Source of the DNA: Oxalobacteraceae bacterium
Lineage (GTDB): Bacteria > Pseudomonadota > Gammaproteobacteria > Burkholderiales > Burkholderiaceae_D
NCBI GenBank assembly: GCA_947374865.1
Contig: CANCDR010000011.1
Coordinates: 1-64,000 of the forward strand
Direction of reading: 5' to 3'
DNA: 64,000 nucleotides
In this document: one piece after another, positions 1 through 64,000 of the stretch
How the letters are laid out: each line of letters begins with the position of its first letter
Position numbering within the stretch: position 1 is the first letter of the stretch
Program-made: the position numbers and the translations under genes
The notes under the pieces: generated by a model
What the model was told of the DNA's origin: nothing
What the model saw: the letters and a program-made list of their open reading frames with translations, nothing else
The model's database searches: none

Positions 1-2117
1 TTTTAAATGGGTCAGCTGTGGCGACTGGCAGCAGTACGACTAGTGCGAATGCCTTGGCGACGGCGATTAATTTGAAGACGTCGACGACGGGGGTGACGGC
101 GACGGCAACGACGACGACGGCGGCTTTGGGGGCTTTTACTAATATTGCGACATTTGCTGGTGATAGTTATGCAATGTCGGTAGGTGGCGTGTCTATTGCC
201 AGTCTTGGTGCTTCCTCGGCACTTGATGTGGCGACACTGGATGCTGATCTGAGCGACTCGACCAATCCCGGTGCAGCGGGCACTCTGCTTGCTGCAGCTG
301 GTATCACGAAAAGCGGCACCGCCGCTGCTGGCACCCTCACCTTCACCCGCGCAGATGGCGCCAACATCGCCATCACGCAAACCTTAACCAATGCTTCGAC
401 GACTGCCACTGGTGGTTTTGGCGGCCTCACCTCCGGCGTCACCCAAACCACCACCGGCTCTGTGAGCCTGACCTCTGATACCGGCATCGTCGTATCCGGT
501 ACCACGCCCACGCTGGCAGGTCTGACTGCCGGTAGCGGCGTCTATACCAATGCCGGCTTCACGCAAGATACCTCGCAAACCAGCGGTACAGTGACGATTG
601 ACAGCTCCAATAATTCGCTGCAAGGCATACGCGATGCGATTAACAAGGCGGGTTTGGGTGTCACGGCCAGTATTATTTCGGATGGTAGTGCTGCGCCCTA
701 TCATCTGGTGATGACGTCGAATAAAACCGGTGCCAGTTCCAGCATTAAGACGACTGTGACCGGTGCGAGCAGCTTGCAATCGATGTTTGCGTTTGATCCT
801 GCGGATGTGGCCGGCCAAATGATGACCCAGAGTAGTGCCGCGCAAAACACCCTGCTCTCAGTCAATGGCATTGCGGTGAGCAGCGCATCCAATACGATTT
901 CTGAAGCGGTACAGGGCGTAACACTAACGGCCAATAAGATCGGTACGTCGACCATCAACGTGTCGCGCAATACCAGTTCGATCAGTGGCTCGGTGAGCAG
1001 CTTTGTGAAAGCGTATAACGATCTGAATACGTCAATCAAAAGCCTCACTGGCTATGATCCGGCGAGCAAATCGGGCGGACCTTTGCTGGGCGACGGGACG
1101 GCGCGCATCGTACAGACCGATATTCGCCGCATGATGACGAGCGCGATTCCTGAATTGAGTAGCAATACCGTCAAGAGCCTCAGTGATGTGGGCGTGACTT
1201 TCCAGAAGGATGGTTCGCTGGCCTTTGATTCGACCAAACTGCAAACGGCGCTGAGTACTTATCCCGATCAGGTCGCCAGCATGTTTGCCTCGATGGGTGT
1301 GTCGACGGATAGTCTGGTAAGCGTGGTGAGTTCGACCTCGTCGACCAAATCGGGCACGTATGCGGTCAATATTACGCAGCATGCAACGCAGGGCAGCATT
1401 ACCGGCACAACAGCGCTAGGCGCTACCACGATTAGTGCAAATACGACCCTGAGCGTCATGTTGGATGGCACCACGGCGACGGTGCCACTCGTGGCGGGTA
1501 CTTACTCCACGCCGACGGCCTTTGCCAGCATGTTACAAACAGCTATTAATGGTGTGTCGACTTTCTCTGCTAATAGTTCGGCAGTGACCGCGACTGTTGA
1601 TAGCAGCAGCCATTTGAAAATCACTTCGAATCGCTATGGCTCAGCTTCAAAAATTACCATCGCTGCTGGTACTGGCACGACACCAGCGGCGATTTATCTG
1701 ACAAGCCCAGTCGGCACTGACGTTATCGGCTCGATCGGCGGCCTTTCCGCCACCGGCAGTGGCCAGAATCTCACCGCCGCTACCGGTTCGGTAGTGGCCG
1801 GCTTAAAGCTGCTGATCCCAGACAATGCGTCAAGCAGCAGTTCGATGGTTTTTTCGCAGGGCTATGCCTACCAGCTCAATAATCTGATTGCCGGCTATGT
1901 GGCGAGTACCGGTCTTTTGCCCGGTAAAACAGAAGGCCTGAACGCCAGCATCACCTCGATCGGCAAAACGCGCGATGCGCTCAGCATCAAGCTGACAGCG
2001 ACCGAGGCACGTTTGCGCAAGCAATATACGGCGCTCGATACCGCCATGAGTAGTATGAGTTCGACTAGTACCTATTTGACACAGCAGTTAGCCAGCTTGA
2101 GCAAGCTCAACGGATAA
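1..2117 (+). CDS. fliD: Flagellar filament cap protein FliD (5' end outside window)
   Basis: FliD caps the growing filament and helps flagellin subunits fold in place. The reading frame is open to the first base of the window, so the N-terminus is missing; at least 704 codons are present, long for the family. The protein is rich in Ala, Thr and Ser. A FliD/flagellin-type segment (SLQGIRDAINKAGLGVTASI) lies near 605-665. The conserved C-terminal core begins near 845 (LLSVNG) and continues through FVKAYNDLN near 1000. A second flagellin-IN-like stretch lies near 1345-1680. The C-terminal helix (RDALSIKLTATEARLRKQY) is typical. fliS follows 17 bp downstream. The GTG at 18 is in frame but has no claim to be the start. 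Confidence 0.93.
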   Translation, partial: LNGSAVATGSSTTSANALATAINLKTSTTGVTATATTTTAALGAFTNIATFAGDSYAMSVGGVSIASLGASSALDVATLDADLSDSTNPGAAGTLLAAAGITKSGTAAAGTLTFTRADGANIAITQTLTNASTTATGGFGGLTSGVTQTTTGSVSLTSDTGIVVSGTTPTLAGLTAGSGVYTNAGFTQDTSQTSGTVTIDSSNNSLQGIRDAINKAGLGVTASIISDGSAAPYHLVMTSNKTGASSSIKTTVTGASSLQSMFAFDPADVAGQMMTQSSAAQNTLLSVNGIAVSSASNTISEAVQGVTLTANKIGTSTINVSRNTSSISGSVSSFVKAYNDLNTSIKSLTGYDPASKSGGPLLGDGTARIVQTDIRRMMTSAIPELSSNTVKSLSDVGVTFQKDGSLAFDSTKLQTALSTYPDQVASMFASMGVSTDSLVSVVSSTSSTKSGTYAVNITQHATQGSITGTTALGATTISANTTLSVMLDGTTATVPLVAGTYSTPTAFASMLQTAINGVSTFSANSSAVTATVDSSSHLKITSNRYGSASKITIAAGTGTTPAAIYLTSPVGTDVIGSIGGLSATGSGQNLTAATGSVVAGLKLLIPDNASSSSSMVFSQGYAYQLNNLIAGYVASTGLLPGKTEGLNASITSIGKTRDALSIKLTATEARLRKQYTALDTAMSSMSSTSTYLTQQLASLSKLNG

Positions 2118-2134
2118 TTTAAGGAGAAGGCAGC

Positions 2135-2665
2135 ATGTTCGGAAAACCCCAAACCGGCGCCAAGGCGTATGCCAAAGTCAGTGTTGAGACCGGTGTCGGC
2201 ACTGCCACGCCGCATAAATTAATCGCCATGCTGTTTGATGGTGCGATCATCGCTGTGAATAGCGCGATTGAGTTTATGAAGGCCGGCAATGTGGCGCGCA
2301 AAGGGGAAGTGATTTCGCGTGCGATTCTGATTATTGATAGCGGCTTGCGGGCCAGCCTGAATAAAGAAGTGGGCGGTGAAATTGCGCTCAATCTGGATGC
2401 GCTATACGAATACATGAGTCTTCGCCTGGTGACGGCGAATATGGAAAATAATGTTGATATGCTGATTGAAGTGCAGAGCCTGCTGCGTGAACTGATGGGT
2501 GCCTGGGGTTCGATCGCCAGTAATGTGTCGCAGGCGGTTCCGGCCAATGATGCCGTGATCGCGCTGGACATTCAGGCAGTGCAGCCAGTGCAGTCGGCAC
2601 CGCTCGTACCGCCTGAAGCGCGGGATATGCTCGCACCCCGTTCAGCCAGCTTTGTGAGTGCCTGA
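2135..2665 (+). CDS. fliS: Flagellin export chaperone FliS
   Basis: FliS binds the C-terminus of flagellin in the cytoplasm and stops it polymerising before export. The first 130 residues carry the family pattern (ATPHKLIAMLFDGAI, then LNLDALYEYMSLRLVTAN). At 176 residues it is longer than the usual 125-150; the last 40 or so form a low-complexity, Pro/Ala/Val-rich tail with no recognised domain. A clear ribosome binding site (AAGGAG) sits just before the ATG. It lies between fliD and fliT, the usual order, and is probably co-transcribed with both. Confidence 0.95.
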   Translation: MFGKPQTGAKAYAKVSVETGVGTATPHKLIAMLFDGAIIAVNSAIEFMKAGNVARKGEVISRAILIIDSGLRASLNKEVGGEIALNLDALYEYMSLRLVTANMENNVDMLIEVQSLLRELMGAWGSIASNVSQAVPANDAVIALDIQAVQPVQSAPLVPPEARDMLAPRSASFVSA

Positions 2666-2668
2666 ATA

Positions 2669-3004
2669 ATGGCTAAAAATGATGCAATTCTTTCGCTTTA
2701 CGAGTCGGTATCTGTGATCACTGACCAAATGCTACAGGCCGCGCAAATGGGCGACTGGGATCAGCTGGTAGATTTGGAAACACGCTGCAGCGAGCATGTT
2801 GAAGCGCTGATGCGCCACGAGCCACCCAACCTGCCCAGCGGTGAAGGACGCGCCGCCAAGGTACGCTTTATTCAAAAAATTCTTGATGCCGACCGGCAGA
2901 TCCGCGATCTTGTACAGCCGTGGATGGTGCAGCTGGGCGCGATGATCAATAGTAGCGGCACACAACGCAAGCTGGTTCAGGCTTACGGCGCACCTGCACG
3001 CTAA
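2669..3004 (+). CDS. fliT: Flagellar export chaperone FliT
   Basis: Small helical protein (111 residues) in the fliT position, 3 bp after fliS. FliT-family proteins bind the cap protein FliD, and in enterics also the regulator FlhD. The sequence is all-helical in character: an N-terminal LYESVSVITDQMLQAA helix, a WDQLVDLE motif typical of FliT, and a C-terminal amphipathic helix. The family is weakly conserved in sequence, so the call rests on length, the WDxLxxLE motif and position. Confidence 0.88.
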   Translation: MAKNDAILSLYESVSVITDQMLQAAQMGDWDQLVDLETRCSEHVEALMRHEPPNLPSGEGRAAKVRFIQKILDADRQIRDLVQPWMVQLGAMINSSGTQRKLVQAYGAPAR

Positions 3005-3009
3005 CTGAG

Positions 3010-4107
3010 ATGGTTACGCGCGCCGATTTTCCCGGTACGCGTCCGCTTAATGCGGTCGATACAGCGCTGCCGATTCGTTCGGCGACCGATGTCCAGGTTG
3101 AAGTCACCAGTCGGCTTAATCAGATCGCCGTGGGTAAGCAGGTACAGGCCGAGGTATTGAGCCATCTGGATGGTGGCACGTTTTTAGTGCGTATTGATGG
3201 CACCGATGCGCGCGTGAGTTTGCCTGCCACCACTCGCATTGGCGATCTGCTGAACATGACCATGCTCAGCACCCAGCCACGGCCGACCTTTTTGCTCGGC
3301 ACCCCCACTAACAAAGATACCGCCCAAGTCAGCCAGGCCGGACGCCTGCTCGATACGATACTGCATCAGACTTCCTTACGTGGCGGTGATCCCACCCTTA
3401 GGGGCACCGAACCTTTGCTAGCGGCTGCGCCTCTGGCCGATGCTGGCAGCCTCGCCCTGCTCACCGCCCGGCTGCAAGAAACAGTCACGCACAGCGGCTT
3501 GTTTTACGAATCCCATTTGCAGCAATGGGTGGCAGGTCAGCTCCCGCTGGAACGCTTGATGCGCGCGCCGCAGCCGACGATGGCTTCCCGCGGCGCCGGC
3601 GAGAATAGCGACGGGATTTTATCGGCAACAGACAAGGCCGCCGGTGGACGTTCGCAAGGCGCTTTTGCCGATGCGCCACCGACCGACGCCGATACCCTGC
3701 TGCCAGCGAATGCCGCCATGCTCGGTGCCGACACCCTGTCGGCCGAGGCCATGCAGATGGTTTCACGGCAGATTCATACTCTCGAACAGCGTCAATTAAG
3801 CTGGCAAGGCGAATGCTGGCCCGGGCAGAGCATGACTTGGGAGATTGAAGATCAGGGACCCGAGGCAGCGCATTCGTCAGAACCGCGCACTAGTTGGATG
3901 ACGAGCGTGCGCTTCACTTTGCCGCAGCTAGGCCAGGTGCAGGCCCGGATTCGCTTAACGGGCGAGCATGCGCAGATGCAGATTACGGTGGCCGACGAGG
4001 CCGTAGCGGAACGTTTGCGATCTGGTGGCGCGGCATTGACGAACGCGCTCGCAGCCGCCGGCACCACGCTCGACAGCTTACTGGTGGCAAAGGATGCGCA
4101 TGACTGA
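3010..4107 (+). CDS. FliK-like flagellar hook-length control domain protein (second copy)
   Basis: This 365-residue protein has a variable, Ala/Pro-rich N-terminal half. Its C-terminal region (about residues 245-360) resembles the FliK C-terminal domain: LEQRQLSWQGECWPGQSM, then VRFTLPQLGQVQARIRLTG and a final helix ending LDSLLVAKD. It is distinct from the canonical fliK at 11220-12548. It starts 5 bp after fliT and overlaps the next gene by 14 bp. FliK and FlhB normally interact to switch export specificity, so pairing a FliK-like protein with an FlhB-tail-like protein suggests a shared role. The exact function is not known from sequence. Confidence 0.78.
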   Translation: MVTRADFPGTRPLNAVDTALPIRSATDVQVEVTSRLNQIAVGKQVQAEVLSHLDGGTFLVRIDGTDARVSLPATTRIGDLLNMTMLSTQPRPTFLLGTPTNKDTAQVSQAGRLLDTILHQTSLRGGDPTLRGTEPLLAAAPLADAGSLALLTARLQETVTHSGLFYESHLQQWVAGQLPLERLMRAPQPTMASRGAGENSDGILSATDKAAGGRSQGAFADAPPTDADTLLPANAAMLGADTLSAEAMQMVSRQIHTLEQRQLSWQGECWPGQSMTWEIEDQGPEAAHSSEPRTSWMTSVRFTLPQLGQVQARIRLTGEHAQMQITVADEAVAERLRSGGAALTNALAAAGTTLDSLLVAKDAHD

Positions 4108-4375
4108 CCCGCAGCAAAGAGCCGTCGCTTTGGCCTACGCCAGTGGTTCGGCCGCGCCCAAGGTGCTGGCCAAAGGCCGCGGTCTGATCGCCGAAGAAAT
4201 CATTTCTCGGGCGAAGGAAGAAGGCATTTTTGTGCATGAATCCAAGGAGCTGGTGGCCTTGCTGATGCAGGTTGATCTGGATGGCGATATCCCCCCTGCC
4301 CTGTATCGCGCGGTGGCAGAATTGCTGGCCTGGCTGTATCAGCTTGAGCAGGAAGCGCTCATCACCGATCCCTGA
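4094..4375 (+). CDS. FlhB C-terminal-domain-like protein (FhlB/YlqH type)
   Basis: A 93-residue protein matching the cytoplasmic C-terminal domain of the export switch protein FlhB: AVALAYASGSAAPKVLAKG, IISRAKEEGIFVHESKELV, and IPPALYRAVAELLAWLYQL. It lacks the transmembrane part and the NPTH autocleavage motif, so it resembles the already-cleaved tail. Full-length flhB is present at 36287-37465. The start could be the ATG at 4094 or the in-frame ATG at 4100. It overlaps the FliK-like gene, implying translational coupling. Confidence 0.85.
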   Translation: MRMTDPQQRAVALAYASGSAAPKVLAKGRGLIAEEIISRAKEEGIFVHESKELVALLMQVDLDGDIPPALYRAVAELLAWLYQLEQEALITDP

Positions 4376-4463
4376 AAAAGTCTGACGACAGTCGGCGGTG
4401 GGAGTGCTATTCTTTAAATCGCGTGCGGTGCACAATCCCCTTCTTACTTTTTAACGAGTTGCC

Positions 4464-5270
4464 ATGACCAGCGAATTGGAAGCCAACGACGATAGCCGCT
4501 ACGAAGTGACCTCCGTCAGAGAAATTCTCAAACTTCTGCGCAGTATCGCGGCGCAAAATCTGTTGGTCACGCTGGAATTCAAGGGCGGCGAAAAACTCAT
4601 CCTGACATCGATTCTGGATGTGGATGAAGCAGAAAACCTGGTCACGGTGGACCTGTCGCAGAAAGCCGACTTGAACGCGATGATTCTCGAGAGTTCGCGC
4701 ATCATTTTTAACTGCGTTCACGAAAAAATTCGTATTCTGTTTCCGGTGACTGGGATTGCCAGCTGCACGCATGCAGGGGCGGCTGCGCTCTGCTTCGATC
4801 TACCGCAAAGTCTGACGCGCTTACAGCGCCGGGAAGATTTTCGGGTCGTGACTTCGCTGACTGCGCCGATTTATTGTCTCATCAAGCTCGCCACTGGCGA
4901 TCCGCACAACGCTGGCCAGCAGGCCTTCAAGCTCGAATACAAACCGGGCCGCACCCAAGCCGGCACCACCCTGGCGACCCTGAGTAATATCAGCGCTGGC
5001 GGTTTGGCGCTCATCGATGACAAGAAACTCATTCCTACTGCGACCGGTACGATTCTCGATACCTGTCAGATCATCATCCCCAATCAGCCGGCGATCAATC
5101 TTGCGCTGGAAGTGTGTAATGTGACCGAGTTAAGTATTGCGGATGGCAGAAAAGTCCGAAAACTGGGCTGCAGAATTGCGGACATCGGAAAAGCCGAGCA
5201 GAACAGCGTTTTACGTCTGATTGCCACTTTAGAGCGGGCGGAAATCGCCCGGGTGATGGGAACGAAATAA
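4464..5270 (+). CDS. ycgR: Flagellar brake protein YcgR (PilZ domain, c-di-GMP binding)
   Basis: YcgR-type proteins bind c-di-GMP and slow the flagellar motor. The protein has 268 residues. An N-terminal YcgR domain spans about 10-115. A PilZ domain follows, with both ligand motifs intact: RREDFR at 122-127 (RxxxR) and NISAGG at 175-180 (N/DxSxxG). About 90 bp separate it from the upstream gene, so it may have its own promoter, though none was convincing. Its stop lies 3 bp from the stop of convergent fliE, leaving no room for an intergenic terminator. Confidence 0.93.
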   Translation: MTSELEANDDSRYEVTSVREILKLLRSIAAQNLLVTLEFKGGEKLILTSILDVDEAENLVTVDLSQKADLNAMILESSRIIFNCVHEKIRILFPVTGIASCTHAGAAALCFDLPQSLTRLQRREDFRVVTSLTAPIYCLIKLATGDPHNAGQQAFKLEYKPGRTQAGTTLATLSNISAGGLALIDDKKLIPTATGTILDTCQIIIPNQPAINLALEVCNVTELSIADGRKVRKLGCRIADIGKAEQNSVLRLIATLERAEIARVMGTK

Positions 5271-5273
5271 AAC

Positions 5274-5621
5274 TTACACCTGCATGGCCATGATGTCGTG
5301 GTAGGCCGATACCAGCTTATTACGCACCTGCACGGTGGCCTGGAAGGCGATGCTGGCCTTTTGCTGGGAAATCATCACGTCGGATAAATTGACGCTTTCG
5401 TCGCCGACCGAAAAGCGCTGACCCAGACTTTCGGCATTCTTTTGCGCGCCATTGACGCTGTCGAGCGAAGCCTTGAGGGCGTCGGCGAAATCAACTTTTT
5501 TTGTCGGCTGCGCCGCAGACAAAGGATTGACCGATCCATGCGCACGCGCGCTGGCGGCCTTCAAATGATCAATCATGGATTGAATCCGACTTAAATCCAT
5601 GCCTGGCGGGCTCACACTCAT
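5274..5621 (-). CDS. fliE: Flagellar hook-basal body complex protein FliE
   Basis: FliE joins the MS ring to the rod. The conserved C-terminal half is clear (FADALKASLDSVNGAQ, then VMISQQKASIAFQATVQVRNKLVSAY). The chosen start is the ATG at 5621, giving 115 residues. It is preceded by GGAG at good spacing and followed by MSVSPPGMDLSRI. The frame stays open to 5729, but that extension has no family support. fliE faces away from fliF, so the 5622-5842 gap is a divergent promoter region. Confidence 0.95.
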   Translation of the reverse strand: MSVSPPGMDLSRIQSMIDHLKAASARAHGSVNPLSAAQPTKKVDFADALKASLDSVNGAQKNAESLGQRFSVGDESVNLSDVMISQQKASIAFQATVQVRNKLVSAYHDIMAMQV

Positions 5622-5842
5622 CGATTGATCTCCATTGTAGACACCGCACGGTGCCATCGCAGACGCAACATTAGCAGCTTCCCTGGCCCGGATTGGGTCG
5701 AAAAGCCTATAAAAGCACGCTCTGATCAAAGGATCAAATTGGCAAAATTAGAACAAAATCATGACCACTATCCCCTTATTCCGGATTGATAAATCAATGA
5801 CAAGCCAGACACCTCCTTTTAATTTCAAGCGCGAGAAATCCC

Positions 5843-7549
5843 ATGGCTGAGGTAAGCGAAGCAATGCCGATGCAGTCTGCGGCGATGAACTTCTTCCAGT
5901 CGCCGATGGGGCGCAATGTGATGATGGGATCCGGCGTTGCGGCGGTTTTGTCGTTGATGATCGGGGTCTGGCTGTGGGGGCAGCAGCCGGAATACAAGGT
6001 CTTGTTTTCCAACTTTTCGGATCGCGATGGCGGGGCGATCGTCAGCTCCCTGCAACAAAATAATATCCCTTACAAGTTTTCTGAGAGCGGTAGCGCGATT
6101 CTGGTGCCATCGAATCAGGTATATGACGCGCGTCTGAAAATGGCCGCGCAGGGCTTGCCTAAGGGCGGCAACGTCGGCTTTGAGCTGATGGAAAATCAAA
6201 AGCTCGGTGTGTCGCAGTTTCTCGAACAAGTTAATTTTCAGCGCGCCCTTGAAGGCGAGCTGGCCAAGTCGATTCAGTCGCTCGGGCCAGTCGTTTCTGC
6301 CCGGGTGCATCTGGCTTTACCTAAGGCGAGCGTGTTCGTGCGCGAACAGCAAAAGCCGACCGCATCCGTCATCCTGACCCTGCACCCTAATCGCACCCTC
6401 GATCAACTACAGGTCAACGCCGTGGTGCATCTGGTCGCCTCCAGCGTGCCGGATCTGCCGACCAAGAACGTCACCGTCGTTGATCAGGCCGGCAATCTGA
6501 TTTCTGAATTGCCCAAAGCGATGGGTAATACGCTCGACCCGAGCCAGCTTAAATATGTGCAGGAAGTCCAGCAAAGCGTCATCAAGCGGATCGAATCGAT
6601 TATCACGCCGATCGTTGGCGCGAATAATGTGCATGCCGAAGCGACTGCCGATATCGACTTTTCGCATACCGAACAGGCCGCCGAATCGTATGGTCCTAAT
6701 CAGCCACCGAACGCCGCTTCTGTGCGTAGTTTGCAAAGCAGTGAGTCGGCGACGAATAGTCCGAATAGCCCGACCGGTATTCCGGGTGCATTGACGAATC
6801 AGCCACCGGCACCTGCTACAGCGCCGATCGTTGGTGCGCCAGTAACGGGCGCGACGACGCCGGCGACAGGTAATTCACGCAAGGATGTGACGACCAATTT
6901 TGAAGTCGATAAGACGATCCGCTATGTGCAGCAGAATATGGGCGGCGTAAAGCGTTTGTCGGTCGCGGTGGTGGTCAATTACAAACGCGAAGTCGACAAA
7001 AATGGCAAAACGGTCAATAAGCCGCTGAGCGAAGAAGAGAAAACGCAGATCACCGACCTGGCCAAGGAAGCCATGGGCTTTAGCAAAGAGCGTGGCGATA
7101 CGCTCAATGTGGTCAATAGCCCATTTGCCGGCCCGAATAAAGATGAGGGTCCAGAGGTGCCTTGGTGGAAGCAGCAGTGGGTTCTCGAAGCGGCCAAGGA
7201 TTCGACCAAATATATTGCTGCCGGCGTGCTGATTTTGTATCTGTTCTTCGGTGTTCTGCGCCCGATGATGTACAAGTTTATGGGCCCGACGCAAGAAGAG
7301 ATTGACGCCGCTATCGAAGCCGCAGCGGACGAAGCACGCGCTGCCGCCGAGGCCGAAGCTGAAGCTGCTGCCGCTGCACTGATACTGGCCAACGAAGCGG
7401 CCAAGATCGAAGAAGCGGGTATCGATCCGATGGGACCAAAACGGCAGGCGCACGAAAACGATCTCGAAGCGGCGCGCCGTCTGGCACGCGAAGATGCACG
7501 AATGGTCGCCGCAATTCTGACAGGCTGGATGGGAGGCGATCTTGAGTGA
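5843..7549 (+). CDS. fliF: Flagellar MS-ring protein FliF
   Basis: FliF forms the membrane MS ring on which the basal body assembles. The protein has 568 residues. The first transmembrane segment is near residues 29-50 and the second near 453-475 (AAGVLILYLFFGVL). Between them are the ring-building motifs typical of YscJ/FliF proteins (YKVLFSNFSDRDGG, then NFQRALEGELAKSI). A Pro/Ala/Thr-rich linker covers about 290-350. The acidic, Ala-rich C-terminus, ending in a helix around AAILTGWMGGDLE, is the FliG-binding tail. It begins a long + strand run to fliR. Confidence 0.97.
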   Translation: MAEVSEAMPMQSAAMNFFQSPMGRNVMMGSGVAAVLSLMIGVWLWGQQPEYKVLFSNFSDRDGGAIVSSLQQNNIPYKFSESGSAILVPSNQVYDARLKMAAQGLPKGGNVGFELMENQKLGVSQFLEQVNFQRALEGELAKSIQSLGPVVSARVHLALPKASVFVREQQKPTASVILTLHPNRTLDQLQVNAVVHLVASSVPDLPTKNVTVVDQAGNLISELPKAMGNTLDPSQLKYVQEVQQSVIKRIESIITPIVGANNVHAEATADIDFSHTEQAAESYGPNQPPNAASVRSLQSSESATNSPNSPTGIPGALTNQPPAPATAPIVGAPVTGATTPATGNSRKDVTTNFEVDKTIRYVQQNMGGVKRLSVAVVVNYKREVDKNGKTVNKPLSEEEKTQITDLAKEAMGFSKERGDTLNVVNSPFAGPNKDEGPEVPWWKQQWVLEAAKDSTKYIAAGVLILYLFFGVLRPMMYKFMGPTQEEIDAAIEAAADEARAAAEAEAEAAAAALILANEAAKIEEAGIDPMGPKRQAHENDLEAARRLAREDARMVAAILTGWMGGDLE

Positions 7550-8537
7550 AGCAGGCATAAAGAAAAGCGCGATCCTGATGCTCGCGCTGGGTGAGGCGGA
7601 AGCGGTGGAGGTGATGAAGCATCTGGGACCGCGTGAGGTGAGCCAATTAGGTGTCGCCATGGCGGAACTCAAGGCGGTGCCGACCGAAGAATTAATTCAG
7701 GTGCTGGCCGACTTCCGAGCGTCCGCCGAATCGGTACCGGCCTTCAGTATGGATTCGGATACCTACATTCGAAACGTGTTTGGTAAAGCCCTCGGCGACG
7801 ATAAGGCATCGACGCTGCTGGGTCGGATTCTGCGTTCCAAGGAAGCCTCGGGTATTGATAGTCTGCGTTGGATGGAATCAAACTCGGTCGCGGAATTGAT
7901 TCGCAATGAGCATCCGCAAATTATCGCGACGATCCTGGTTCACCTGGATCGCTATCAGGCGAGTGAAATTCTTGATCACTTTGTCGAACGCTTGCGCAAT
8001 GACGTTGTACTGCGGATTGCGACGCTCGATGGTGTGCAGCCAGCAGCTTTGCGTGAACTCAATGAAGTCTTGTCAAAGCTATTGTCGGGCAACGAGAACG
8101 TGCAGAAAAAACAAATGGGTGGTGTCCGTACGGCTGCCGAGATTCTCAACTTCCTGTCGGGCGACAGCGAGGTGTCGATCATGAACACCCTGAAGAACTA
8201 CGACGCCGAGATGGCACAGCGGATCATGGACGAGATGTTCGTCTTCGAAAATCTGGTCGATATCGACGATCGTGGCATTCAGACCCTATTGCGCGAGCTG
8301 CAGTCCGATTCGCTGATCGTGGCCTTGAAAGGTACGGGACCGGAATTGCGCGAAAAAATCTTCAAGAATATGTCGGTGCGTGCTGCGGACATGATGCGCG
8401 ACGATCTGGAAAACAAGGGGCCGGTACGACTCTCGGAAGTCGAAGCCCAGCAAAAGGAAATCCTGCAGATCGTGCGGCGTTTGTCCGACGAAGGCCAGAT
8501 CGTCTTGAGTGCAAAAGGAGAGGATTCGTTTGTCTAA
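7542..8537 (+). CDS. fliG: Flagellar motor switch protein FliG
   Basis: FliG is the C-ring subunit that touches the stator and is essential for torque. Length 331 is normal. The middle-domain EHPQIIA motif is present near residue 125. The C-terminal torque helix carries the expected charged residues (SDSLIVALKGTGPELREKIFKNMS). Translation starts at a TTG overlapping the fliF stop by 8 bp, preceded by GGGAGG. The geometry suggests translational coupling to fliF. Confidence 0.97.
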   Translation: MSEAGIKKSAILMLALGEAEAVEVMKHLGPREVSQLGVAMAELKAVPTEELIQVLADFRASAESVPAFSMDSDTYIRNVFGKALGDDKASTLLGRILRSKEASGIDSLRWMESNSVAELIRNEHPQIIATILVHLDRYQASEILDHFVERLRNDVVLRIATLDGVQPAALRELNEVLSKLLSGNENVQKKQMGGVRTAAEILNFLSGDSEVSIMNTLKNYDAEMAQRIMDEMFVFENLVDIDDRGIQTLLRELQSDSLIVALKGTGPELREKIFKNMSVRAADMMRDDLENKGPVRLSEVEAQQKEILQIVRRLSDEGQIVLSAKGEDSFV

Positions 8538-9270
8538 TCCGATTCCGAAAGAAAAGCAGACGGCGTATGAACGCTGGGAGCTGGCCTCGTTTGCGGATAC
8601 CCGGGTAACGGAGTCGTCGGCTTCCAGGGCGGCTTCAGCCGCCGCTGCCGCTGCCGCTGAAGCCGAAGAACAAGCGCGCATGGAACGCGCGCGCAAGAAT
8701 AAAGCTGAACGCGAACTCGAAACACGGGTGCAGTCACTGGTGGGCGACTGGGTCGAATCCTGGCATGCCGAAGCGCGCGCCGAAGGCCATGCCGCCGGTA
8801 TGATTGAAGGTCGTGAACTGGCCTACGCAGAAGGACGCATTGAAACCGGCTGGGAGACCGCCAGTATTCGTCAGATCGCCCAGGCGTTTGGTCATGAAGT
8901 GGCCGATGCGAATGAAAAAATGGCCCAGGATGTGCTCAATCTGGCGCTCGATCTGGCGCGCGCCATGATCGGCTCAGCATTGCAAATCAAGCCAGAACTG
9001 ATTTTACCGATCGTCTCGGACACCATTCGCAAATTACCTAACGTGCAGCAGGCGGCTTCACTTTTTCTGCATCCGGAAGATGCGCAAATCGTGCGGGAAC
9101 ATCTGCATGAAGAGCTCGAAGAATTTGGCTGGCGCATCGTGGAAGACGCCAAACTGTCGCGCGGTGGCTGCCGGGTCGATACCCCGAATAATGAAATCGA
9201 TGCCAGTGTTGAACAACGCTGGAAACGCATTTCTGCCGCCTTGGGCCAGCAGTCTGACTGGCTGGCGTAA
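8530..9270 (+). CDS. fliH: Flagellar assembly protein FliH
   Basis: FliH binds and restrains the export ATPase FliI and links it to the C ring. The protein has a long Ala/Glu-rich coiled-coil N-terminal half (about residues 40-75) with GxxxG-like steps ([18 protein letters not shown]), then a conserved C-terminal FliH/HrpE domain. The start is taken as the TTG at 8530, preceded by AAGGAG, giving 246 residues and an 8-bp overlap with fliG. A GTG at 8509 is the alternative. The stop overlaps the fliI start by 1 bp. Confidence 0.93.
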
Positions 9271-10712
9271 TGACCGCTCCTGTAGACACCGCGTCGCCCG
9301 CCACGACGGAACCCGCCCTGCCCCTTTTTAGCACGCGCTGGAAAACCTATCTCGACGATGCGGCAGGCTTACTTAAAGCGGTGGAGCCGGTGCTGGTATC
9401 GGGCCGCATTACGCGCGTTACCGGACTGGTGATGGAAGCAGTCGGCCTCAAGCTGGCGGTCGGTAGTGCATGCAGTGTACCGCTACCCAATGGCGGACTG
9501 ATTGAAGCTGAAGTCGTCGGCTTTGAAGGCGAGCGCCTGTATCTGATGCCGCAGGGTGATGTGGATGGTGTGGTGCCTGGTACCGCCGTGTATGCACTGG
9601 ATAACTTTGGTGAGCTGGCCCGGCCCGGCAGCCTGCCTGTGCCGCGCCGGCGTTCTACGGACCGTGGACGCCATCTGCCAGCTGGAGATGAATTACTCGG
9701 CCGGGTACTCGATGGGAACGGCCGCGCGCTCGATACCCTCGGGCCACTCAATACCTCGCATACGGCGCCGCTCAATGCACGGGTCGCCAATCCACTTGGA
9801 CGAGCGCCGATCACCGAGCCGCTCGACGTGGGTATTCGCGCCATTAACAGTATGCTCACCGTGGGCCGCGGTCAGCGTATGGGTTTATTTGCCGGCTCGG
9901 GCGTGGGTAAATCGGTTTTGCTCGGCATGATGGCACGCTACACGGATGCCGATGTGATCGTTGTTGGACTGATCGGCGAACGGGGTCGCGAGGTGAAGGA
10001 ATTCATCGAACAAATTCTTGGGCCGGAGGGACTGGCGCGTTCGGTCGTGGTGGCCGCGCCGGCCGATACCTCGCCGCTCATGCGTTTGCAAGGCGCCGCT
10101 TATGCTACCGCGTTAGCAGAAGATTTTCGTGATCAGGGCAAGCATGTTTTGCTGATCATGGATTCGCTGACCCGCTATGCCATGGCCCAGCGTGAGATCG
10201 CGCTGGCCATTGGTGAACCACCGGCGACCAAAGGCTATCCACCCTCCGTATTTGCCAAGTTACCGAAGCTGGTTGAGCGGGCGGGTAATGGTATCGAGGG
10301 CGGCGGCTCAATCACCGCGTTTTATACCGTGCTGACCGAAGGCGATGACCAGCAGGACCCGATCGCCGATGCCGCTCGCGCCATCCTTGACGGGCATATT
10401 GTGCTGGACCGGACGCTGGCTGAATCGGGGCATTATCCGGCGATCGATATCGAACAATCTATCAGCCGCGCTATGCAGAGCATTACCACCAGCGCGCATC
10501 AGAAGAGCACCCGCCGTTTGAAGCAGCTGTATTCGCGCTACCAGCGCAGCCGCGACCTCATCAGTGTGGGCGCCTACAGCCCGGGGTCGGACAATATTCT
10601 CGATGAAGCGATCGCTCTGCATGACAAAATTGACAGGTTTTTGCAGCAGGAAATCGCTGAACAGTCGACCATTGTCCAGAGCTTGGGGCAACTTGATGCT
10701 CTGTTCGAGTGA
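9270..10712 (+). CDS. fliI: Flagellum-specific ATPase FliI
   Basis: FliI is the F1-beta-like ATPase that powers unloading of export substrates. The Walker A loop AGSGVGKS is at residues 208-215, and Walker B ([17 protein letters not shown]) follows about 90 residues later. The type III ATPase signature [18 protein letters not shown] is also present. Length 480 is normal. The ATG overlaps the fliH stop (TAATG). fliJ follows after 36 bp. Confidence 0.97.
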
Positions 10713-10748
10713 TGAAATGGGTGGGGTGTCACCGTACACTCATGAATT

Positions 10749-11204
10749 ATGGCGAATCCTTCCGCATTAAAGATGCTGATTGACCTGGCAACGACCGAAA
10801 CGGACGAGGCCGCGGTTCGTTTGGGCTCGGCGATTCGCTACGAAGCCGAGGCCGTCAAGAAGCTCTTGATGCTGACCGACTACCGGAATGATTATGCCGC
10901 GCGCTTTCAGACCAGCATGATCAATGGACTGAGCGCGGCCGAACATCGCAATTTTCAGCAGTTTATGGATAAGCTGGAGACCGCCATTCGCGGCCAGGAA
11001 GTGATCGTGGAACAAGCCCGCAGTCGCATTGACTTCGAGCGTAAGGCATGGCAGGCCGGCGAGCGTAAGCGCATGTCGTTTGCGACGCTGGAAAAGCGCG
11101 CCACTTCGGCGGCATCGCTGCGCGAAGGCCGGCGCGATCAAAAACAGACTGACGAATTTGCGTCCCGCCAGACGGCGCGCAAACAGATGCAAAAACAATA
11201 TTAA
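10749..11204 (+). CDS. fliJ: Flagellar export protein FliJ
   Basis: FliJ is the coiled-coil stalk of the export ATPase and an escort for export chaperones. The protein has 151 residues, is strongly helical and highly charged, without hydrophobic segments. The family pattern is visible in the N-terminal helix and in the Lys/Arg/Gln-rich C-terminus ending RKQMQKQY. Sequence conservation in FliJ is low; position between fliI and fliK supports the call. No strong ribosome binding site is seen before the ATG. Confidence 0.92.
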   Translation: MANPSALKMLIDLATTETDEAAVRLGSAIRYEAEAVKKLLMLTDYRNDYAARFQTSMINGLSAAEHRNFQQFMDKLETAIRGQEVIVEQARSRIDFERKAWQAGERKRMSFATLEKRATSAASLREGRRDQKQTDEFASRQTARKQMQKQY

Positions 11205-11219
11205 ACAGGCCCGCAGACC

Positions 11220-12548
11220 ATGACGACTTCCTCACTTTTGGCGCTACTGACGGCCCCTGCGGCGCAGGGCATGCCGCATTCGACATCATTGAATCAGCCT
11301 GTGCGGTCTAACGAGGCGCCGTTTAGTCATATTTTGTCCAACGAGATGGCCGGGCGTGGGCGGACCAATCTTGTGAATGAAAAAATGGTCATGCCGGCGA
11401 AAGCGGCGGGGTCTGCTGCCAAACCCTCTGCGGCACCGTCCCCGACGACTTCCAGCGGGCCTGCGCCTGCGGCCACCGCCAAGGTCGCTCACAAGGACAC
11501 CGGCGCAGAAACAAAATCCGATACACCAGTCGCTAGCGAGGAGACCAAGGATGATACCCAGGTCATCAATGCTGCCGCCAGCGCCGATTTACTCGCCATG
11601 ATGGCCGGGATGGCGCAACTCGCCAGCCAAGCCAAGGCGGGCGAAGCCGCCGTGCAGGAAAGTGGCGTGGCAGTCGATGTTGCAGTCGATGGTGCAGTCG
11701 ACGCCGCCAGCCCAGCCGGACGCAAAAAAATGACTGACGTCGATAGCCAGTTGAGCAATCCCGAGGCGGCGCTGCTTATTGGCGATGCACCGACTGGCGC
11801 AGCCGATGCTGGCCGCTCGCAAAAAGCGGCCAGGCTGGTTCCATCCTCCGACGCCGTCGCGGCAGAAAAAACCGCCGATGTGCTGTCTGAAGGCGTGAAT
11901 GCATCCACGAATGGTGCAGGTAATGAGGCATCCTCGCTAGTCAAGGCAGATTTTACCCAAAGCCTGCAAAACCGACTCGATGCGGCCAATGCCAAGGGCC
12001 CTAATACGCCAACGAGCGCACCATTGACGACATCGACGGCGATGGGCGCGGTACAAAGCACACTATTACAAAGCGCTCAGGCACTGGGCCAAACGACTGA
12101 AAAGCTCAGTCCCAAGGTCGGTACGGCAGCCTGGGATCAGGCGCTCGGACAGCGGGTCGTGTGGATGGTGGCCGGCGGTCAGCAAAGCGCATCGCTGACC
12201 TTGAATCCGCCCGATCTGGGCCCACTGCAGGTGGTACTGAATGTGACGAATGCGCACGCTGATGCGACCTTTATCGCGGCCCAGCCTGAGGTGCGCGCGG
12301 CTTTGGAGGCGGCCCTGCCTAAACTGCGTGACATGCTCGGCGACGCTGGCATTCAGCTCGGCCAGGCTAGCGTCAATGCCGGATCACCGAACCAGCATGG
12401 CGCCAGCGCTCAGGCACAGTTTGGCTCAGGTTCAGGCCGCGCACAGAGCCAAGCCGGACCGGCCGACCAGTCAATTCGTCCGCTCACCTCGCCGTCAGCG
12501 ACGCGCGTAACGGGCGGTGGCAATGGCCTGGTCGATACCTTCGCTTAA
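11220..12548 (+). CDS. fliK: Flagellar hook-length control protein FliK
   Basis: FliK is the secreted molecular ruler that sets hook length and triggers the FlhB specificity switch. The long N-terminal part (about residues 1-300) is low-complexity Ala/Thr/Ser/Lys. The conserved C-terminal domain begins near 305 (WDQALGQRVVWMVAGGQQSASLTLNPPDLGPLQV) and runs through ALPKLRDMLGDAGIQLGQASV, ending in a Gln/Ser/Gly-rich tail. This is the canonical copy in the fliHIJK order. A weaker FliK-like gene lies at 3010-4107. Confidence 0.93.
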   Translation: MTTSSLLALLTAPAAQGMPHSTSLNQPVRSNEAPFSHILSNEMAGRGRTNLVNEKMVMPAKAAGSAAKPSAAPSPTTSSGPAPAATAKVAHKDTGAETKSDTPVASEETKDDTQVINAAASADLLAMMAGMAQLASQAKAGEAAVQESGVAVDVAVDGAVDAASPAGRKKMTDVDSQLSNPEAALLIGDAPTGAADAGRSQKAARLVPSSDAVAAEKTADVLSEGVNASTNGAGNEASSLVKADFTQSLQNRLDAANAKGPNTPTSAPLTTSTAMGAVQSTLLQSAQALGQTTEKLSPKVGTAAWDQALGQRVVWMVAGGQQSASLTLNPPDLGPLQVVLNVTNAHADATFIAAQPEVRAALEAALPKLRDMLGDAGIQLGQASVNAGSPNQHGASAQAQFGSGSGRAQSQAGPADQSIRPLTSPSATRVTGGGNGLVDTFA

Positions 12549-12589
12549 ACGATCTATGCTTCCTTTTTGCAGAAGTCGCTCTGAAGCAT

Positions 12590-12616
12590 GAAAAAATGGT
12601 TTAATACTGCCTATAA
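12590..12616 (+). promoter_or_regulatory. Possible sigma-28-type promoter upstream of fliL
   Basis: The 150-bp gap between fliK and fliL contains GCCTATAA at 12609-12616, a 7 of 8 match to the sigma-28 -10 element. The matching -35 position 11 bp upstream reads GAAAAAAT, a weak match (4 of 8) to TAAAGTTT. The TATAAG inside it could also serve sigma-70. A promoter here would let fliLMNOPQR be expressed separately from fliF-K. Confidence 0.35.
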
Positions 12617-12698
12617 GAATAGTGCACAGCACGACGACGGCCCTTTTCTAGCATAATGCACAACAAAAAATAACGACCAGTTCAATTCAGGATCCATC

Positions 12699-13262
12699 AT
12701 GGCCACTGCACCAAAACCCGCCGCAAAAACGCCCGCCAAGGGCGGCAAAGGCGCAGCCGCGCCCGTTGTCGAAGATGACGGCGCCGATAAAGCGAAAAAG
12801 AAAAAGCGTCTGCTCATCGCCGGTGGCGGCGTTCTGGCGCTCTCGCTCGCCGGGGCCGGGGCCTTTTTCTTCATGAAAAAGAAGGCCGCCAAAGAAGAAG
12901 CTGACGATGCAAATGGTGATGATCATGGCGAGCCGGAAAAAGCCCCCATGTTTATGGTGCTTGAACCCTTCACGGTGAATTTGCGCAGCGAAGGTAACGG
13001 TTCCGAGCAGTTTTTACAGGCCTCCTTCAATTTACAGATCAACGATCAAAAACAGGCTGATCAGCTCAAGCTGTATATGCCGCAGCTGCGCAGCCGCATG
13101 CTACTGCTTTTGTCGAGCAAGACACCGACTGAAATTTCGACCGCCGAGGGTAAGCAGGAGTTGGTCGACGAACTCGCCAAAGTCATTAGCGAGCCGTATG
13201 TCGAACATGCTAAAAAGCAGGCCGTCATCGGCGTGTTTATTACTACCTTCGTGATCCAATAA
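12699..13262 (+). CDS. fliL: Flagellar basal body-associated protein FliL
   Basis: FliL is a single-pass inner-membrane protein next to the stator that supports torque under load. The protein has 187 residues. A Lys/Ala-rich cytoplasmic N-terminus is followed by a transmembrane helix near residues 37-60 (LIAGGGVLALSLAGAGAFFF) and a periplasmic FliL domain. The domain starts FMVLEPFTVNLRSE and ends with the typical VIGVFITTFVIQ. The N-terminus is longer and more basic than in enteric FliL. fliM begins 3 bp downstream. Confidence 0.95.
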   Translation: MATAPKPAAKTPAKGGKGAAAPVVEDDGADKAKKKKRLLIAGGGVLALSLAGAGAFFFMKKKAAKEEADDANGDDHGEPEKAPMFMVLEPFTVNLRSEGNGSEQFLQASFNLQINDQKQADQLKLYMPQLRSRMLLLLSSKTPTEISTAEGKQELVDELAKVISEPYVEHAKKQAVIGVFITTFVIQ

Positions 13263-13265
13263 ATT

Positions 13266-14267
13266 ATGGCGGATAATTTCCTATCTCAGGAAGAAGTCGA
13301 TGCTCTGCTTAAGGGTGTCAGCGGCGACCAAGAGGAATCGGCTGAAGTGTCCATGCCTGATGGCGTCAAGCCGTACAATCTGGCGACGCAGGAGCGTATC
13401 GTTCGCGGCCGTATGCCGACGATGGAAATCATCAACGAACGCTTTGCCCGGCTGTTACGTGTTTCGATGTTTAATTTTTTACATCGCAGTACCGAAATAT
13501 CCATCGGCCCCGTCAGGGTTGAAAAGTATGGTGAATTCATTCGCAATCTGGTGGTGCCGACCAATTTAAATCTGGTTCATTTAAAGCCACTGCGTGGTAC
13601 AGCACTGATCGTGTTCGACCCGAACATGGTGTTTTTGATCGTCGATAATCTGTTCGGCGGTGACGGTCGGTTTCATACCCGCGTTGAAGGGCGTGATTTT
13701 ACGCTGACAGAGCAGCGCATCATTCAGCGCATCCTGGAACTCGTGTTTGAAAATTACACCAAGTCCTGGCAGCCGGTATATCCCATCGAAATGGAATACC
13801 TGCGCTCGGAAATGAATACCCAGTTTGCTAATATCGCCACGCCCAACGAGGTCGTGGTAGCGACGACCTTCTCGCTTGAACTTGGACCGACAGCCGGTGA
13901 AATGCATTTCTGTCTGCCCTATTCGATGATCGAACCGATCCGCGATCTGCTCACCTCGAGTATGCAGGGCGAAACGATGGAAATGGATAAACGCTGGGTG
14001 CGTTTGATGACCCAACAGATCCAAACCGCAGAAGTCGAACTGGTGGCCAATCTCGGCACCGCCAATTCTTCCGTGCGCAAGATTCTCGATTTGCAGGTCG
14101 GCGATGTGATTCCGCTGGCAATGGAGCCGGTCATTCAGGCCAAGGTGGATGGCGTACCCGTATTAGATTGCAGCTATGGCAAACTGAATGGTCAATATGC
14201 TTTGCGTGTAGAAAAATTAGTCGTTGCCAGTGCCAGCGATATTTTGTCAGGAGAGAAGCATGGATGA
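13266..14267 (+). CDS. fliM: Flagellar motor switch protein FliM
   Basis: FliM is the C-ring protein that binds phosphorylated CheY. The N-terminal CheY-binding peptide is intact (LSQEEVDALLKGV, residues 5-17). A CheC-like middle domain follows, with the GGxG-type signature (VDNLFGGDGRFHTRVEGRDFT), then a SpoA-type C-terminal domain. Length 333 is normal. It overlaps fliN by 8 bp. Confidence 0.97.
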   Translation: MADNFLSQEEVDALLKGVSGDQEESAEVSMPDGVKPYNLATQERIVRGRMPTMEIINERFARLLRVSMFNFLHRSTEISIGPVRVEKYGEFIRNLVVPTNLNLVHLKPLRGTALIVFDPNMVFLIVDNLFGGDGRFHTRVEGRDFTLTEQRIIQRILELVFENYTKSWQPVYPIEMEYLRSEMNTQFANIATPNEVVVATTFSLELGPTAGEMHFCLPYSMIEPIRDLLTSSMQGETMEMDKRWVRLMTQQIQTAEVELVANLGTANSSVRKILDLQVGDVIPLAMEPVIQAKVDGVPVLDCSYGKLNGQYALRVEKLVVASASDILSGEKHG

Positions 14268-14691
14268 GCAGGAAAATCAGACTAACCCGGAAGACGACTG
14301 GGGCGCAGCCATTGCCGAACAGGCTAAAGCGGAGGCCGATGCTGCCGCTGCTGCACCGGCTGCTGGTGCCACTGCACCCACTTCTGTATTCCAGGAATTT
14401 GGCGCGCCTGCCAGCAAACCTAAAATGGCCAATGATATCGAGTTCATTCTTGATATCCCTGTGCAGATGACGGTCGAACTAGGCCGCACCAAGATCGCGA
14501 TTCGCAATTTGCTGCAGTTAGCCCAGGGCTCGGTCGTTGAACTTGATGGCTTGGCCGGTGAGCCAATGGATGTGCTGGTCAATGGCTGCCTGATCGCGCA
14601 AGGTGAGGTGGTGGTGGTGAACGATAAATTTGGTATTCGTTTGACCGATATTATTTCGCCTACCGAGCGGATCAAAAAATTAAACCGATGA
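14260..14691 (+). CDS. fliN: Flagellar motor switch protein FliN
   Basis: FliN forms the base of the C ring. The start used is the ATG at 14260 (MDEQENQ), preceded by AGGAGA and overlapping the fliM stop by 8 bp; this gives 143 residues. An upstream in-frame ATG at 14224 lies inside fliM and has no good ribosome binding site. The N-terminus is acidic and Ala-rich. The SpoA domain covers about residues 60-140 (DIPVQMTVELGRTKIAIRNL, then GEVVVVNDKFGIRLTDIISPTERI). Confidence 0.96.
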   Translation: MDEQENQTNPEDDWGAAIAEQAKAEADAAAAAPAAGATAPTSVFQEFGAPASKPKMANDIEFILDIPVQMTVELGRTKIAIRNLLQLAQGSVVELDGLAGEPMDVLVNGCLIAQGEVVVVNDKFGIRLTDIISPTERIKKLNR

Positions 14692-15173
14692 GCATGCTCA
14701 GTCCTGTGTTGTGTTTTTTACGCCAAACTTTTTCACGCCAAAAAATAGTGTCTGGGCTGCTGGGATTACTGGCTTTTTCAGGCACGGCACTGGCATTACC
14801 GGTCGCTGCTGTCAGCCCTGCGCAAACGAGCTCACCGACCGCCAATATGCTGCAGGTGGTGTTGGGCCTGGTGTTGGTGTTGGGGCTGATGGCGGGCGCT
14901 GCCTGGTTGCTCAAGCGGCTGTCGGCCGCGCATACGCCGGCCGGTCATGCGATCAAGATCATCGGTGGCGTCGCGGTGGGAAATCGTGAACGCGTGATGG
15001 TGGTGGAAGTGGCTGATCAGTGGATCGTGGTCGGCGTCGCGCCGGGCAGCGTGAATGCACTGGCGACGCTGCCGCGGCAAATTTTGCCCGAGTCGAGCGC
15101 AACGGCCGTGACATCAGGCGGCAATTTCTCCAGCTGGCTCAAACAAAAGATCGATCAGCGCAATGCTCAATAA
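14688..15173 (+). CDS. fliO: Flagellar biosynthesis protein FliO
   Basis: FliO is a small membrane protein that helps assemble the FliP ring. The 161 residues contain an N-terminal hydrophobic, signal-like region, a second strong membrane segment near 48-70 ([20 protein letters not shown]), and the FliO cytoplasmic domain. That domain has the typical [32 protein letters not shown] pattern. It shares ATGA with the fliN stop and overlaps fliP by 11 bp. Confidence 0.93.
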
Positions 15174-15945
15174 CTCGGCACTTTTTTCTGCTTCCCGACG
15201 CATTCTGAAATCCGTCTTGCCGCTCGCCCTGCTGGCCTTGTTGGCAACGCCGCTGTTGGCGTTTGCCCAGGCCGGCATTCCTGCCTTTACCAGCGCGCCG
15301 GCCGCTGGCGGCGGACAAAATTATTCGCTCAGCCTGCAAACCCTGCTGCTGCTGACAGCGCTGTCGTTTCTGCCGGCGGCCCTCTTGATGATGACCAGCT
15401 TTACCCGTATCGTCATCGTGCTCTCGCTGCTGCGTCAGGCATTGGGTACCCAGTCTTCACCGCCGAATCAGGTCATCATCGGACTGGCGCTGTTTTTAAC
15501 CTTGTTTGTGATGAGCCCGGTGTTCGATAAGATTTATGTCGATGCTTACCTGCCGCTACAAGAAAATAAGATCGGCATGATGGACGCGCTCGATAAAGGC
15601 GTAGCACCGCTCAAAACCTTCATGATGAAACAGACCCGTCAGACTGATCTGGCGCTGTACGTCAAGCTGTCCAATAATCCTGATCTGCAGGGGCCGGAAG
15701 ATGTGCCTTTGCGGGTGCTGATTCCGGCCTTCATCACGAGCGAATTAAAGACTGCATTTCAGATCAGCTTTGCCATCTTTATCCCCTTCCTGATCATCGA
15801 TATGGTGGTCGCCAGTGTGCTCATGTCGATGGGTATGATGATGGTGTCACCTTCTATTGTGTCGCTGCCATTTAAGCTGATGCTGTTTGTGCTGGTCGAT
15901 GGCTGGCAGCTGCTCATCGGCGCGCTGGCGCAAAGTTTTTACTAG
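15163..15945 (+). CDS. fliP: Flagellar export gate protein FliP
   Basis: FliP is the main subunit of the export gate. It has a cleavable-type signal sequence at residues 1-35 ([17 protein letters not shown]). Both family signatures are visible: [36 protein letters not shown], and later [22 protein letters not shown]. Length 260 is normal. Translation begins inside fliO. Confidence 0.97.
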
Positions 15946-15954
15946 GGCGCGCGC

Positions 15955-16224
15955 ATGACACCAGAAAGCGTTATGACCCTTGGTCGGCAGGCGATGGAAG
16001 TCACGCTCATGATTGCGGCGCCGATGCTCTTGGTCGCACTGGTCGTCGGTCTGCTGGTGAGTATTTTTCAGGCGGCGACGCAGATCAATGAATCGACGCT
16101 GTCGTTCATCCCTAAGCTGGTGGGGATTTTTATCGCCCTCATCGTTGCCGGTCCGTGGATGCTGACGATTATGCTCGATTACATGCGTCAGCTGTTTTCG
16201 GGTATTCCTGGCATGATCGGCTAA
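15955..16224 (+). CDS. fliQ: Flagellar export gate protein FliQ
   Basis: FliQ is the two-helix hairpin subunit of the export gate. The 89 residues match the family throughout: TPESVMTLGRQAMEVTLMIAAPML, QAATQINESTLSFIPKLVG, and a closing membrane helix. It follows fliP by 9 bp and precedes fliR by 33 bp. Confidence 0.97.
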   Translation: MTPESVMTLGRQAMEVTLMIAAPMLLVALVVGLLVSIFQAATQINESTLSFIPKLVGIFIALIVAGPWMLTIMLDYMRQLFSGIPGMIG

Positions 16225-16257
16225 GCCGGCGCTGCGGCTCTGGCTCCTACCTACCCC

Positions 16258-17082
16258 ATGTTTGACGTCTCCAGCACCCAGCTCAATATCTGGATCGCTT
16301 CGTTTCTCTGGCCATTGACACGGATTCTCGGTCTGATTTCGAGCGCACCGCTGTACGGTAATGTATCGGTGCCGGCGACGACTAAAATCCTGCTGGGCGT
16401 CTTGCTGTCGCTGATTATCGCGCCCACGGTGCCAAGTTTGCCGTCCATGGATCCGATGTCGCTGGCCGGTCTGTTGATTCTGGTGCAGCAGCTGATTATC
16501 GGTTTGGCGATGGGCTTTGCGATGCGGATTGTCTTTGCCGGCGTTGAAATGGCGGGCGAGATTTCCGGCATGACGATGGGGCTGGGCTTTGCGACTTTTT
16601 TTGATCCGCAGTCGCAGGGACATTCTTCAGCGATCAGCCAATTTCTGTCGCTCATTACGCTGATGATTTACTTAGCCACCAATATGCATCTGGTGCTGCT
16701 GTCGATTCTGGCGGATAGTTTTACCACCATGCCGATCATGGCGACGCCGCTGGGGAATAATTTCTTTAATGGCTTGGTCACCTGGGGTGGACATATTTTT
16801 TCGATCGGTGTGCAGTTATCGCTGCCGATCGTAACGATCCTCTTGATGACCAATATCGCACTCGGCATTTTGACACGCGCAGCGCCGCAGCTCAATTTAT
16901 TCGGGATTGGTTTTCCGGTCACGATCGCGGCCGGCTTTATCATGTTAGCGCTGATCTTGCCTTATTTGGCGATGCCGCTGGACCGGCTGTTCATGGAGGC
17001 CATGCACATGATTAGTGGGATGACGGATGCGTCGCTGTCGCCTTTGAATTCAACGCTCAGTGCACCACTGAATCGCCGCTGA
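16258..17082 (+). CDS. fliR: Flagellar export gate protein FliR
   Basis: FliR is the single-copy subunit that closes the FliPQR gate and contacts FlhB. The 274 residues carry several membrane segments and the expected family stretches (WPLTRILGLISSAPLYG, MTMGLGFATFFDPQSQGHS, NLFGIGFPVTIAAGF). It is the last gene of the + strand run and converges on flgL. Confidence 0.96.
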   Translation: MFDVSSTQLNIWIASFLWPLTRILGLISSAPLYGNVSVPATTKILLGVLLSLIIAPTVPSLPSMDPMSLAGLLILVQQLIIGLAMGFAMRIVFAGVEMAGEISGMTMGLGFATFFDPQSQGHSSAISQFLSLITLMIYLATNMHLVLLSILADSFTTMPIMATPLGNNFFNGLVTWGGHIFSIGVQLSLPIVTILLMTNIALGILTRAAPQLNLFGIGFPVTIAAGFIMLALILPYLAMPLDRLFMEAMHMISGMTDASLSPLNSTLSAPLNRR

Positions 17083-17107
17083 TGTATTTCACTGCGCGGC
17101 GGGATTC
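17070..17107. terminator. Possible terminator hairpin between fliR and flgL
   Basis: The arms GAATCGCCGC (17070-17079) and GCGGCGGGATTC (17096-17107) can pair with a 2-base bulge around a 16-base loop. The left arm includes the end of fliR. Neither side has a strong T-run, so if it terminates transcription it is probably not a strong intrinsic terminator. It sits where two operons converge. Confidence 0.3.
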
Positions 17108-17128
17108 AGGGCGACTTTACTGCATGCG

Positions 17129-18379
17129 TCAGATATAGTTAAACAGCGACAGCCCGGTCACTTTCACAAACGATTTCTGCGCCGCTTCGAGCGTGGTGGT
17201 TTGCTGGCTTAAGTCAGAGATCGCCTTGGTGTAATCCAGATCCTGCAAATTACTGAGCGTTTGCGCGTATTGCTGATTGCGTCCCAAACCGTCGGTATCG
17301 AGGTTATCCAGTTCCTGCATGCGCGCACCGATCGAGGCGCGGACTGTCAAAATATTATCCAGCGCATGATCGAGATTTTGATTGGCGATCGATAAACCCT
17401 GCGTGAGCTGCGTGCGTCCGACCGCCGAACCGCCGGAAGTATTGAGCAACGTGATCAGGTTTTGCATGGTCGTAAACAGACTTTGCTGGGTGCTGGGATC
17501 GATGCTGAAGTTATCCCCCGCTACAGGCGCACCATGGATCTCAATCTGCCGGGCACCGACTTGCGCTGCCGGCGGCAGAGGGATGTCAAACGAAATGGTT
17601 TGCCCCTCCACATATGTACCGGTCGACTCGGGCGCTGCGGCCATGGTCGGATCGGTCGTGGTATTGAATACCGAATACGTTAGTGCATTCGTCACCGGGT
17701 CGTTGCTAAAGACGACCTGATACGTGTCAGTGCTTGGTGTACCGACCACGGTACCCGGTGAAATCGTGCCAGTGCCGGTATTGGCGGCTAGCGCGCCGGT
17801 GACGAAATTACCATTCCCGTTGATGATATTACTGAAGACAGCGGCGCCGGAATCACTCATCGACATTTGCCGCGTACTGGCGACCTGCAGCAAACGCTCG
17901 CCGGTATCCTGCGATACGGTGACACCGTTCGCCGTCAGGGCAAACGGCTGGGTATCAGTTTGATAACCGCCAAACAAATAAGTGCCATTGGCATCGCGGC
18001 TATTGGCCGAGCCGAGCAGATCATTAAACTGGCCTTGTAAAGCCGCCGACATGTATTTCAGGTCGACCGGTGTGAGTGCTGCATCACCGGCTTGCACCAG
18101 CGCGCCTTTGATATCTTGCAGCAGCGAAGTCACGCTTTGCAAAGTATTTTCTTCCAGGCCCAGCGTGCTCTGTGCCGCTTTACGATTGATCGCAAACTGC
18201 GAATTGATGCCCTGATTTTGTGACACCTCGAGCGCACGCGCGGCCGCGACCGGATCGTCGGCACCCGTCAGGATGCGTTTGCCAGTAGAGATCATCAGCT
18301 GCGATTTTTGCATCGCTGCCTGCAAGTCATTTAACTTGGAGGTGCCTGAATCGTAAATGCTGGTGGTACTAATACGCAT
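17129..18379 (-). CDS. flgL: Flagellar hook-filament junction protein FlgL (HAP3)
   Basis: FlgL is the second junction protein between hook and filament. The flagellin-like N-terminus is clear (MRISTTSIYDSGTSKLNDLQAAMQKSQLMISTGKRI), as is the C-terminal helix (SDLSQQTTTLEAAQKSFVKVTGLSLFNYI). The 416 residues include a variable middle. It follows flgK by 50 bp and is probably driven by the sigma-28 promoter upstream of flgK. Confidence 0.96.
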   Translation of the reverse strand: MRISTTSIYDSGTSKLNDLQAAMQKSQLMISTGKRILTGADDPVAAARALEVSQNQGINSQFAINRKAAQSTLGLEENTLQSVTSLLQDIKGALVQAGDAALTPVDLKYMSAALQGQFNDLLGSANSRDANGTYLFGGYQTDTQPFALTANGVTVSQDTGERLLQVASTRQMSMSDSGAAVFSNIINGNGNFVTGALAANTGTGTISPGTVVGTPSTDTYQVVFSNDPVTNALTYSVFNTTTDPTMAAAPESTGTYVEGQTISFDIPLPPAAQVGARQIEIHGAPVAGDNFSIDPSTQQSLFTTMQNLITLLNTSGGSAVGRTQLTQGLSIANQNLDHALDNILTVRASIGARMQELDNLDTDGLGRNQQYAQTLSNLQDLDYTKAISDLSQQTTTLEAAQKSFVKVTGLSLFNYI

Positions 18380-18429
18380 AATAAAAATCTCTCAAAATGA
18401 CAGCTTGTAACTCAGCCTACGGTGACGAA

Positions 18430-20376
18430 TCAGGCGCCCAGTGCGGCCAGAATATCGAACATTTTCTGTGCTGCCGCCATCACCTTGGCCGACGCTGCGT
18501 ATGCCTGCTGGTACTTCATCAAATTCGTCGCTTCTTCATCCAGATTGACACCACCTTGCGCCTGCTGGGCGGCGGTAACCTGCTCGAACATATTGGTTTC
18601 TGCCTTGCTCGTGACGCTCAGTTCGTGCGCCTTATTACCCACGGCGCTGACTAACTGGGCGAATGCGCCGTTATACGATGCCGTCCCATTGTCGAGCGTC
18701 TTGGTGGCCTGCAGCGCACCGAGCAGTAAGGCGTTACGGTTATCGCCGACGCCGTTGGTATTGGGGCCGATGGTAAAGCTGTCATTCGCCGCTGGTGTGC
18801 CGGAGATCTGCACCGACCAGCCATTATCAAACGGTTTAGGTACGCCGGTGATGGAAGGATCGGCGGGGATGTCTTGTCCGGCGACATAGGCCTGTGCCGT
18901 TGCCAGTGGCGTACCGGTGCCGGTATCGATTACGTCGTAGGTAGTGGCCGAGGTGAACTGGATCGTGACCGGATTGCGTAAATTGGCATTCGTCGGCGGC
19001 GGTCCGATAACAACACCCGCCGAAATCGTGCCACTGCCTTTATTATTCGCGGTGGTACTGGTACGGATCGGCGCAGCCGCGGCGATTTTTGAGCGATCGG
19101 TAATCAAGACTGCCATACTTGCCGCACCCAGCGCGGTAGGCTTGATCAACATATGGTCACCAGCTTGCATGGTACCGGTCAGGGTGAAATTGATGCCATC
19201 CAAGGGGCCGGTCGGCGGCACACCGCCGGAGTACAACACTGTCGCATCCTGAATACGGGTCACGTTGTAATTGGTGCCATCAAATGAAAGCTGATAATTA
19301 CTATTGGTGAGCGCCGAGGCATCACTGAGCGTACAGGACAATGCACCATCACCCGTGTTGGTACTGGCCAGTGTGACCAGCGGCGCGGCGACGGTAAAGA
19401 AATCGCCGCCTAGCGCACCATGCTGATCCTGACCCAAGGCATGTTGGGCATTAAAGGTCATGCTGATACCCGTCGCAATGCGGCCAAGTTCATTTTGCGT
19501 GACATCGAGCGTATTATTGCGAAAGTCGAACAGACCCCCGAGTTTGCCGCCAGTGAGCATGGTCTCGGACAGTGGAATCACCGCGCTAGGAACCACATAC
19601 GCGACTTCTAGGCGTCCATGATCAGTCGTCGATGGCGTGGCCGCCAAACTAAACACCGAGGGGCCAACGACTAAAGGCTGACCCGAACCAATGAACAGGT
19701 TATAGCTATTACTTTGCGCGATGACCGTGACCTTGATTTCCTTGCCCATATCGGACACTAGCTGATCGCGCTGATCGAGCAAATCATTCGGTGCCTGCAC
19801 ATTGCTCTGGCCGTTGGTGGCCTCTTCGATCGCCTTATTCAGATTAGCGATCTGATTAGCATAGCTATTGATGGTATCGACCGAGGTCCTGATCTGGCCA
19901 TTCAGTCCCGTTTGGATTTCGCTTAACTGATTGTCCAGCGAATTGAAACTGCTGACTAATTGCGTCGCGCTCGACAGCATTGCCTGACGTGAGGCGCTGG
20001 AGTTAGGGTCTGACGTGAGGGTCTGAATACCGTTAAAAAAAGCCTGCAAATTCGGTGTTAATCCGGAGGCAGTATCCGACAACAGCGAATCGACCTGCTG
20101 AATCTGCGCATAATAACTATTTAAGGCTGCCGAAGAAGCTTGGGCATTGATGACCCGGGTTTCCATGTATTGATCATAGACGCGGGCAATGCCCTGCACA
20201 TTCGTGCCACTACCGACATAGCCGGATCCGGTGTTCTGTGCCAAGCCACTGGCTTGCACCAGGCGCTGGCGCGTAAAGCCGGGCGTGTTGACGTTGGAAA
20301 TGTTATGACCCGTCACGCTCAGACCTAACTGGGCCGCAGCCAGTCCACTTTGTGCGGAACTCAGTACGCTAGGCAT
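18430..20376 (-). CDS. flgK: Flagellar hook-associated protein FlgK (HAP1)
   Basis: FlgK is the first hook-filament junction protein. The rod/hook-type N-terminus is intact (LSSAQSGLAAAQLGLSVTGHNISNVNTPGFTRQR). The C-terminus has the family's GVNLDEEATNLMKYQQAYAASAKVMAAAQKMFDILAAL. At 648 residues it is longer than enteric FlgK (about 550), with Gly/Ala/Thr-rich insertions in the middle. A near-consensus sigma-28 promoter lies about 30-56 bp upstream of the start. Confidence 0.97.
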   Translation of the reverse strand: MPSVLSSAQSGLAAAQLGLSVTGHNISNVNTPGFTRQRLVQASGLAQNTGSGYVGSGTNVQGIARVYDQYMETRVINAQASSAALNSYYAQIQQVDSLLSDTASGLTPNLQAFFNGIQTLTSDPNSSASRQAMLSSATQLVSSFNSLDNQLSEIQTGLNGQIRTSVDTINSYANQIANLNKAIEEATNGQSNVQAPNDLLDQRDQLVSDMGKEIKVTVIAQSNSYNLFIGSGQPLVVGPSVFSLAATPSTTDHGRLEVAYVVPSAVIPLSETMLTGGKLGGLFDFRNNTLDVTQNELGRIATGISMTFNAQHALGQDQHGALGGDFFTVAAPLVTLASTNTGDGALSCTLSDASALTNSNYQLSFDGTNYNVTRIQDATVLYSGGVPPTGPLDGINFTLTGTMQAGDHMLIKPTALGAASMAVLITDRSKIAAAAPIRTSTTANNKGSGTISAGVVIGPPPTNANLRNPVTIQFTSATTYDVIDTGTGTPLATAQAYVAGQDIPADPSITGVPKPFDNGWSVQISGTPAANDSFTIGPNTNGVGDNRNALLLGALQATKTLDNGTASYNGAFAQLVSAVGNKAHELSVTSKAETNMFEQVTAAQQAQGGVNLDEEATNLMKYQQAYAASAKVMAAAQKMFDILAALGA

Positions 20377-20405
20377 GATCAGAATCTCTCATTGGTAGTC
20401 CTTCG

Positions 20406-20432
20406 TTTTCGACCAAATACGCCAAATCTTTA
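20406..20432 (-). promoter_or_regulatory. Sigma-28 (FliA) promoter for flgKL
   Basis: Read on the - strand, TAAAGATT (20432-20425) matches 7 of 8 bases of the -35 consensus TAAAGTTT. After exactly 11 bp comes GTCGAAAA (20413-20406), 6 of 8 bases of GCCGATAA. The element lies 30 bp before the flgK start, the expected place for a late flagellar promoter. fliA itself is at 31312-32052. Confidence 0.7.
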
Positions 20433-20475
20433 AGCGGGCCGGATCTGTGTCACTTATGTGTGTCACTTTTGTCAA

Positions 20476-21384
20476 TCAGCCAGACAGAGACTGGGTAATA
20501 ATTTGCGTCAGTTTGGCCGCATAGTGCGGGTCGGTGGCATAGCCGGCATTCTGCAAACCGCGCGCAAAAGCCGCTGGGTCTTGTGCACTTGCCATGACTT
20601 TTTCATATCGGGGATTCGACGACAGTAGCGCCGCATAATCCTTGAAGGCGTCGGCATACGAATCATAGACACGGAATTTTTGCATCTTCGTCACCGGAAC
20701 GCCGTTTTCATATTCCGTGGTCGGCGTATCGACCACCTTGCCTTTCCAATTCGCGCCAGCCTTAATACCAAACAGGTTATGACTTGCCGTGCCATCGGCA
20801 GCAGGAATCTCGCGCCGACCCCAGCCTGATTCGAGGGCGGCTTGTCCCAACATGAATTTGGCCGGAATACCGCTGGCCCGGCTGGCTTCTTCGGCTTGTG
20901 CGCCTAGTCGATCTTCAAAGGCGCGAACATGGGCCGAACGTGCGACAGATGGGCGAAATGTGAGGCCGTTGACGGCGTCAATATCGCCCTCTGACTGCGA
21001 AACCTTGAGCGCCTTATCTGGCAGGCTGAAGGCCTTGCTGTTCGCATCCAGCACCGGCGTGGGTTTGCTGATCTTATTGGCACCTGGCCCGGATAGCTGA
21101 CGTACCAGCATGTCGGCCAAGCCAACGCCACGCTTGGCCATGGTTTGGCTGAGCTGCTGATCGAGCATCGAGGTGTACATCTTGGTCTGCGAATTATCGA
21201 ACAAGCCATCCTGCGGCGTGGCTTCGCGCATGCTCTTTAACACCATGTTCATGAACAGCGCTTCAAACTGCTTGGCCGTTTCTTTAAGCGCTTCCGGTGA
21301 ATTATTCTTGGCCGCAGATTTCAAGGCGTCCATCTCCTTGGCGTCCATGGCCAGACGATTGGTGTCATTGAGCGGAGTGACCAT
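20476..21384 (-). CDS. flgJ: Flagellar rod assembly protein and peptidoglycan hydrolase FlgJ
   Basis: Dual-domain FlgJ of 302 residues. The N-terminal rod-scaffold domain (about 25-110) carries KQFEALFMNMVLKSMREATP. The C-terminal GH73 glucosaminidase domain (about 150-300) has the catalytic Glu in AALESGWGRREI. The protein opens a local hole in peptidoglycan for the rod while capping it. It follows flgI by 9 bp. Confidence 0.96.
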   Translation of the reverse strand: MVTPLNDTNRLAMDAKEMDALKSAAKNNSPEALKETAKQFEALFMNMVLKSMREATPQDGLFDNSQTKMYTSMLDQQLSQTMAKRGVGLADMLVRQLSGPGANKISKPTPVLDANSKAFSLPDKALKVSQSEGDIDAVNGLTFRPSVARSAHVRAFEDRLGAQAEEASRASGIPAKFMLGQAALESGWGRREIPAADGTASHNLFGIKAGANWKGKVVDTPTTEYENGVPVTKMQKFRVYDSYADAFKDYAALLSSNPRYEKVMASAQDPAAFARGLQNAGYATDPHYAAKLTQIITQSLSG

Positions 21385-21393
21385 GGGAGGGCT

Positions 21394-22518
21394 TTAGATA
21401 ATTTCCAGCTCGGCGCGCAAGGCACCGGACGACTTCATCGCCTGCAGGATGGCCAACAAATCCTGCGGCGATGCGCCGATCGCATTCAATGCCTTGACTA
21501 CCTCAGAGAGCGAGGTGCCGCCTTTGAGCATGAGCACAGCACCGGGTTCTTTTTGAATCTCGACCGATGAATTTTGCGTCACTGCTGTGGCGCCACCAGC
21601 TAGCGCGTTGGGTTGGCTCACCGAGGTATCGGTATTGATGACGATGGTCAGGTTACCGTGTGAAACAGCGCAGGGATCGAGCGTAACCGCCTGATTCATG
21701 ACCACCGAACCGGTGCGGGCGTTCATGATGACTTTCGCGATCGACTGGGCAGGCGTTAAGGTCAGACTTTCCAGCACACCCAGAAAACTCACCCGCTCAT
21801 CACTGGGCAAGGGCGCGCGTACACGAATCACGCGGCCATCCTGCGCCGCCGCGGTTTCAGCGCCAAATTTTTTATTTACGGCTTCGACGACCTTGCTGGC
21901 AGTCGAAAAATCGGTGTCATTGAGTTCCAGATAAATCACGCCGCCCTGGCCAAGATTAGAGACCACGGCACGTTCAACGGTCGCCCCATTCGAAATACGC
22001 CCGACCGACAAATGATTGATCTGCACCTTGGCGCCTGGTGCGGCTGCACCCATGCCGCCGACCAGCACATTCCCCTGCGACATAGCATAAACTTGACCAT
22101 CAGCGCCCTTTAACGGCGCCATCAGAAGTGTGCCGCCGCGCAGACTTTTAGCATTACCCATCGACGATACTGTCACGTCGAGCATCTGACCCGGCTGCGC
22201 AAACGCCGGCAGTGTGGCGGTAACGATCACGGCAGCGACGTTTTTCAATTGCAGTGAACCCGCCGCTGGCAAATTAACGCCCAAGCCCTGCAACATGGAG
22301 ATCACGCTTTGTACCGTGAAGGGGGTCTGGGTGGTTTGATCGCCACTGCCATCCAGACCAACCACCAAGCCATAGCCGATCAATTGATTCTGCCGCACGC
22401 CCTGAATGCTTGCCAGGTCTTTTAAACGCTCGGCCTGCGCGACGCACGTCGTCAACAAGGCGCATGCCAGGAAGAGCTGGCGCAGCGTGGAGGACAAACC
22501 GACAGGGAGGGTTTTCAT
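21394..22518 (-). CDS. flgI: Flagellar P-ring protein FlgI
   Basis: FlgI forms the periplasmic P ring around the rod. It has a signal peptide (residues 1-29, ending CVAQA) followed by the mature start ERLKDLASIQGVRQNQLIGYGLVVGLDGSGDQT. Length 374 is normal, and conservation runs to the C-terminus (LRAELEII). Its periplasmic chaperone FlgA is encoded at 28017-28751. Confidence 0.97.
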   Translation of the reverse strand: MKTLPVGLSSTLRQLFLACALLTTCVAQAERLKDLASIQGVRQNQLIGYGLVVGLDGSGDQTTQTPFTVQSVISMLQGLGVNLPAAGSLQLKNVAAVIVTATLPAFAQPGQMLDVTVSSMGNAKSLRGGTLLMAPLKGADGQVYAMSQGNVLVGGMGAAAPGAKVQINHLSVGRISNGATVERAVVSNLGQGGVIYLELNDTDFSTASKVVEAVNKKFGAETAAAQDGRVIRVRAPLPSDERVSFLGVLESLTLTPAQSIAKVIMNARTGSVVMNQAVTLDPCAVSHGNLTIVINTDTSVSQPNALAGGATAVTQNSSVEIQKEPGAVLMLKGGTSLSEVVKALNAIGASPQDLLAILQAMKSSGALRAELEII

Positions 22519-22534
22519 GCGTATTCCTTGAAAA

Positions 22535-23200
22535 TCAGAGCGGTACCATGCTCAGGAAAAAACGGTTCAGCATCGACGTCATTTCTGACTGATCCAGACG
22601 TGTATTGGTACGGTATTCAACCCGCGCATCGGCGACTTGGGTCGATGAGATCGTATTCCCGGTCTGGATCATGTCCGGATTGACCGTGCCGGAAAAGCGC
22701 ACATATTCCGAACCCTTATCAAACGCGATTTGCTTCTCGCCGCTGACGACCAGGTAACCGTTTGGCAGTACATCAATCACGGTCACACCGATGGTGCCGG
22801 TGAAGCTATTACTGGCACTTTCTGCGGCTTTCTCTTCAACCTTAGATCCACTATTGGTGGCGATTCCCAGCTTGGCCGTCGTCATGCCCGGAACGCCCAG
22901 AATTTGCGGTGCAGCGAAGGCCGCATTACCGGATTTACTGCTGGACGCTGCGCCCGCTTTGACGGCGCTGGTTTTTTCGGCGATGGAAATCGACAGAATA
23001 TCGCCCGGCATGCGCGCCTTGCGGTCTTCGAACAAGGGGCGATATCCGCCGCCCTGATAAATGGAGCCGTTCGAAGGCACAGCAGCCATCGCGGGACGCT
23101 GACGGATTGCGGTCGGTCCTTGGACGATGCTTGGCGGCGTACTGCTGCAGCCAGCCAAAACGGTGAGTGCACAAACACATTGGATGAGCTTCTTCATCAT
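22535..23200 (-). CDS. flgH: Flagellar L-ring lipoprotein FlgH
   Basis: FlgH is the outer-membrane L-ring lipoprotein. The lipobox LAGC follows a short signal peptide (MKKLIQCVCALTVLAGCSS). The mature part has the family's YRPLFEDRKARMPGDILSI and the C-terminal FSGTVNPDMIQTGNTISSTQVADARVEY. The start is taken as the ATG at 23200, preceded by AAGG; the frame also offers a TTG at 23215 and an ATG at 23197. flgG ends 15 bp upstream. Confidence 0.96.
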   Translation of the reverse strand: MMKKLIQCVCALTVLAGCSSTPPSIVQGPTAIRQRPAMAAVPSNGSIYQGGGYRPLFEDRKARMPGDILSISIAEKTSAVKAGAASSSKSGNAAFAAPQILGVPGMTTAKLGIATNSGSKVEEKAAESASNSFTGTIGVTVIDVLPNGYLVVSGEKQIAFDKGSEYVRFSGTVNPDMIQTGNTISSTQVADARVEYRTNTRLDQSEMTSMLNRFFLSMVPL

Positions 23201-23215
23201 GCAAGCCTTGGTCAA

Positions 23216-23998
23216 TTACAGCTGCGCGAGTTTTTGCAGCATTTGGTCGGAAGTCGAAATCGCCTTGCTGTTAATTTCGTAAGCGCGTTGGGTCTGAATC
23301 ATGTTGACCATTTCTTCCACCACGTTGACGTTGGACGTTTCAACATAGCCTTGTGTGAGAACACCCGCGCCATTGGTGCCCGGCGTATTGGTGCCAGGCG
23401 CACCGGAGGCGCCGGTTTCAACATACAGGTTTTCGCCCTTGCTTTCGAGGCCAGCCGGATTGATGAAAGTCGCCAGCTGAATCGAACCGATCTGCGTCGC
23501 TGCAGGTGCGCCGTTGATGACGGCCGATACGGTACCATCACGACCAACGGTGATTTTTTGCGTTCCGGTCGGCACAGTGATCGCTGGCTGAATCACGTAG
23601 CCAGAAGAGGTGACGAGCTGACCTTGATTATCACTTTGAAAGGAGCCATCGCGCGTATAAGCGGCAGTTCCATCTGGTAGCAAGACTTGAAAAAAACCTG
23701 CACCATTGATGGCCACGTCTTTATCGTTATCGGTCTGCTGTAAATTACCCTGGGTATGAATGCGTTCAGTGGCGACCAAGCGTGCGCCGGTACCGAGCTG
23801 CAAACCCGAAGGTAATTGCGTTTGTTGGGAGGATTGTGCGCCAGGCTGACGCATGGTCTGATAGAGCAGATCTTCAAACACGGCGCGTGAGCGCTTGAAT
23901 CCGGTAGTGCTGGTGTTGGCCAGGTTATTGGCGATGACATCCATCTGCGTTTGTTGCGCATCCAGGCCAGTTTTAGAAATCCACAGTGATCGAATCAT
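23216..23998 (-). CDS. flgG: Flagellar distal rod protein FlgG
   Basis: FlgG builds the distal rod. The start is the ATG at 23998 ([36 protein letters not shown]), 6 bases after GGAG; it gives 260 residues, the family length. A TTG four codons upstream overlaps that ribosome binding site and is rejected. The C-terminal [31 protein letters not shown] is typical of rod proteins. Confidence 0.97.
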
Positions 23999-24112
23999 TT
24001 GATTCTCCAATAGTCTAGGTCGGATCTGTGGCGCCGCTTAGCCTTACTGGAGCAATTTACAGCAAGGGCGCCTCAGACAATTCCTGATACTGTGATTCTG
24101 CGCCCGAAAGTC

Positions 24113-24853
24113 TTAGCCCAAAGCGAGAAGCTGACTAGCTTTACTGGCATTGTTCTCAGCGTTCTTCAATAAACTCATATGCATTTCGAAGTTGCGCGCC
24201 AGCGTAATCATGTTGACCATCGAATCGACTGGATTGACGTTGCTGCTTTCGAGCGCGCCGCCCATCACGGCGACCAGCGGATCGGCGTCAGGCGCCTGAC
24301 CATCCTTGGTACGAAACAGGCCATCGTCTCCACGCACTAAATTATCTTCCGGTGGATTGACGAGCTTTATGCGACCGAGAACAGTGGTCGCGCCAGGCTT
24401 GATACCGGTCGCCTGCGCCGATACGGTGCCGTCGCGACCGATCGTGACCGTCACATCGGGGGGAATAGCGATCGGGCCGCTATCGCCGAGCACATTTTTA
24501 CCGTCCGTCGTTTGCAATAAGCCTTGTTCTGAGAGCTTGAAATTACCATGCCGGGTATAGGCTTCGCTGCCACCGGGCGTTTCGACAGCAATCCAGCCCT
24601 TACCTTGAACGGCAATATCCAGATCGCGTCCGGTCTGTTGAAGTGCACCCTGAGAAAAATCGTGACCGACCGTGGAGTCCACGACAAAAGTCCGAGTAGG
24701 CAGCCCTTCGCCGAGCACGTGCACGGCACGAAAGGAATCGAGCTGTGCGCGAAAGCCGACCGTCGTTGCATTGGCCAGATTATGCGCCACCGTGGCTTGC
24801 TGCTCCATGATGTGCTTGGCGCCACTGGCGGCGGTATAAACAAGACGGTCCAT
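24113..24853 (-). CDS. flgF: Flagellar proximal rod protein FlgF
   Basis: FlgF is a proximal rod subunit. It has 246 residues, with the rod-family N-terminus (MDRLVYTAASGAKHIMEQQATVAHNLANATTVGFRAQLDSF) and the C-terminus NPVDSMVNMITLARNFEMHMSLLKNAENNA. It lies between flgE and flgG as usual. A gap of 114 bp separates it from flgG. Confidence 0.96.
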   Translation of the reverse strand: MDRLVYTAASGAKHIMEQQATVAHNLANATTVGFRAQLDSFRAVHVLGEGLPTRTFVVDSTVGHDFSQGALQQTGRDLDIAVQGKGWIAVETPGGSEAYTRHGNFKLSEQGLLQTTDGKNVLGDSGPIAIPPDVTVTIGRDGTVSAQATGIKPGATTVLGRIKLVNPPEDNLVRGDDGLFRTKDGQAPDADPLVAVMGGALESSNVNPVDSMVNMITLARNFEMHMSLLKNAENNASKASQLLALG

Positions 24854-24912
24854 CGATTTTCCTGTTCTAAAAAATGCACGGCACAGACATGCTCACGCAG
24901 ATTCAATACACT

Positions 24913-26265
24913 TTATCGCAGATTCACGACGGTCTGCATCAGCTGATCTTGCGTCTTGATCGTTTGTGCATTCGCCTGATACGTCCGCTGCGCGGTGATC
25001 ATATTGACCAGCTCTGCTGTCAGATCCACATTCGAATCCTCCGTTGCCATCGACTGCACCGTACCCAAACTCGATGAACCAGGCGCACCTGTCAAAGGTT
25101 GACCAGAGGCGGAGGTTTCGGCCCATTGGTTCGCGCCCAGCGGTGTCAATCCGTTTGGATTGGCAAAGTTCGACAATACGACCTGCCCCATCACATTAGT
25201 CTGACTGTTCGTATAGCGGCCGATGATCTTGCCGTCGTCGTTGAGTGAGAATCCCGACAGCCGGCCCGATGCGTAACCATCCTGCGACAAGGCATTGACG
25301 CCAAAAATTGAGCCATACTGCGTCGTATTAGAAAAATCAATATTGATCCCCACGCCAGGCGGCGTCGCAGGATCACCGCTGATCGGCGTTTGCGCACCCG
25401 TCGTCACAGGCACGATCAAGCCCATAAAACCGAGGAAATTACTACCATTCAATTGGGTCGTCGAAGGCGAGGAGACATTACCCTGCGTATCGAAGGTCAG
25501 CGTTCCGAGTAAGCCGGTAGGGTCAGGCAATGAAAGCAGCGTGCCATCAACGGTGCCGTAAACATTCCATTGCGCGGCAGTGCCGGCTGGGTCCGATGCA
25601 ACGCCCGTCGGATCAACATACGGATGCGTCTTGACATAGAAGGTTTGCAGAATATGACCGTTACCCAAGCTGTCGTAGACCGATACCGAGGAGGCATTAT
25701 TGTAAGTCGTGGGATCGGTCGGACTAAAGACTGCACCACCGGTCGCCGGATCCAGATTCTTGGCGATAGCACGCGAATCCAGATTGAGCATGGTTTTAAT
25801 ATTAGCAGTTTCCTTAGGCTTCATATCCGCCGGATTGATCTTGATATCTGATGGTGCGCCGGTCGATAAAACGCCGGCAATGCTGGCGCTGTAACCGGTC
25901 AGTCGTGCGCCTGCTGCGCTGACCATGTAGCCGTTTTTATCGAGCTGAAACTGGCCATTGCGCGAATAGGTAATCGCATCGTTGGTCGAGAGGCGGAAAA
26001 AACCTTTGCCGTTAATGGCGATATCGAGCGGATTATTCGTCGAGGTAATATTCCCCTGACCAAAATTTTGTGACACTAGCGTGGTCGTCGTACCGGTACC
26101 GGTCTGCGTGTCGCCGGATGTATAAATGGCGGCCGTGTACATGTCGGCAAACTGCGCCTTTGATTCCTTAAAACCTACCGTATTGGCGTTCGCAACGTTA
26201 TTGCCAATCGTGTCAAGATTTTTTGATGATGCGTTTAGTCCGCTTAGTCCCTGCTGAAAGCTCAT
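24913..26265 (-). CDS. flgE: Flagellar hook protein FlgE
   Basis: FlgE is the hook subunit. It has 450 residues, with the axial N-terminus (SFQQGLSGLNASSKNLDTIGNNVANANTVGFKES) and C-terminus (LVNMITAQRTYQANAQTIKTQDQLMQTVVNLR). The D1/D2 middle region carries the family's VYDSLGNGHILQTFYVK. It follows flgD by 50 bp. Confidence 0.97.
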   Translation of the reverse strand: MSFQQGLSGLNASSKNLDTIGNNVANANTVGFKESKAQFADMYTAAIYTSGDTQTGTGTTTTLVSQNFGQGNITSTNNPLDIAINGKGFFRLSTNDAITYSRNGQFQLDKNGYMVSAAGARLTGYSASIAGVLSTGAPSDIKINPADMKPKETANIKTMLNLDSRAIAKNLDPATGGAVFSPTDPTTYNNASSVSVYDSLGNGHILQTFYVKTHPYVDPTGVASDPAGTAAQWNVYGTVDGTLLSLPDPTGLLGTLTFDTQGNVSSPSTTQLNGSNFLGFMGLIVPVTTGAQTPISGDPATPPGVGINIDFSNTTQYGSIFGVNALSQDGYASGRLSGFSLNDDGKIIGRYTNSQTNVMGQVVLSNFANPNGLTPLGANQWAETSASGQPLTGAPGSSSLGTVQSMATEDSNVDLTAELVNMITAQRTYQANAQTIKTQDQLMQTVVNLR

Positions 26266-26315
26266 GCTGTACTCCTGCTAAAAAAGTTTACCCGGGCGAC
26301 ATGCCGCTCAATCGA

Positions 26316-26990
26316 TTAAATAATTTGCCGTACATCCGACATCGCGACGGCATTCATCCCACGCAAATTCAATTTCACGCCACTCGGACCGACAGAAACA
26401 CTACTCACCTCGCCGACCGACATCAGGGTCGCATCCACCTTGGCGCCACCATTGGTCGCGCTCACATCAAAACTATATTTGCCATCGGCGAGCGCGTTGC
26501 CAGCACTATCTTTACCATCCCAGCCGACCGGCACACTACCGGCGCCCTGCGCACCCAGATTTAGACTGCGCACCAGATTTCCCGACGCATCGCGCACATT
26601 CAGCGTGACCGCATCTGCCGCCTGCGGCAATTCAAAGCCCATCAAGCCTGTACCCTGACTGAGATCAATCGACGAACCCGGCACCATCACGGCATGACCA
26701 ATCATGGCGGCGGCTTTGTAGGAGTCATCCGCCTGATTACCGGCGACCATGGTATTGAGGGTCGCGTTCATCTTGTCGATCCCGGTCACCGTCGATAGCT
26801 GCGCGAGCTGACTGGTGATCTGGGCGTTGTCGAGCGGATTAAGCGGATCCTGATTCTTCATTTGCGTGACCAGCAGCTTAAGGAAGCGATCCTGCGCATC
26901 GGCCGCAGTCGTCGGTTTTGCTGCAGCAGTGCCATTGACGCTATCAAGCAGCGCTTTGGAAGGGGTGGCTGAACTAACGCTGGGTATCAT
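26316..26990 (-). CDS. flgD: Flagellar hook assembly cap protein FlgD
   Basis: FlgD is the temporary scaffold for hook polymerisation. It has 224 residues. The conserved N-terminal part is FLKLLVTQMKNQDPLNPLDNAQITSQLAQLSTVTGI. The C-terminal half has the FlgD Ig/Tudor-like pattern (VRDASGNLVRSLNLG, then VGWDGKDSAGNALADGKYSF). It follows flgC by 10 bp. Confidence 0.97.
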   Translation of the reverse strand: MIPSVSSATPSKALLDSVNGTAAAKPTTAADAQDRFLKLLVTQMKNQDPLNPLDNAQITSQLAQLSTVTGIDKMNATLNTMVAGNQADDSYKAAAMIGHAVMVPGSSIDLSQGTGLMGFELPQAADAVTLNVRDASGNLVRSLNLGAQGAGSVPVGWDGKDSAGNALADGKYSFDVSATNGGAKVDATLMSVGEVSSVSVGPSGVKLNLRGMNAVAMSDVRQII

Positions 26991-27000
26991 TTTTTATCCT

Positions 27001-27405
27001 TTATTGACCGATGGTCAAAGTCTTCAACAACATTGTTTTGGCTGCATTCATTGTCTCGACATTGGTCTGATATGAACGCGAAGCCGAAATCATATTCACC
27101 ATCTCATCCACCACATTCACGTTCGGCATGGCGACATATCCTTTGTCGTCCGCCAGTGGATGTTTGGGGTCGTACATTAATTTAGGCGGCGATTTGTCTT
27201 CCACCACCCCCTGCACCCGTACGCCGGTGGCCTGCGCGTTATCGACTGGCATGGCAGAAAAGACGACTTGCTTTGCGCGGTATGCCTGGCCAGTGGAGCT
27301 GGTCGCGCTATCAGCATTGGCGATATTCGATGCCACGGCATTCAGACGCTGCGACTGAGCGCTCATGGCTGAACCGGCAACGTTAAAAATACTAAATAGT
27401 GACAT
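27001..27405 (-). CDS. flgC: Flagellar proximal rod protein FlgC
   Basis: FlgC is a proximal rod subunit of 134 residues. Family motifs are present at both ends: [32 protein letters not shown], and [41 protein letters not shown]. It lies 14 bp after flgB. Confidence 0.97.
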
Positions 27406-27419
27406 CGTAATGACTCCTG

Positions 27420-27833
27420 TTAGCCTTGAATGGCAGCCAGCATATTTTTGATCTGACCGCTGATGAGCGTGAGCCCGGCTTCGTAGCGGATCGCATTGTC
27501 GGCAAACTGATTACGCTCGACATCCATATCAACAGTGTTGCCATCGACCGCTCCCTGAATCGGACTACGATATTGCAGACGCGCGCCAGCAAAGATGTCC
27601 GGATCAGCCGCACCTTTCAGGTGATTCGCATCGGTCTTGGCCAACGGCGATGGGGGCTGCTGCTCACTACGCGCCATGGCATTCGACAGTGCGGCATTAA
27701 AATCAATGTCGCGTGCTTTGTAGTTAGGCGTATCGGCATTGGCAATATTGGAAGCCAAGAGCTGTTGACGCTGCGAGCGAAGTGCCAAAGCAGACTCGTT
27801 AAAGCGCAGGTATTCATCCAGTTTTCCGACCAT
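27420..27833 (-). CDS. flgB: Flagellar proximal rod protein FlgB
   Basis: FlgB is a proximal rod subunit. The start is the ATG at 27833 ([42 protein letters not shown]), preceded by GAGGAGG; it gives 137 residues. The frame is open to 27863, but that extension covers the ribosome binding site. It is the first gene of the flgBCDEFGHIJ run and is divergent from flgA. The 183-bp gap must hold promoters for both, but no clear sigma-28 or sigma-54 site was found there. Confidence 0.96.
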
Positions 27834-28016
27834 TTCGCCCTCCTCTATTCGCCGTTGACACAATTCATTCGGGGATTTGTGTAGCGTTGATCATAATGAG
27901 AGCCATGCAATAGCGATCAGGCGATCAGGCAGGAATTCGTCAAGCTATTCAATGCTTTAAAGCTCGGCTGGATTCGTTAAAGTAGGCTTAATAAATTATT
28001 GTAGATTGAGGTCGTC

Positions 28017-28751
28017 ATGAAGCTGATGTCATTAAAGTGGTCCGCCATGCTGGCCATGGTTTGCGTCACTGCCATGACGCAGGCACAGGCACAAGTGGGC
28101 GTTGTTAATCCACAGTTAATGTCAGCACGTCAGGACATCGCTTCCATTCGCGCGGTCGTCGAACAGTATTTGCAAATCCAGGGTGCCGGTTTACCCGGCC
28201 AGGTTGAAGTCAAAGTCGGCACAGTAGATAGTCGTCTGAATGTACCGGCCTGTATGAATCTGGAGGCGTTTTTGCCTAACGGTAGCCGCGCATGGGGTAA
28301 AACGACAGTCGGCGTACGTTGCAGTGCACCTTCGCCGTGGGTCATTTATGTGGCCTCGACCGTTAGTGTGTGGACGGACTACGTCGTCGCTGCCACACCG
28401 CTTGCGCAGAATCAGCAGATCAACAAAAATGATATCGCCACAGTACGCGGCGACCTGAGCATACTACCGGCCGGGACGATTACCGATCCGGCACTGGCGA
28501 TCGGCCACACAACGGCCATCTCTTTTGCTATCGGTGCGCCTCTACGGCGTGATACGCTACGAATTCAGGCGGCTGTTCAACAGGGCCAGCTGGTGCGACT
28601 GGTGACGAGTGGTCCGGGGTTTAAGGTTTCGACCGAAGCGCGCGCGATCAACAACGCCGTTGAAGGTCAACTCGCCCAGACCCGTACGCCAGGCGGTCAA
28701 CTCATCAGCGGCATCGCCAGAAGCGGTGGCATTGTTGAAGTTGCCTACTAA
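28017..28751 (+). CDS. flgA: P-ring assembly periplasmic chaperone FlgA
   Basis: FlgA helps FlgI assemble into the P ring. It has a signal peptide (residues 1-25, ending TQAQA). The C-terminal SAF/ChapFlgA domain includes LAQNQQINKNDIATVRGDLSILP, GAPLRRDTLRIQAAVQQGQLVRL and GFKVSTEARAINNAVEGQ. Length 244 is normal. It is divergent from flgB and upstream of flgM. Confidence 0.95.
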   Translation: MKLMSLKWSAMLAMVCVTAMTQAQAQVGVVNPQLMSARQDIASIRAVVEQYLQIQGAGLPGQVEVKVGTVDSRLNVPACMNLEAFLPNGSRAWGKTTVGVRCSAPSPWVIYVASTVSVWTDYVVAATPLAQNQQINKNDIATVRGDLSILPAGTITDPALAIGHTTAISFAIGAPLRRDTLRIQAAVQQGQLVRLVTSGPGFKVSTEARAINNAVEGQLAQTRTPGGQLISGIARSGGIVEVAY

Positions 28752-28839
28752 AAGATTAAAAAAATAATAACGAAGCGTTATAACAATAATTTTATAACAA
28801 GTTTGTGGTGATATATTTCGTTTAATTTAAGAAAAAAGC

Positions 28840-28866
28840 TAAAGTTAATGCAGTTCGCGCCGTAAC
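28840..28866 (+). promoter_or_regulatory. Sigma-28 (FliA) promoter for flgMN
   Basis: TAAAGTTA (28840-28847; 7 of 8 bases of the -35 consensus) is followed after exactly 11 bp by GCCGTAAC (28859-28866), which keeps the GCCG core of the -10 element. It lies 51 bp before the flgM start. Transcribing the anti-sigma factor gene from a sigma-28 promoter gives the usual feedback loop. The region between flgA and this promoter is AT-rich and holds an inverted repeat (GTTATAA ... TTATAAC). Confidence 0.75.
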
Positions 28867-28916
28867 CCATTACAGAACGGGTGATACTAGGCCTGATTAC
28901 GCAGAAGGATGATGCC

Positions 28917-29213
28917 GTGAAAATTGATGATTCTCTAAAAACTAGCCCCGTTGGTGTGACGACAACGCAGGCGCGCAGCAGCAAAAGTACAGAAAAAGCA
29001 GCCCCAGTCGGCGCGCCTTCTGCAACGGTGCAGCTGTCCCCGCAGGTTCAGGCCATGGCGAGCAAATCCCCTTCAGCAGGCGTGTTTGACGCTAAAAAGG
29101 TCGAAGAGATCAAGGCTGCGATCGCCAGCGGGACCTTTCAGGTGGATGCTGAAAAAGTCGCCGATGGCTTGCTCGAGTCTGTCAGCGACATGATTTCGTC
29201 GCGCAAAGGCTAA
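28917..29213 (+). CDS. flgM: Anti-sigma-28 factor FlgM
   Basis: FlgM holds FliA inactive until it is exported through the finished hook-basal body. The start is the GTG at 28917 (MKIDDSLKTSPVG), preceded by AAGGA; it gives 98 residues. The N-terminal half is Ser/Thr/Ala/Pro-rich and probably disordered. The C-terminal FliA-binding part is FDAKKVEEIKAAIASGTFQVDAEKVADGLLESV. An ATG at 28881 is in frame but not needed. Confidence 0.96.
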   Translation: MKIDDSLKTSPVGVTTTQARSSKSTEKAAPVGAPSATVQLSPQVQAMASKSPSAGVFDAKKVEEIKAAIASGTFQVDAEKVADGLLESVSDMISSRKG

Positions 29214-29219
29214 TAGTTT

Positions 29220-29708
29220 ATGGCATCACAAGCCCAGGGGGTTCTGAATACGCCCTTGGAAACCCTGGCTGCTGAGCAGCAGGCAAACCGTCGTCTGCTC
29301 GAACTTCTCCAGTCTGAACAAGCACTGCTCATCAGTGCAAAAATCGATGGCTTAGTCGCCATCGTTGAAGAAAAATCAACCATCGTCGCTCGCATGACCC
29401 AGCTGGCCGAGCGGCGCTATCAATTATTAAAACAGTATGGTTTTGCCGCCTCCGAAGACGGCATGCAGGTCTGGCTCAAGTCGCCGGATGTCGCCGATCA
29501 AACCAGGCACCTATGGCGCAGCATGCTCGATACCGCCAGGGCTGGTAAAGAAATCAATCGTACCAACGGCATGTTGATCAATAAACAAATGATGCATGGC
29601 CAAAATGCGCTAAACATTCTGCGCGGTCAATCCGGCGAGACGAGTTTTTATGGCCCGAACGGTCAAGCCACCTCATTTGGCAGCTCACGCGGCTTCGTTC
29701 TTGGCTGA
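29220..29708 (+). CDS. flgN: Flagellar export chaperone FlgN
   Basis: FlgN is the cytoplasmic chaperone for FlgK and FlgL. It has 162 residues, mostly helical. Family features are the N-terminal LEQ-type helix (LAAEQQANRRLLELLQSEQALL), IVEEKSTIVARMTQLAERR, and a C-terminal region with NGMLINKQMMHGQNALNILRG. It follows flgM by 6 bp and converges on motD. Confidence 0.93.
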   Translation: MASQAQGVLNTPLETLAAEQQANRRLLELLQSEQALLISAKIDGLVAIVEEKSTIVARMTQLAERRYQLLKQYGFAASEDGMQVWLKSPDVADQTRHLWRSMLDTARAGKEINRTNGMLINKQMMHGQNALNILRGQSGETSFYGPNGQATSFGSSRGFVLG

Positions 29709-29781
29709 TATCTCAGCCGTCCTTCCCCACTTATTTCATTATTTGTCGCTGCTGCCTGAACCAGGCAAAGCTTTGTGTCGC

Positions 29782-29823
29782 GCTAAGGCGTGAGTGCTAA
29801 GGTGTCAGCGCTAAGGGGTCAGC
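29782..29823. repeat. Three tandem copies of a 14-bp repeat at the 3' end of motD
   Basis: Three imperfect 14-bp units lie head to tail: 29782-29795, 29796-29809 and 29810-29823. The consensus is GCTAAGGNGTCAGC. The third unit contains the motD stop codon (29811-29813). Because 14 is not a multiple of three, each unit places a TAG in a different frame. The most likely origin is replication slippage. Confidence 0.8.
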
Positions 29824-30578
29824 GGTATATCGGTGGGCGTATCAGGCAATTCAGCCAGTAACAAGACTTCTACCCGCCGGTTCCGCTGCCGTCCCTCTGG
29901 CGTACTATTGCTGGCCACCGGACGGGTCGAGGCGCGCCCGACTGCCGTGACTCTTTTTTCAGCAATACCCTGATCAATAAATACCCGGATCACGCTGCCG
30001 GCACGCACCGCTGATAACTCCCAATTCGAGGGAAACAAGAGGTTATCGATCGGCACATTATCGGTATGGCCTTCGACTTGAATCTGATGATTGTCCTGCT
30101 TCATGACCTGGGCTACGGCGACGAGGGCTGTGAGAGCCTCGTCATTAAGGCGCGCCTGGCCCGGGGCAAATAAGACACTGGAATTGATTTCAACGCTGAT
30201 GCCGCGCGCAGATTGCGTGACCTTAACCTTGCCCTGACTGACCAGTGAAGTGAGTGCCTGATGTATATCGCGCGCCATGCCGGTCATGAGGTCTTTGTCT
30301 TGGCGTAGCACAGTTTCGGCAGCTTGCTCCTTAGGGACGACCGCTGGCGTTTGTCCAGAAGCCGTGGCTTGCGAGCTATTGGCCGGCGCTTCCTGCGCTT
30401 TTAAGCCGCCAAAGGCTGAACCGATTGAGTTGGATAAGACGCGGTATTTGCTTTCATTAAGCGAAGAGATGGCATACAGCACGACAAAGAGCGCAAACAG
30501 CAGCGTCATTAAATCGGCATACGAAACCATCCAGCGCTCAGCGCTGACCGGTTCGTCGACAAAGACTTTGCGCGCCAT
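29811..30578 (-). CDS. motD: Flagellar stator protein MotD (MotB family)
   Basis: MotB-family stator subunit that anchors the stator to peptidoglycan. It has 255 residues. The N-terminal plug and transmembrane helix carry the proton-binding Asp (D22 in MVSYADLMTLLFALFVVLYA). The OmpA-like peptidoglycan-binding domain has EGHTDNVPI near 169-177. It follows motC by 5 bp. The MotC/MotD naming follows the pseudomonad pair, which also lies downstream of fliA. Confidence 0.92.
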   Translation of the reverse strand: MARKVFVDEPVSAERWMVSYADLMTLLFALFVVLYAISSLNESKYRVLSNSIGSAFGGLKAQEAPANSSQATASGQTPAVVPKEQAAETVLRQDKDLMTGMARDIHQALTSLVSQGKVKVTQSARGISVEINSSVLFAPGQARLNDEALTALVAVAQVMKQDNHQIQVEGHTDNVPIDNLLFPSNWELSAVRAGSVIRVFIDQGIAEKRVTAVGRASTRPVASNSTPEGRQRNRRVEVLLLAELPDTPTDIPLTP

Positions 30579-30583
30579 GGGGT

Positions 30584-31330
30584 TCAGGACTTCACAAGAA
30601 AGACCGACAAACGCTCTTCGATCATGCGGGTATTTTCACCAGCCGCCAAGCATGCCAAAGCCTCAGCGAGCACTTCGCGTTTGGCGATATTTAGGCTGAC
30701 CATGGTCTTTAATTTACCAGCGATCGGTAAAAACACCAGGTTCGCCAAACCCACACCGTAGATGGTAGCGACGAAGGCGACCGCAATTCCACTGCCGAGC
30801 ATGCTTGGATCGGTGAGATTTTCCATCACTTTTATCAGACCCAATACGGCGCCAAGAATGCCGATCGTTGGCGCGTAACCACCTGCTGACTCCCATATCC
30901 GTACCGCTAATCGTTGATTGGTTTCGTAGGCGGTGATTTCAACGTTGAGGATTTCACGGATCTTGAATGGATCGAGTCCATCGACGATCATCTGCAGGCC
31001 ACGCTCAACAAAAGGATCATTGACGGTGCCGAATACGCGCTGCAAACTGAGCAAGCCTTCGCGTCGGCTGGTCTGGCACCAGAGAACAATATTGGCCGCC
31101 AGCGCCGGATATGGATCAGCCGGTGGCGCAATCACCCAACGTGCCATGCGCATGCCACGTCCAAAGGTAGCACTTCCCGACTGCAGCAAGACAGCACCCA
31201 TGGTGCCCATGACGACGATCATGAAAGCGGCGGGCTGCAGCAGCGAACTAAAGCGGCTACCTTCCAAAAACTGGCTTCCGGCGATACCGCCAAGCGCCAG
31301 CAGTAATCCGGCTAAGCTACCCCAGTCCAT
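30584..31330 (-). CDS. motC: Flagellar stator protein MotC (MotA family)
   Basis: MotA-family stator subunit that couples proton flow to torque on FliG. It has 248 residues. Membrane segments lie near the N-terminus (SLAGLLLALGGIAGSQFLEG), near 35-55, and in the C-terminal half (YAPTIGILGAVLGLIKVM, then GIAVAFVATIYGVGLANLVFLPIAGKL). The start lies inside the fliA 3' end (19-bp overlap), with GGGAGAGGG as ribosome binding site. Confidence 0.94.
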   Translation of the reverse strand: MDWGSLAGLLLALGGIAGSQFLEGSRFSSLLQPAAFMIVVMGTMGAVLLQSGSATFGRGMRMARWVIAPPADPYPALAANIVLWCQTSRREGLLSLQRVFGTVNDPFVERGLQMIVDGLDPFKIREILNVEITAYETNQRLAVRIWESAGGYAPTIGILGAVLGLIKVMENLTDPSMLGSGIAVAFVATIYGVGLANLVFLPIAGKLKTMVSLNIAKREVLAEALACLAAGENTRMIEERLSVFLVKS

Positions 31331-32052
31331 GCCCTCTCCCTCAAGTAGGCACGCAAACGCGCTACGGCCTGACTATGTAATTGGCTCACGCGCGACTCGG
31401 AAACGCCCATGATGGCGCCGATTTCCTTCAAGTTCAGTTCCTGTTCGTAGTACAGGCCCATGAGAATTTTTTCCCGCTCAGGCAGCGTGTTGATCGCATC
31501 GATCACGGCCGAACGGAAGCCACTATTCATCAGACTTTGCAGAGGGTCTGTGCCACCATCGATGCAATAGCGATCGAGAAAATGGTCATTGCCTTCGGTG
31601 TCGTGGAAGTCTTCGTAATACACCAGCTGGTGTCCGCCACCCTCGGATAAGAGTTCCTGATAATCTTCCAGGGAGAGTTGTAGCTGGCGCGCTACTTCGG
31701 ACTCCTGCGGCGAACGTCCCAGACGCTGCTGCAGGATGTTCATCGCTTCTTCAATCTTGCGCATGTTTTGCCGCATACTGCGTGGCAGCCAGTCACTACT
31801 GCGCAGCTCATCGAGCATGGAACCGCGGATCCGTTGCACGGCATAGGTTTCAAACTGCGCGCCATGATTATCTTCGTAGCGATTAACCGCGTCGAGCAAG
31901 CCGATCATCCCAGCCTGAATCAGGTCGTCCACTTCTACGCTCTGCGGCAGCTTGGCCTTGAGCTGATAGGCGAGCCGCTTCACCAGAGGCGCGTGCTCTG
32001 AAACCAGATGATTCTTGTCTGATTTTCCGTGAACGTTATACATCTGACTCAA
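31312..32052 (-). CDS. fliA: RNA polymerase sigma factor FliA (sigma-28)
   Basis: FliA directs late flagellar transcription. It has 246 residues. Region 2 includes HAPLVKRLAYQLKAKLPQSVEVDDLIQAGMIGLLDAVNRY. Region 4 includes LPEREKILMGLYYEQELNLKEIGAIMGVSESRVSQLHSQAVARLR. Both match the FliA subfamily. It is embedded in the flhBAFG operon and overlaps flhG by 4 bp. Its probable targets in the window are the flgM and flgK promoters. Confidence 0.97.
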   Translation of the reverse strand: MSQMYNVHGKSDKNHLVSEHAPLVKRLAYQLKAKLPQSVEVDDLIQAGMIGLLDAVNRYEDNHGAQFETYAVQRIRGSMLDELRSSDWLPRSMRQNMRKIEEAMNILQQRLGRSPQESEVARQLQLSLEDYQELLSEGGGHQLVYYEDFHDTEGNDHFLDRYCIDGGTDPLQSLMNSGFRSAVIDAINTLPEREKILMGLYYEQELNLKEIGAIMGVSESRVSQLHSQAVARLRAYLRERAWTGVA

Positions 32053-32864
32053 ACTCCAAGAGAAGCACGAGAAGGGGGAAAAGCAAACTGCCCCGCCAAA
32101 CGCCTGAATGCCACGGATGCCCCCGCCATCGGAAAGGCTTCAATGACTGCACGACCTAATTTTGCTGCATGGGTCACATGCTCATCGGTGGGTACTGAAC
32201 CGAGCGAGATCAAGCGAACCGATAAATAGCGCTTGGCTGCTTTGGCGATATTTTCAAATACCACCTGCGCTTCTGCGTCGACCGCACCGGTCACCAGCAG
32301 GCTGAATGAGCGCAGACCGAGTTTGCTGCTCAGACGTTTGATTAAGGCATAAGCGGCCTTGATCGCCGGCGCTGAACTCGACAGCTGGATCACGATATCG
32401 CCATCCGCCATTGCTTCCAGCGGAAAGGAATCATCGTCGAGCAGCATGCCATCAATCAGAATAATACCCTTTTGTCGTGCCAGCACCCCAAAAGCGGTCG
32501 ATAGCCGGCGCCGCAGACCCTGATCGCTGGTCAGTTCTTCATCCGGCGTCAAGGCCAGACGCGCCATGCAAAATCCTTGTGGCAGTCCGTAAATCGCTTC
32601 ATTGAGTGCACGCTCCTGACGCGCCACATCGAGCAAGGTCGCATGACTGGCAACGTCGAGCCGCGCACCCACACTACGGGCTGTCGCGCGGGCGTCCAGC
32701 AGCAACACATCATCGCCCGCCTGCGCCATGGAGGCCGACAGGTTGAGCAGCATGGAGGATTTATCCTCGTCCGGCGTCACTGACAGCACCGTCACAATGC
32801 GCGGCTTGGGACCGGCCAACATGCGACGCAGGCCTTCGGCCTGATCAAAATCAAAACTAGCCAA
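32049..32864 (-). CDS. flhG: FlhG/FleN-like MinD-family protein with degenerate P-loop
   Basis: This sits in the flhF-flhG-fliA order and has the fold pattern of MinD/ParA ATPases (SVTPDEDKSSMLLNLSASMAQAGDDVLLLDARA, then a GIILIDGM strand). In FlhG/FleN the ATPase restrains flagellar number through FleQ and FlhF. Here the deviant Walker A is badly changed: the KGGxGKT positions read TPDEDKS (residues 30-36), losing the signature Lys and all glycines while keeping the second Lys. ATP binding is therefore doubtful. It overlaps flhF by 8 bp and fliA by 4 bp. Confidence 0.85.
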   Translation of the reverse strand: MASFDFDQAEGLRRMLAGPKPRIVTVLSVTPDEDKSSMLLNLSASMAQAGDDVLLLDARATARSVGARLDVASHATLLDVARQERALNEAIYGLPQGFCMARLALTPDEELTSDQGLRRRLSTAFGVLARQKGIILIDGMLLDDDSFPLEAMADGDIVIQLSSSAPAIKAAYALIKRLSSKLGLRSFSLLVTGAVDAEAQVVFENIAKAAKRYLSVRLISLGSVPTDEHVTHAAKLGRAVIEAFPMAGASVAFRRLAGQFAFPPSRASLGV

Positions 32865-34197
32865 TGTGAACTCCGCTCAAGGTTTGATCGTTCATGGCAT
32901 GCGCAGCATTGGCCATGACCAGCGGCAGTTCATCATCCTGAAATTGAAACGGCGCGCTTTCACGCTTGAGCTTGAAGGCGCGGTCGACCAGATAGCGCTG
33001 GTTCGCCACGTGGAGATCTTCCGGCACCCGCTGACCATTCGCGACGTAATAGAGATTGAGCTTTTGCCGGATCACGACATCGAGCACATTGCCGATGGTG
33101 GCCGCTTCATCGAGCTTGGTCATGATGCAGCCCGCCAGGCCAGAGCCTTTGTACGCCCGCACGACTTCATTGAGCGTCTCAGAGGTCGAGGTAGCCGACA
33201 TGCACAGCAGGCGCTTCACATCCACGCCGGTGCCTTGCAACATCGCGACTTGTTCCGACACCATGCGGTCACGCTGACTCACACCGACCGTGTCGATCAG
33301 GATGGTGTGCTTACCCTTGAGCTCTTCCAATGCAATGCGCAGATCGGCTTCATCTTTGACTGAATGCACCATCACGCCGAGAATTTTGCCGTAGATGCGT
33401 AGCTGTTCATAGGCGCCGATACGATACGCGTCGGTCGTAATCAAGGCCAGCTTGCTGGCACCGTGGCGCATCACGCAGCGAGCGGCCAGTTTGGCAGTAG
33501 TCGTGGTCTTGCCAACGCCGGTGGGACCGACCAGTGCAAAGACACCGCCCTGTTCAATAATTTCGGTTTCGTTATCGACGATCGACAAATTACGCGACAA
33601 GATCGTTTTGATCCAGGCCAGACCATCTTCAGCAGTGGCCGTGGTCGGCATTTTTTCGACCAGATAGCGCGACAGGCTAGGCGAAAATCCCGAGGCCAGC
33701 AGCTCACGCATAATCGCAGAGCGAATCGGTTCACGTTTTTGCTGACCGGCGAAAGAAATTTCAGCCAGCTGCGATTCGAACATGCCGCGCATCGAGCGAA
33801 TTTCATCCATCAGCATGACCATTGGATCGATCGCCGGCGCCCGGGTTGACACCACAGCTGCCGCCTGACGTGCAGTCTGCAATGACTGAGCCAGATTAGC
33901 TGCTTGATGAGGCACCTGATGATTCAGTTGATTCGTTACCGGACTTTCGGCCATCGGCCTTCTGGTAAAAGCATTGGCGGTCGCTGCGGCGAGCGGCGCG
34001 AACTTGGCTTGTGCTGCGGCCGGGCTGTCCGTTACCGGATCTGCCAGTGACGCCATATCGTCGTTGGCCAAGGCGAGAATTTCAACCTGACCGTCGGTGG
34101 TACGGTTAGACAGAATGACAGCGTCTGGCCCAAGTGATGCGCGAACCATGCGCAGGGCATCGCGAGAAGTGGCGGCGCTAAATTTTTTTACATTCAT
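32857..34197 (-). CDS. flhF: Flagellar biosynthesis SRP-type GTPase FlhF
   Basis: FlhF positions new flagella, usually at a cell pole. It has 446 residues. The N-terminal basic B domain starts MNVKKFSAATSRDALRMVRASLGPDAVILSNR. A variable linker and N domain follow, then the SRP GTPase G domain with P-loop GPTGVGKTT (residues 224-232) and later motifs DTVGVSQRD and TKLDEA. It is coupled to flhA (4-bp overlap) and flhG (8-bp overlap). Confidence 0.97.
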   Translation of the reverse strand: MNVKKFSAATSRDALRMVRASLGPDAVILSNRTTDGQVEILALANDDMASLADPVTDSPAAAQAKFAPLAAATANAFTRRPMAESPVTNQLNHQVPHQAANLAQSLQTARQAAAVVSTRAPAIDPMVMLMDEIRSMRGMFESQLAEISFAGQQKREPIRSAIMRELLASGFSPSLSRYLVEKMPTTATAEDGLAWIKTILSRNLSIVDNETEIIEQGGVFALVGPTGVGKTTTTAKLAARCVMRHGASKLALITTDAYRIGAYEQLRIYGKILGVMVHSVKDEADLRIALEELKGKHTILIDTVGVSQRDRMVSEQVAMLQGTGVDVKRLLCMSATSTSETLNEVVRAYKGSGLAGCIMTKLDEAATIGNVLDVVIRQKLNLYYVANGQRVPEDLHVANQRYLVDRAFKLKRESAPFQFQDDELPLVMANAAHAMNDQTLSGVHIG

Positions 34198-36290
34198 GCT
34201 GGTGCTCCAACAAGGCTAGTGACGCGAATCGTTTTTGAATCGGGAACTTCAGAATGGGACAGGACTTTCAAATTCGGGATCGTACGGCGCAAGAAACGCG
34301 ACAGTAAAATACGCAGCTGGGCCGGCACCAGCAAGACTGGTGTGTGGCCGAGATTTTCTTGCTGCGTCGCGGCCTGCGCGGTTTGCAGCGCAATCGAATC
34401 GGCCAGACCTGGCTCAAGACCCGCTGAATCCGGACCGCTGTTTTGCATCGCCTGAATCAAGATGCGCTCAAGGCGGTTATCCAGACTCATGACCGGCAGC
34501 TCGGAAGCCGACTGGAAAATCTGCTGCACGATGGCGCGACCAAGCGCAATCCGTACTACGGCGGTCAGATCGTTCGGCTCTTGCATCTGGCCGGCGTTTT
34601 CTGCCAGCGTTTCGATAATGGTGCGCATATCGCGAATGTGCACGCCTTCGATTAACAAATTTTGCAGAACTTTGTGCAGAGTTGATACCGACAGCATTTT
34701 GGGGATCAGGTCTTCGACCAGCTTCGGGCTGTCTTTGGACAGATGATCGAGCAGCTGCTGGACTTCCTGCCGGCCGAGCAATTCGGCAGCATGAGTGGTG
34801 ATCAGGTGGTTCATGTGTGTAGCGATGACGGTGCCCGCATCGACCACGGTGTAGCCCATGGTCTGTGCCTGCTCACGCAGACCTGCATCGATCCAGACAG
34901 CCGGCAAGCCGAATGCCGGATCGGTCGTCGCAGGACCAGGCAAGACACCGGTCACCATGCCAGGATTAATCGCCAAAAATTGACCGATGTGCGCTTCGCC
35001 GGCGCCGACTTCGACGCCTTTGAGGAAGATGCGGTAATCGGTCGGCTTCAATTCCAGATTGTCACGAATATGTACTGGCGGCGAGAGAAAGCCCACCTCT
35101 TGCGCAAACTTTTTACGAATCCCTTTGATCCGCTTGAGGAGTTCACCGCCCTGCCCTTTGTCGACCAGCGGGATGAGCCGGTAGCCCACTTCCAGACCAA
35201 GCATGTCGATCGGGATGATGTCCTGCCAGGTAGCTTCTTCTGCTTCAGCGCTGGCGGCCTGCTGCGCGACCGCTGCGGCAGCGATCGCCGGATCAGGAAT
35301 ACTAGCCAATAATTTTTGCCGCTTGACGATGGTGTACGCCGCGGCAGCCAGCACACCGGCCAGCAGAAAAAATGCCATGTGTGGCATGCCAGGAATGAGG
35401 CCCATGCCGCCAATAATGCCAGCGGTGATGTATAACACCTGCGGCTTGCCAAACAGCTGGGTAATCAATTGGCCGCCGATGTCCTGCTCACTCGCTACGC
35501 GGGATACGACCACACCGGCCGCGGTAGAAATGATCAGCGAAGGAATCTGCGCGACCAGACCGTCACCGATGGCGAGCAAGGTGTAGTTCTTGAGCGCGGT
35601 GGCAAACTCCATATCGTGCTGCAGCAGACCAACGACCAAGCCACCGATAATATTAACGACTGTGACGATGATGCCGGCCACGGCGTCACCACGAACGTAT
35701 TTGGAGGCACCGTCCATGGCGCCATAAAATTCTGCTTCCTGCGCGACTTCCGTACGACGGCGACGGGCTTCAGCTTCGACGATCAGGCCGGCATTCAGGT
35801 CGGCGTCAATCGCCATTTGCTTACCCGGCATCGCATCCAGTGCAAAACGTGCGCCCACTTCGGCGATACGGCCAGCACCTTTGGTGACGACGGTGAAGTT
35901 AATAATGGTCAGAATAATAAACACCACGATACCGACCGCGTAATTTCCACCGATCAGAAAGTGACCAAACGCTTCAATCACTTTACCGGCCGCATCCGGA
36001 CCGGTATGACCTTCGGTGAGCACGACGCGGGTCGAGGCGACGTTGAGCGACAAACGCAGCATGGTCGACACCAGCAGCACCGTCGGAAAGGCCATGAAGT
36101 CGAGCGGACGGACTGTGTACAAGCTCGTCAGCAAAACGATCACCGACAAGGCAATATTAAAGCTGAAGAAAATATCGAGCACAAACGGTGGCACTGGCAG
36201 CACCATCATCGACAGCATCATGATGATGATGATTGGCGCGGCAAAGGCTTTCGAATTCACGCCCGAGAGCCAGAGTTGAAGTCGGTTCAT
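34194..36290 (-). CDS. flhA: Flagellar export apparatus protein FlhA
   Basis: FlhA is the large inner-membrane export component whose cytoplasmic ring docks chaperone-substrate complexes. It has 698 residues. The N-terminal half has about eight membrane segments and the FHIPEP-family stretch (VLLVSTMLRLSLNVASTRVVL, then TKGAGRIAEVGARFALDAMPGKQMAIDADLNAG). The C-terminal half is the cytoplasmic domain. It overlaps flhB and flhF by 4 bp each. Confidence 0.98.
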   Translation of the reverse strand: MNRLQLWLSGVNSKAFAAPIIIIMMLSMMVLPVPPFVLDIFFSFNIALSVIVLLTSLYTVRPLDFMAFPTVLLVSTMLRLSLNVASTRVVLTEGHTGPDAAGKVIEAFGHFLIGGNYAVGIVVFIILTIINFTVVTKGAGRIAEVGARFALDAMPGKQMAIDADLNAGLIVEAEARRRRTEVAQEAEFYGAMDGASKYVRGDAVAGIIVTVVNIIGGLVVGLLQHDMEFATALKNYTLLAIGDGLVAQIPSLIISTAAGVVVSRVASEQDIGGQLITQLFGKPQVLYITAGIIGGMGLIPGMPHMAFFLLAGVLAAAAYTIVKRQKLLASIPDPAIAAAAVAQQAASAEAEEATWQDIIPIDMLGLEVGYRLIPLVDKGQGGELLKRIKGIRKKFAQEVGFLSPPVHIRDNLELKPTDYRIFLKGVEVGAGEAHIGQFLAINPGMVTGVLPGPATTDPAFGLPAVWIDAGLREQAQTMGYTVVDAGTVIATHMNHLITTHAAELLGRQEVQQLLDHLSKDSPKLVEDLIPKMLSVSTLHKVLQNLLIEGVHIRDMRTIIETLAENAGQMQEPNDLTAVVRIALGRAIVQQIFQSASELPVMSLDNRLERILIQAMQNSGPDSAGLEPGLADSIALQTAQAATQQENLGHTPVLLVPAQLRILLSRFLRRTIPNLKVLSHSEVPDSKTIRVTSLVGAPA

Positions 36291-37465
36291 GCGCCCATCC
36301 TGGCTTCAAAGGCTGCGATAGCGACCGGGTTAAATGGATCAAGCTGGGCCGGCACGTCGATCTCTGTGGGCAGCTTAGGACGACTACCACCATTGCTGCG
36401 ATAAGTCTTTAACTGGAATACATAGGCGAGAATTTCGGCGACAGCGGTGTACAGGCTTTCTGGAATTTCGTCGCCCAATTCGGTGTGGGTGTACAGCGCA
36501 CGGGCTAATGGCGGCGCTTCGAGCATCGGCACATTGTTTTCCTGGGCGATTTCGCGAATTCTGGCGGCCAGTACATCGACACCTTTGGCGACGACTTTTG
36601 GCGCGCCCTTGCCGTTGGCGGCATATTTGAGCGCGACTGCAAAATGGGTCGGGTTCGTTACCACCACGTCGGCATTCGGGATCTCACTCATCATGCGACG
36701 ACGGGCCATCTCACGCTGCTGCTGGCGAATCTTGGCTTTGATTTCCGGATTACCGTCCGACTCTTTGGCTTCTTGACGCAGTTCTTCGCGCGTCATCTTG
36801 AGTTTATTCGCATATTGCCAGATCTGGTAAGGCGCATCGATCGCAGCAATCGCCACCAGACCGGCAGCGATCGATGCGAACGTCACCAGCAGCATGTGAC
36901 CCATGTGGGCGCTGCCGGAGGTCAGCGGTTCGAGCACTAAATCCAGCACGGCCGGTAACTGGCCTCGGATCACCGTCCAGGCGATCAGTCCGACCAGGAT
37001 CGTTTTTGCGATCGCCTTGAACAACTCGATGAGGGAGCGGGTAGAAATAATGTTGGTCAGGCCGCTCAAGGGATTGAGACGACCAAAGTTGGGCATCAGC
37101 GCCTTACCGGAGAAGAGCCAGCCGCCTATCAGCAGCGGCGAGGCCAGCGCGACGACCATTAACAGTGCGGCGATCGGCGCAAAGGCCAGCAACACTTCGA
37201 GGGAATTAGCACCCAGATGGGCGAACAACACGTTCGGGTCATAGGCATCGTCGCGCTTGAAGGACAGACCGGCGGACAGCATGCGATTAAGGCGATGCAT
37301 CATATTTTCGCCCAACATCCAGAAGCCGGCGACCGAAGCCATCAGGATGGTACAGGTGGCCAGCTCGCGTGAACGCGGAACATCGCCTTCTTCGCGCGCC
37401 TTTTCGAGGCGCTGCGAAGACGCGGGTTCGGTTCTTTCGAGATCGCTATCTTCAGCGGCCATCAT
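36287..37465 (-). CDS. flhB: Flagellar export switch protein FlhB
   Basis: FlhB switches export from rod/hook to filament substrates by autocleavage. It has 392 residues with four membrane segments in the first 210. The NPTH cleavage motif is at 271-274. The C-terminal domain ends with a Pro-rich extension past YVFQLKTYR. GGAG before the start is better placed for the second ATG (37462). It is the first gene of the flhBAFG-fliA-motCD run. Confidence 0.97.
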   Translation of the reverse strand: MMAAEDSDLERTEPASSQRLEKAREEGDVPRSRELATCTILMASVAGFWMLGENMMHRLNRMLSAGLSFKRDDAYDPNVLFAHLGANSLEVLLAFAPIAALLMVVALASPLLIGGWLFSGKALMPNFGRLNPLSGLTNIISTRSLIELFKAIAKTILVGLIAWTVIRGQLPAVLDLVLEPLTSGSAHMGHMLLVTFASIAAGLVAIAAIDAPYQIWQYANKLKMTREELRQEAKESDGNPEIKAKIRQQQREMARRRMMSEIPNADVVVTNPTHFAVALKYAANGKGAPKVVAKGVDVLAARIREIAQENNVPMLEAPPLARALYTHTELGDEIPESLYTAVAEILAYVFQLKTYRSNGGSRPKLPTEIDVPAQLDPFNPVAIAAFEARMGA

Positions 37466-37806
37466 GCACTCCGTATCGGCTACGCATCGACATGACGCAT
37501 GAGGTACCGATTACGAATTATTAGCCAGACAACATGGGGGCAATCAATAGAACAGGGCTGGAAAACCCGTCTTAATCCGGCATCGGATCGGGTGCCATAG
37601 ACACATCATTTGCATCGTCTGGCGCAAATCGTCAAGACGGTGCCGATGTTGTGTAGTTCATATTTAAATTATTTTCTTTAATTGAGCCTGATCGCCACAC
37701 CAAGGAATTCATGCGCTGCGCAATTTGACTGACAGACGATTACTGGGAATGCATGTGAAAATGCCTCGGCTTGAAGATAACTGAGTCCCAATTACATACC
37801 ATTGAC
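37466..37806. other. Gene-free gap between flhB and the first TA islet
   Basis: This 341-bp stretch has no plausible coding sequence. The first 94 bp must hold the flhB operon promoter, though no clear motif was recognised. The left copy of the tadA-derived repeat is at 37560-37594. The remainder, up to the toxin stop, is non-coding and AT-richer, with nothing recognisable in it. Confidence 0.7.
37560..37594. repeat. Left direct repeat: displaced copy of the tadA 3' end
   Basis: 35 bp matching 38550-38584 at 32 positions. The 23 bp from 37567 to 37589 are identical and include TTAATCCGGCATCGGATC. On the - strand it reads as the final tadA codons (PDPMPD, stop). The two copies are 990 bp apart and enclose the toxin-antitoxin pair. 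No tadA similarity was seen beyond the repeat here. Confidence 0.85.
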
Positions 37807-38124
37807 CTAAAGTCGATAATTTTTTGGATTTGAGCGATCGCGGCGGTCATGCATGACCGCTAAGATTTCGATTTTGAGCGTTGCAGGGAAAATTTTGTAG
37901 ACCACAAGATACGGCAAACCTTTTATTTTGAAATCAAATACATCATCAAAATAGGCGTTTCTTTGGCTTATGTGCGGGAAGGTTTCCAATACGGTCAGCT
38001 GACTTTCGATTGCTTCTTGAACGCTTAGTGCAAGCACCGGTACTTTATCAATCAGGTAGAAAACGATGTCACGTAAATCATCTTTCGCTGGTTCAAGCCA
38101 TTCGATCTGATAGTTAGCTGACAT
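37807..38124 (-). CDS. RelE/ParE-family toxin
   Basis: Small basic protein of 105 residues (start ATG 38124, MSANYQIEWLEPAKDDL). It matches the RelE/ParE toxin fold: an N-terminal strand, a helical hairpin (DDLRDIVFYLIDKVPVLALSVQEAIES), then strands ending YLVVYKIFPATLKIEILAVMHDRRD. The ParE branch targets gyrase and the RelE branch is a ribosome-dependent RNase; the sequence alone does not settle which. It overlaps the upstream antitoxin gene by 11 bp. The frame is open to 38208, but that part lies within the antitoxin gene. Confidence 0.88.
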   Translation of the reverse strand: MSANYQIEWLEPAKDDLRDIVFYLIDKVPVLALSVQEAIESQLTVLETFPHISQRNAYFDDVFDFKIKGLPYLVVYKIFPATLKIEILAVMHDRRDRSNPKNYRL

Positions 38125-38326
38125 CTCTTCGTTGCAGTAACTCTGTCTTGAGTTCGGACATAAAATCTGCGTGGGCAGTACGGGGAGCGAACGGATTTCC
38201 TGATGCATCCAGCCCGCGTTGGATCTGCGCTATCTCGAGACGGGCTTGCTCCTGCTCTTCCGACCCGACGGGATTAGCTTCGAGCATATCGCCTTTTGGG
38301 GTATGGTCTGCAATGGCAGTTTTCAT
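38114..38326 (-). CDS. Putative antitoxin of the RelE/ParE-type pair
   Basis: A 70-residue charged protein with an N-terminal acidic/Glu-Gln-rich stretch (SEEQEQARLEIAQIQRGLDA) and a short C-terminal helix (ADFMSELKTELLQRRDVS). Position upstream of the toxin, the 11-bp overlap and a dedicated promoter support an antitoxin role. No DNA-binding family (RHH, HTH, Phd) is recognised with certainty. GAGGTG precedes the ATG at good spacing. Confidence 0.75.
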   Translation of the reverse strand: MKTAIADHTPKGDMLEANPVGSEEQEQARLEIAQIQRGLDASGNPFAPRTAHADFMSELKTELLQRRDVS

Positions 38327-38341
38327 GTCGCACCTCTTGAT

Positions 38342-38382
38342 TACAATTCGAAGTATTGTAGATGTTACAGTTGATAAGTCAA
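38342..38382 (-). promoter_or_regulatory. Sigma-70 promoter and inverted repeat upstream of the antitoxin
   Basis: On the - strand, TTGACT (38382-38377) is followed after 16 bp by TACAAT (38360-38355); each matches 5 of 6 consensus bases. An inverted repeat, TACAAT (38342-38347) N7 ATTGTA (38355-38360), overlaps the -10 element. It is well placed to be the operator through which the toxin-antitoxin complex represses itself, as is common for such modules. Confidence 0.65.
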
Positions 38383-38549
38383 ATGAAGAACCGAAGAAAA
38401 TTTTAGATGAAAAGTTTTTACGACACCCGAAAAATCCAGGATTTCTTGAGGTGAACTGGATTTTTCTATCAGAATATTCCTCAAAGTCCTGAATGCCCTG
38501 TCATTACCTAATTATTATCCCTTCTCCGTCATTATTACCGTCATTTTTA

Positions 38550-38584
38550 GGAAAATCCGTCTTAATCCGGCATCGGATCAGGCG
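38550..38584. repeat. Right direct repeat: functional tadA 3' end
   Basis: This copy contains the tadA stop codon (38562-38564), the preceding codons, and 12 bp downstream of the gene. It matches 37560-37594 with three mismatches. The layout resembles integration at a gene's 3' end, where the incoming element restores the gene and the old 3' end is pushed to the far side. No integrase is present. Confidence 0.85.
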
Positions 38585-39065
38585 ACTGCGCTGCCGACTG
38601 AGCTGCCCTGCGGCGCGCCGTGAAAAAATCTTTCAGTAGCTGTCCACATTCCTCGGCCAGAACGCCGCCATCGAGTTGGGTTTGATGATTGAGTTGGGTT
38701 TGTTCAAACAGGTTCAACAGTGAGCCACAAACGCCGGTCTTGGGATCGCTGGCGCCAAACACCACCCGTGCAAGCCGCGCATGCAGCATGGCACCGGCGC
38801 ACATGGCGCAAGGTTCGAGCGTGACGTAGAGCTCACAGCCGGGCAGACGATAATTGCCGACGAGTTCGGCAGCTGCGCGCAGCGCCATGATCTCGGCATG
38901 GGCAGTCGGATCATGCCGGCCAATCGGTTGATTAAAGCCGCTGGCAATCACCACGCCGTCGCGCACCACGACTGCACCGACCGGCACTTCACCCAGCGAC
39001 CATGCATGACGCGCCTGCTCGAGGGCTTGTTGCATGAAGTCGGCATCGGCTGGAGCGACTGGCAT
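38562..39065 (-). CDS. tadA: tRNA(Arg) adenosine-34 deaminase TadA
   Basis: TadA converts A34 of tRNA-Arg(ACG) to inosine. The zinc/active-site motifs are intact: HAE at residues 56-58 and PCAMC at 85-89. The start used is the ATG at 39063-39065, overlapping the queD stop by 1 bp and giving 167 residues; an upstream GTG/TTG-type extension to 39089 is not needed. The last residues (SPDPMPD) fall in the direct repeat. The C-terminal 15 residues are Ala/Ser/Pro-rich and not conserved. Confidence 0.96.
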   Translation of the reverse strand: MPVAPADADFMQQALEQARHAWSLGEVPVGAVVVRDGVVIASGFNQPIGRHDPTAHAEIMALRAAAELVGNYRLPGCELYVTLEPCAMCAGAMLHARLARVVFGASDPKTGVCGSLLNLFEQTQLNHQTQLDGGVLAEECGQLLKDFFTARRRAAQSAAQSPDPMPD

Positions 39066-39508
39066 TAGCCGTCGATCTCGGCCCAGCAATTGGGCGTTTC
39101 ATAGAGTTTAATTTTATGCAGCGTGAGCGCGTTGCCGAAGCGCGCATGGTAAGCCGTGCGCAAAAGATCAAAGGCAATCCGCGCCAGGTTTTCGACCGTT
39201 GGCACATGCGCCAGTACGACGGTCTTGTGTCCCGGCAGAGTGGCCAGAAAATCCTTCACCATCAGGTCTTTTTCATACACCAGAAAGGCATGATCCCAGA
39301 CATCGACCAACTGTTCCTTGGCCAGCGATTTGACATCAGAGAAGTCGAGGATCATGCCATTGTCGGACTGACCGTCATGTTCCTTGACTGGTCCGGTGAG
39401 CGTAATTTCGAGCGTATAGCGATGGCCATGCAGATTACGGCACTGGCTGTTATGGTCGGGAATCCGGTGGCCGGCATCGAATTCGAGTTTGCGGGTAATG
39501 GTCAGCAT
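39065..39508 (-). CDS. queD: 6-carboxy-tetrahydropterin synthase QueD
   Basis: QueD makes 6-carboxytetrahydropterin from dihydroneopterin triphosphate in the queuosine pathway. It has 147 residues. Zinc ligands are H14, H27 and H29, with catalytic C23 (DAGHRIPDHNSQCRNLHGHRY). It lies 5 bp after queE, which uses its product. Neither queC nor queF is in the window. Confidence 0.96.
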   Translation of the reverse strand: MLTITRKLEFDAGHRIPDHNSQCRNLHGHRYTLEITLTGPVKEHDGQSDNGMILDFSDVKSLAKEQLVDVWDHAFLVYEKDLMVKDFLATLPGHKTVVLAHVPTVENLARIAFDLLRTAYHARFGNALTLHKIKLYETPNCWAEIDG

Positions 39509-39513
39509 GGCGG

Positions 39514-40149
39514 TTACGGAATTTGAAGTAGTTTATGGGTTTGCAAGCTGAGCTTCCACGTCGGATTGGCTTTACAGAGCGCAATGGCGGTCTCGGTATT
39601 ACGCGCCAGATGCGGGCCATCCATTGGCTGCACAAAGTGATGCGTAAATCGGAGTCCTTCATACATCGTCAGATCTTGTCCCAGCTGGGGTATCACGACC
39701 TTGATCTCGCTACCGCGCAGTACGACCAGGGGTGCACCCATCTTCGGACTCACGCAAACCCAGTCCACGCCATCCGGCACAGGCAGCGTGCCATTGGTTT
39801 CAATCGCGATAGTAAAGCCGTGCGCATGCAAGCGTTCGATGAGCGCCGCATCAAGCTGCAGCAGTGGCTCACCGCCGGTCAGCACGACGTACTTATTAGC
39901 CTGATGGGTACTCGGCCAGTGGCTGTCAATCTGCTGCGCGAGCGCCGCCGCATCGACAAACTTACCGCCACCCATGCCGTCGGTACCAACAAAATCGGTA
40001 TCGCAAAAATTACATACAGCGATAGCACGATCCGCTTCGCGTCCGCTCCATAAATTACAGCCGGTGAAGCGGCAAAACACTGCTGGTCGTCCAGCATGGG
40101 CACCTTCGCCCTGCAGGGTATAAAACATTTCTTTAACGGTGTAACTCAC
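39514..40149 (-). CDS. queE: 7-carboxy-7-deazaguanine synthase QueE (radical SAM)
   Basis: QueE is the radical SAM enzyme that turns carboxytetrahydropterin into 7-carboxy-7-deazaguanine. The QueE-specific cluster motif CX14CX2C is present (C31, C46, C49). KEMFYTLQGEGAHAGRPAVFCRFTGCN at the N-terminus is typical, and VLTGGEPLLQLD follows. Length 211 is normal. It heads the queE-queD-tadA run. Confidence 0.96.
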   Translation of the reverse strand: MSYTVKEMFYTLQGEGAHAGRPAVFCRFTGCNLWSGREADRAIAVCNFCDTDFVGTDGMGGGKFVDAAALAQQIDSHWPSTHQANKYVVLTGGEPLLQLDAALIERLHAHGFTIAIETNGTLPVPDGVDWVCVSPKMGAPLVVLRGSEIKVVIPQLGQDLTMYEGLRFTHHFVQPMDGPHLARNTETAIALCKANPTWKLSLQTHKLLQIP

Positions 40150-40266
40150 GTGATTCCTGTTTTGCTTGGCATTTGCATGCTTTGGTGGATGTTGACGAAG
40201 TTTTCACTTCATCTTCTGATTCTTCAATGTGGGGCGATTTTTTTAAAGCGTACGATCAATTCCAAC

Positions 40267-40983
40267 TCAAGAGCGCCTATGACTCACACCCGCAGCCATC
40301 AATACTGCCTTATCGAGCTGACACATTGTACCGATTGACGCTGCTAGCTGCTCGCGTACATCGCGCTGTCCGAAGGCCGCCTGCATGGCGTTGGCATCAG
40401 CGAACCAGACTTCAATAATCGCATCGAAATCAAATCCCGGCGGACGTTCAGCTTCAACGGCATTCAAGACCACGCGTCCGGTCAGCGAAAGACTATTCAA
40501 TGTCAGCACCAGCGCCTCAAGAAAAGCCTGCATCGCGAGTTCCGGCGCGCGCGGGATGAAGGCGAACAGTATCGCCTCACCCAAGGGACCATCATGCACC
40601 ACCCGTTCGTGCGCTACGAGGGTGAAATCGCGCACGTAGCGGTCAAAAACGCGCAATTCGTCGGGCCGCATAATGGTACGCGTTTCTGGGTCATTCCAGA
40701 TATCCGTTGCTACGCCCAAATCGCGCAGTCGTAGCAGGTTGACGCCGTCATAATCCTGATTCACGCCGCGCAGCGCAAACGCCTGCCCATCCATCCCCAA
40801 GCGCGTGCACTGCGTCACGCCCACCACTTTATCCTGAACGTTACGGCACTGACGTCCCAAGGCAGAATGTTCACGCCAAGCCGGTGCAAATTCCTTCTCT
40901 GCTAGGGAAGGATTGCGACGGGCGAGGTAAATCATTTTCCATTGCTGGGGGGGGGATTGATGTTGATTCAGAGGTGTATCCAT
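40267..40983 (-). CDS. EthD-like (dimeric alpha/beta-barrel) protein with a C9 tract near its start
   Basis: A 238-residue protein with two ferredoxin-like halves. KMIYLARRNPSLAEKEFAPAWREHSALG near residues 16-43 resembles the EthD family start. A second half begins near GEAILFAFIPRAPELAMQAF. EthD-type proteins include small oxygenase-associated and polyketide-related proteins; the substrate here cannot be inferred. A run of nine C residues (- strand; 40947-40955) lies between the first ATG (40983) and a second ATG (40935) at the domain start. It has no obvious operon partner. Confidence 0.65.
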   Translation of the reverse strand: MDTPLNQHQSPPQQWKMIYLARRNPSLAEKEFAPAWREHSALGRQCRNVQDKVVGVTQCTRLGMDGQAFALRGVNQDYDGVNLLRLRDLGVATDIWNDPETRTIMRPDELRVFDRYVRDFTLVAHERVVHDGPLGEAILFAFIPRAPELAMQAFLEALVLTLNSLSLTGRVVLNAVEAERPPGFDFDAIIEVWFADANAMQAAFGQRDVREQLAASIGTMCQLDKAVLMAAGVSHRRS

Positions 40984-41026
40984 TCAGGTTTGCACTTTTA
41001 CTACAGAGATTTTACTAACTTGAAAA

Positions 41027-41070
41027 TGATTAAAATAATAGGCACAAAACCTATTAACAGCTACTTTAGT
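41027..41070. repeat. Left direct repeat of the hipBA islet
   Basis: About 44 bp resembling 43381-43424 with a few scattered mismatches. The 19 bp at 41030-41048 (TTAAAATAATAGGCACAAA) are identical to 43384-43402. The copies are 2354 bp apart and in the same orientation, enclosing the Phd antitoxin, the AbiEii remnant and hipBA. The short word ATAATAGGCA also occurs in the hipB upstream region near 43335. Confidence 0.75.
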
Positions 41071-41170
41071 AGACAAACAAACTTCCACGTACATCGTTGC
41101 AGCCATTAAATTCTTAAAGTGGAAATGTGGCAAGCCGCAATCCTGGAAGATCACGCATAGCATCGCGGAA

Positions 41171-41395
41171 TTACCCTTTGCCGTCAGCAAGCCACGTATT
41201 AGCCTGTTTAAGTGTCAGCATCGAAAGCCCCAAGCCTTCGAGCGCCTGGGCTGCGTTCATGGTTCGCGGGGAAGGCACGATTTGCGCAATCAAGGTTTGG
41301 TTTCGCTGAATAGCCACTGACTCTCCTTGGCTACTCACCCGGTCCAGTATCTCTCTCGTATTTCGCGCAAGGTCAGTGGCACTAATTGTTTGCAT
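41171..41395 (-). CDS. Phd/YefM-type antitoxin (orphan)
   Basis: A 74-residue Phd/YefM antitoxin: MQTISATDLARNTREILDRVSSQGESVAIQRNQTLIAQIVPS is the DNA-binding family domain. The C-terminal toxin-binding tail (LGLSMLTLKQANTWLADGKG) is present. AGGAG precedes the ATG. No intact toxin gene follows. The 68-codon frame running on from its 3' end (41190 down to 40984) has only faint VapC-like wording (LMAATMYVEVCLSTK) and lacks the PIN-domain N-terminus. It may be a toxin remnant, or spurious. Confidence 0.85.
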   Translation of the reverse strand: MQTISATDLARNTREILDRVSSQGESVAIQRNQTLIAQIVPSPRTMNAAQALEGLGLSMLTLKQANTWLADGKG

Positions 41396-41426
41396 TGATG
41401 AACTCCTGATCTACACATCGATAAGC

Positions 41427-41454
41427 ATCATACGTACTCTATGTAATGAGTCAA
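41427..41454 (-). promoter_or_regulatory. Sigma-70 promoter of the Phd-type antitoxin
   Basis: On the - strand, TTGACT (41454-41449) and TATGAT (41432-41427) are separated by 16 bp; each matches 5 of 6 consensus bases. The antitoxin ATG is about 30 bp downstream. Same -35 hexamer and spacing as the promoter of the other antitoxin at 38355-38382. Confidence 0.55.
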
Positions 41455-41522
41455 ATTAATCCGATTAAAAAACCCAAGGTCAACGGCATGCCTGCGCCAA
41501 TAACTCTCTTTTTGGCGCGAAG

Positions 41523-41735
41523 ACCGCCACAGCCACCAGAACAGCCACACGTTTTTATCTGCGCTACCAGGGGCCACTGCCCGCTGGAAACGACGTGAAG
41601 GTTGATATCACGATCGCCGAAGTCCTGTGCTTCCCACTGCAAGATCGCCCGATTCTTCGCATCTACGATGGCTTTGACGATTTACTCGAAGGGCCACTAA
41701 TCGCTCGCATCAGCGCTTCAACGATCCGGCGATAA
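41523..41735 (+). pseudogene. Remnant of an AbiEii/AbiGii-type nucleotidyltransferase toxin
   Basis: The + strand frame ending in TAA at 41733-41735 encodes RFYLRYQGPLPAGNDVKVDI followed by TIAEVLCFPLQDRPILRIYD. This matches the middle of AbiEii-family toxins (type IV toxin-antitoxin/abortive infection nucleotidyltransferases). The N-terminal GGTSL active-site part and the C-terminal half are missing, and an in-frame stop lies upstream at 41466. The recognisable part starts near 41550. Its last 18 bp overlap the convergent hipA 3' end. I infer a decayed toxin gene truncated when hipBA arrived, or the reverse. Confidence 0.65.
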
Positions 41736-42986
41736 TTCTAAAAAGAAACAGTCAGGCAGGATGGCCGGAGCGATGTACTCTACGTCTCGGGCAGACACTC
41801 CACAAGCGAAGAAACTCTCACGCCACTCACGCCCGACTGCCACAATGTGGTCGATTTCCTTACGGGCCTCTTCGGCGGATAATCCGAAGCGGCCTGACTG
41901 CGATAGCAAATTATAGACACTGGCAGTGCGACCGTAGTTGCCGACGGTGAGTGCCAAGTCGCGTCGCTCAAGGCTCACCACTGGAGCAGGTACCAAATCG
42001 TAGGCGGGCGATAGGCGCCATCCTTTTGGCCGGCGCAGCAAAGCGTGGTTACGCGGGTGATCATCGTTGTTGGTCACTGCGGCGTTGAAGACCATGCGCC
42101 GGAACAGCTCCGCACAATCGGCTTCGGGCTTATCGGACCAACGACGCAGCTTATCGGCCAGCAGCGGATAGGACCAGCGTTCACGATTGAGATAGCTATC
42201 GTCGCAATCGAGCACCGTCAGCCCGCTAACCAAACCGAAGCGTAAATACCCTTTGGCCGAATACTCACGATCAAAGCGCTGCAGCATCAACACGTCGCCG
42301 TCGCCAACCTTTTGCAGGCGCGCCTGCGCAACATTCAGGCCGCAGCGGCGCGCAAGATCGAGAGTGGCGAATTCAATGCGCTGCCAGTTGCAGCGATCAT
42401 CCTTGGCGGGGAACTTGCCCAGCCACAGACAGTTCGCATCCTCGATGGTGGCTTTGGGTCGGGCACCCCCCATGCTGGTGCCGGGATCGAGCCGTTCCAG
42501 CAGGTGCAGCGGTAGCGCCCTACCTTCCTCGATAGCCTGCGCAGAAGCAATCAGTTCGGCGAGCTGATGGGTGCGGTTGTACTGCCGCTTGGGGGCGGGT
42601 GGCTCGGCCTTGAGACCGAAGCTCAGATAACCAGCGCCATCCTGCGGACCATGTAGCAGATAGTCGATTTCATGGAGTTCCCCCGCAGCGCGTTCAAGCT
42701 TGTGCTCGATGACCCGCCTTCCCCAAGCGTCCGGGCTCGCATCACGCACAGCACTGGGGATGCCTTTTAGTTGAGTGAACTCGTGGACGGTCTTGTCCAG
42801 AGGCAGGCGATACGGATCGAGCGCGACTGCTTGAGCCAGCTGAAGATAGCGATCACCATAGCGAAAGCGGCCAATCTGCGTACCGTCTGGCAAAGTCTGC
42901 ACTCTCAGCAGCGCCGCCGGCACCGTGTCCAAGCTGCCGGGGAGCTGAACGTAGACGTAGGCTTCGCGCTCAGAAGTCATAGTCAT
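41718..42986 (-). CDS. hipA: HipA-family serine/threonine kinase toxin
   Basis: HipA-type toxins phosphorylate a translation factor or tRNA synthetase and induce dormancy. It has 422 residues. The N-terminal HipA_N domain is at about 10-120. The flexible P-loop TSMGGARPK is at 170-178. The catalytic loop FNAAVTNNDDHPRNHALL is at 300-317, with the metal-binding SPAYDLVP at 326-333. All kinase motifs appear intact. Its start overlaps hipB by 17 bp. The specific target cannot be told from sequence; GltX is the E. coli case. Confidence 0.92.
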   Translation of the reverse strand: MTMTSEREAYVYVQLPGSLDTVPAALLRVQTLPDGTQIGRFRYGDRYLQLAQAVALDPYRLPLDKTVHEFTQLKGIPSAVRDASPDAWGRRVIEHKLERAAGELHEIDYLLHGPQDGAGYLSFGLKAEPPAPKRQYNRTHQLAELIASAQAIEEGRALPLHLLERLDPGTSMGGARPKATIEDANCLWLGKFPAKDDRCNWQRIEFATLDLARRCGLNVAQARLQKVGDGDVLMLQRFDREYSAKGYLRFGLVSGLTVLDCDDSYLNRERWSYPLLADKLRRWSDKPEADCAELFRRMVFNAAVTNNDDHPRNHALLRRPKGWRLSPAYDLVPAPVVSLERRDLALTVGNYGRTASVYNLLSQSGRFGLSAEEARKEIDHIVAVGREWRESFFACGVSARDVEYIAPAILPDCFFLELSPDR

Positions 42987-43302
42987 TGCTGCTCTTGCGT
43001 GGCTTGCCCACGCGGGTGGGACGACGCGCGGCTTCGAGCGCCTTGCCGTGCGCGTCGATGTCAGGATCAGCCATGGCGTCCAGCGATTTTTCTAAACCGA
43101 GCGCCCACAGCACCGTAAAGCAGACACCAATAGCTGTGCCGGGCTTACCAAGCTCCAGAGCCGTGAGGGTATTACGGTTAATCCCTGCTTTACTGGCAAG
43201 GTCCACCACTGACCAGCCGCGACGAATCCGCGCGACACGGATACGCTGGCCAAGATGTGCGACACGCTCGGAGACATCCACTGGAATGGTGAAATTGCTC
43301 AT
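42970..43302 (-). CDS. hipB: HipB-type Xre-family antitoxin/repressor
   Basis: A 110-residue protein with an Xre helix-turn-helix at about 12-70 (LGQRIRVARIRRGWSVVDLASKAGINRNTLTALELGKPGTAIG) and a basic C-terminal tail. HipB proteins neutralise HipA and repress the operon. It lies directly upstream of hipA and overlaps it. A TATAAT hexamer (43337-43332, - strand) about 30 bp before the start may be its -10 element. Confidence 0.9.
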   Translation of the reverse strand: MSNFTIPVDVSERVAHLGQRIRVARIRRGWSVVDLASKAGINRNTLTALELGKPGTAIGVCFTVLWALGLEKSLDAMADPDIDAHGKALEAARRPTRVGKPRKSSNDYDF

Positions 43303-43380
43303 AATTTTGGGCTTAGATATACTTAACGACCATTATAATAGGCAAATTATGAATATCCCGCAAGGCTAATATGGCTTATT

Positions 43381-43424
43381 TGCTTAAAATAATAGGCACA
43401 AACCCTTTTATCAGCTAATTAAAT
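43381..43424. repeat. Right direct repeat of the hipBA islet
   Basis: Partner of 41027-41070, sharing an identical 19-bp core at 43384-43402 and recognisable similarity for about 44 bp. It lies about 80 bp upstream of hipB and touches the 3' end of the doubtful frame at 43415-43714. It could mark the islet boundary, or it could be a HipB operator duplicated on the other side. Confidence 0.75.
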
Positions 43425-43714
43425 GGGCAAATGCTTTTTGCGTCATACGCGGCATTACCGGTAAAAAAATAAGCAAGTCCGAGGGTTTCGATCGTAGAAG
43501 TGAAACGCACCAGCCGGGCCGCATCCGTCGCGTCCGACTTTACGTCCGGGTTGGCCACCCCGTCGCGCCGGATATAAGGCAAGCCATTCGGGCTTGCGAG
43601 ACTAATTCGCACTGCCGCTTGCAAAATAAGCGCCTTCGATTTCCCCTCACCCAATGAGGGTGTCACAGAGACTTCCTGACGCCTGGATTGTCCATCGCGC
43701 GCGACACTGCCCAC
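43415..43714 (-). CDS. Doubtful 99-codon frame, possibly a gene remnant
   Basis: The 99-residue translation (starting MGSVARDGQSRRQEVSVTPS) resembles no family I recognise. It has no good ribosome binding site. Its 3' end coincides with the islet's right repeat, so it might be the remains of a gene cut by insertion. It may equally be chance: the reading frame is GC-richer than its surroundings but shows no domain, signal peptide or membrane segment. Confidence 0.2.
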   Translation of the reverse strand: MGSVARDGQSRRQEVSVTPSLGEGKSKALILQAAVRISLASPNGLPYIRRDGVANPDVKSDATDAARLVRFTSTIETLGLAYFFTGNAAYDAKSICPFN

Positions 43715-44156
43715 TTTTCTGCGACACGTTTATTTTATTGCGATCGGTTTTGTCCCTACATGTTGCTTGTTGATATCTTTGTCAAATAGAATTAAATCGT
43801 CAGTTCGGAAGTTTGTGCTAGCGCCATTTTTAAAATTTCACTCACCGATCGACGAAACAATGCATCAAGAAAGGCGCGTATTTTTACCATCTTAATTCTC
43901 AGAAAATATCGCACAAAAAACTTCGCCTTTTTTGAAGCTTTGCGAAAAGTTGTGTTGGACACAGAGGTAGAAAAATTCCTGATCTAACGATTTGAACCAC
44001 AGAGTCTGATTGGATTTCAACGAAATTCCATCTTCGGGTTCAGGTTCATCGATAACTACCGCAAAAATTATAGGCATCACCCAGCCACACCGACTCTAAT
44101 TCGACAATTTGAAGTGCAATTTTTTGATGTGCCACAGCTGAAATGCCAAGGAAAAA

Positions 44157-45050
44157 ATGAATAAAATTCGTAAAGCTGTTTTCCCGGTGGCTGGTCTCGG
44201 TAGTCGATTTTTACCTGCCACGAAAGCCCAGCCAAAAGAGATGCTGCCGATTGTAGATAAGCCGTTAATTCAATATGCCGTCGAGGAAGCAGTGGCGGCT
44301 GGTATAACAGAAATGATATTCATCACCGGTCGCAACAAGCGCTCCATTGAAGACCATTTTGATAAAGCTTACGAGTTGGAAGCCGAGTTGGAAGCGGCGC
44401 AAAAATATGCCTTGCTCGAAGCGACGCAAAACATAATTCCAAGGCACATTAATTGCATTCACATTCGCCAGCCGGCACCACTCGGACTTGGTCATGCCGT
44501 GCTATGTGCGCGCAGCGTAATTGGCGATGAACCGTTCGCGATTTTGCTAGCCGATGATTTTATGGACGTCGATTCTGGAGTCTTGCCGGTACTGGCACAG
44601 ATGACAGCGATCTATGCGCGCGAGGGAAAAAGCCTGTTGGCAGTGCAAGAGGTGCCGTTGGCGGACACACGCCGATATGGCATTGTCGGCGTCTCGCCTT
44701 ACAAGGACAAGGACAAGGACAAGGACAGGTTAGAGCACATCAACCTGATCGTTGAAAAGCCGCGATCCGAAGTCGCGCCGTCAACGCTGGCAGTTGTTGG
44801 CAGGTACGTGCTCTCCGGGGCGATTTTCGCGCACCTGGAAGGCTTGGATAAAGGGGTCGGCGGTGAAATCCAACTGACAGATGGCATTGCAGCGATGCTC
44901 AAAAAGCAAGATGTACTGGCTTACCGATATCAGGGCCAACGTTATGACTGCGGCTCCAAACTTGGCTACCTGAAGGCGACGGTCGCGATCGGGCGCAAGC
45001 ATCCCGAAACAGGCGTGGCATTTTCGTCCTACCTCGAGACATTAGCATAA
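44157..45050 (+). CDS. galU: UTP-glucose-1-phosphate uridylyltransferase GalU
   Basis: GalU makes UDP-glucose, the sugar donor for OpgH and for envelope polysaccharides. It has 297 residues. The N-terminal nucleotide-binding motif [39 protein letters not shown] is intact, as are ILLADDFMD and VEKP. A four-unit AAGGAC repeat inserts KDKDKDKD near residues 183-190, in a surface loop position of the family. The tolC-like gene follows after 22 bp, so the two are probably co-transcribed. Confidence 0.96.
44703..44726 (+). repeat. Hexanucleotide repeat (AAGGAC x4) inside galU
   Basis: Four perfect copies of AAGGAC encode KDKDKDKD. Six-base units keep the frame, so copy-number change would alter loop length without inactivating the enzyme. 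Confidence 0.9.
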
Positions 45051-45072
45051 GCAAACCTACAAGGCCTGCTCA

Positions 45073-46551
45073 ATGCCACATTCCAGACAGAAGTCGTCCC
45101 TTTTAATACTTCTGCTTGGTCTGGGACTCACTGCGCATGCGTATGCCTCACCGGCCGTCACCTTGGGTGAACGCGCCGCAGAAGTGACGGCGATACCGGA
45201 CAATTTGGGTCTGGCGTTTGAACAAGCGCTGCAGAATCGTCTTGACCTGCGCCTGGCCGATGGGCGTATCAAGATCGCGGAACTCGGCCAGGAAGTCCAG
45301 CAGGCCATGCGGTGGCCACAGGCATACATTAACTGGAACAGCGGAAAAAACAAGAACCAGGGCTATATTGACCCGACAACATTCGAGAGGCAATTGGCAA
45401 ACAGCGCCAGTGGTCAGAACTTTGCTGACAATAACAACACCATCCTTTTCAATACCCAGACCCTGTCATTTGGGGTCAGCTACCTTTTATACACCGGTGG
45501 CGAAGTAACACGGGCAAGCCAAAGCGCCGCACTGCTCCGGCAAGATGCGGGTCTTGACAAATTGCAATTGATAACAAAGGTTCTAGATGAAGTCGGGCAG
45601 GCTTATTTTCAATTGAAGTTAGCTCTGCTGCAAGAACAATTTGGCCAAAAATCCCTGCGCATTTCTGAACGCAAAATGACAGAAATGGCATTTCCGAGGA
45701 CATCTGATCCACTGATTGAAAAACAAAACAAGGCCGAACAGTTGAGATTTGAAGTCATGCAAATGCAGGCGCAGAGGAATCAGCTCGAAAGCAAGGACAA
45801 ATTACGCGCATTTTGCAACGTATTGGCAGTGGAAGTTTGTCCCAAAATCGATGCCACTGACTGGCTAGAGCGGCATGTTAGCGCTCTGCCCGGCTGGCTC
45901 AGCGCATTGCTTGAAGAAGCGCGTAACCTGCCAAAATCTCGCTATGAAGTCGCAAAGGCACTTCGCACCAATGAAATGCTGGACGCTCGCAGTGCATATC
46001 TGCCGCACGTTTGGCTCGACATAACACGTGGTATCAGCGGCAATAGCGGCGCATCGTTTAGCGGCACATTTCGGGAAAACAGATCCAACAATTGGCAAAT
46101 AAACGTCTCCATGAACTGGACACTGTTTGATGGCTTTTCTGCGTCAAATATTGCGCGTCAGGCAAGTCAACGCATCCTCGATGTCGGCATCGAAAACAAA
46201 CAAGCGCTGGCGGCGCGCACCGACGATCAGCAGCGCAAAGTAATCACCGCCGCACGTGCCAGACTGAACTGCAAAATCGCGCACCTCGAACACATCATCG
46301 CGCACGACAGTCTGCAGGCCGAGGTGGTTCGGCATCAGCGTGGTGAGATTGCCCTGCACGCGCTGCAAGACGAGCAGCTTAAATATGCGGCCACGAATTT
46401 TGCATGGCAAACCCAGCTGCTTGAAATTGCGCAAGCCGAGTTGGCGCTACGTCTGAGCGGACTGCCTGCGAATGTGGCTGCGGAACGCTGTGGCACGACG
46501 ATCGAATCAATTTCAGGGGACCTCAGCTTGAACCTTGAAACAGCACACTGA
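45073..46551 (+). CDS. TolC-family outer-membrane efflux/secretion channel protein
   Basis: A 492-residue protein with a signal peptide (residues 1-25, ending AHAYAS). Two similar halves rich in coiled coil follow, the TolC pattern: NLGLAFEQALQNRLDLRLADGRI, a mid part with LDEVGQAYFQLKLALLQEQ, then VSMNWTLFDGFSASNIARQASQ and a C-terminal helix rich in Ala/Gln/Leu. TolC proteins are trimeric channels used by efflux or type I systems; no transporter or adaptor partner is adjacent. It follows galU closely and converges on acvB with an 18-bp gap. Confidence 0.88.
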   Translation: MPHSRQKSSLLILLLGLGLTAHAYASPAVTLGERAAEVTAIPDNLGLAFEQALQNRLDLRLADGRIKIAELGQEVQQAMRWPQAYINWNSGKNKNQGYIDPTTFERQLANSASGQNFADNNNTILFNTQTLSFGVSYLLYTGGEVTRASQSAALLRQDAGLDKLQLITKVLDEVGQAYFQLKLALLQEQFGQKSLRISERKMTEMAFPRTSDPLIEKQNKAEQLRFEVMQMQAQRNQLESKDKLRAFCNVLAVEVCPKIDATDWLERHVSALPGWLSALLEEARNLPKSRYEVAKALRTNEMLDARSAYLPHVWLDITRGISGNSGASFSGTFRENRSNNWQINVSMNWTLFDGFSASNIARQASQRILDVGIENKQALAARTDDQQRKVITAARARLNCKIAHLEHIIAHDSLQAEVVRHQRGEIALHALQDEQLKYAATNFAWQTQLLEIAQAELALRLSGLPANVAAERCGTTIESISGDLSLNLETAH

Positions 46552-46569
46552 ACGCATAAACCTATTCCC

Positions 46570-48018
46570 TCATTCCATCTTCGTCCCAATATTAGCAATC
46601 ATCTGCCGTACCAGAACAGGATACTTTTTCTCTGGTAATAGTTCATCATCGATCAATACCAGCTTCGAGCCAAATTTTTCCAATTCAGAGCATATTTTTT
46701 TGTGCCCCTTGATACCTTCGACACAAATACTTTTAGCCCATTGCATCTTTTCAATCTCCGGAAAGATTGACAACCGATTCGGCCCATTATCCAGGTTCAT
46801 CCAACTGGACAGGTGAAATACAAATGCGGCAGTTCTGTCCAGGCCCAACAGCGAAATAAGCGCAACTTTTCCTTTACTTTCAGGCGATAGCTTATTCGCG
46901 GCAAAAGGCAAGACATTGGCGCCAAATGAATAGCCAATCAAGATCACCTTCGTTTTGTTCTGTTTCTTTGTGAAGTGGGATATTAGTTGTTCAAGTGTGG
47001 CAGCGGTTTCATCTGGTGTTCGAGCCTTCCAAAAATAGCTAAGGGTGCTCAACGCTACTGTCGGAATCCCATTTTGGGATAAATATTTTGCGATTTCTTT
47101 ATCGATACCTGCCCAACCACCGTCGCCGGTGAATAAAATCGCCAGAGTGTCGCCGCCACTTTTATCAGATTTGACTTCATTCAATGGCAAGTTTCCCTCA
47201 CTTGGATCAGTTCTGAGTTGTTCATTATTTGTTGAATCCAGCCAAGTCAGAACCTGAAGCATTTTATAAATCGGGTTAGTGCTGGTGTCATGCTCAACCG
47301 TTACTCTTGCGTTCTCCAAAGTATTAAGGAATTCATTTGTCAGCCGGTCTTCCGCTGAAACATTGTCCTGAAAAACATACCAAATTGTAGACAATTTTCC
47401 ACTCGCTCCATTTTTACTTGCTTGCTTTTCCCCCGGTTTAAAACCAGCCACATTGCAGTACATATTTTCTTCAAATCGTGGGAGTTTAAAATTTATACTG
47501 ATACCAGCAAAAAATTTATCCCTGGCCGATTGAGCGAGTGCAAGATAAACGTCGGTTGCACCACCATGAGCTCCTATCAGTATTGCTCGATCTTGCTTAT
47601 CAATGTCATATTTGTCGCGCAGAAAATGGGCAATTGAAATAAGTTTTTCGGAAATATCCAAACATTGTTGATTCGGAATTTCAGATTGTCTGCGCAAATT
47701 TTTGCTTTCAATTTTCGCAACTTGATATCCTCGTTTTACAAAATTTGTCACCAATGCGCCCGTCATTGGGTCTTCTTCATCGATATAAATAATTAACTCC
47801 AAAGAACTGTTTCTCTGCCGATAGAATTTAATATCCGAAATTCCGAAAATCGACAGCTTGTCTACGAAAATCTCACCTTGAATATCCAATTGCCTTTGGT
47901 AGAGCGAATTCGGATCAACAAACAGGCTATAAAATAAGCCTGCGATCACGATTAAGCCCGCCGTGATTGCTGTGATAATTAATGTGAATTTCGCAGGCTT
48001 TTTCATGAACATTCTCAA
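46570..48018 (-). CDS. acvB: AcvB/VirJ-family protein (probable aminoacyl-phosphatidylglycerol hydrolase)
   Basis: In Agrobacterium, AcvB is the periplasmic hydrolase that removes lysine from lysyl-phosphatidylglycerol made by LpiA/MprF. This protein has 482 residues, an N-terminal membrane anchor (about 11-33), and two alpha/beta-hydrolase-like halves. The C-terminal half carries FTGDGGWAGIDKEIA and a nucleophile elbow GYSFG (362-366). The N-terminal half has GAHGG (149-153), with His where Ser would be. It lies directly downstream of mprF. The start is uncertain: TTG 48018, or ATG at 48012 or 48006. Confidence 0.88.
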   Translation of the reverse strand: MRMFMKKPAKFTLIITAITAGLIVIAGLFYSLFVDPNSLYQRQLDIQGEIFVDKLSIFGISDIKFYRQRNSSLELIIYIDEEDPMTGALVTNFVKRGYQVAKIESKNLRRQSEIPNQQCLDISEKLISIAHFLRDKYDIDKQDRAILIGAHGGATDVYLALAQSARDKFFAGISINFKLPRFEENMYCNVAGFKPGEKQASKNGASGKLSTIWYVFQDNVSAEDRLTNEFLNTLENARVTVEHDTSTNPIYKMLQVLTWLDSTNNEQLRTDPSEGNLPLNEVKSDKSGGDTLAILFTGDGGWAGIDKEIAKYLSQNGIPTVALSTLSYFWKARTPDETAATLEQLISHFTKKQNKTKVILIGYSFGANVLPFAANKLSPESKGKVALISLLGLDRTAAFVFHLSSWMNLDNGPNRLSIFPEIEKMQWAKSICVEGIKGHKKICSELEKFGSKLVLIDDELLPEKKYPVLVRQMIANIGTKME

Positions 48019-48122
48019 TTCTTAAGTTTGGCGTATTTAAAATTCTCGGTCACAGAACGCGGTTCGATGGGTGGCGCGCAATTGGAACGTAAAAGCACCG
48101 TGTTTCCAAGTGCCAATAATGT

Positions 48123-50741
48123 TTAGAATTTGGAAAATAATCCCTTGACACCGCCGGAAATCAACGTTGTTACAGCCAGCAATGCAGAGGCAGTTTGTAA
48201 TCCTGGTGGCGCAGCCAGATAAATCGGCTTCCACTCTGGATCAAACTTTTCCTTATATCCATACACACCGGTAAAGTTATAGAATCCGCCACCCACCCGA
48301 AAAAATGTGCGTCCGATTTTGTGCCATATGGGTGCGAGAGCGTGATCTTCCAAACCTGACAGGGGTGCAATCCCGAGATTGAAATAAATGAATCCTTCCT
48401 GCTTCGCCCACAGAATCAAACTGATACTTAAAAACTCCATGATGCCGTTCGGTACACCCGGTAAATAGCGCATGAGATCGATCGCCATCTGATGACGATT
48501 GTTCAAGGTCAGGATGTTTGCAAACGCAGCAATTTCTCCATTTTTTATTACTACCGCGATTTGGGCGTTTTTTAAATATTCTTCATCAAAAAAGCAGAGT
48601 GAGAAGCGCTTTTCCCTTGCGTTCTTTTCACGCAGCCAGGCATCCGATATGTTTTTTAGCTGCGGCAGAATCGCCTCGATCTGACCCGGCGCCACAATTT
48701 CAAAAACATAGCCTTCACGCTGGTACCTATTGATCGCATTGCGCAGGCTTTGGCGCTTTTTCCCTTCCAGTCCAAATGACTGCAGCGGGATCCAAGCCTG
48801 CTGGCCCAATTTGATGAGACTCAGCCCAAGATTCAGATAAATGGGAATATGTTTGATCCCAATCTCGTAAAACGCAATTTTCGCAAGCACCTTATCGGCC
48901 GCTTCCCGGAATAGCCAAACCAATTCCTCAAACTCGGTTTTATCGCCTACGGGATCACCCATGGCGATCCAGAATTGCCTGGTTACACCAAACATCAAAA
49001 AGCTCTTTTTTGTTTTGCTCCACAAAATGTATTTGTCTCCAGTCAGTACCAGGTGGTGGTCCGTAATATTTTCATTGCGCACCATTTCTGTTGCTAATTC
49101 CAAATCCAGTTTGCTAGGCAAGGATAGATCCGTGCGGGTCGTACGCAAGAGCCGATAAAGAATTAAGCCAGCCAATGCCGCAGACAAGGCAAACAGGGAA
49201 CGCAAGAAACGCGGTACATCACCATCAACAGAAATTTGCCACCAGAGATCGTGCGAATAGGGGATATTTTTGTATGAAGCAAAACCCAGCCAAGTTGACA
49301 GGCCAATGACAGCCGCACCAATGAGCACATGACCAATCGGCATTTCTAATTTAAGTAGCGCTGACTTACGATAAAAATGTTTACGAGTAGGAATAAATGC
49401 GATCAGCACTGCGCCAAGAATCAGTGCCACCGGAAGGTCCACGCCCTTGAGAATGGACGAGAACATGCCAATAAACAGCAGGGTTATGGTCGCAAAATAG
49501 GCCGAATCCAGTCGCGTGGCGACGGCGCGGGAAAGCAGTATCATGCCCAATCCGACTAGGCTGACAATGACATGAGATATGTCAATCAAGGGCAGTGGCA
49601 CATAGCGATGCATCCACTCCATGCGTTCATGTACTTCCGGTGTGGCGCCTGAAAACAATAATATGCTGCCGATCAGGAACAATAAGATGGAAAAGATTTT
49701 TGGCGTGGCAAAGTGAATAAGTTGAAATGCGTAACGCAGGCGCAGCGGACTCAGAGATTTCAGCGTTTTCGTTTCGTACAAAAGCAGAAGTATCCCGGCA
49801 ATCAGGAGTGGGACAAGATAGTAAATAAAACGATACAGAATCAGCGCAGCCAGTATTTTTTCCGGTGGCGAATTATTTCCCAACATGAGAATGAAACTGC
49901 TTTCAAAAATCCCTATACCACCAGGCACCTGGCTTACAAGGCCAGCAAGTTGCGCGACCAAAAAGATGATGATGAACTCACCGAAGCTGATATGGACGAA
50001 CTGGTGCAGGGGAATAAACAAGACCAGACCAGTAAAAAGCAATTCCAGGCTGCCAGAAGCTATTTGTTGCAGTGCGATAGCTGGCGTAGGCAGAGCGATC
50101 TTTTCGCCCCTGAATTGCAGCGACTGATGATTGATTACACACAGAACCAGCCAGACCAAAGTCAGGCAAGCGCCGATTATAAGCAAAGCTTTTAATGGAC
50201 CGGAACTGAGTAGTTCGCTTAAAAAAATACTTTGCGGGGATGCAGCAACAGAAAACAGTAACAAGGTAAAAGCACTCAAAAAATAACTGAGTGAACCAAG
50301 CACGGTGATCTTGATGATTGCGCTATTTGACAAGCCAAAATCCCGATAAACGCGAAAGCGGATGCTGCCACCGGAAATCAGGGAAGAACCAGCGTTCTGG
50401 CTGATTGCATTGCTTAAAAATGCGCCAAATAAAATGTACTTGAATTCGAGCTTTTCCCCGGTGATTTGGATGGCCAGCCATTCGCTGACGCCTAGCAGAA
50501 AATACCCTACTCCGCTAATCAACAGCATTTCCAGAATGATTTCTAGTGAACTGGACCATAGGTCCGTTGCGACGGCACTCCAACCATATTCCGAAAGATG
50601 TTGATTGACCGCGAAGGCGGCCACCACGAATAACATCAAACTAATCGAGGGTTTGAGATTTTTCAAAGAATTGGCTTTAAGCGTGCTTATCATCTGCGCG
50701 TCGATACATCGTGCACACCACTTTTTCAGTGCCAAAACCAT
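48123..50741 (-). CDS. mprF: Bifunctional aminoacyl-phosphatidylglycerol synthetase/flippase MprF
   Basis: MprF transfers an amino acid, usually lysine, from tRNA to phosphatidylglycerol and flips the product, lowering surface negative charge. It has 872 residues. The N-terminal flippase region, with about 14 hydrophobic segments, runs to about residue 540 and includes NAGSSLISGGSIRFRVYRDFG. The C-terminal DUF2156 synthase domain ends with the family hallmark FNLGIAPLSGLEDHA, then FYNFTGVYGYKEKFDPEW. AAGG precedes the ATG. It starts 12 bp after opgH. Confidence 0.95.
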   Translation of the reverse strand: MVLALKKWCARCIDAQMISTLKANSLKNLKPSISLMLFVVAAFAVNQHLSEYGWSAVATDLWSSSLEIILEMLLISGVGYFLLGVSEWLAIQITGEKLEFKYILFGAFLSNAISQNAGSSLISGGSIRFRVYRDFGLSNSAIIKITVLGSLSYFLSAFTLLLFSVAASPQSIFLSELLSSGPLKALLIIGACLTLVWLVLCVINHQSLQFRGEKIALPTPAIALQQIASGSLELLFTGLVLFIPLHQFVHISFGEFIIIFLVAQLAGLVSQVPGGIGIFESSFILMLGNNSPPEKILAALILYRFIYYLVPLLIAGILLLLYETKTLKSLSPLRLRYAFQLIHFATPKIFSILLFLIGSILLFSGATPEVHERMEWMHRYVPLPLIDISHVIVSLVGLGMILLSRAVATRLDSAYFATITLLFIGMFSSILKGVDLPVALILGAVLIAFIPTRKHFYRKSALLKLEMPIGHVLIGAAVIGLSTWLGFASYKNIPYSHDLWWQISVDGDVPRFLRSLFALSAALAGLILYRLLRTTRTDLSLPSKLDLELATEMVRNENITDHHLVLTGDKYILWSKTKKSFLMFGVTRQFWIAMGDPVGDKTEFEELVWLFREAADKVLAKIAFYEIGIKHIPIYLNLGLSLIKLGQQAWIPLQSFGLEGKKRQSLRNAINRYQREGYVFEIVAPGQIEAILPQLKNISDAWLREKNAREKRFSLCFFDEEYLKNAQIAVVIKNGEIAAFANILTLNNRHQMAIDLMRYLPGVPNGIMEFLSISLILWAKQEGFIYFNLGIAPLSGLEDHALAPIWHKIGRTFFRVGGGFYNFTGVYGYKEKFDPEWKPIYLAAPPGLQTASALLAVTTLISGGVKGLFSKF

Positions 50742-50753
50742 TCTTCGTGCCTT

Positions 50754-52772
50754 TCAAAAAGGATGCTGCTCGTGGACCTCGGATTTTGCCGCTTGCGGCC
50801 AGTCCATCTTAGTAGCGGGGGGCCGCAGGTGGCCGATGGTCGGGGCGATCTTCATTTCCTGGATCGGCATTTCCCGCCAATTGACTGGCGGAAGAGTCAG
50901 CCCCGTTTCGGTGAACGACTCACTGGGAAGGGACACCAGGTCCGTCGCCGTCAACAGGCGCTGCAAATCGGTGAGAACAGGATCTTCATTGGTTTCATCG
51001 GGCGTGATAAAGATGTCCAGCAATTTGGATTTTGTGCCTAATTCCAGGCTGCTGGAATAGCGCACAATTGGCGCAGCAAAGACGATGCCGAAAAGTATAG
51101 GTGTAAGCCACCAAAAAAACATTGGTGCACAGGCGTAGGTCGCTGCGCCCCAAATGAGACCGACAAGGCTCATTTTGGCAGTGCGGGCAAAACTTTCGCG
51201 CCAACTAAGCAAGCGGCCTTCGCGCTCCTGTGTATCCCATTTAACCTCAAAGCCCATCAGTACTGCCACGACAAAAAAAGCGTGATAGATCATCATGATG
51301 GGAGCGATTAAGATCGCAAATATGACTTCAATGAGTGCGCCCAGAAGAATCGCGCGAGTGCCTCCAAATTGCTTCCGGCGGTGCGTGAGAGTCGCGACAA
51401 CGCCCAATAGCTTGGGCAATATAAGCAGTGCCACCGTCAGGATGATCAGATTTTCGATCAAATCCGTTTTGATAATGGTCCAATCAATATTGATTTGGCG
51501 AAACTCCAACGTATTAATTATTTTTATAAAATACGGTTTGCTATTAAGCGAGCGAATAAAGGCATCTGCTGTACTTAAGATAAGCATGCAGGCCCAGACC
51601 AGTGAAATAATGTAGGCAGTCGCACCCAACAGAAAATGCAAACGGCTGACCGGGTGTAAGCCACCCGCATTGAGCAGGCCAAGGTGCTGGATGTTGCCTT
51701 GTGCCCAGCGTCGGTCACGTGTGGCGAAGTCGATGATATTGCAGGGTACTTCTTCATAGCTGCCGGCGATGTCTGGCAACAAAAATACGTCCCAGCCAGC
51801 GCGCCTGAGCAAGGCTGCTTCAACAAAATCGTGACTGAGAATATCACCGCCGAAGGGTGCCTTCCCGGACAAGGTAGGCAAGCCGCAATGATTGATGAAG
51901 GCTTGTACACGCACGATGGCGTTATGCCCCCAATAGTTGGCGGCGCTGGTTTGCCAGAAGGCGTTTCCAGTAGCGAGCATTGGACTGTAAAGTATCGCCG
52001 CAAATTGCACATATCGACCGAAAAACGTCGTTTGGCGTACTGGTACCGGCACCGTCTGGATCAGGCCACAGCGAGGATTACCTTGCATCGTACGCACCAG
52101 GCGTAACAGGCATGCCCCGCTCATGATACTGTCGGCATCCATCAGGACCATATACTCATAGTTGCTACCCCAGCGTTGCAAAAAGTCAGCGATATTGCCG
52201 ACTTTGCGCTGATAATTTTTTTCTCGACGACGATAAAATATGTGCTTTTTCAAATCACCAACGCGATTGGTAAACTGCAGCCACGCCTCCCGTTCGCATT
52301 CGGCAATTGCAAGATCGGTCGTATCGCTCAGGAGATAGAAATCAAAGTGCTCTATTTCTCCTGTGGCAAGTAGCGAATTCAAAGTGGCTTCGAATCCAGC
52401 GATCACACGTTGGGTGTTTTCGTTATAGATCGGCATAACGATGGCGGTGCGCTGGAGGATCTGCAGCGTATCGAACGTATGTTTGGCTGTTGCTTGTAAA
52501 GTGAGCGGGTCGCGGCCCAGCATGACCAGGACGAAGCCAAAGATTGCGCTCCAAAATGCGGTGGCAATCCAGCAAAAGGAAATCGCAAAAAATATCAATG
52601 ATAGTGCTGCGAGCGCCGTTGTGCCGTTTGCACACAGGATGGCATACATCATGTAAATTCCGGTTAACCAGGTCATCACGGTCAACCCGATATACAAGAG
52701 AAGTCGAAACATCTTCGCCGGCAATTGAATTGCATTTCCGCGCGACAGGATTTGATTGACAGAGGCTTTCAT
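50754..52772 (-). CDS. opgH: Glucans biosynthesis glucosyltransferase OpgH (MdoH)
   Basis: OpgH is the inner-membrane GT2 enzyme that polymerises glucose from UDP-glucose into the backbone of osmoregulated periplasmic glucans. It has 672 residues. Membrane helices lie near 22-85 and in the C-terminal third. The catalytic motifs are DAD at 212-214 and RDRRW at 352-356. It is shorter than E. coli OpgH (847), mainly for lack of the long cytoplasmic N-terminal extension. It lies 21 bp after opgG. Confidence 0.95.
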   Translation of the reverse strand: MKASVNQILSRGNAIQLPAKMFRLLLYIGLTVMTWLTGIYMMYAILCANGTTALAALSLIFFAISFCWIATAFWSAIFGFVLVMLGRDPLTLQATAKHTFDTLQILQRTAIVMPIYNENTQRVIAGFEATLNSLLATGEIEHFDFYLLSDTTDLAIAECEREAWLQFTNRVGDLKKHIFYRRREKNYQRKVGNIADFLQRWGSNYEYMVLMDADSIMSGACLLRLVRTMQGNPRCGLIQTVPVPVRQTTFFGRYVQFAAILYSPMLATGNAFWQTSAANYWGHNAIVRVQAFINHCGLPTLSGKAPFGGDILSHDFVEAALLRRAGWDVFLLPDIAGSYEEVPCNIIDFATRDRRWAQGNIQHLGLLNAGGLHPVSRLHFLLGATAYIISLVWACMLILSTADAFIRSLNSKPYFIKIINTLEFRQINIDWTIIKTDLIENLIILTVALLILPKLLGVVATLTHRRKQFGGTRAILLGALIEVIFAILIAPIMMIYHAFFVVAVLMGFEVKWDTQEREGRLLSWRESFARTAKMSLVGLIWGAATYACAPMFFWWLTPILFGIVFAAPIVRYSSSLELGTKSKLLDIFITPDETNEDPVLTDLQRLLTATDLVSLPSESFTETGLTLPPVNWREMPIQEMKIAPTIGHLRPPATKMDWPQAAKSEVHEQHPF

Positions 52773-52793
52773 GAACGCGCCTTCGAAAGATGT

Positions 52794-54431
52794 TTAAAGT
52801 TCGTCCGGGTACCAGACATAGCTCCAGACTTCGCTTAGGCGCTTGCTTTTGGCTTTTAAAAAAACCCGCATATCGACCACGTTATTTGCATCCGGCACAA
52901 GCTTGAAGGACACACGATAGGTTTTCCCATCAGGAAGTTTTCGCGTATGCAAATCGCTGACTGTGCCGGAGCTTTTGCTTATTTCAGCTTCGACGGCGTT
53001 GCCTTCGGTGAATTTATCGAGTTCACCACCCTGGAAATCGATCACGAATTGACGTTTGCTTTTTGGTGGCGGGTTCAATAAGCCGGCAACAGATCCCCAG
53101 CCTGTGCGTGTTTGCACGACGGTAGCGACGCTTTGCTCTGCTATCTTGCCATCCAGTGGTTTGAGGCTGTATTTGAATTCACGGCTCTCGCCTGCTTTCA
53201 TCGCCTGGTCCGGTACCCAGTAAGCGACAATATTGTCATTGGTTTCGCTGTCGGAGGGAATTTCTACCAATTCAACGCGTCCCTTGCCCCATGCGTTTTC
53301 AGGCTTGACCCACAGGCTGGGGCGCTTCTCATATTTGGCCTCCAGGTCGATGTAATTGCTCAGGTCACGATCACGTTGAATCAAGCCGAAGCCTTGTGGA
53401 TTGGTATCCGCGAGCGACGTCACATGCAATCTTCGATGATTGTTGAGGGCGCGCCAGACCCATTCGCCAGACACTGTTTGCATGAGGAGCCCATCGGAAT
53501 CGTGGACTTCCGCGCGGAAATCATCGAAGCGCGATGCGTTGATACTGTTTTCACCAAATAGAAACATGCTGGTGAGAGGCGCGATACCTATTTTTTTTAT
53601 GTTCTTGCGCGCGAAAATGCGTGCGGTAATTTTTATTTCTGTATTTAAACCAGGATAGGCATCAAAACGATAGGCACCTGTAACGGATAGGCTGTCAAGC
53701 AACGCATAAATCACCACATGATTTTCTGCAGGTTTCGGCTTGAGCATCCAATACTCGCGAAAAATGGGAAATTCTTCGCCATTGGATTCCGCGGTATCAA
53801 TCGCCAGTCCACGTGCGGAAATACCATAGGCCTGGTGCGGGCCGAGCATGCGGAAATACGATGAAGAAGCGCCTTGGAAAGTAATGAACTCGTCCTTGTA
53901 TTGGCTATTATTGAGTGGAAAATGCACACGGAAACCGGCATATCCCAGATTACTTGGCGCCACACCGGAAAGTGGCGCAGCGGTTCCCTCATAATTGAAC
54001 AGGCTTTGCTTGAACGGAATCGTTGCAGTGGTCCCGTTTTGGACGGTATGGAGAACGACGGGTTCTTTGAAAATATAGCCAGCGTGAAATAGTTGAATTT
54101 CGAATTTTGCTTCGTCGCGCCAGAGTGAAGATTCAGTGCGGAAGCGAATTGAACGATACTGGTCGTAATCCATTTTGGCAAACGCTTCCGGGATCGCATT
54201 TGCCAGCGGTTTGAAGTCGCTTTGCGAGAGCGCTTTTGCACGTGTCGTGATTGAATCAAACAACAGGGGCAATGATTTTTCACTTTCAGATGTGGCTGCA
54301 ATGCTTGGTTTTTCTGCCAACGCGTGACCATTGATGCACAGTGCGGACAGGAATGCTGTAACGCAATTTCGCAGCGCGATCCATTGGGTTCGACGAGTCA
54401 AACACAAAGGCTTTGTGTTTTTTTGGTCCAT
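52794..54431 (-). CDS. opgG: Periplasmic glucans biosynthesis protein OpgG (MdoG)
   Basis: OpgG is the periplasmic partner of OpgH in glucan synthesis. It has 545 residues. The N-terminus is a signal sequence with a pair of arginines (LTRRTQWIALRN) before the hydrophobic core, ending near ALA at 38-40. A Tat signal is possible, but the motif is imperfect. Family stretches are strong: GISARGLAIDTAESNGEEFP, APLTSMFLFGENS, NPQGFGLIQRDRD, WGKGRVELVEIPSDSETNDNIVAYWVPD. It is the first gene of the opgG-opgH-mprF-acvB run. Confidence 0.95.
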   Translation of the reverse strand: MDQKNTKPLCLTRRTQWIALRNCVTAFLSALCINGHALAEKPSIAATSESEKSLPLLFDSITTRAKALSQSDFKPLANAIPEAFAKMDYDQYRSIRFRTESSLWRDEAKFEIQLFHAGYIFKEPVVLHTVQNGTTATIPFKQSLFNYEGTAAPLSGVAPSNLGYAGFRVHFPLNNSQYKDEFITFQGASSSYFRMLGPHQAYGISARGLAIDTAESNGEEFPIFREYWMLKPKPAENHVVIYALLDSLSVTGAYRFDAYPGLNTEIKITARIFARKNIKKIGIAPLTSMFLFGENSINASRFDDFRAEVHDSDGLLMQTVSGEWVWRALNNHRRLHVTSLADTNPQGFGLIQRDRDLSNYIDLEAKYEKRPSLWVKPENAWGKGRVELVEIPSDSETNDNIVAYWVPDQAMKAGESREFKYSLKPLDGKIAEQSVATVVQTRTGWGSVAGLLNPPPKSKRQFVIDFQGGELDKFTEGNAVEAEISKSSGTVSDLHTRKLPDGKTYRVSFKLVPDANNVVDMRVFLKAKSKRLSEVWSYVWYPDEL

Positions 54432-54740
54432 GTAGATTTCCCCGATTAAGAAAAAATTGATTGCACATCGTTATTGAATGGCGCAAATGAAAAGATTGGT
54501 GTTCGAATTAAGCAACAGAAATTTTTAATGCAGCTTATGTTTGGTCATTCCATGATTTGAAGTTAATTCCATATGGATTTAATTTCAAATGAAATAGACT
54601 GAAGTGTGAAAGGTGTCGTGTTGCGCGGACGAAATGCGTGGGGAAGTGTTGCATCAATATCGTATCATTGACGCTGAGGGGTAAATGACTTGGATGACTT
54701 CGCTTTTAATAAACATTGCGCGAGAACTAATTGCACGAAA
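54432..54740. other. Gene-free upstream region of opgG
   Basis: An AT-rich 309-bp stretch separating opgG from the IS remnant. It should contain the opgGH-mprF-acvB promoter. No coding frame, RNA gene or strong promoter motif was recognised. Confidence 0.6.
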
Positions 54741-55110
54741 TCATGAATTCGATTTGCCTTCGATTAACAAAGGAGAGAGCACAACGGTAGTTGTCAATAA
54801 AGATGTCGCGTCACTTCGAGCAGCTATTTTTATTTCCTCCGGCAGCATTCGTTCAGGATTGAGCCAAACTTCGTCCCGCAGCTTCCAATTTCTGGTCTGG
54901 CCTGACCAGCGCTCTGGATGGCGTAATTTTGCCACCTCATAGAGCTGCTCCCGGCGCTTGAGCATGGCATGTTCCTTGCCTTCATGTCGTTGCACCGGCG
55001 TGACGAATTTGAGTGCTGAATGCCTATGCTGGTGGTTATACCAGCGCACGAATTGCAGCGTCCAAGTGCGCGCTGCTTCCACCTTCTCAAACGCCCCTGG
55101 TGTCAGGATA
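54741..55110 (-). pseudogene. Truncated IS3-family transposase (OrfB C-terminal part)
   Basis: Only the C-terminal end of an IS3-family DDE transposase remains: ARTWTLQFVRWYNHQHRHSALKFVTP, then KEHAMLKRREQLYEVAKLRHPERWSG and LRDEVWLNPERM. The catalytic DDE core and OrfA are missing. The match ends near 55105, where an unrelated IS-end-like sequence (TGTCAGGATAG, 55101-55111) begins. The open frame runs past the presumed IS end at 54792. Confidence 0.8.
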
Positions 55111-55244
55111 GTTGGCAAGTTGCCGATTTTGGCATTTTTACTAATCAGGGGGCAGGAGTCGCATCGTGCCACGCATCCCACAATCCCGTAAAGGAGCCAT
55201 CCTGTCGGGTAGGGCCCCTCGGTGTCAGGATAGACGTCGCGTCA
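54792..55244. repeat. Repeated IS-end-like sequences
   Basis: The 22 bp at 54792-54813 (TGTCAATAAAGATGTCGCGT...) and at 55223-55244 (TGTCAGGATAGACGTCGCGT...) agree at 18 positions and point the same way. A third, partial copy (TGTCAGGATAG) is at 55101-55111. The first lies just beyond the transposase C-terminus, as an IS3-family right end would. Same-direction copies suggest several partly deleted insertions rather than one complete element. Confidence 0.6.
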
Positions 55245-55311
55245 ATTAATTCAAAATAATCCATCTGGGGGCTGAGCAAAGAATTGATGTGAAACACACT
55301 TTGCGGCTACT

Positions 55312-55731
55312 TTAAACACTTAATGATGGGGTGATAAAAACTTTATACAGAAGCCTACCAGGATAAAAAGTGAAAGCACCTGCGATAATCAAACCGCCAA
55401 TGTATGTGTAAGCCATACATTTTTTGTGTCCTAGTATGTTACCGATTCGCGCAAAATAAACACCTCGAGTAATTTGAACAAGCACAAAAATACTCAATAA
55501 ATGGATGGGCGAGTAACCCCAAAAAACACCACTTGGCATTAACTCTTTTATCCAGAAAGAAGTTACGCAAATGATGAACATCATCGCCACCCACAATCTA
55601 CCCATAACTTTATGGAGAGCCGTTCCTTTTTTTCTTAGTAGCTGACAAGCGCCAATCAAAAAGGCGCTTATTGCGAAGAAAAAGTGTATTTGAATATAAG
55701 CAGGGGTATCAAACAATAAGCGGAAATTCAC
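55312..55731 (-). CDS. DUF2306 family membrane protein
   Basis: A 139-residue protein with four hydrophobic segments: IQIHFFFAISAFLIGACQLL, LWVAMMFIICVTSFWI, IHLLSIFVLVQITRG, and YTYIGGLIIAGAFTF. Conserved His residues (H16 in IHFFF, H40 in LHKVMGRLWV, H77 in PIHLLS, H102 in GHKKCM) fit the DUF2306 pattern. The function of the family is not established. It lies between IS debris and guaA with no operon partner. Confidence 0.8.
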   Translation of the reverse strand: MNFRLLFDTPAYIQIHFFFAISAFLIGACQLLRKKGTALHKVMGRLWVAMMFIICVTSFWIKELMPSGVFWGYSPIHLLSIFVLVQITRGVYFARIGNILGHKKCMAYTYIGGLIIAGAFTFYPGRLLYKVFITPSLSV

Positions 55732-55765
55732 TCATCTTCTCCGATACGTTACGATGATTTTGAGT

Positions 55766-55797
55766 AGTGTCACCAGTGTGTCAGTTTAAGTGACACT
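55766..55797. repeat. Inverted repeat between the DUF2306 gene and guaA
   Basis: AGTGTCAC (55766-55773) and GTGACACT (55790-55797) are perfect 8-bp inverted arms around 16 bp. Neither side has the T-run expected of an intrinsic terminator. It could be an operator, a weak guaA 3' structure, or a relic of the neighbouring IS elements. Confidence 0.45.
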
Positions 55798-55864
55798 AAA
55801 ATCGCGCCACATCAACAAAATCAAGGACTTGGTGATTGCTTAGATTGGCGCCTAAAAAATCCTA

Positions 55865-57442
55865 TCACTCCCACTCAATCGTCGCCGGCGGCTTCCCCGA
55901 AATGTCGTACACCACGCGGTTAATGCCACGCACTTCGTTGATGATTCTGTTGGAGACTTTGCCCAGTAATTCGTGTGGCAAATGGGCCCAATGGGCGGTC
56001 ATGAAATCCTGAGTTTGTACGGCGCGCAGGGCGACGACGTATTCGTAGGTGCGGCCATCGCCCATCACGCCGACCGACTTCACTGGCAAAAATACCGCGA
56101 AGGCCTGGCTGGTCAAGTCGTACCAGGAACGACCTTCGGCATCCAGGGTCGATCGCAGTTCATCAATAAAGATGGCATCAGCGCGGCGCAGCAGGTCGGC
56201 GAATTCTTTTTTGACTTCGCCCAGAATCCGCACACCCAGGCCGGGGCCGGGGAATGGATGACGATACACCATCGCATGCGGCAGACCCAGCGCCACGCCC
56301 AAGGCGCGCACTTCGTCTTTGAATAATTCGCGTAGCGGTTCGAGTAACTTGAGCTTGAGCGTGTCCGGCAGGCCACCCACATTGTGATGACTCTTGATGG
56401 TGTGACCCTTCTTGCCCTTACCCGCGCTTTCGATCACGTCGGGGTAAATGGTGCCTTGTGCGAGCCATTTAGCGTTTGGTAAGCGCGCCGATTCAACCTG
56501 AAATACTTCGACGAATTCACGCCCGATGATCTTGCGCTTGGCTTCCGGATCGGTCACGCCAGCTAAGTGCCCCATGAACTGGTCGGTGGCATCAACATGA
56601 ATCACTTTAACGCCCAGATTTTGCGCGAACATCTGCATCACCATCTTGCCTTCATCCAGACGCAGCAGGCCGTGATCGACAAAGACACAGGTCAGCTGAT
56701 CGCCGATAGCGCGATGGATCAGCGCGGCGGCGACACTGCTGTCAACGCCACCGGATAAACCCAGAATGACTTCGTCGGTGCCGACCTGCGCCCGGATAGC
56801 GGCGACGGCTTCTTCGATATAGTCGGGCATATTCCAGTCCGAGGCACAGCCGCAGATGTCATGCACAAAGCGGCCGATGATGGCCTTGCCTTGCAGGGTA
56901 TGGGTGACTTCCGGATGAAACTGCACGGCGTAAAATTTACGCTCTTCATCCGCCATGGCGGCGATCGGACAATTATCGGTCGAGGCCATGAGCTTAAAGC
57001 CGGGCGGCAGTGCCATCACCTTATCGCCATGACTCATCCAGACCTTGAGCATGCCGTGGCCTTCGTGCGTGACGAAATCCTGGATGTCTGCAAACAAGGC
57101 GGTATGGCCGCGCGCGCGCAGCTCGGCATAGCCGAATTCGCGTACCGTGCCGTTTTCGACCTTGCCGCCGAGCTGTTCAGCCATCGTCTGCATGCCGTAA
57201 CAAATACCCAGCACCGGCACACCGAGTTCAAACACGGCCTGTGGTGCGCGCGGTGTATCGCCTTCGGTGACGGAGTTCGGTCCACCTGAGAGGATCACGC
57301 CAGAGGCGCCGTAATTGCGCACGAACTCATCGCTCACATCGTAGGGAAAGACTTCGGAAAATACCCCGGCATCGCGCACGCGACGGGCAATTAATTGCGT
57401 GACTTGGGAACCGAAATCAAGAATGAGAATTTTTGCGTGCAT
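55865..57442 (-). CDS. guaA: GMP synthase (glutamine-hydrolysing) GuaA
   Basis: GuaA converts XMP to GMP. The start used is the ATG at 57442 ([17 protein letters not shown]), giving 525 residues, the family length; a TTG at 57463 is in frame but unsupported. The N-terminal class I glutamine amidotransferase has catalytic C81 in GICYGMQ. The ATP-pyrophosphatase P-loop is [14 protein letters not shown]. The C-terminal dimerisation domain ends [16 protein letters not shown] large hairpin lies 39 bp upstream, between it and guaB. Confidence 0.97.
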
Positions 57443-57480
57443 GGGGAACTCGGACAAAGTCAAAAATTAAATAAAAAATG

Positions 57481-57563
57481 GCCTCTTGCCCCGGCTGAGT
57501 CGATCTAAGTCGGACTAATTCAGACTAAGTCGAACTAAGTAAGACTCATTCGGGACAAGAGGC
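57481..57563 (-). terminator. Large hairpin with decamer repeats between guaB and guaA (terminator or attenuator)
   Basis: The arms GCCTCTTGCCCCG (57481-57493) and CGGGACAAGAGGC (57551-57563) pair over 13 bp with one mismatch position. A further GAGTC/GACTC pair follows inside. The loop carries 10-bp-spaced copies of ACTAAGTCG-like units. On the - strand, the direction of guaB and guaA, the stem is followed by CATTTTTTATTTAA, so it looks like an intrinsic terminator placed just before guaA. Confidence 0.65.
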
Positions 57564-57630
57564 AATCGGTGCTGAACCAGACGCTGCCTGACTGACGATG
57601 GCAACTCCATCGCGATCAGGCCGCAGCGCA

Positions 57631-59123
<1,493 letters not shown>

Positions 59124-59150
59124 CAGAAAAGTCGCCCTATCTTGCCCGAA

Positions 59151-59456
59151 CTAGCCCGAATTTGACGAATCGGCTTTACCGGCAGCGCGTTTGCGCCGGC
59201 TCTCCTTCGGGTCGGCGATCAGCGGACGGTAGATTTCGACCCGGTCACCCGGCCGTACCAGCGTGCTGAGCGTTTTGAGTTTGGCGAAAATACCGACCCG
59301 CCAATGGAGCAAATCAATCTCCGGCGCCTGCTGCTTGACACCACTGGCGACGATCACGTCCTGCACCGTGCTGCCCGGCGGGACCGCCAGATCGAATAAA
59401 AAGTTCTTACTCGAGCGGGCATACACCAGCTGCACATGGATGAGCGGCTCAGCCAT
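59151..59456 (-). CDS. rnfH: RnfH-family ubiquitin-fold protein (UPF0125)
   Basis: A 101-residue protein of the RnfH/YfjF family with a ubiquitin-like fold: VQLVYARSSKNFLFDLAVPPGSTVQDVIVASG, then VGIFAKLKTLSTLVRPGDRVEIYRPLIADPKESRRKRA. The start is the ATG at 59456, overlapping ratA by 8 bp; the open frame upstream of it is inside ratA. The role of this family is not firmly known. The ratA-rnfH pair is widespread in proteobacteria. Confidence 0.93.
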   Translation of the reverse strand: MAEPLIHVQLVYARSSKNFLFDLAVPPGSTVQDVIVASGVKQQAPEIDLLHWRVGIFAKLKTLSTLVRPGDRVEIYRPLIADPKESRRKRAAGKADSSNSG

Positions 59457-59880
59457 AGACGACCTGCGCACGCTGGCAAAAGGAATCGACCAGACTATTA
59501 GCAATCTTGGAGAACACCGGACCGATGAGGTTTTCCAGCAGTTTGCTGGAAAATTCGTACTGCAGATCAAACTCCACCTTGCAGGCATCTGTGCGCAGAG
59601 CGGTAAAACGCCACACACCGTCGAGCTGTTTGAAGGGACCATCGACCAGCGTCATGTGCATAGAAGTCGGCGGGCAATTACTGTTTTTGGTCGTGAAGGA
59701 CTGCTTGATACCGTGGTACTGCATGCTCAGGGTCGCAATTAATTGATCCGCCGCGCGCTCTTTGACGTCCACACCACCGCACCAGGGGAGGAATGAGGGA
59801 TAATCCTCCACCCGCTCGACTAAAGCGAACATTTGTTCTGCGCTATAGCTGAGCAATACTGATTTGTGCACGAGAGCCAT
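59449..59880 (-). CDS. ratA: RatA/COQ10-family START-domain protein
   Basis: A 143-residue START/polyketide-cyclase-like protein: LLSYSAEQMFALVERVEDYPSFLPWCGG at the N-terminus, and FSSKLLENLIGPVFSKIANSLVDSFCQRAQVVYG at the C-terminus. The family includes mitochondrial Coq10 (ubiquinone binding) and E. coli RatA (reported to block 70S assembly). Which activity applies here is open. It is divergent from smpB, as in many proteobacteria. Confidence 0.94.
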   Translation of the reverse strand: MALVHKSVLLSYSAEQMFALVERVEDYPSFLPWCGGVDVKERAADQLIATLSMQYHGIKQSFTTKNSNCPPTSMHMTLVDGPFKQLDGVWRFTALRTDACKVEFDLQYEFSSKLLENLIGPVFSKIANSLVDSFCQRAQVVYG

Positions 59881-59941
59881 CGACGTATTTGATAAAATTG
59901 GTGAGTTGGCATTTTAACCGACGCCCGCACATTAGGACCAC

Positions 59942-60391
59942 ATGAGCATTATCGATAACAGAAAAGCCTTCCACGATTATTTTATCGAGGATCGTTACGA
60001 AGCCGGCATCATGCTGGAAGGGTGGGAAGTCAAAGCCATCCGGGATGGTCGCGCCCAGCTCAAGGAAGCCTACGTCATCATCAAAAATGGCGAGATCTTT
60101 TTATTTGGCGCCCACATCAGCCCGCTACCCACGGCCTCGACCCACATCCATCCCGATCCGGTGCGCACGCGCAAGCTGCTTTTGCACAGCGCCGAAATCG
60201 AAAAACTGATCGAGAAGGTCGAGCGCTCCGGCTACACCATGGTGCCGCTCAATCTGCATTACCAGCGCGGCCGCATCAAATGTGAAGTCGGCCTGGCCAA
60301 GGGCAAAAAACAGCACGATAAACGCGATGCCGACAAGACCCGTGACTGGCAGCGTGAACAGCAATCCATCATGAAGCAGAATCGCCGCTAA
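59942..60391 (+). CDS. smpB: tmRNA-binding protein SmpB
   Basis: SmpB delivers tmRNA to stalled ribosomes for trans-translation. It has 149 residues with the family motifs [43 protein letters not shown] and [24 protein letters not shown]. The basic C-terminal tail, which reads the empty mRNA channel, is present. No ssrA gene was recognised in the window. Confidence 0.97.
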
Positions 60392-60399
60392 AAAAACAA

Positions 60400-60427
60400 A
60401 ACCCCCAGAGCCAAGGCCAAGGGGGTT
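60400..60427 (-). terminator. Intrinsic terminator downstream of smpB, T-run on the - strand
   Basis: AACCCCC (60400-60406) pairs with GGGGGTT (60421-60427), and an inner GCC/GGC extends the stem. On the - strand the stem is followed by TTGTTTTTTT, so it is best oriented to stop - strand transcription before it enters smpB antisense. It could also end smpB transcripts less efficiently. Confidence 0.65.
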
Positions 60428-60551
60428 AATCACAACGCACAACATTGGAGTTATTTATTGTTGTTCATCTTTGCATCCGACGAGTCTAGTGCAAAACAAT
60501 CTGATGCTTCAACATTTCTCCGTAATTTGTTGCCCAAAGCCAACAAAACAA

Positions 60552-60576
60552 GCTCAGGAAATCTTATCTCCCGAGC
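60552..60576 (-). terminator. Probable ppsA terminator
   Basis: On the - strand GCTCGGG (60576-60570) pairs with CCTGAGC (60558-60552), with one G-T wobble and an 11-base loop. It is followed by TTGTTTTGTTGG. It lies 70 bp beyond the ppsA stop. Confidence 0.5.
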
Positions 60577-60645
60577 CTGTTCGGCGCGTTGGTCAGCGTG
60601 TTACTGATCTCAGTATTCAGCGCGTAACTGCGCTTATTACTCAGA

Positions 60646-63072
60646 TCATTTCAACGCAGCGAGTTTTTGCCAGGTATCGACGACTGAATCGGGATTGAGC
60701 GATATCGAAGTGATCCCTTCTTCCATCAGCCAGGCCGCAAAGTCAGGGTGATCAGACGGACCCTGACCGCAGATGCCGACATACTTGCCCTGTTTGCGGC
60801 AGGCCGCTATCGCCAACTTCAGCAGCGCGCGCACGGCCGGATCTCGTTCATCGAAATCGGCCGCTAACAGCGGCATGCCGGAATCGCGGTCGAGTCCGAG
60901 GGTAAGCTGGGTCAGATCATTCGAACCGATCGAAAAGCCGTCGAAGAAGGCCAGGAATTCCTCGGCCAAAATAGCGTTCGAGGGCACTTCGCACATCATG
61001 ATCAAACGCAGACCGTTTTCACCGCGCTGCAAGCCGTTCTGGGCCAGCAGATTGATGACTTTTTCGGCTTGTCCCAAGGTACGCACGAAGGGCACCATGA
61101 TCTCGACATTAGTCAGGCCCATCTCATTGCGTACGCGCTTCATGGCCAGACATTCCATCTCGAAGCATTCGGCAAAATCGGCCGCCAGATAACGCGATGC
61201 GCCGCGAAAGCCGAGCATCGGATTTTCTTCGTCCGGCTCATAACGCGATCCACCGATGAGTTTTTTATACTCATTTGATTTGAAGTCCGACAAACGCACG
61301 ATCACAGGCTTGGGCCAGAATGCGGCGGCGATCGTGGCAATCCCTTCGGCCAGTTTGTCGATGTAAAACGCTTTGGGCGAGGCATGGCCTCGGGCGACGG
61401 ATTCGACCGCTTTCTTGAGGTCGGCATCGATATTCGGATACTCGAGAATCGCCTTCGGATGTACACCGATATTGTTATTGATGATGAATTCGAGACGCGC
61501 TAAACCCACGCCGCCATTCGGGATCGCCTGGAAATCGAAGGCCAGCTGCGGATTACCAACGTTCATGGTGATCTTGAGTGGCAGCTCGGGTAATACGCCG
61601 CGCAGGACTTCCGAGACCTCGGTTTCCAGCAGGCCGTCGTAGATCTTGCCTTCGTCGCCTTCAGCACAGGACACTGTCACCAGCGTGCCATCTTTTAAGA
61701 CCTCAGTCGCATCGCCGCAGCCGACGACTGCCGGCACACCCAGTTCACGGGCGATAATCGCCGCATGACAGGTACGACCGCCACGATTGGTGACGATGGC
61801 CGAGGCGCGTTTCATGACCGGTTCCCAGTTGGGATCGGTCATGTCAGCGACCAGCACATCACCTGGCTGGACGCGCTCCATTTCAGATGCATCGCGAATC
61901 ACCCGCACCGGACCGGCGCCGATTTTCTGGCCGATCGCACGACCGATCGTGAGCACATTGCTGCTGCCCTTGAGTTTGAAACGCAGCTGCACATCGGTCG
62001 CCTTATGTTGCGACTTCACGGTTTCCGGACGCGCCTGCAGAATATACAGTTTGCCATCGCGGCCATCCTTGCCCCATTCGATATCCATCGGCCGGCCGTA
62101 ATGTTGTTCGATGATGACGGCATAACGCGCCAGCTCAACGATCTCGGCATCGGTTAATGAGTAGCGATTACGCAGTTCGATCGGCACATCCACGGTGCGC
62201 ACAGACAGCCCGGCTTTGGATTCGCCGGTAAATTCCATCTTCAATAATTTAGAACCGATATTACGCCGGATGATGGGCAGCTTGCCCAAGGCGAGCATCG
62301 GTTTGTGGACGTAAAATTCGTCCGGGTTGACTGCACCCTGCACCACGGTTTCACCCAGGCCGTAGCTGGAGGTGATGAAGACCACGTCCTTGAAGCCCGA
62401 TTCGGTATCGATCGTAAACATGACACCAGCCGCGCCCAGATCGGAGCGCACCATACGTTGCACGCCCGCCGATAATGCTACCTCGGCATGGGTAAAGCCT
62501 TTATGCACACGGTAGGAGATGGCGCGATCGTTGTAGAGCGAGGCGAACACATGCTTCATGGCGTCGAGTACATTGTCGATGCCGACCACGTTGAGGAAGG
62601 TTTCCTGCTGACCGGCGAAGGACGCATCCGGCAAATCTTCGGCAGTGGCCGATGAACGCACAGCGAACGACACTTCAGCTGCCGAATCGGCCACCAGACG
62701 CTGATAGTAATCGGTGATTTCCTGCTGCAGACGTGGCTGGAATGGGGTGTCGATGATCCATTGACGGATCTCGGCGCCCACCTGTGCCAGGGTACGCACA
62801 TCGTCAATATCCAGACCAAGCAGGCGATTTTCGATGCGCTTGGCCAGTGATAAACCACCCGCTTCGCTATACGAAAGAAAATCACGGAAAGCGTGCGCCG
62901 TGGTGGCAAAGCCGCCCGGCACCCGAACCCCGGCGCCAGCCAGCTGGCTGATCATTTCGCCTAAAGAGGCGTTTTTACCGCCCACCGATTCGACATCGGT
63001 CATTCGGAGATGCTCAAATGCGGCGACATAGGTCACCCCCGGGATCACCCCGGTATTGACAGCGTTGGACAT
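60646..63072 (-). CDS. ppsA: Phosphoenolpyruvate synthase PpsA
   Basis: PpsA makes PEP from pyruvate and ATP for gluconeogenesis. It has 808 residues. The N-terminal ATP-grasp domain includes [31 protein letters not shown]. The phosphohistidine swivel domain has the catalytic His near 434 ([23 protein letters not shown]). The C-terminal TIM-barrel domain has [17 protein letters not shown]. It is divergent from its regulator ppsR. Confidence 0.97.
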
Positions 63073-63281
63073 AACAACCCCTACTCAATGATAAGAAATC
63101 TGTACTTCAGCTGTATTTCAGCATCGGCCGGCCACGGAATTTGTTATTCTTGGGGTGACATCGCCGGGATCAAGTTGCGCAGTCTTCAGCAACGATCTCG
63201 CCGTCCATTTTACCGCGTGCAATCGACTTCGGATGTGTCTATTGCGCTCTTTTTACACGCTGTTCAAATAACTTACTACTT

Positions 63282-64000
63282 ATGTCGCCTTCCTTGCCAA
63301 GCCTTTCTCCTGCTAGTCTTGATAAAAGCGCTGCACGAACTGTCTTTTTTGTATCAGATGGCACCGGCATTACTGCTGAAACCTTCGGCCATTCGGTGCT
63401 CACGCAGTTCGATTTGCATTTTCGGCAAATTCGCATGCCCTTCATCGATACCGAAGACAAGGCCTACGATGCGGTGCGCAAGATTAACGAAGCCTGCGAA
63501 CAGGATGGCAAACGGCCGATCGTGTTTTCTACTCTTGTGAAGGCCGAACTGTCGGTCGTTGTCCGGCAGTCCAAAGGCATGCACATGGACCTGATCCAGA
63601 CCTTCGTCGAACCGCTCGAACAGGAACTCGGTGTCAAGTCGACCCATACCATCGGCCGCAGTCACCATATCGCCGATTCAGACCAGTATAAGAATCGGAT
63701 TGAGGCGATTAATTTTTCACTGGCCCATGATGATGGTCAGTCGAACAAGAATCTGGCACAGGCCGATGTGATTCTGGTCGGCGTTTCGCGCTGCGGTAAA
63801 ACGCCGACCAGTCTGTATCTGGCGATGCAATACGGGATCAAGGCGGCGAACTATCCGCTGATCCCGGATGACTTCGAGCGTGAAAAACTACCCGGCGGAC
63901 TGGCCGCCTATAAGTCGAAAATATTCGGTTTGTCGATCGCTGCCGAACGGCTCTCTGAAGTACGCAACGAGCGTCTGCCGGGCAGTCGTTATGCAACGCC
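63282..64000 (+). CDS. ppsR: PEP synthase regulatory protein PpsR (3' end outside window)
   Basis: PpsR is the bifunctional ADP-dependent kinase/Pi-dependent phosphorylase that switches PpsA off and on at a Thr near the catalytic His. The frame opens at the ATG at 63282 and runs without a stop to the window end; about 239 residues are visible. Family features are TVFFVSDGTGITAETFGHSVL at the N-terminus, HHIADSDQYKNRIEAINFSLAHDDG in the middle, and the P-loop GVSRCGKTPTS near 167-177. The 209-bp gap to ppsA should hold both promoters. No strong ribosome binding site is seen. Confidence 0.95.
   Translation, partial: MSPSLPSLSPASLDKSAARTVFFVSDGTGITAETFGHSVLTQFDLHFRQIRMPFIDTEDKAYDAVRKINEACEQDGKRPIVFSTLVKAELSVVVRQSKGMHMDLIQTFVEPLEQELGVKSTHTIGRSHHIADSDQYKNRIEAINFSLAHDDGQSNKNLAQADVILVGVSRCGKTPTSLYLAMQYGIKAANYPLIPDDFEREKLPGGLAAYKSKIFGLSIAAERLSEVRNERLPGSRYAT

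Follow-up and report, generated by a model that had tools for sequence, protein, structure and literature searches.

An opgG-opgH-mprF-acvB block, probably co-transcribed and putatively acquired at the guaA integration site of an Oxalobacteraceae bacterium

In the window, a 64,000-nucleotide stretch of an Oxalobacteraceae bacterium (assembly GCA_947374865.1, contig CANCDR010000011.1, positions 1 to 64,000), two known envelope modules, opgG-opgH and mprF-acvB, follow each other on the minus strand, and with moderate confidence we consider them an acquired, probably co-transcribed unit which was inserted at the guaA integration site. First in the direction of transcription stands opgG (mdoG; 52794..54431; 545 aa), followed by the glucosyltransferase gene opgH (mdoH; 50754..52772; 672 aa), mprF (48123..50741; 872 aa), which encodes a full-length bifunctional aminoacyl-phosphatidylglycerol (PG) synthase/flippase, and a gene of the acvB/virJ family (46570..48018; 482 aa if read from TTG). 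Coordinates and strands agree with the arrangement described in the initial annotation, one direction with gaps of 21 bp (opgG-opgH), 12 bp (opgH-mprF) and 104 bp (mprF-acvB). By this layout the four genes look like a single transcription unit and are probably co-transcribed. Purine-rich stretches are found just 5' of the opgH and mprF starts. The 104-bp gap leaves room for separate acvB expression, as does the unclear start of acvB, where either of two ATG codons, lying 6 and 12 bp into the TTG frame, may be the real start. A scan for terminator-like sites listed none between the four genes, which says little because terminators and promoters in this region are no more common in the scan than in shuffled DNA.

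The unit lies in the 15.7-kb stretch between queE and guaA (40150..55863), which appears to have been inserted. DNA similarity to the sister genome, the one other genome of the genus in the comparison, reaches the guaA stop and ends there, and the sister is without PF09924, PF04349 and PF06057. Among 28 other loci of the family, guaA is directly followed by queE-tadA in seven and has a tyrosine integrase or a piece of one at its 3' side in six (from the 21 loci without queE after guaA one was too short, seven longest ORFs among the remaining 20 looked integrase-like by eye, and six of these seven matched Pfam). The guaA ends were compared for three of the seven loci without an interruption and for five of the six with an integrase. 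The gene is an insertion hotspot in the family. In the window, its 3' end GAGTGGGAGTGAT (55864..55876, minus strand) holds the published island attachment core GAGTGGGA, the site at the guaA 3' end at which GIsul2 inserts (PMC9376610). With GIsul2-type guaA islands the stretch shares the insertion point and a compositional shift; unlike those islands, it shows no integrase among its ten profile-searched ORFs and no second att copy above chance at its far end, and the route of entry is therefore unproven. GAGTGGGA occurs once more, within mprF and on the other strand, and a match with two mismatches is located at 49540; both are at chance level. No Rfam family and no tRNA was detected in scans of the window.

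Also on the minus strand, the stretch contains the gene of a DUF2306 membrane protein (55312..55731; profile match) and an ORF with a C-terminal transposase remnant (54741..55181), which has the integrase core rve_3 and is of IS3 type by eye. This remnant sits upstream of opgG. The genes of the block have a G+C content of 41-51% compared with 51-61% in 16 core genes, ranges which nearly touch (opgH 50.8%, fliM 50.9%), and they agree less with core codon use than the core genes do, by a measure whose training set included most of these core genes. Absence from the sister, similarity that ends at the guaA stop, uninterrupted guaA-queE loci elsewhere, G+C content and the transposase remnant together argue for acquisition, while loss from the sister is the less favoured, if formally admissible, course of events, since no more than 12 of the 145 genomes of the family contain PF09924.

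All four gene products were identified by profile searches. OpgH matches NF003958 with 785 bits (cut-off 419) and has the sequences MDADS (residues 211-215) and RDRRW (352-356), which we take to be the glucosyltransferase motifs of OpgH. OpgG, for which no NCBIfam model matched, scores 616 bits against PF04349 (cut-off 25), and its segment ETNDNIVAYW (residues 396-405) has kept the general-acid Asp, aligned with Asp361, the general acid of E. coli OpgG (PMC10514313). MprF scores 810 bits against NF033480 (cut-off 600) and possesses PF03706 and PF09924, the flippase and synthase domains, both above curated cut-offs. Alignment with solved MprFs places a Glu-Arg gate pair with a spacing of 24 residues and the lipid-site Tyr in GGIGIFE (274-280) and LYRFIYY (302-308), as described for R. 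tropici MprF (PMC8131360). OpgG, OpgH and MprF retain their key motifs and would be expected to be catalytically active.

The protein encoded directly beside mprF carries a VirJ domain (PF06057, 159 bits, cut-off 22), and its nucleophile is kept in GYSFG as Ser364, equivalent to Ser336 of the reference and a Ser in 58 of 58 homologues, many of which come from related rhizobia and are not independent cases. At residues 457-462, DDELLP stands instead of the GxHHF motif with the catalytic His433, a site at which HH is found in 58/58 of the same homologues (a set without L001, the protein itself, L002-L005, short copies of L093-L096, and incomplete ORFs). A frameshift behind the absent histidines was rejected, as neither of the other two frames holds HH at the site. 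Of the three acidic residues which recognise the lysyl head group, the equivalent of Asp271 is kept, that of Asp340 is Asn and that of Asp370 is Ala in the alignment; the last position varies among homologues as well (39 of 50 AcvB references were used in the structure alignment). This AcvB, unlike AcvB of lpiA-acvB operons, is devoid of GxHH and of two of the three lysyl-recognising acidic residues. The role of a matching hydrolase, which the initial annotation had given to it, is in doubt because GxHH is absent; hydrolase activity is doubtful but conceivable, since single-His mutants of AcvB and VirJ retain intermediate or full activity (PMC13135905).

Each half of the unit has a counterpart in a known operon. 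The known opgGH (mdoGH) operon consists of the same two genes, opgG then opgH, with tight spacing, but the proteins of the window are divergent, with a top tree identity of 45% for OpgG and 39% for OpgH, and here mprF lies 3' of opgGH, an order seen in no other surveyed genome. Agrobacterium and rhizobia have an lpiA-acvB (mprF-acvB) operon in which acvB follows mprF, as it does here; the unit differs from that operon in that opgGH precedes the pair. In A. tumefaciens the two genes form an operon and the encoded proteins interact (PMC13197417), and acvB adjoining mprF is common among the loci around the best 80 of 125 MprF relatives. All four proteins stand on long branches in the trees, and no donor was identified; because of these long branches, the position of MprF next to Methylococcaceae was not read as pointing to a donor. 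A further homologue set, under filters other than those behind the 58 AcvB sequences, comprised 45 AcvB, 82 MprF, 20 OpgG and 18 OpgH homologues.

The complete four-gene order was found in none of those 80 loci (named genomes, at most 10 kb on each side, some contigs ending sooner), in none of six MprF regions of the family and not in the order-level samples. Equally, it is seen in none of the 22 other genomes of the phylum with both MprF and MdoG families: in 10 of them a single contig carries both, at a distance of at least 220 kb, and in 12 they are on different contigs, where adjacency is not strictly excluded. The MprF set of the phylum comprises the 42 genomes above the NF033480 cut-off out of 165 with any match, and two further MdoG matches each in G669 and G784 were left out of the distance comparison. 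Each of the two families also occurs in plasmid records (among the matches listed, 40 of 361 and 40 of 76). The block is not a conserved Burkholderiales unit, and its neighbourhood was seen in none of the surveyed relatives, the outcome which the initial annotation had named as refuting its proposal. Its remark that the combination is undescribed as a unit holds for the genome surveys and for the open-licence literature, where opgGH together with mprF-acvB was not found.

The G+C content falls along the unit, from 49-51% in opgGH to 46% in mprF and 41% in acvB, and the two halves may therefore have arrived separately. Successive insertions at the hotspot, after which the modules would have promoters of their own or be linked by read-through but share no role, would fit this difference, the position at guaA and a combination unique among the surveys, but a gap of just 12 bp between opgH and mprF, in which no mobile-element remnant was seen, makes such a history unlikely, if conceivable. 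The proposal made at the outset was a dedicated regulatory unit in which glucan synthesis would be coordinated with the aminoacylation and hydrolysis of lipid, and in which galU would supply UDP-glucose. The tight same-strand spacing is consistent with it, as is the co-occurrence of both families in the phylum (23 genomes against 11.5 expected, inflated by related genomes), whereas co-occurrence at order level equals chance (3 observed, 3.05 expected), AcvB is without its histidine motif and no other surveyed genome has the neighbourhood. galU (44157..45050) and the gene of a TolC-family outer-membrane protein (45073..46551) are indeed adjacent, but reside on the plus strand, converging on acvB with a gap of 18 bp, and thus cannot be on one transcript with it; in addition, the genome has three full galU copies, this one included. 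What stands of the proposal is one probable transcription unit, judged by spacing, while a general regulatory role of it is quite unlikely. The alternative of an old, vertically inherited block which relatives have lost, to which four deeply divergent proteins without a visible donor might point, is highly improbable given the uninterrupted guaA-queE arrangement in seven of 28 family loci, the scarcity of PF09924 and of PF06057 (5/145) in family genomes and the lower G+C.

If the block is an acquired and co-transcribed unit, OpgH, judged by its family, would make and export a glucose polymer and OpgG would process this glucan in the periplasm, while MprF, again by family, would aminoacylate PG and flip the product outward, and AcvB would act at the same membrane face, though with lower activity, a changed specificity or no activity at all. 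The host, whose sister genome contains neither module, would likely gain an envelope that better withstands low osmolarity, acid or cationic compounds. A more specific version, distinctly unlikely at present, pictures a mobile cassette for envelope charge, one acquired transcript for glucan and cationic lipid, in which AcvB would be a non-hydrolytic docking or regulatory partner of MprF and aminoacyl-PG would be kept high and balanced by the glucan.

A natural AcvB without the histidine motif bears on the role of His in AcvB/VirJ, a point unsettled in the literature (PMC13135905). Should the pairing be a chance join at the hotspot, it would amount to ordinary island cargo. If the four genes are one transcript, however, they would join two means of adjusting envelope charge and osmotic balance that have so far been studied apart from each other, and would provide a natural gain-of-trait case, with a sister genome that has neither module.

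As proposed in the initial annotation, the minus strand carries opgG (52794-54431), opgH (50754-52772), mprF (48123-50741) and acvB/virJ (46570-48018), given here in the order of transcription and spaced by 21, 12 and 104 bp. Pfam or NCBIfam profile matches over curated cut-offs confirm all four gene identities. Purine-rich stretches are located just before the starts of opgH and mprF, with the acvB start less clear. No terminator-like sites were listed in the gaps, which is weak evidence, since here the scan predicts them at a rate no higher than in shuffled sequence. The galU and TolC-family genes, originally grouped with the block, do adjoin acvB, but on the plus strand and convergent with it, and as galU is present in three full copies in the genome, the neighbouring one is unnecessary to explain the supply of UDP-glucose. 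This galU (44157-45050) shows 79% protein identity both to a full copy at C11:86478-87272, approximately 41 kb off on its own contig, and to a copy in the sister genome; the third full copy is found on contig C10.

The block is placed within a 15.7-kb stretch (40150..55863) between queE and guaA, which, we conclude, was inserted at a guaA hotspot. The G+C content of the block genes is 41-51% versus 51-61% in 16 core genes (flagellar, queE, tadA, guaA, guaB and ppsA genes), ranges which nearly touch, and agreement with core codon use is 0.50-0.58 versus 0.62-0.74, a measure trained on 14 of the 16 core genes. In the sister genome G027, the only other genome of the genus compared (96% complete), DNA identity of 78-83% to the window extends across guaB and guaA and ends at the guaA stop codon, queE and tadA are located on a different contig, and PF09924, PF04349 and PF06057 have no match. 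A guaA search matched 57 of 60 family genomes; among the 28 loci retained (best 30, minus the window genome and G027), guaA is directly followed by queE and then tadA in seven and by a tyrosine integrase, whole or fragmentary, in six, the remaining loci carrying different sequence or too little. The guaA end reads GAGTGGGAGTGAT in the window, GAGTGGGARTGAT in integrase-bearing loci (five among those listed), GAATGGGAATGAT in the sister and TAA or TAG in uninterrupted loci (three among those listed).

The 3' end of guaA is also where the published island GIsul2 integrates, its site being GAGTGGGA (PMC9376610). Unlike what is described for GIsul2, the queE-guaA stretch showed no integrase among its ten profile-searched ORFs and no second att copy above chance; the element has decayed or arrived by another route. 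The interval from guaA to opgG contains a transposase remnant. A HipA-like gene (PF07804) within the stretch, preceded by a small helix-turn-helix-like ORF recognized by eye (41718-43302 together, minus strand; ORF at approximately 42970-43302), is a possible toxin-antitoxin pair. Fragments between the EthD and HipA genes (41160-41735) look, by eye, like an AbiE-type antitoxin/toxin remnant, and a presumably similar antitoxin-like ORF was seen by eye after guaA in one further locus, L152. The region after guaA is variable in both species. The sister locus L143 harbours unrelated genes there (12738-17927), which on inspection by eye comprise a molybdopterin oxidoreductase, a TetR-type regulator, small antitoxin-like genes and a LysR-type regulator.

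The four proteins are divergent, with all of them on long branches in the trees. Near-invariant columns are kept at 81 of 91 positions in OpgG, 107 of 131 in OpgH, 77 of 91 in MprF and 20 of 30 in AcvB, a share below the lowest homologue for all except OpgG. OpgH retains the glucosyltransferase motifs MDADS and RDRRW. OpgG retains the Asp aligned with E. coli OpgG Asp361, described as the counterpart of the OpgD general acid (PMC10514313), and MprF keeps both domains as well as the Glu-Arg gate pair and Tyr residues reported for R. tropici MprF (PMC8131360).

AcvB, initially considered the matching hydrolase, fits this role less readily. The nucleophilic Ser (GYSFG) and the Asp of GDGGW are kept, and GxHH, present in 58 of 58 homologues, is replaced by DDELLP, as confirmed by HMMER alignment to the solved AcvB. 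In the AcvB model (mean pLDDT 82) the missing motif falls after the last strand and before the last helix, the position of the His in alpha/beta-hydrolases; searching by fold yielded the Brucella VirJ domain along with esterases. His348, His402 and His439 remain in the C-terminal half, and the genome holds no second PF06057 match. Two of the three acidic residues shown to be important for the lysyl head group (PMC13197417) are changed, the Asp370 position being variable among homologues too. Against a dead enzyme speaks that a VirJ His mutant lowered Lys-PG as did the wild type and an AcvB His433 mutant had intermediate activity (PMC13135905); that a neighbouring His may account for the activity of these mutants is our guess.

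The arrangement itself is rare. PF09924 occurs in 12 and the AcvB/VirJ family in five of 145 family genomes, window genome included. Among 399 genomes of the order, PF04349 (58 genomes) and PF09924 (21) co-occur in three (G000, G028 and G192) versus 3.05 expected, at distances on the contig of 1.1 Mb and 3.7 Mb in G028 and G192. Among 398 genomes of the phylum, PF04349 is found in 109 and MprF over the NF033480 cut-off in 42, and both in 23 versus 11.5 expected, a figure inflated by related genomes; in the 22 others with both, they are on one contig at least 220 kb apart (10) or on different contigs (12). Around the nearest MprF relatives (best 80 of 125), opgG and opgH are absent from the stretch covered at all loci, and acvB commonly adjoins mprF. 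It is located upstream of mprF, opposite to the gene order of rhizobia, in eight loci (L014, L017, L018, L021, L024, L026, L032 and L080), of which seven bear Methylococcaceae or Methylobacter-type names and one is Methylococcales.

The initial annotation knew of no such combination as a described unit, and neither the genome surveys nor the open-licence literature, searched for opgG/opgH with mprF/acvB and for OPGs with aminoacyl-phosphatidylglycerol, provided one; among the titles listed by broader literature searches, none was seen to concern the combination. In the further proposal of that annotation, the unit would coordinate glucan and aminoacyl-phosphatidylglycerol; as a widespread regulatory arrangement this is spoken against by the lack of a second example in the surveys. 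The decrease in G+C from opgGH towards acvB makes a two-step assembly possible. Most likely, the block is a horizontally acquired pairing of two known modules, probably co-transcribed, which, as predicted from the genes, would have equipped the strain with a periplasmic glucan as well as an aminoacylated lipid, both of which its sister is without.
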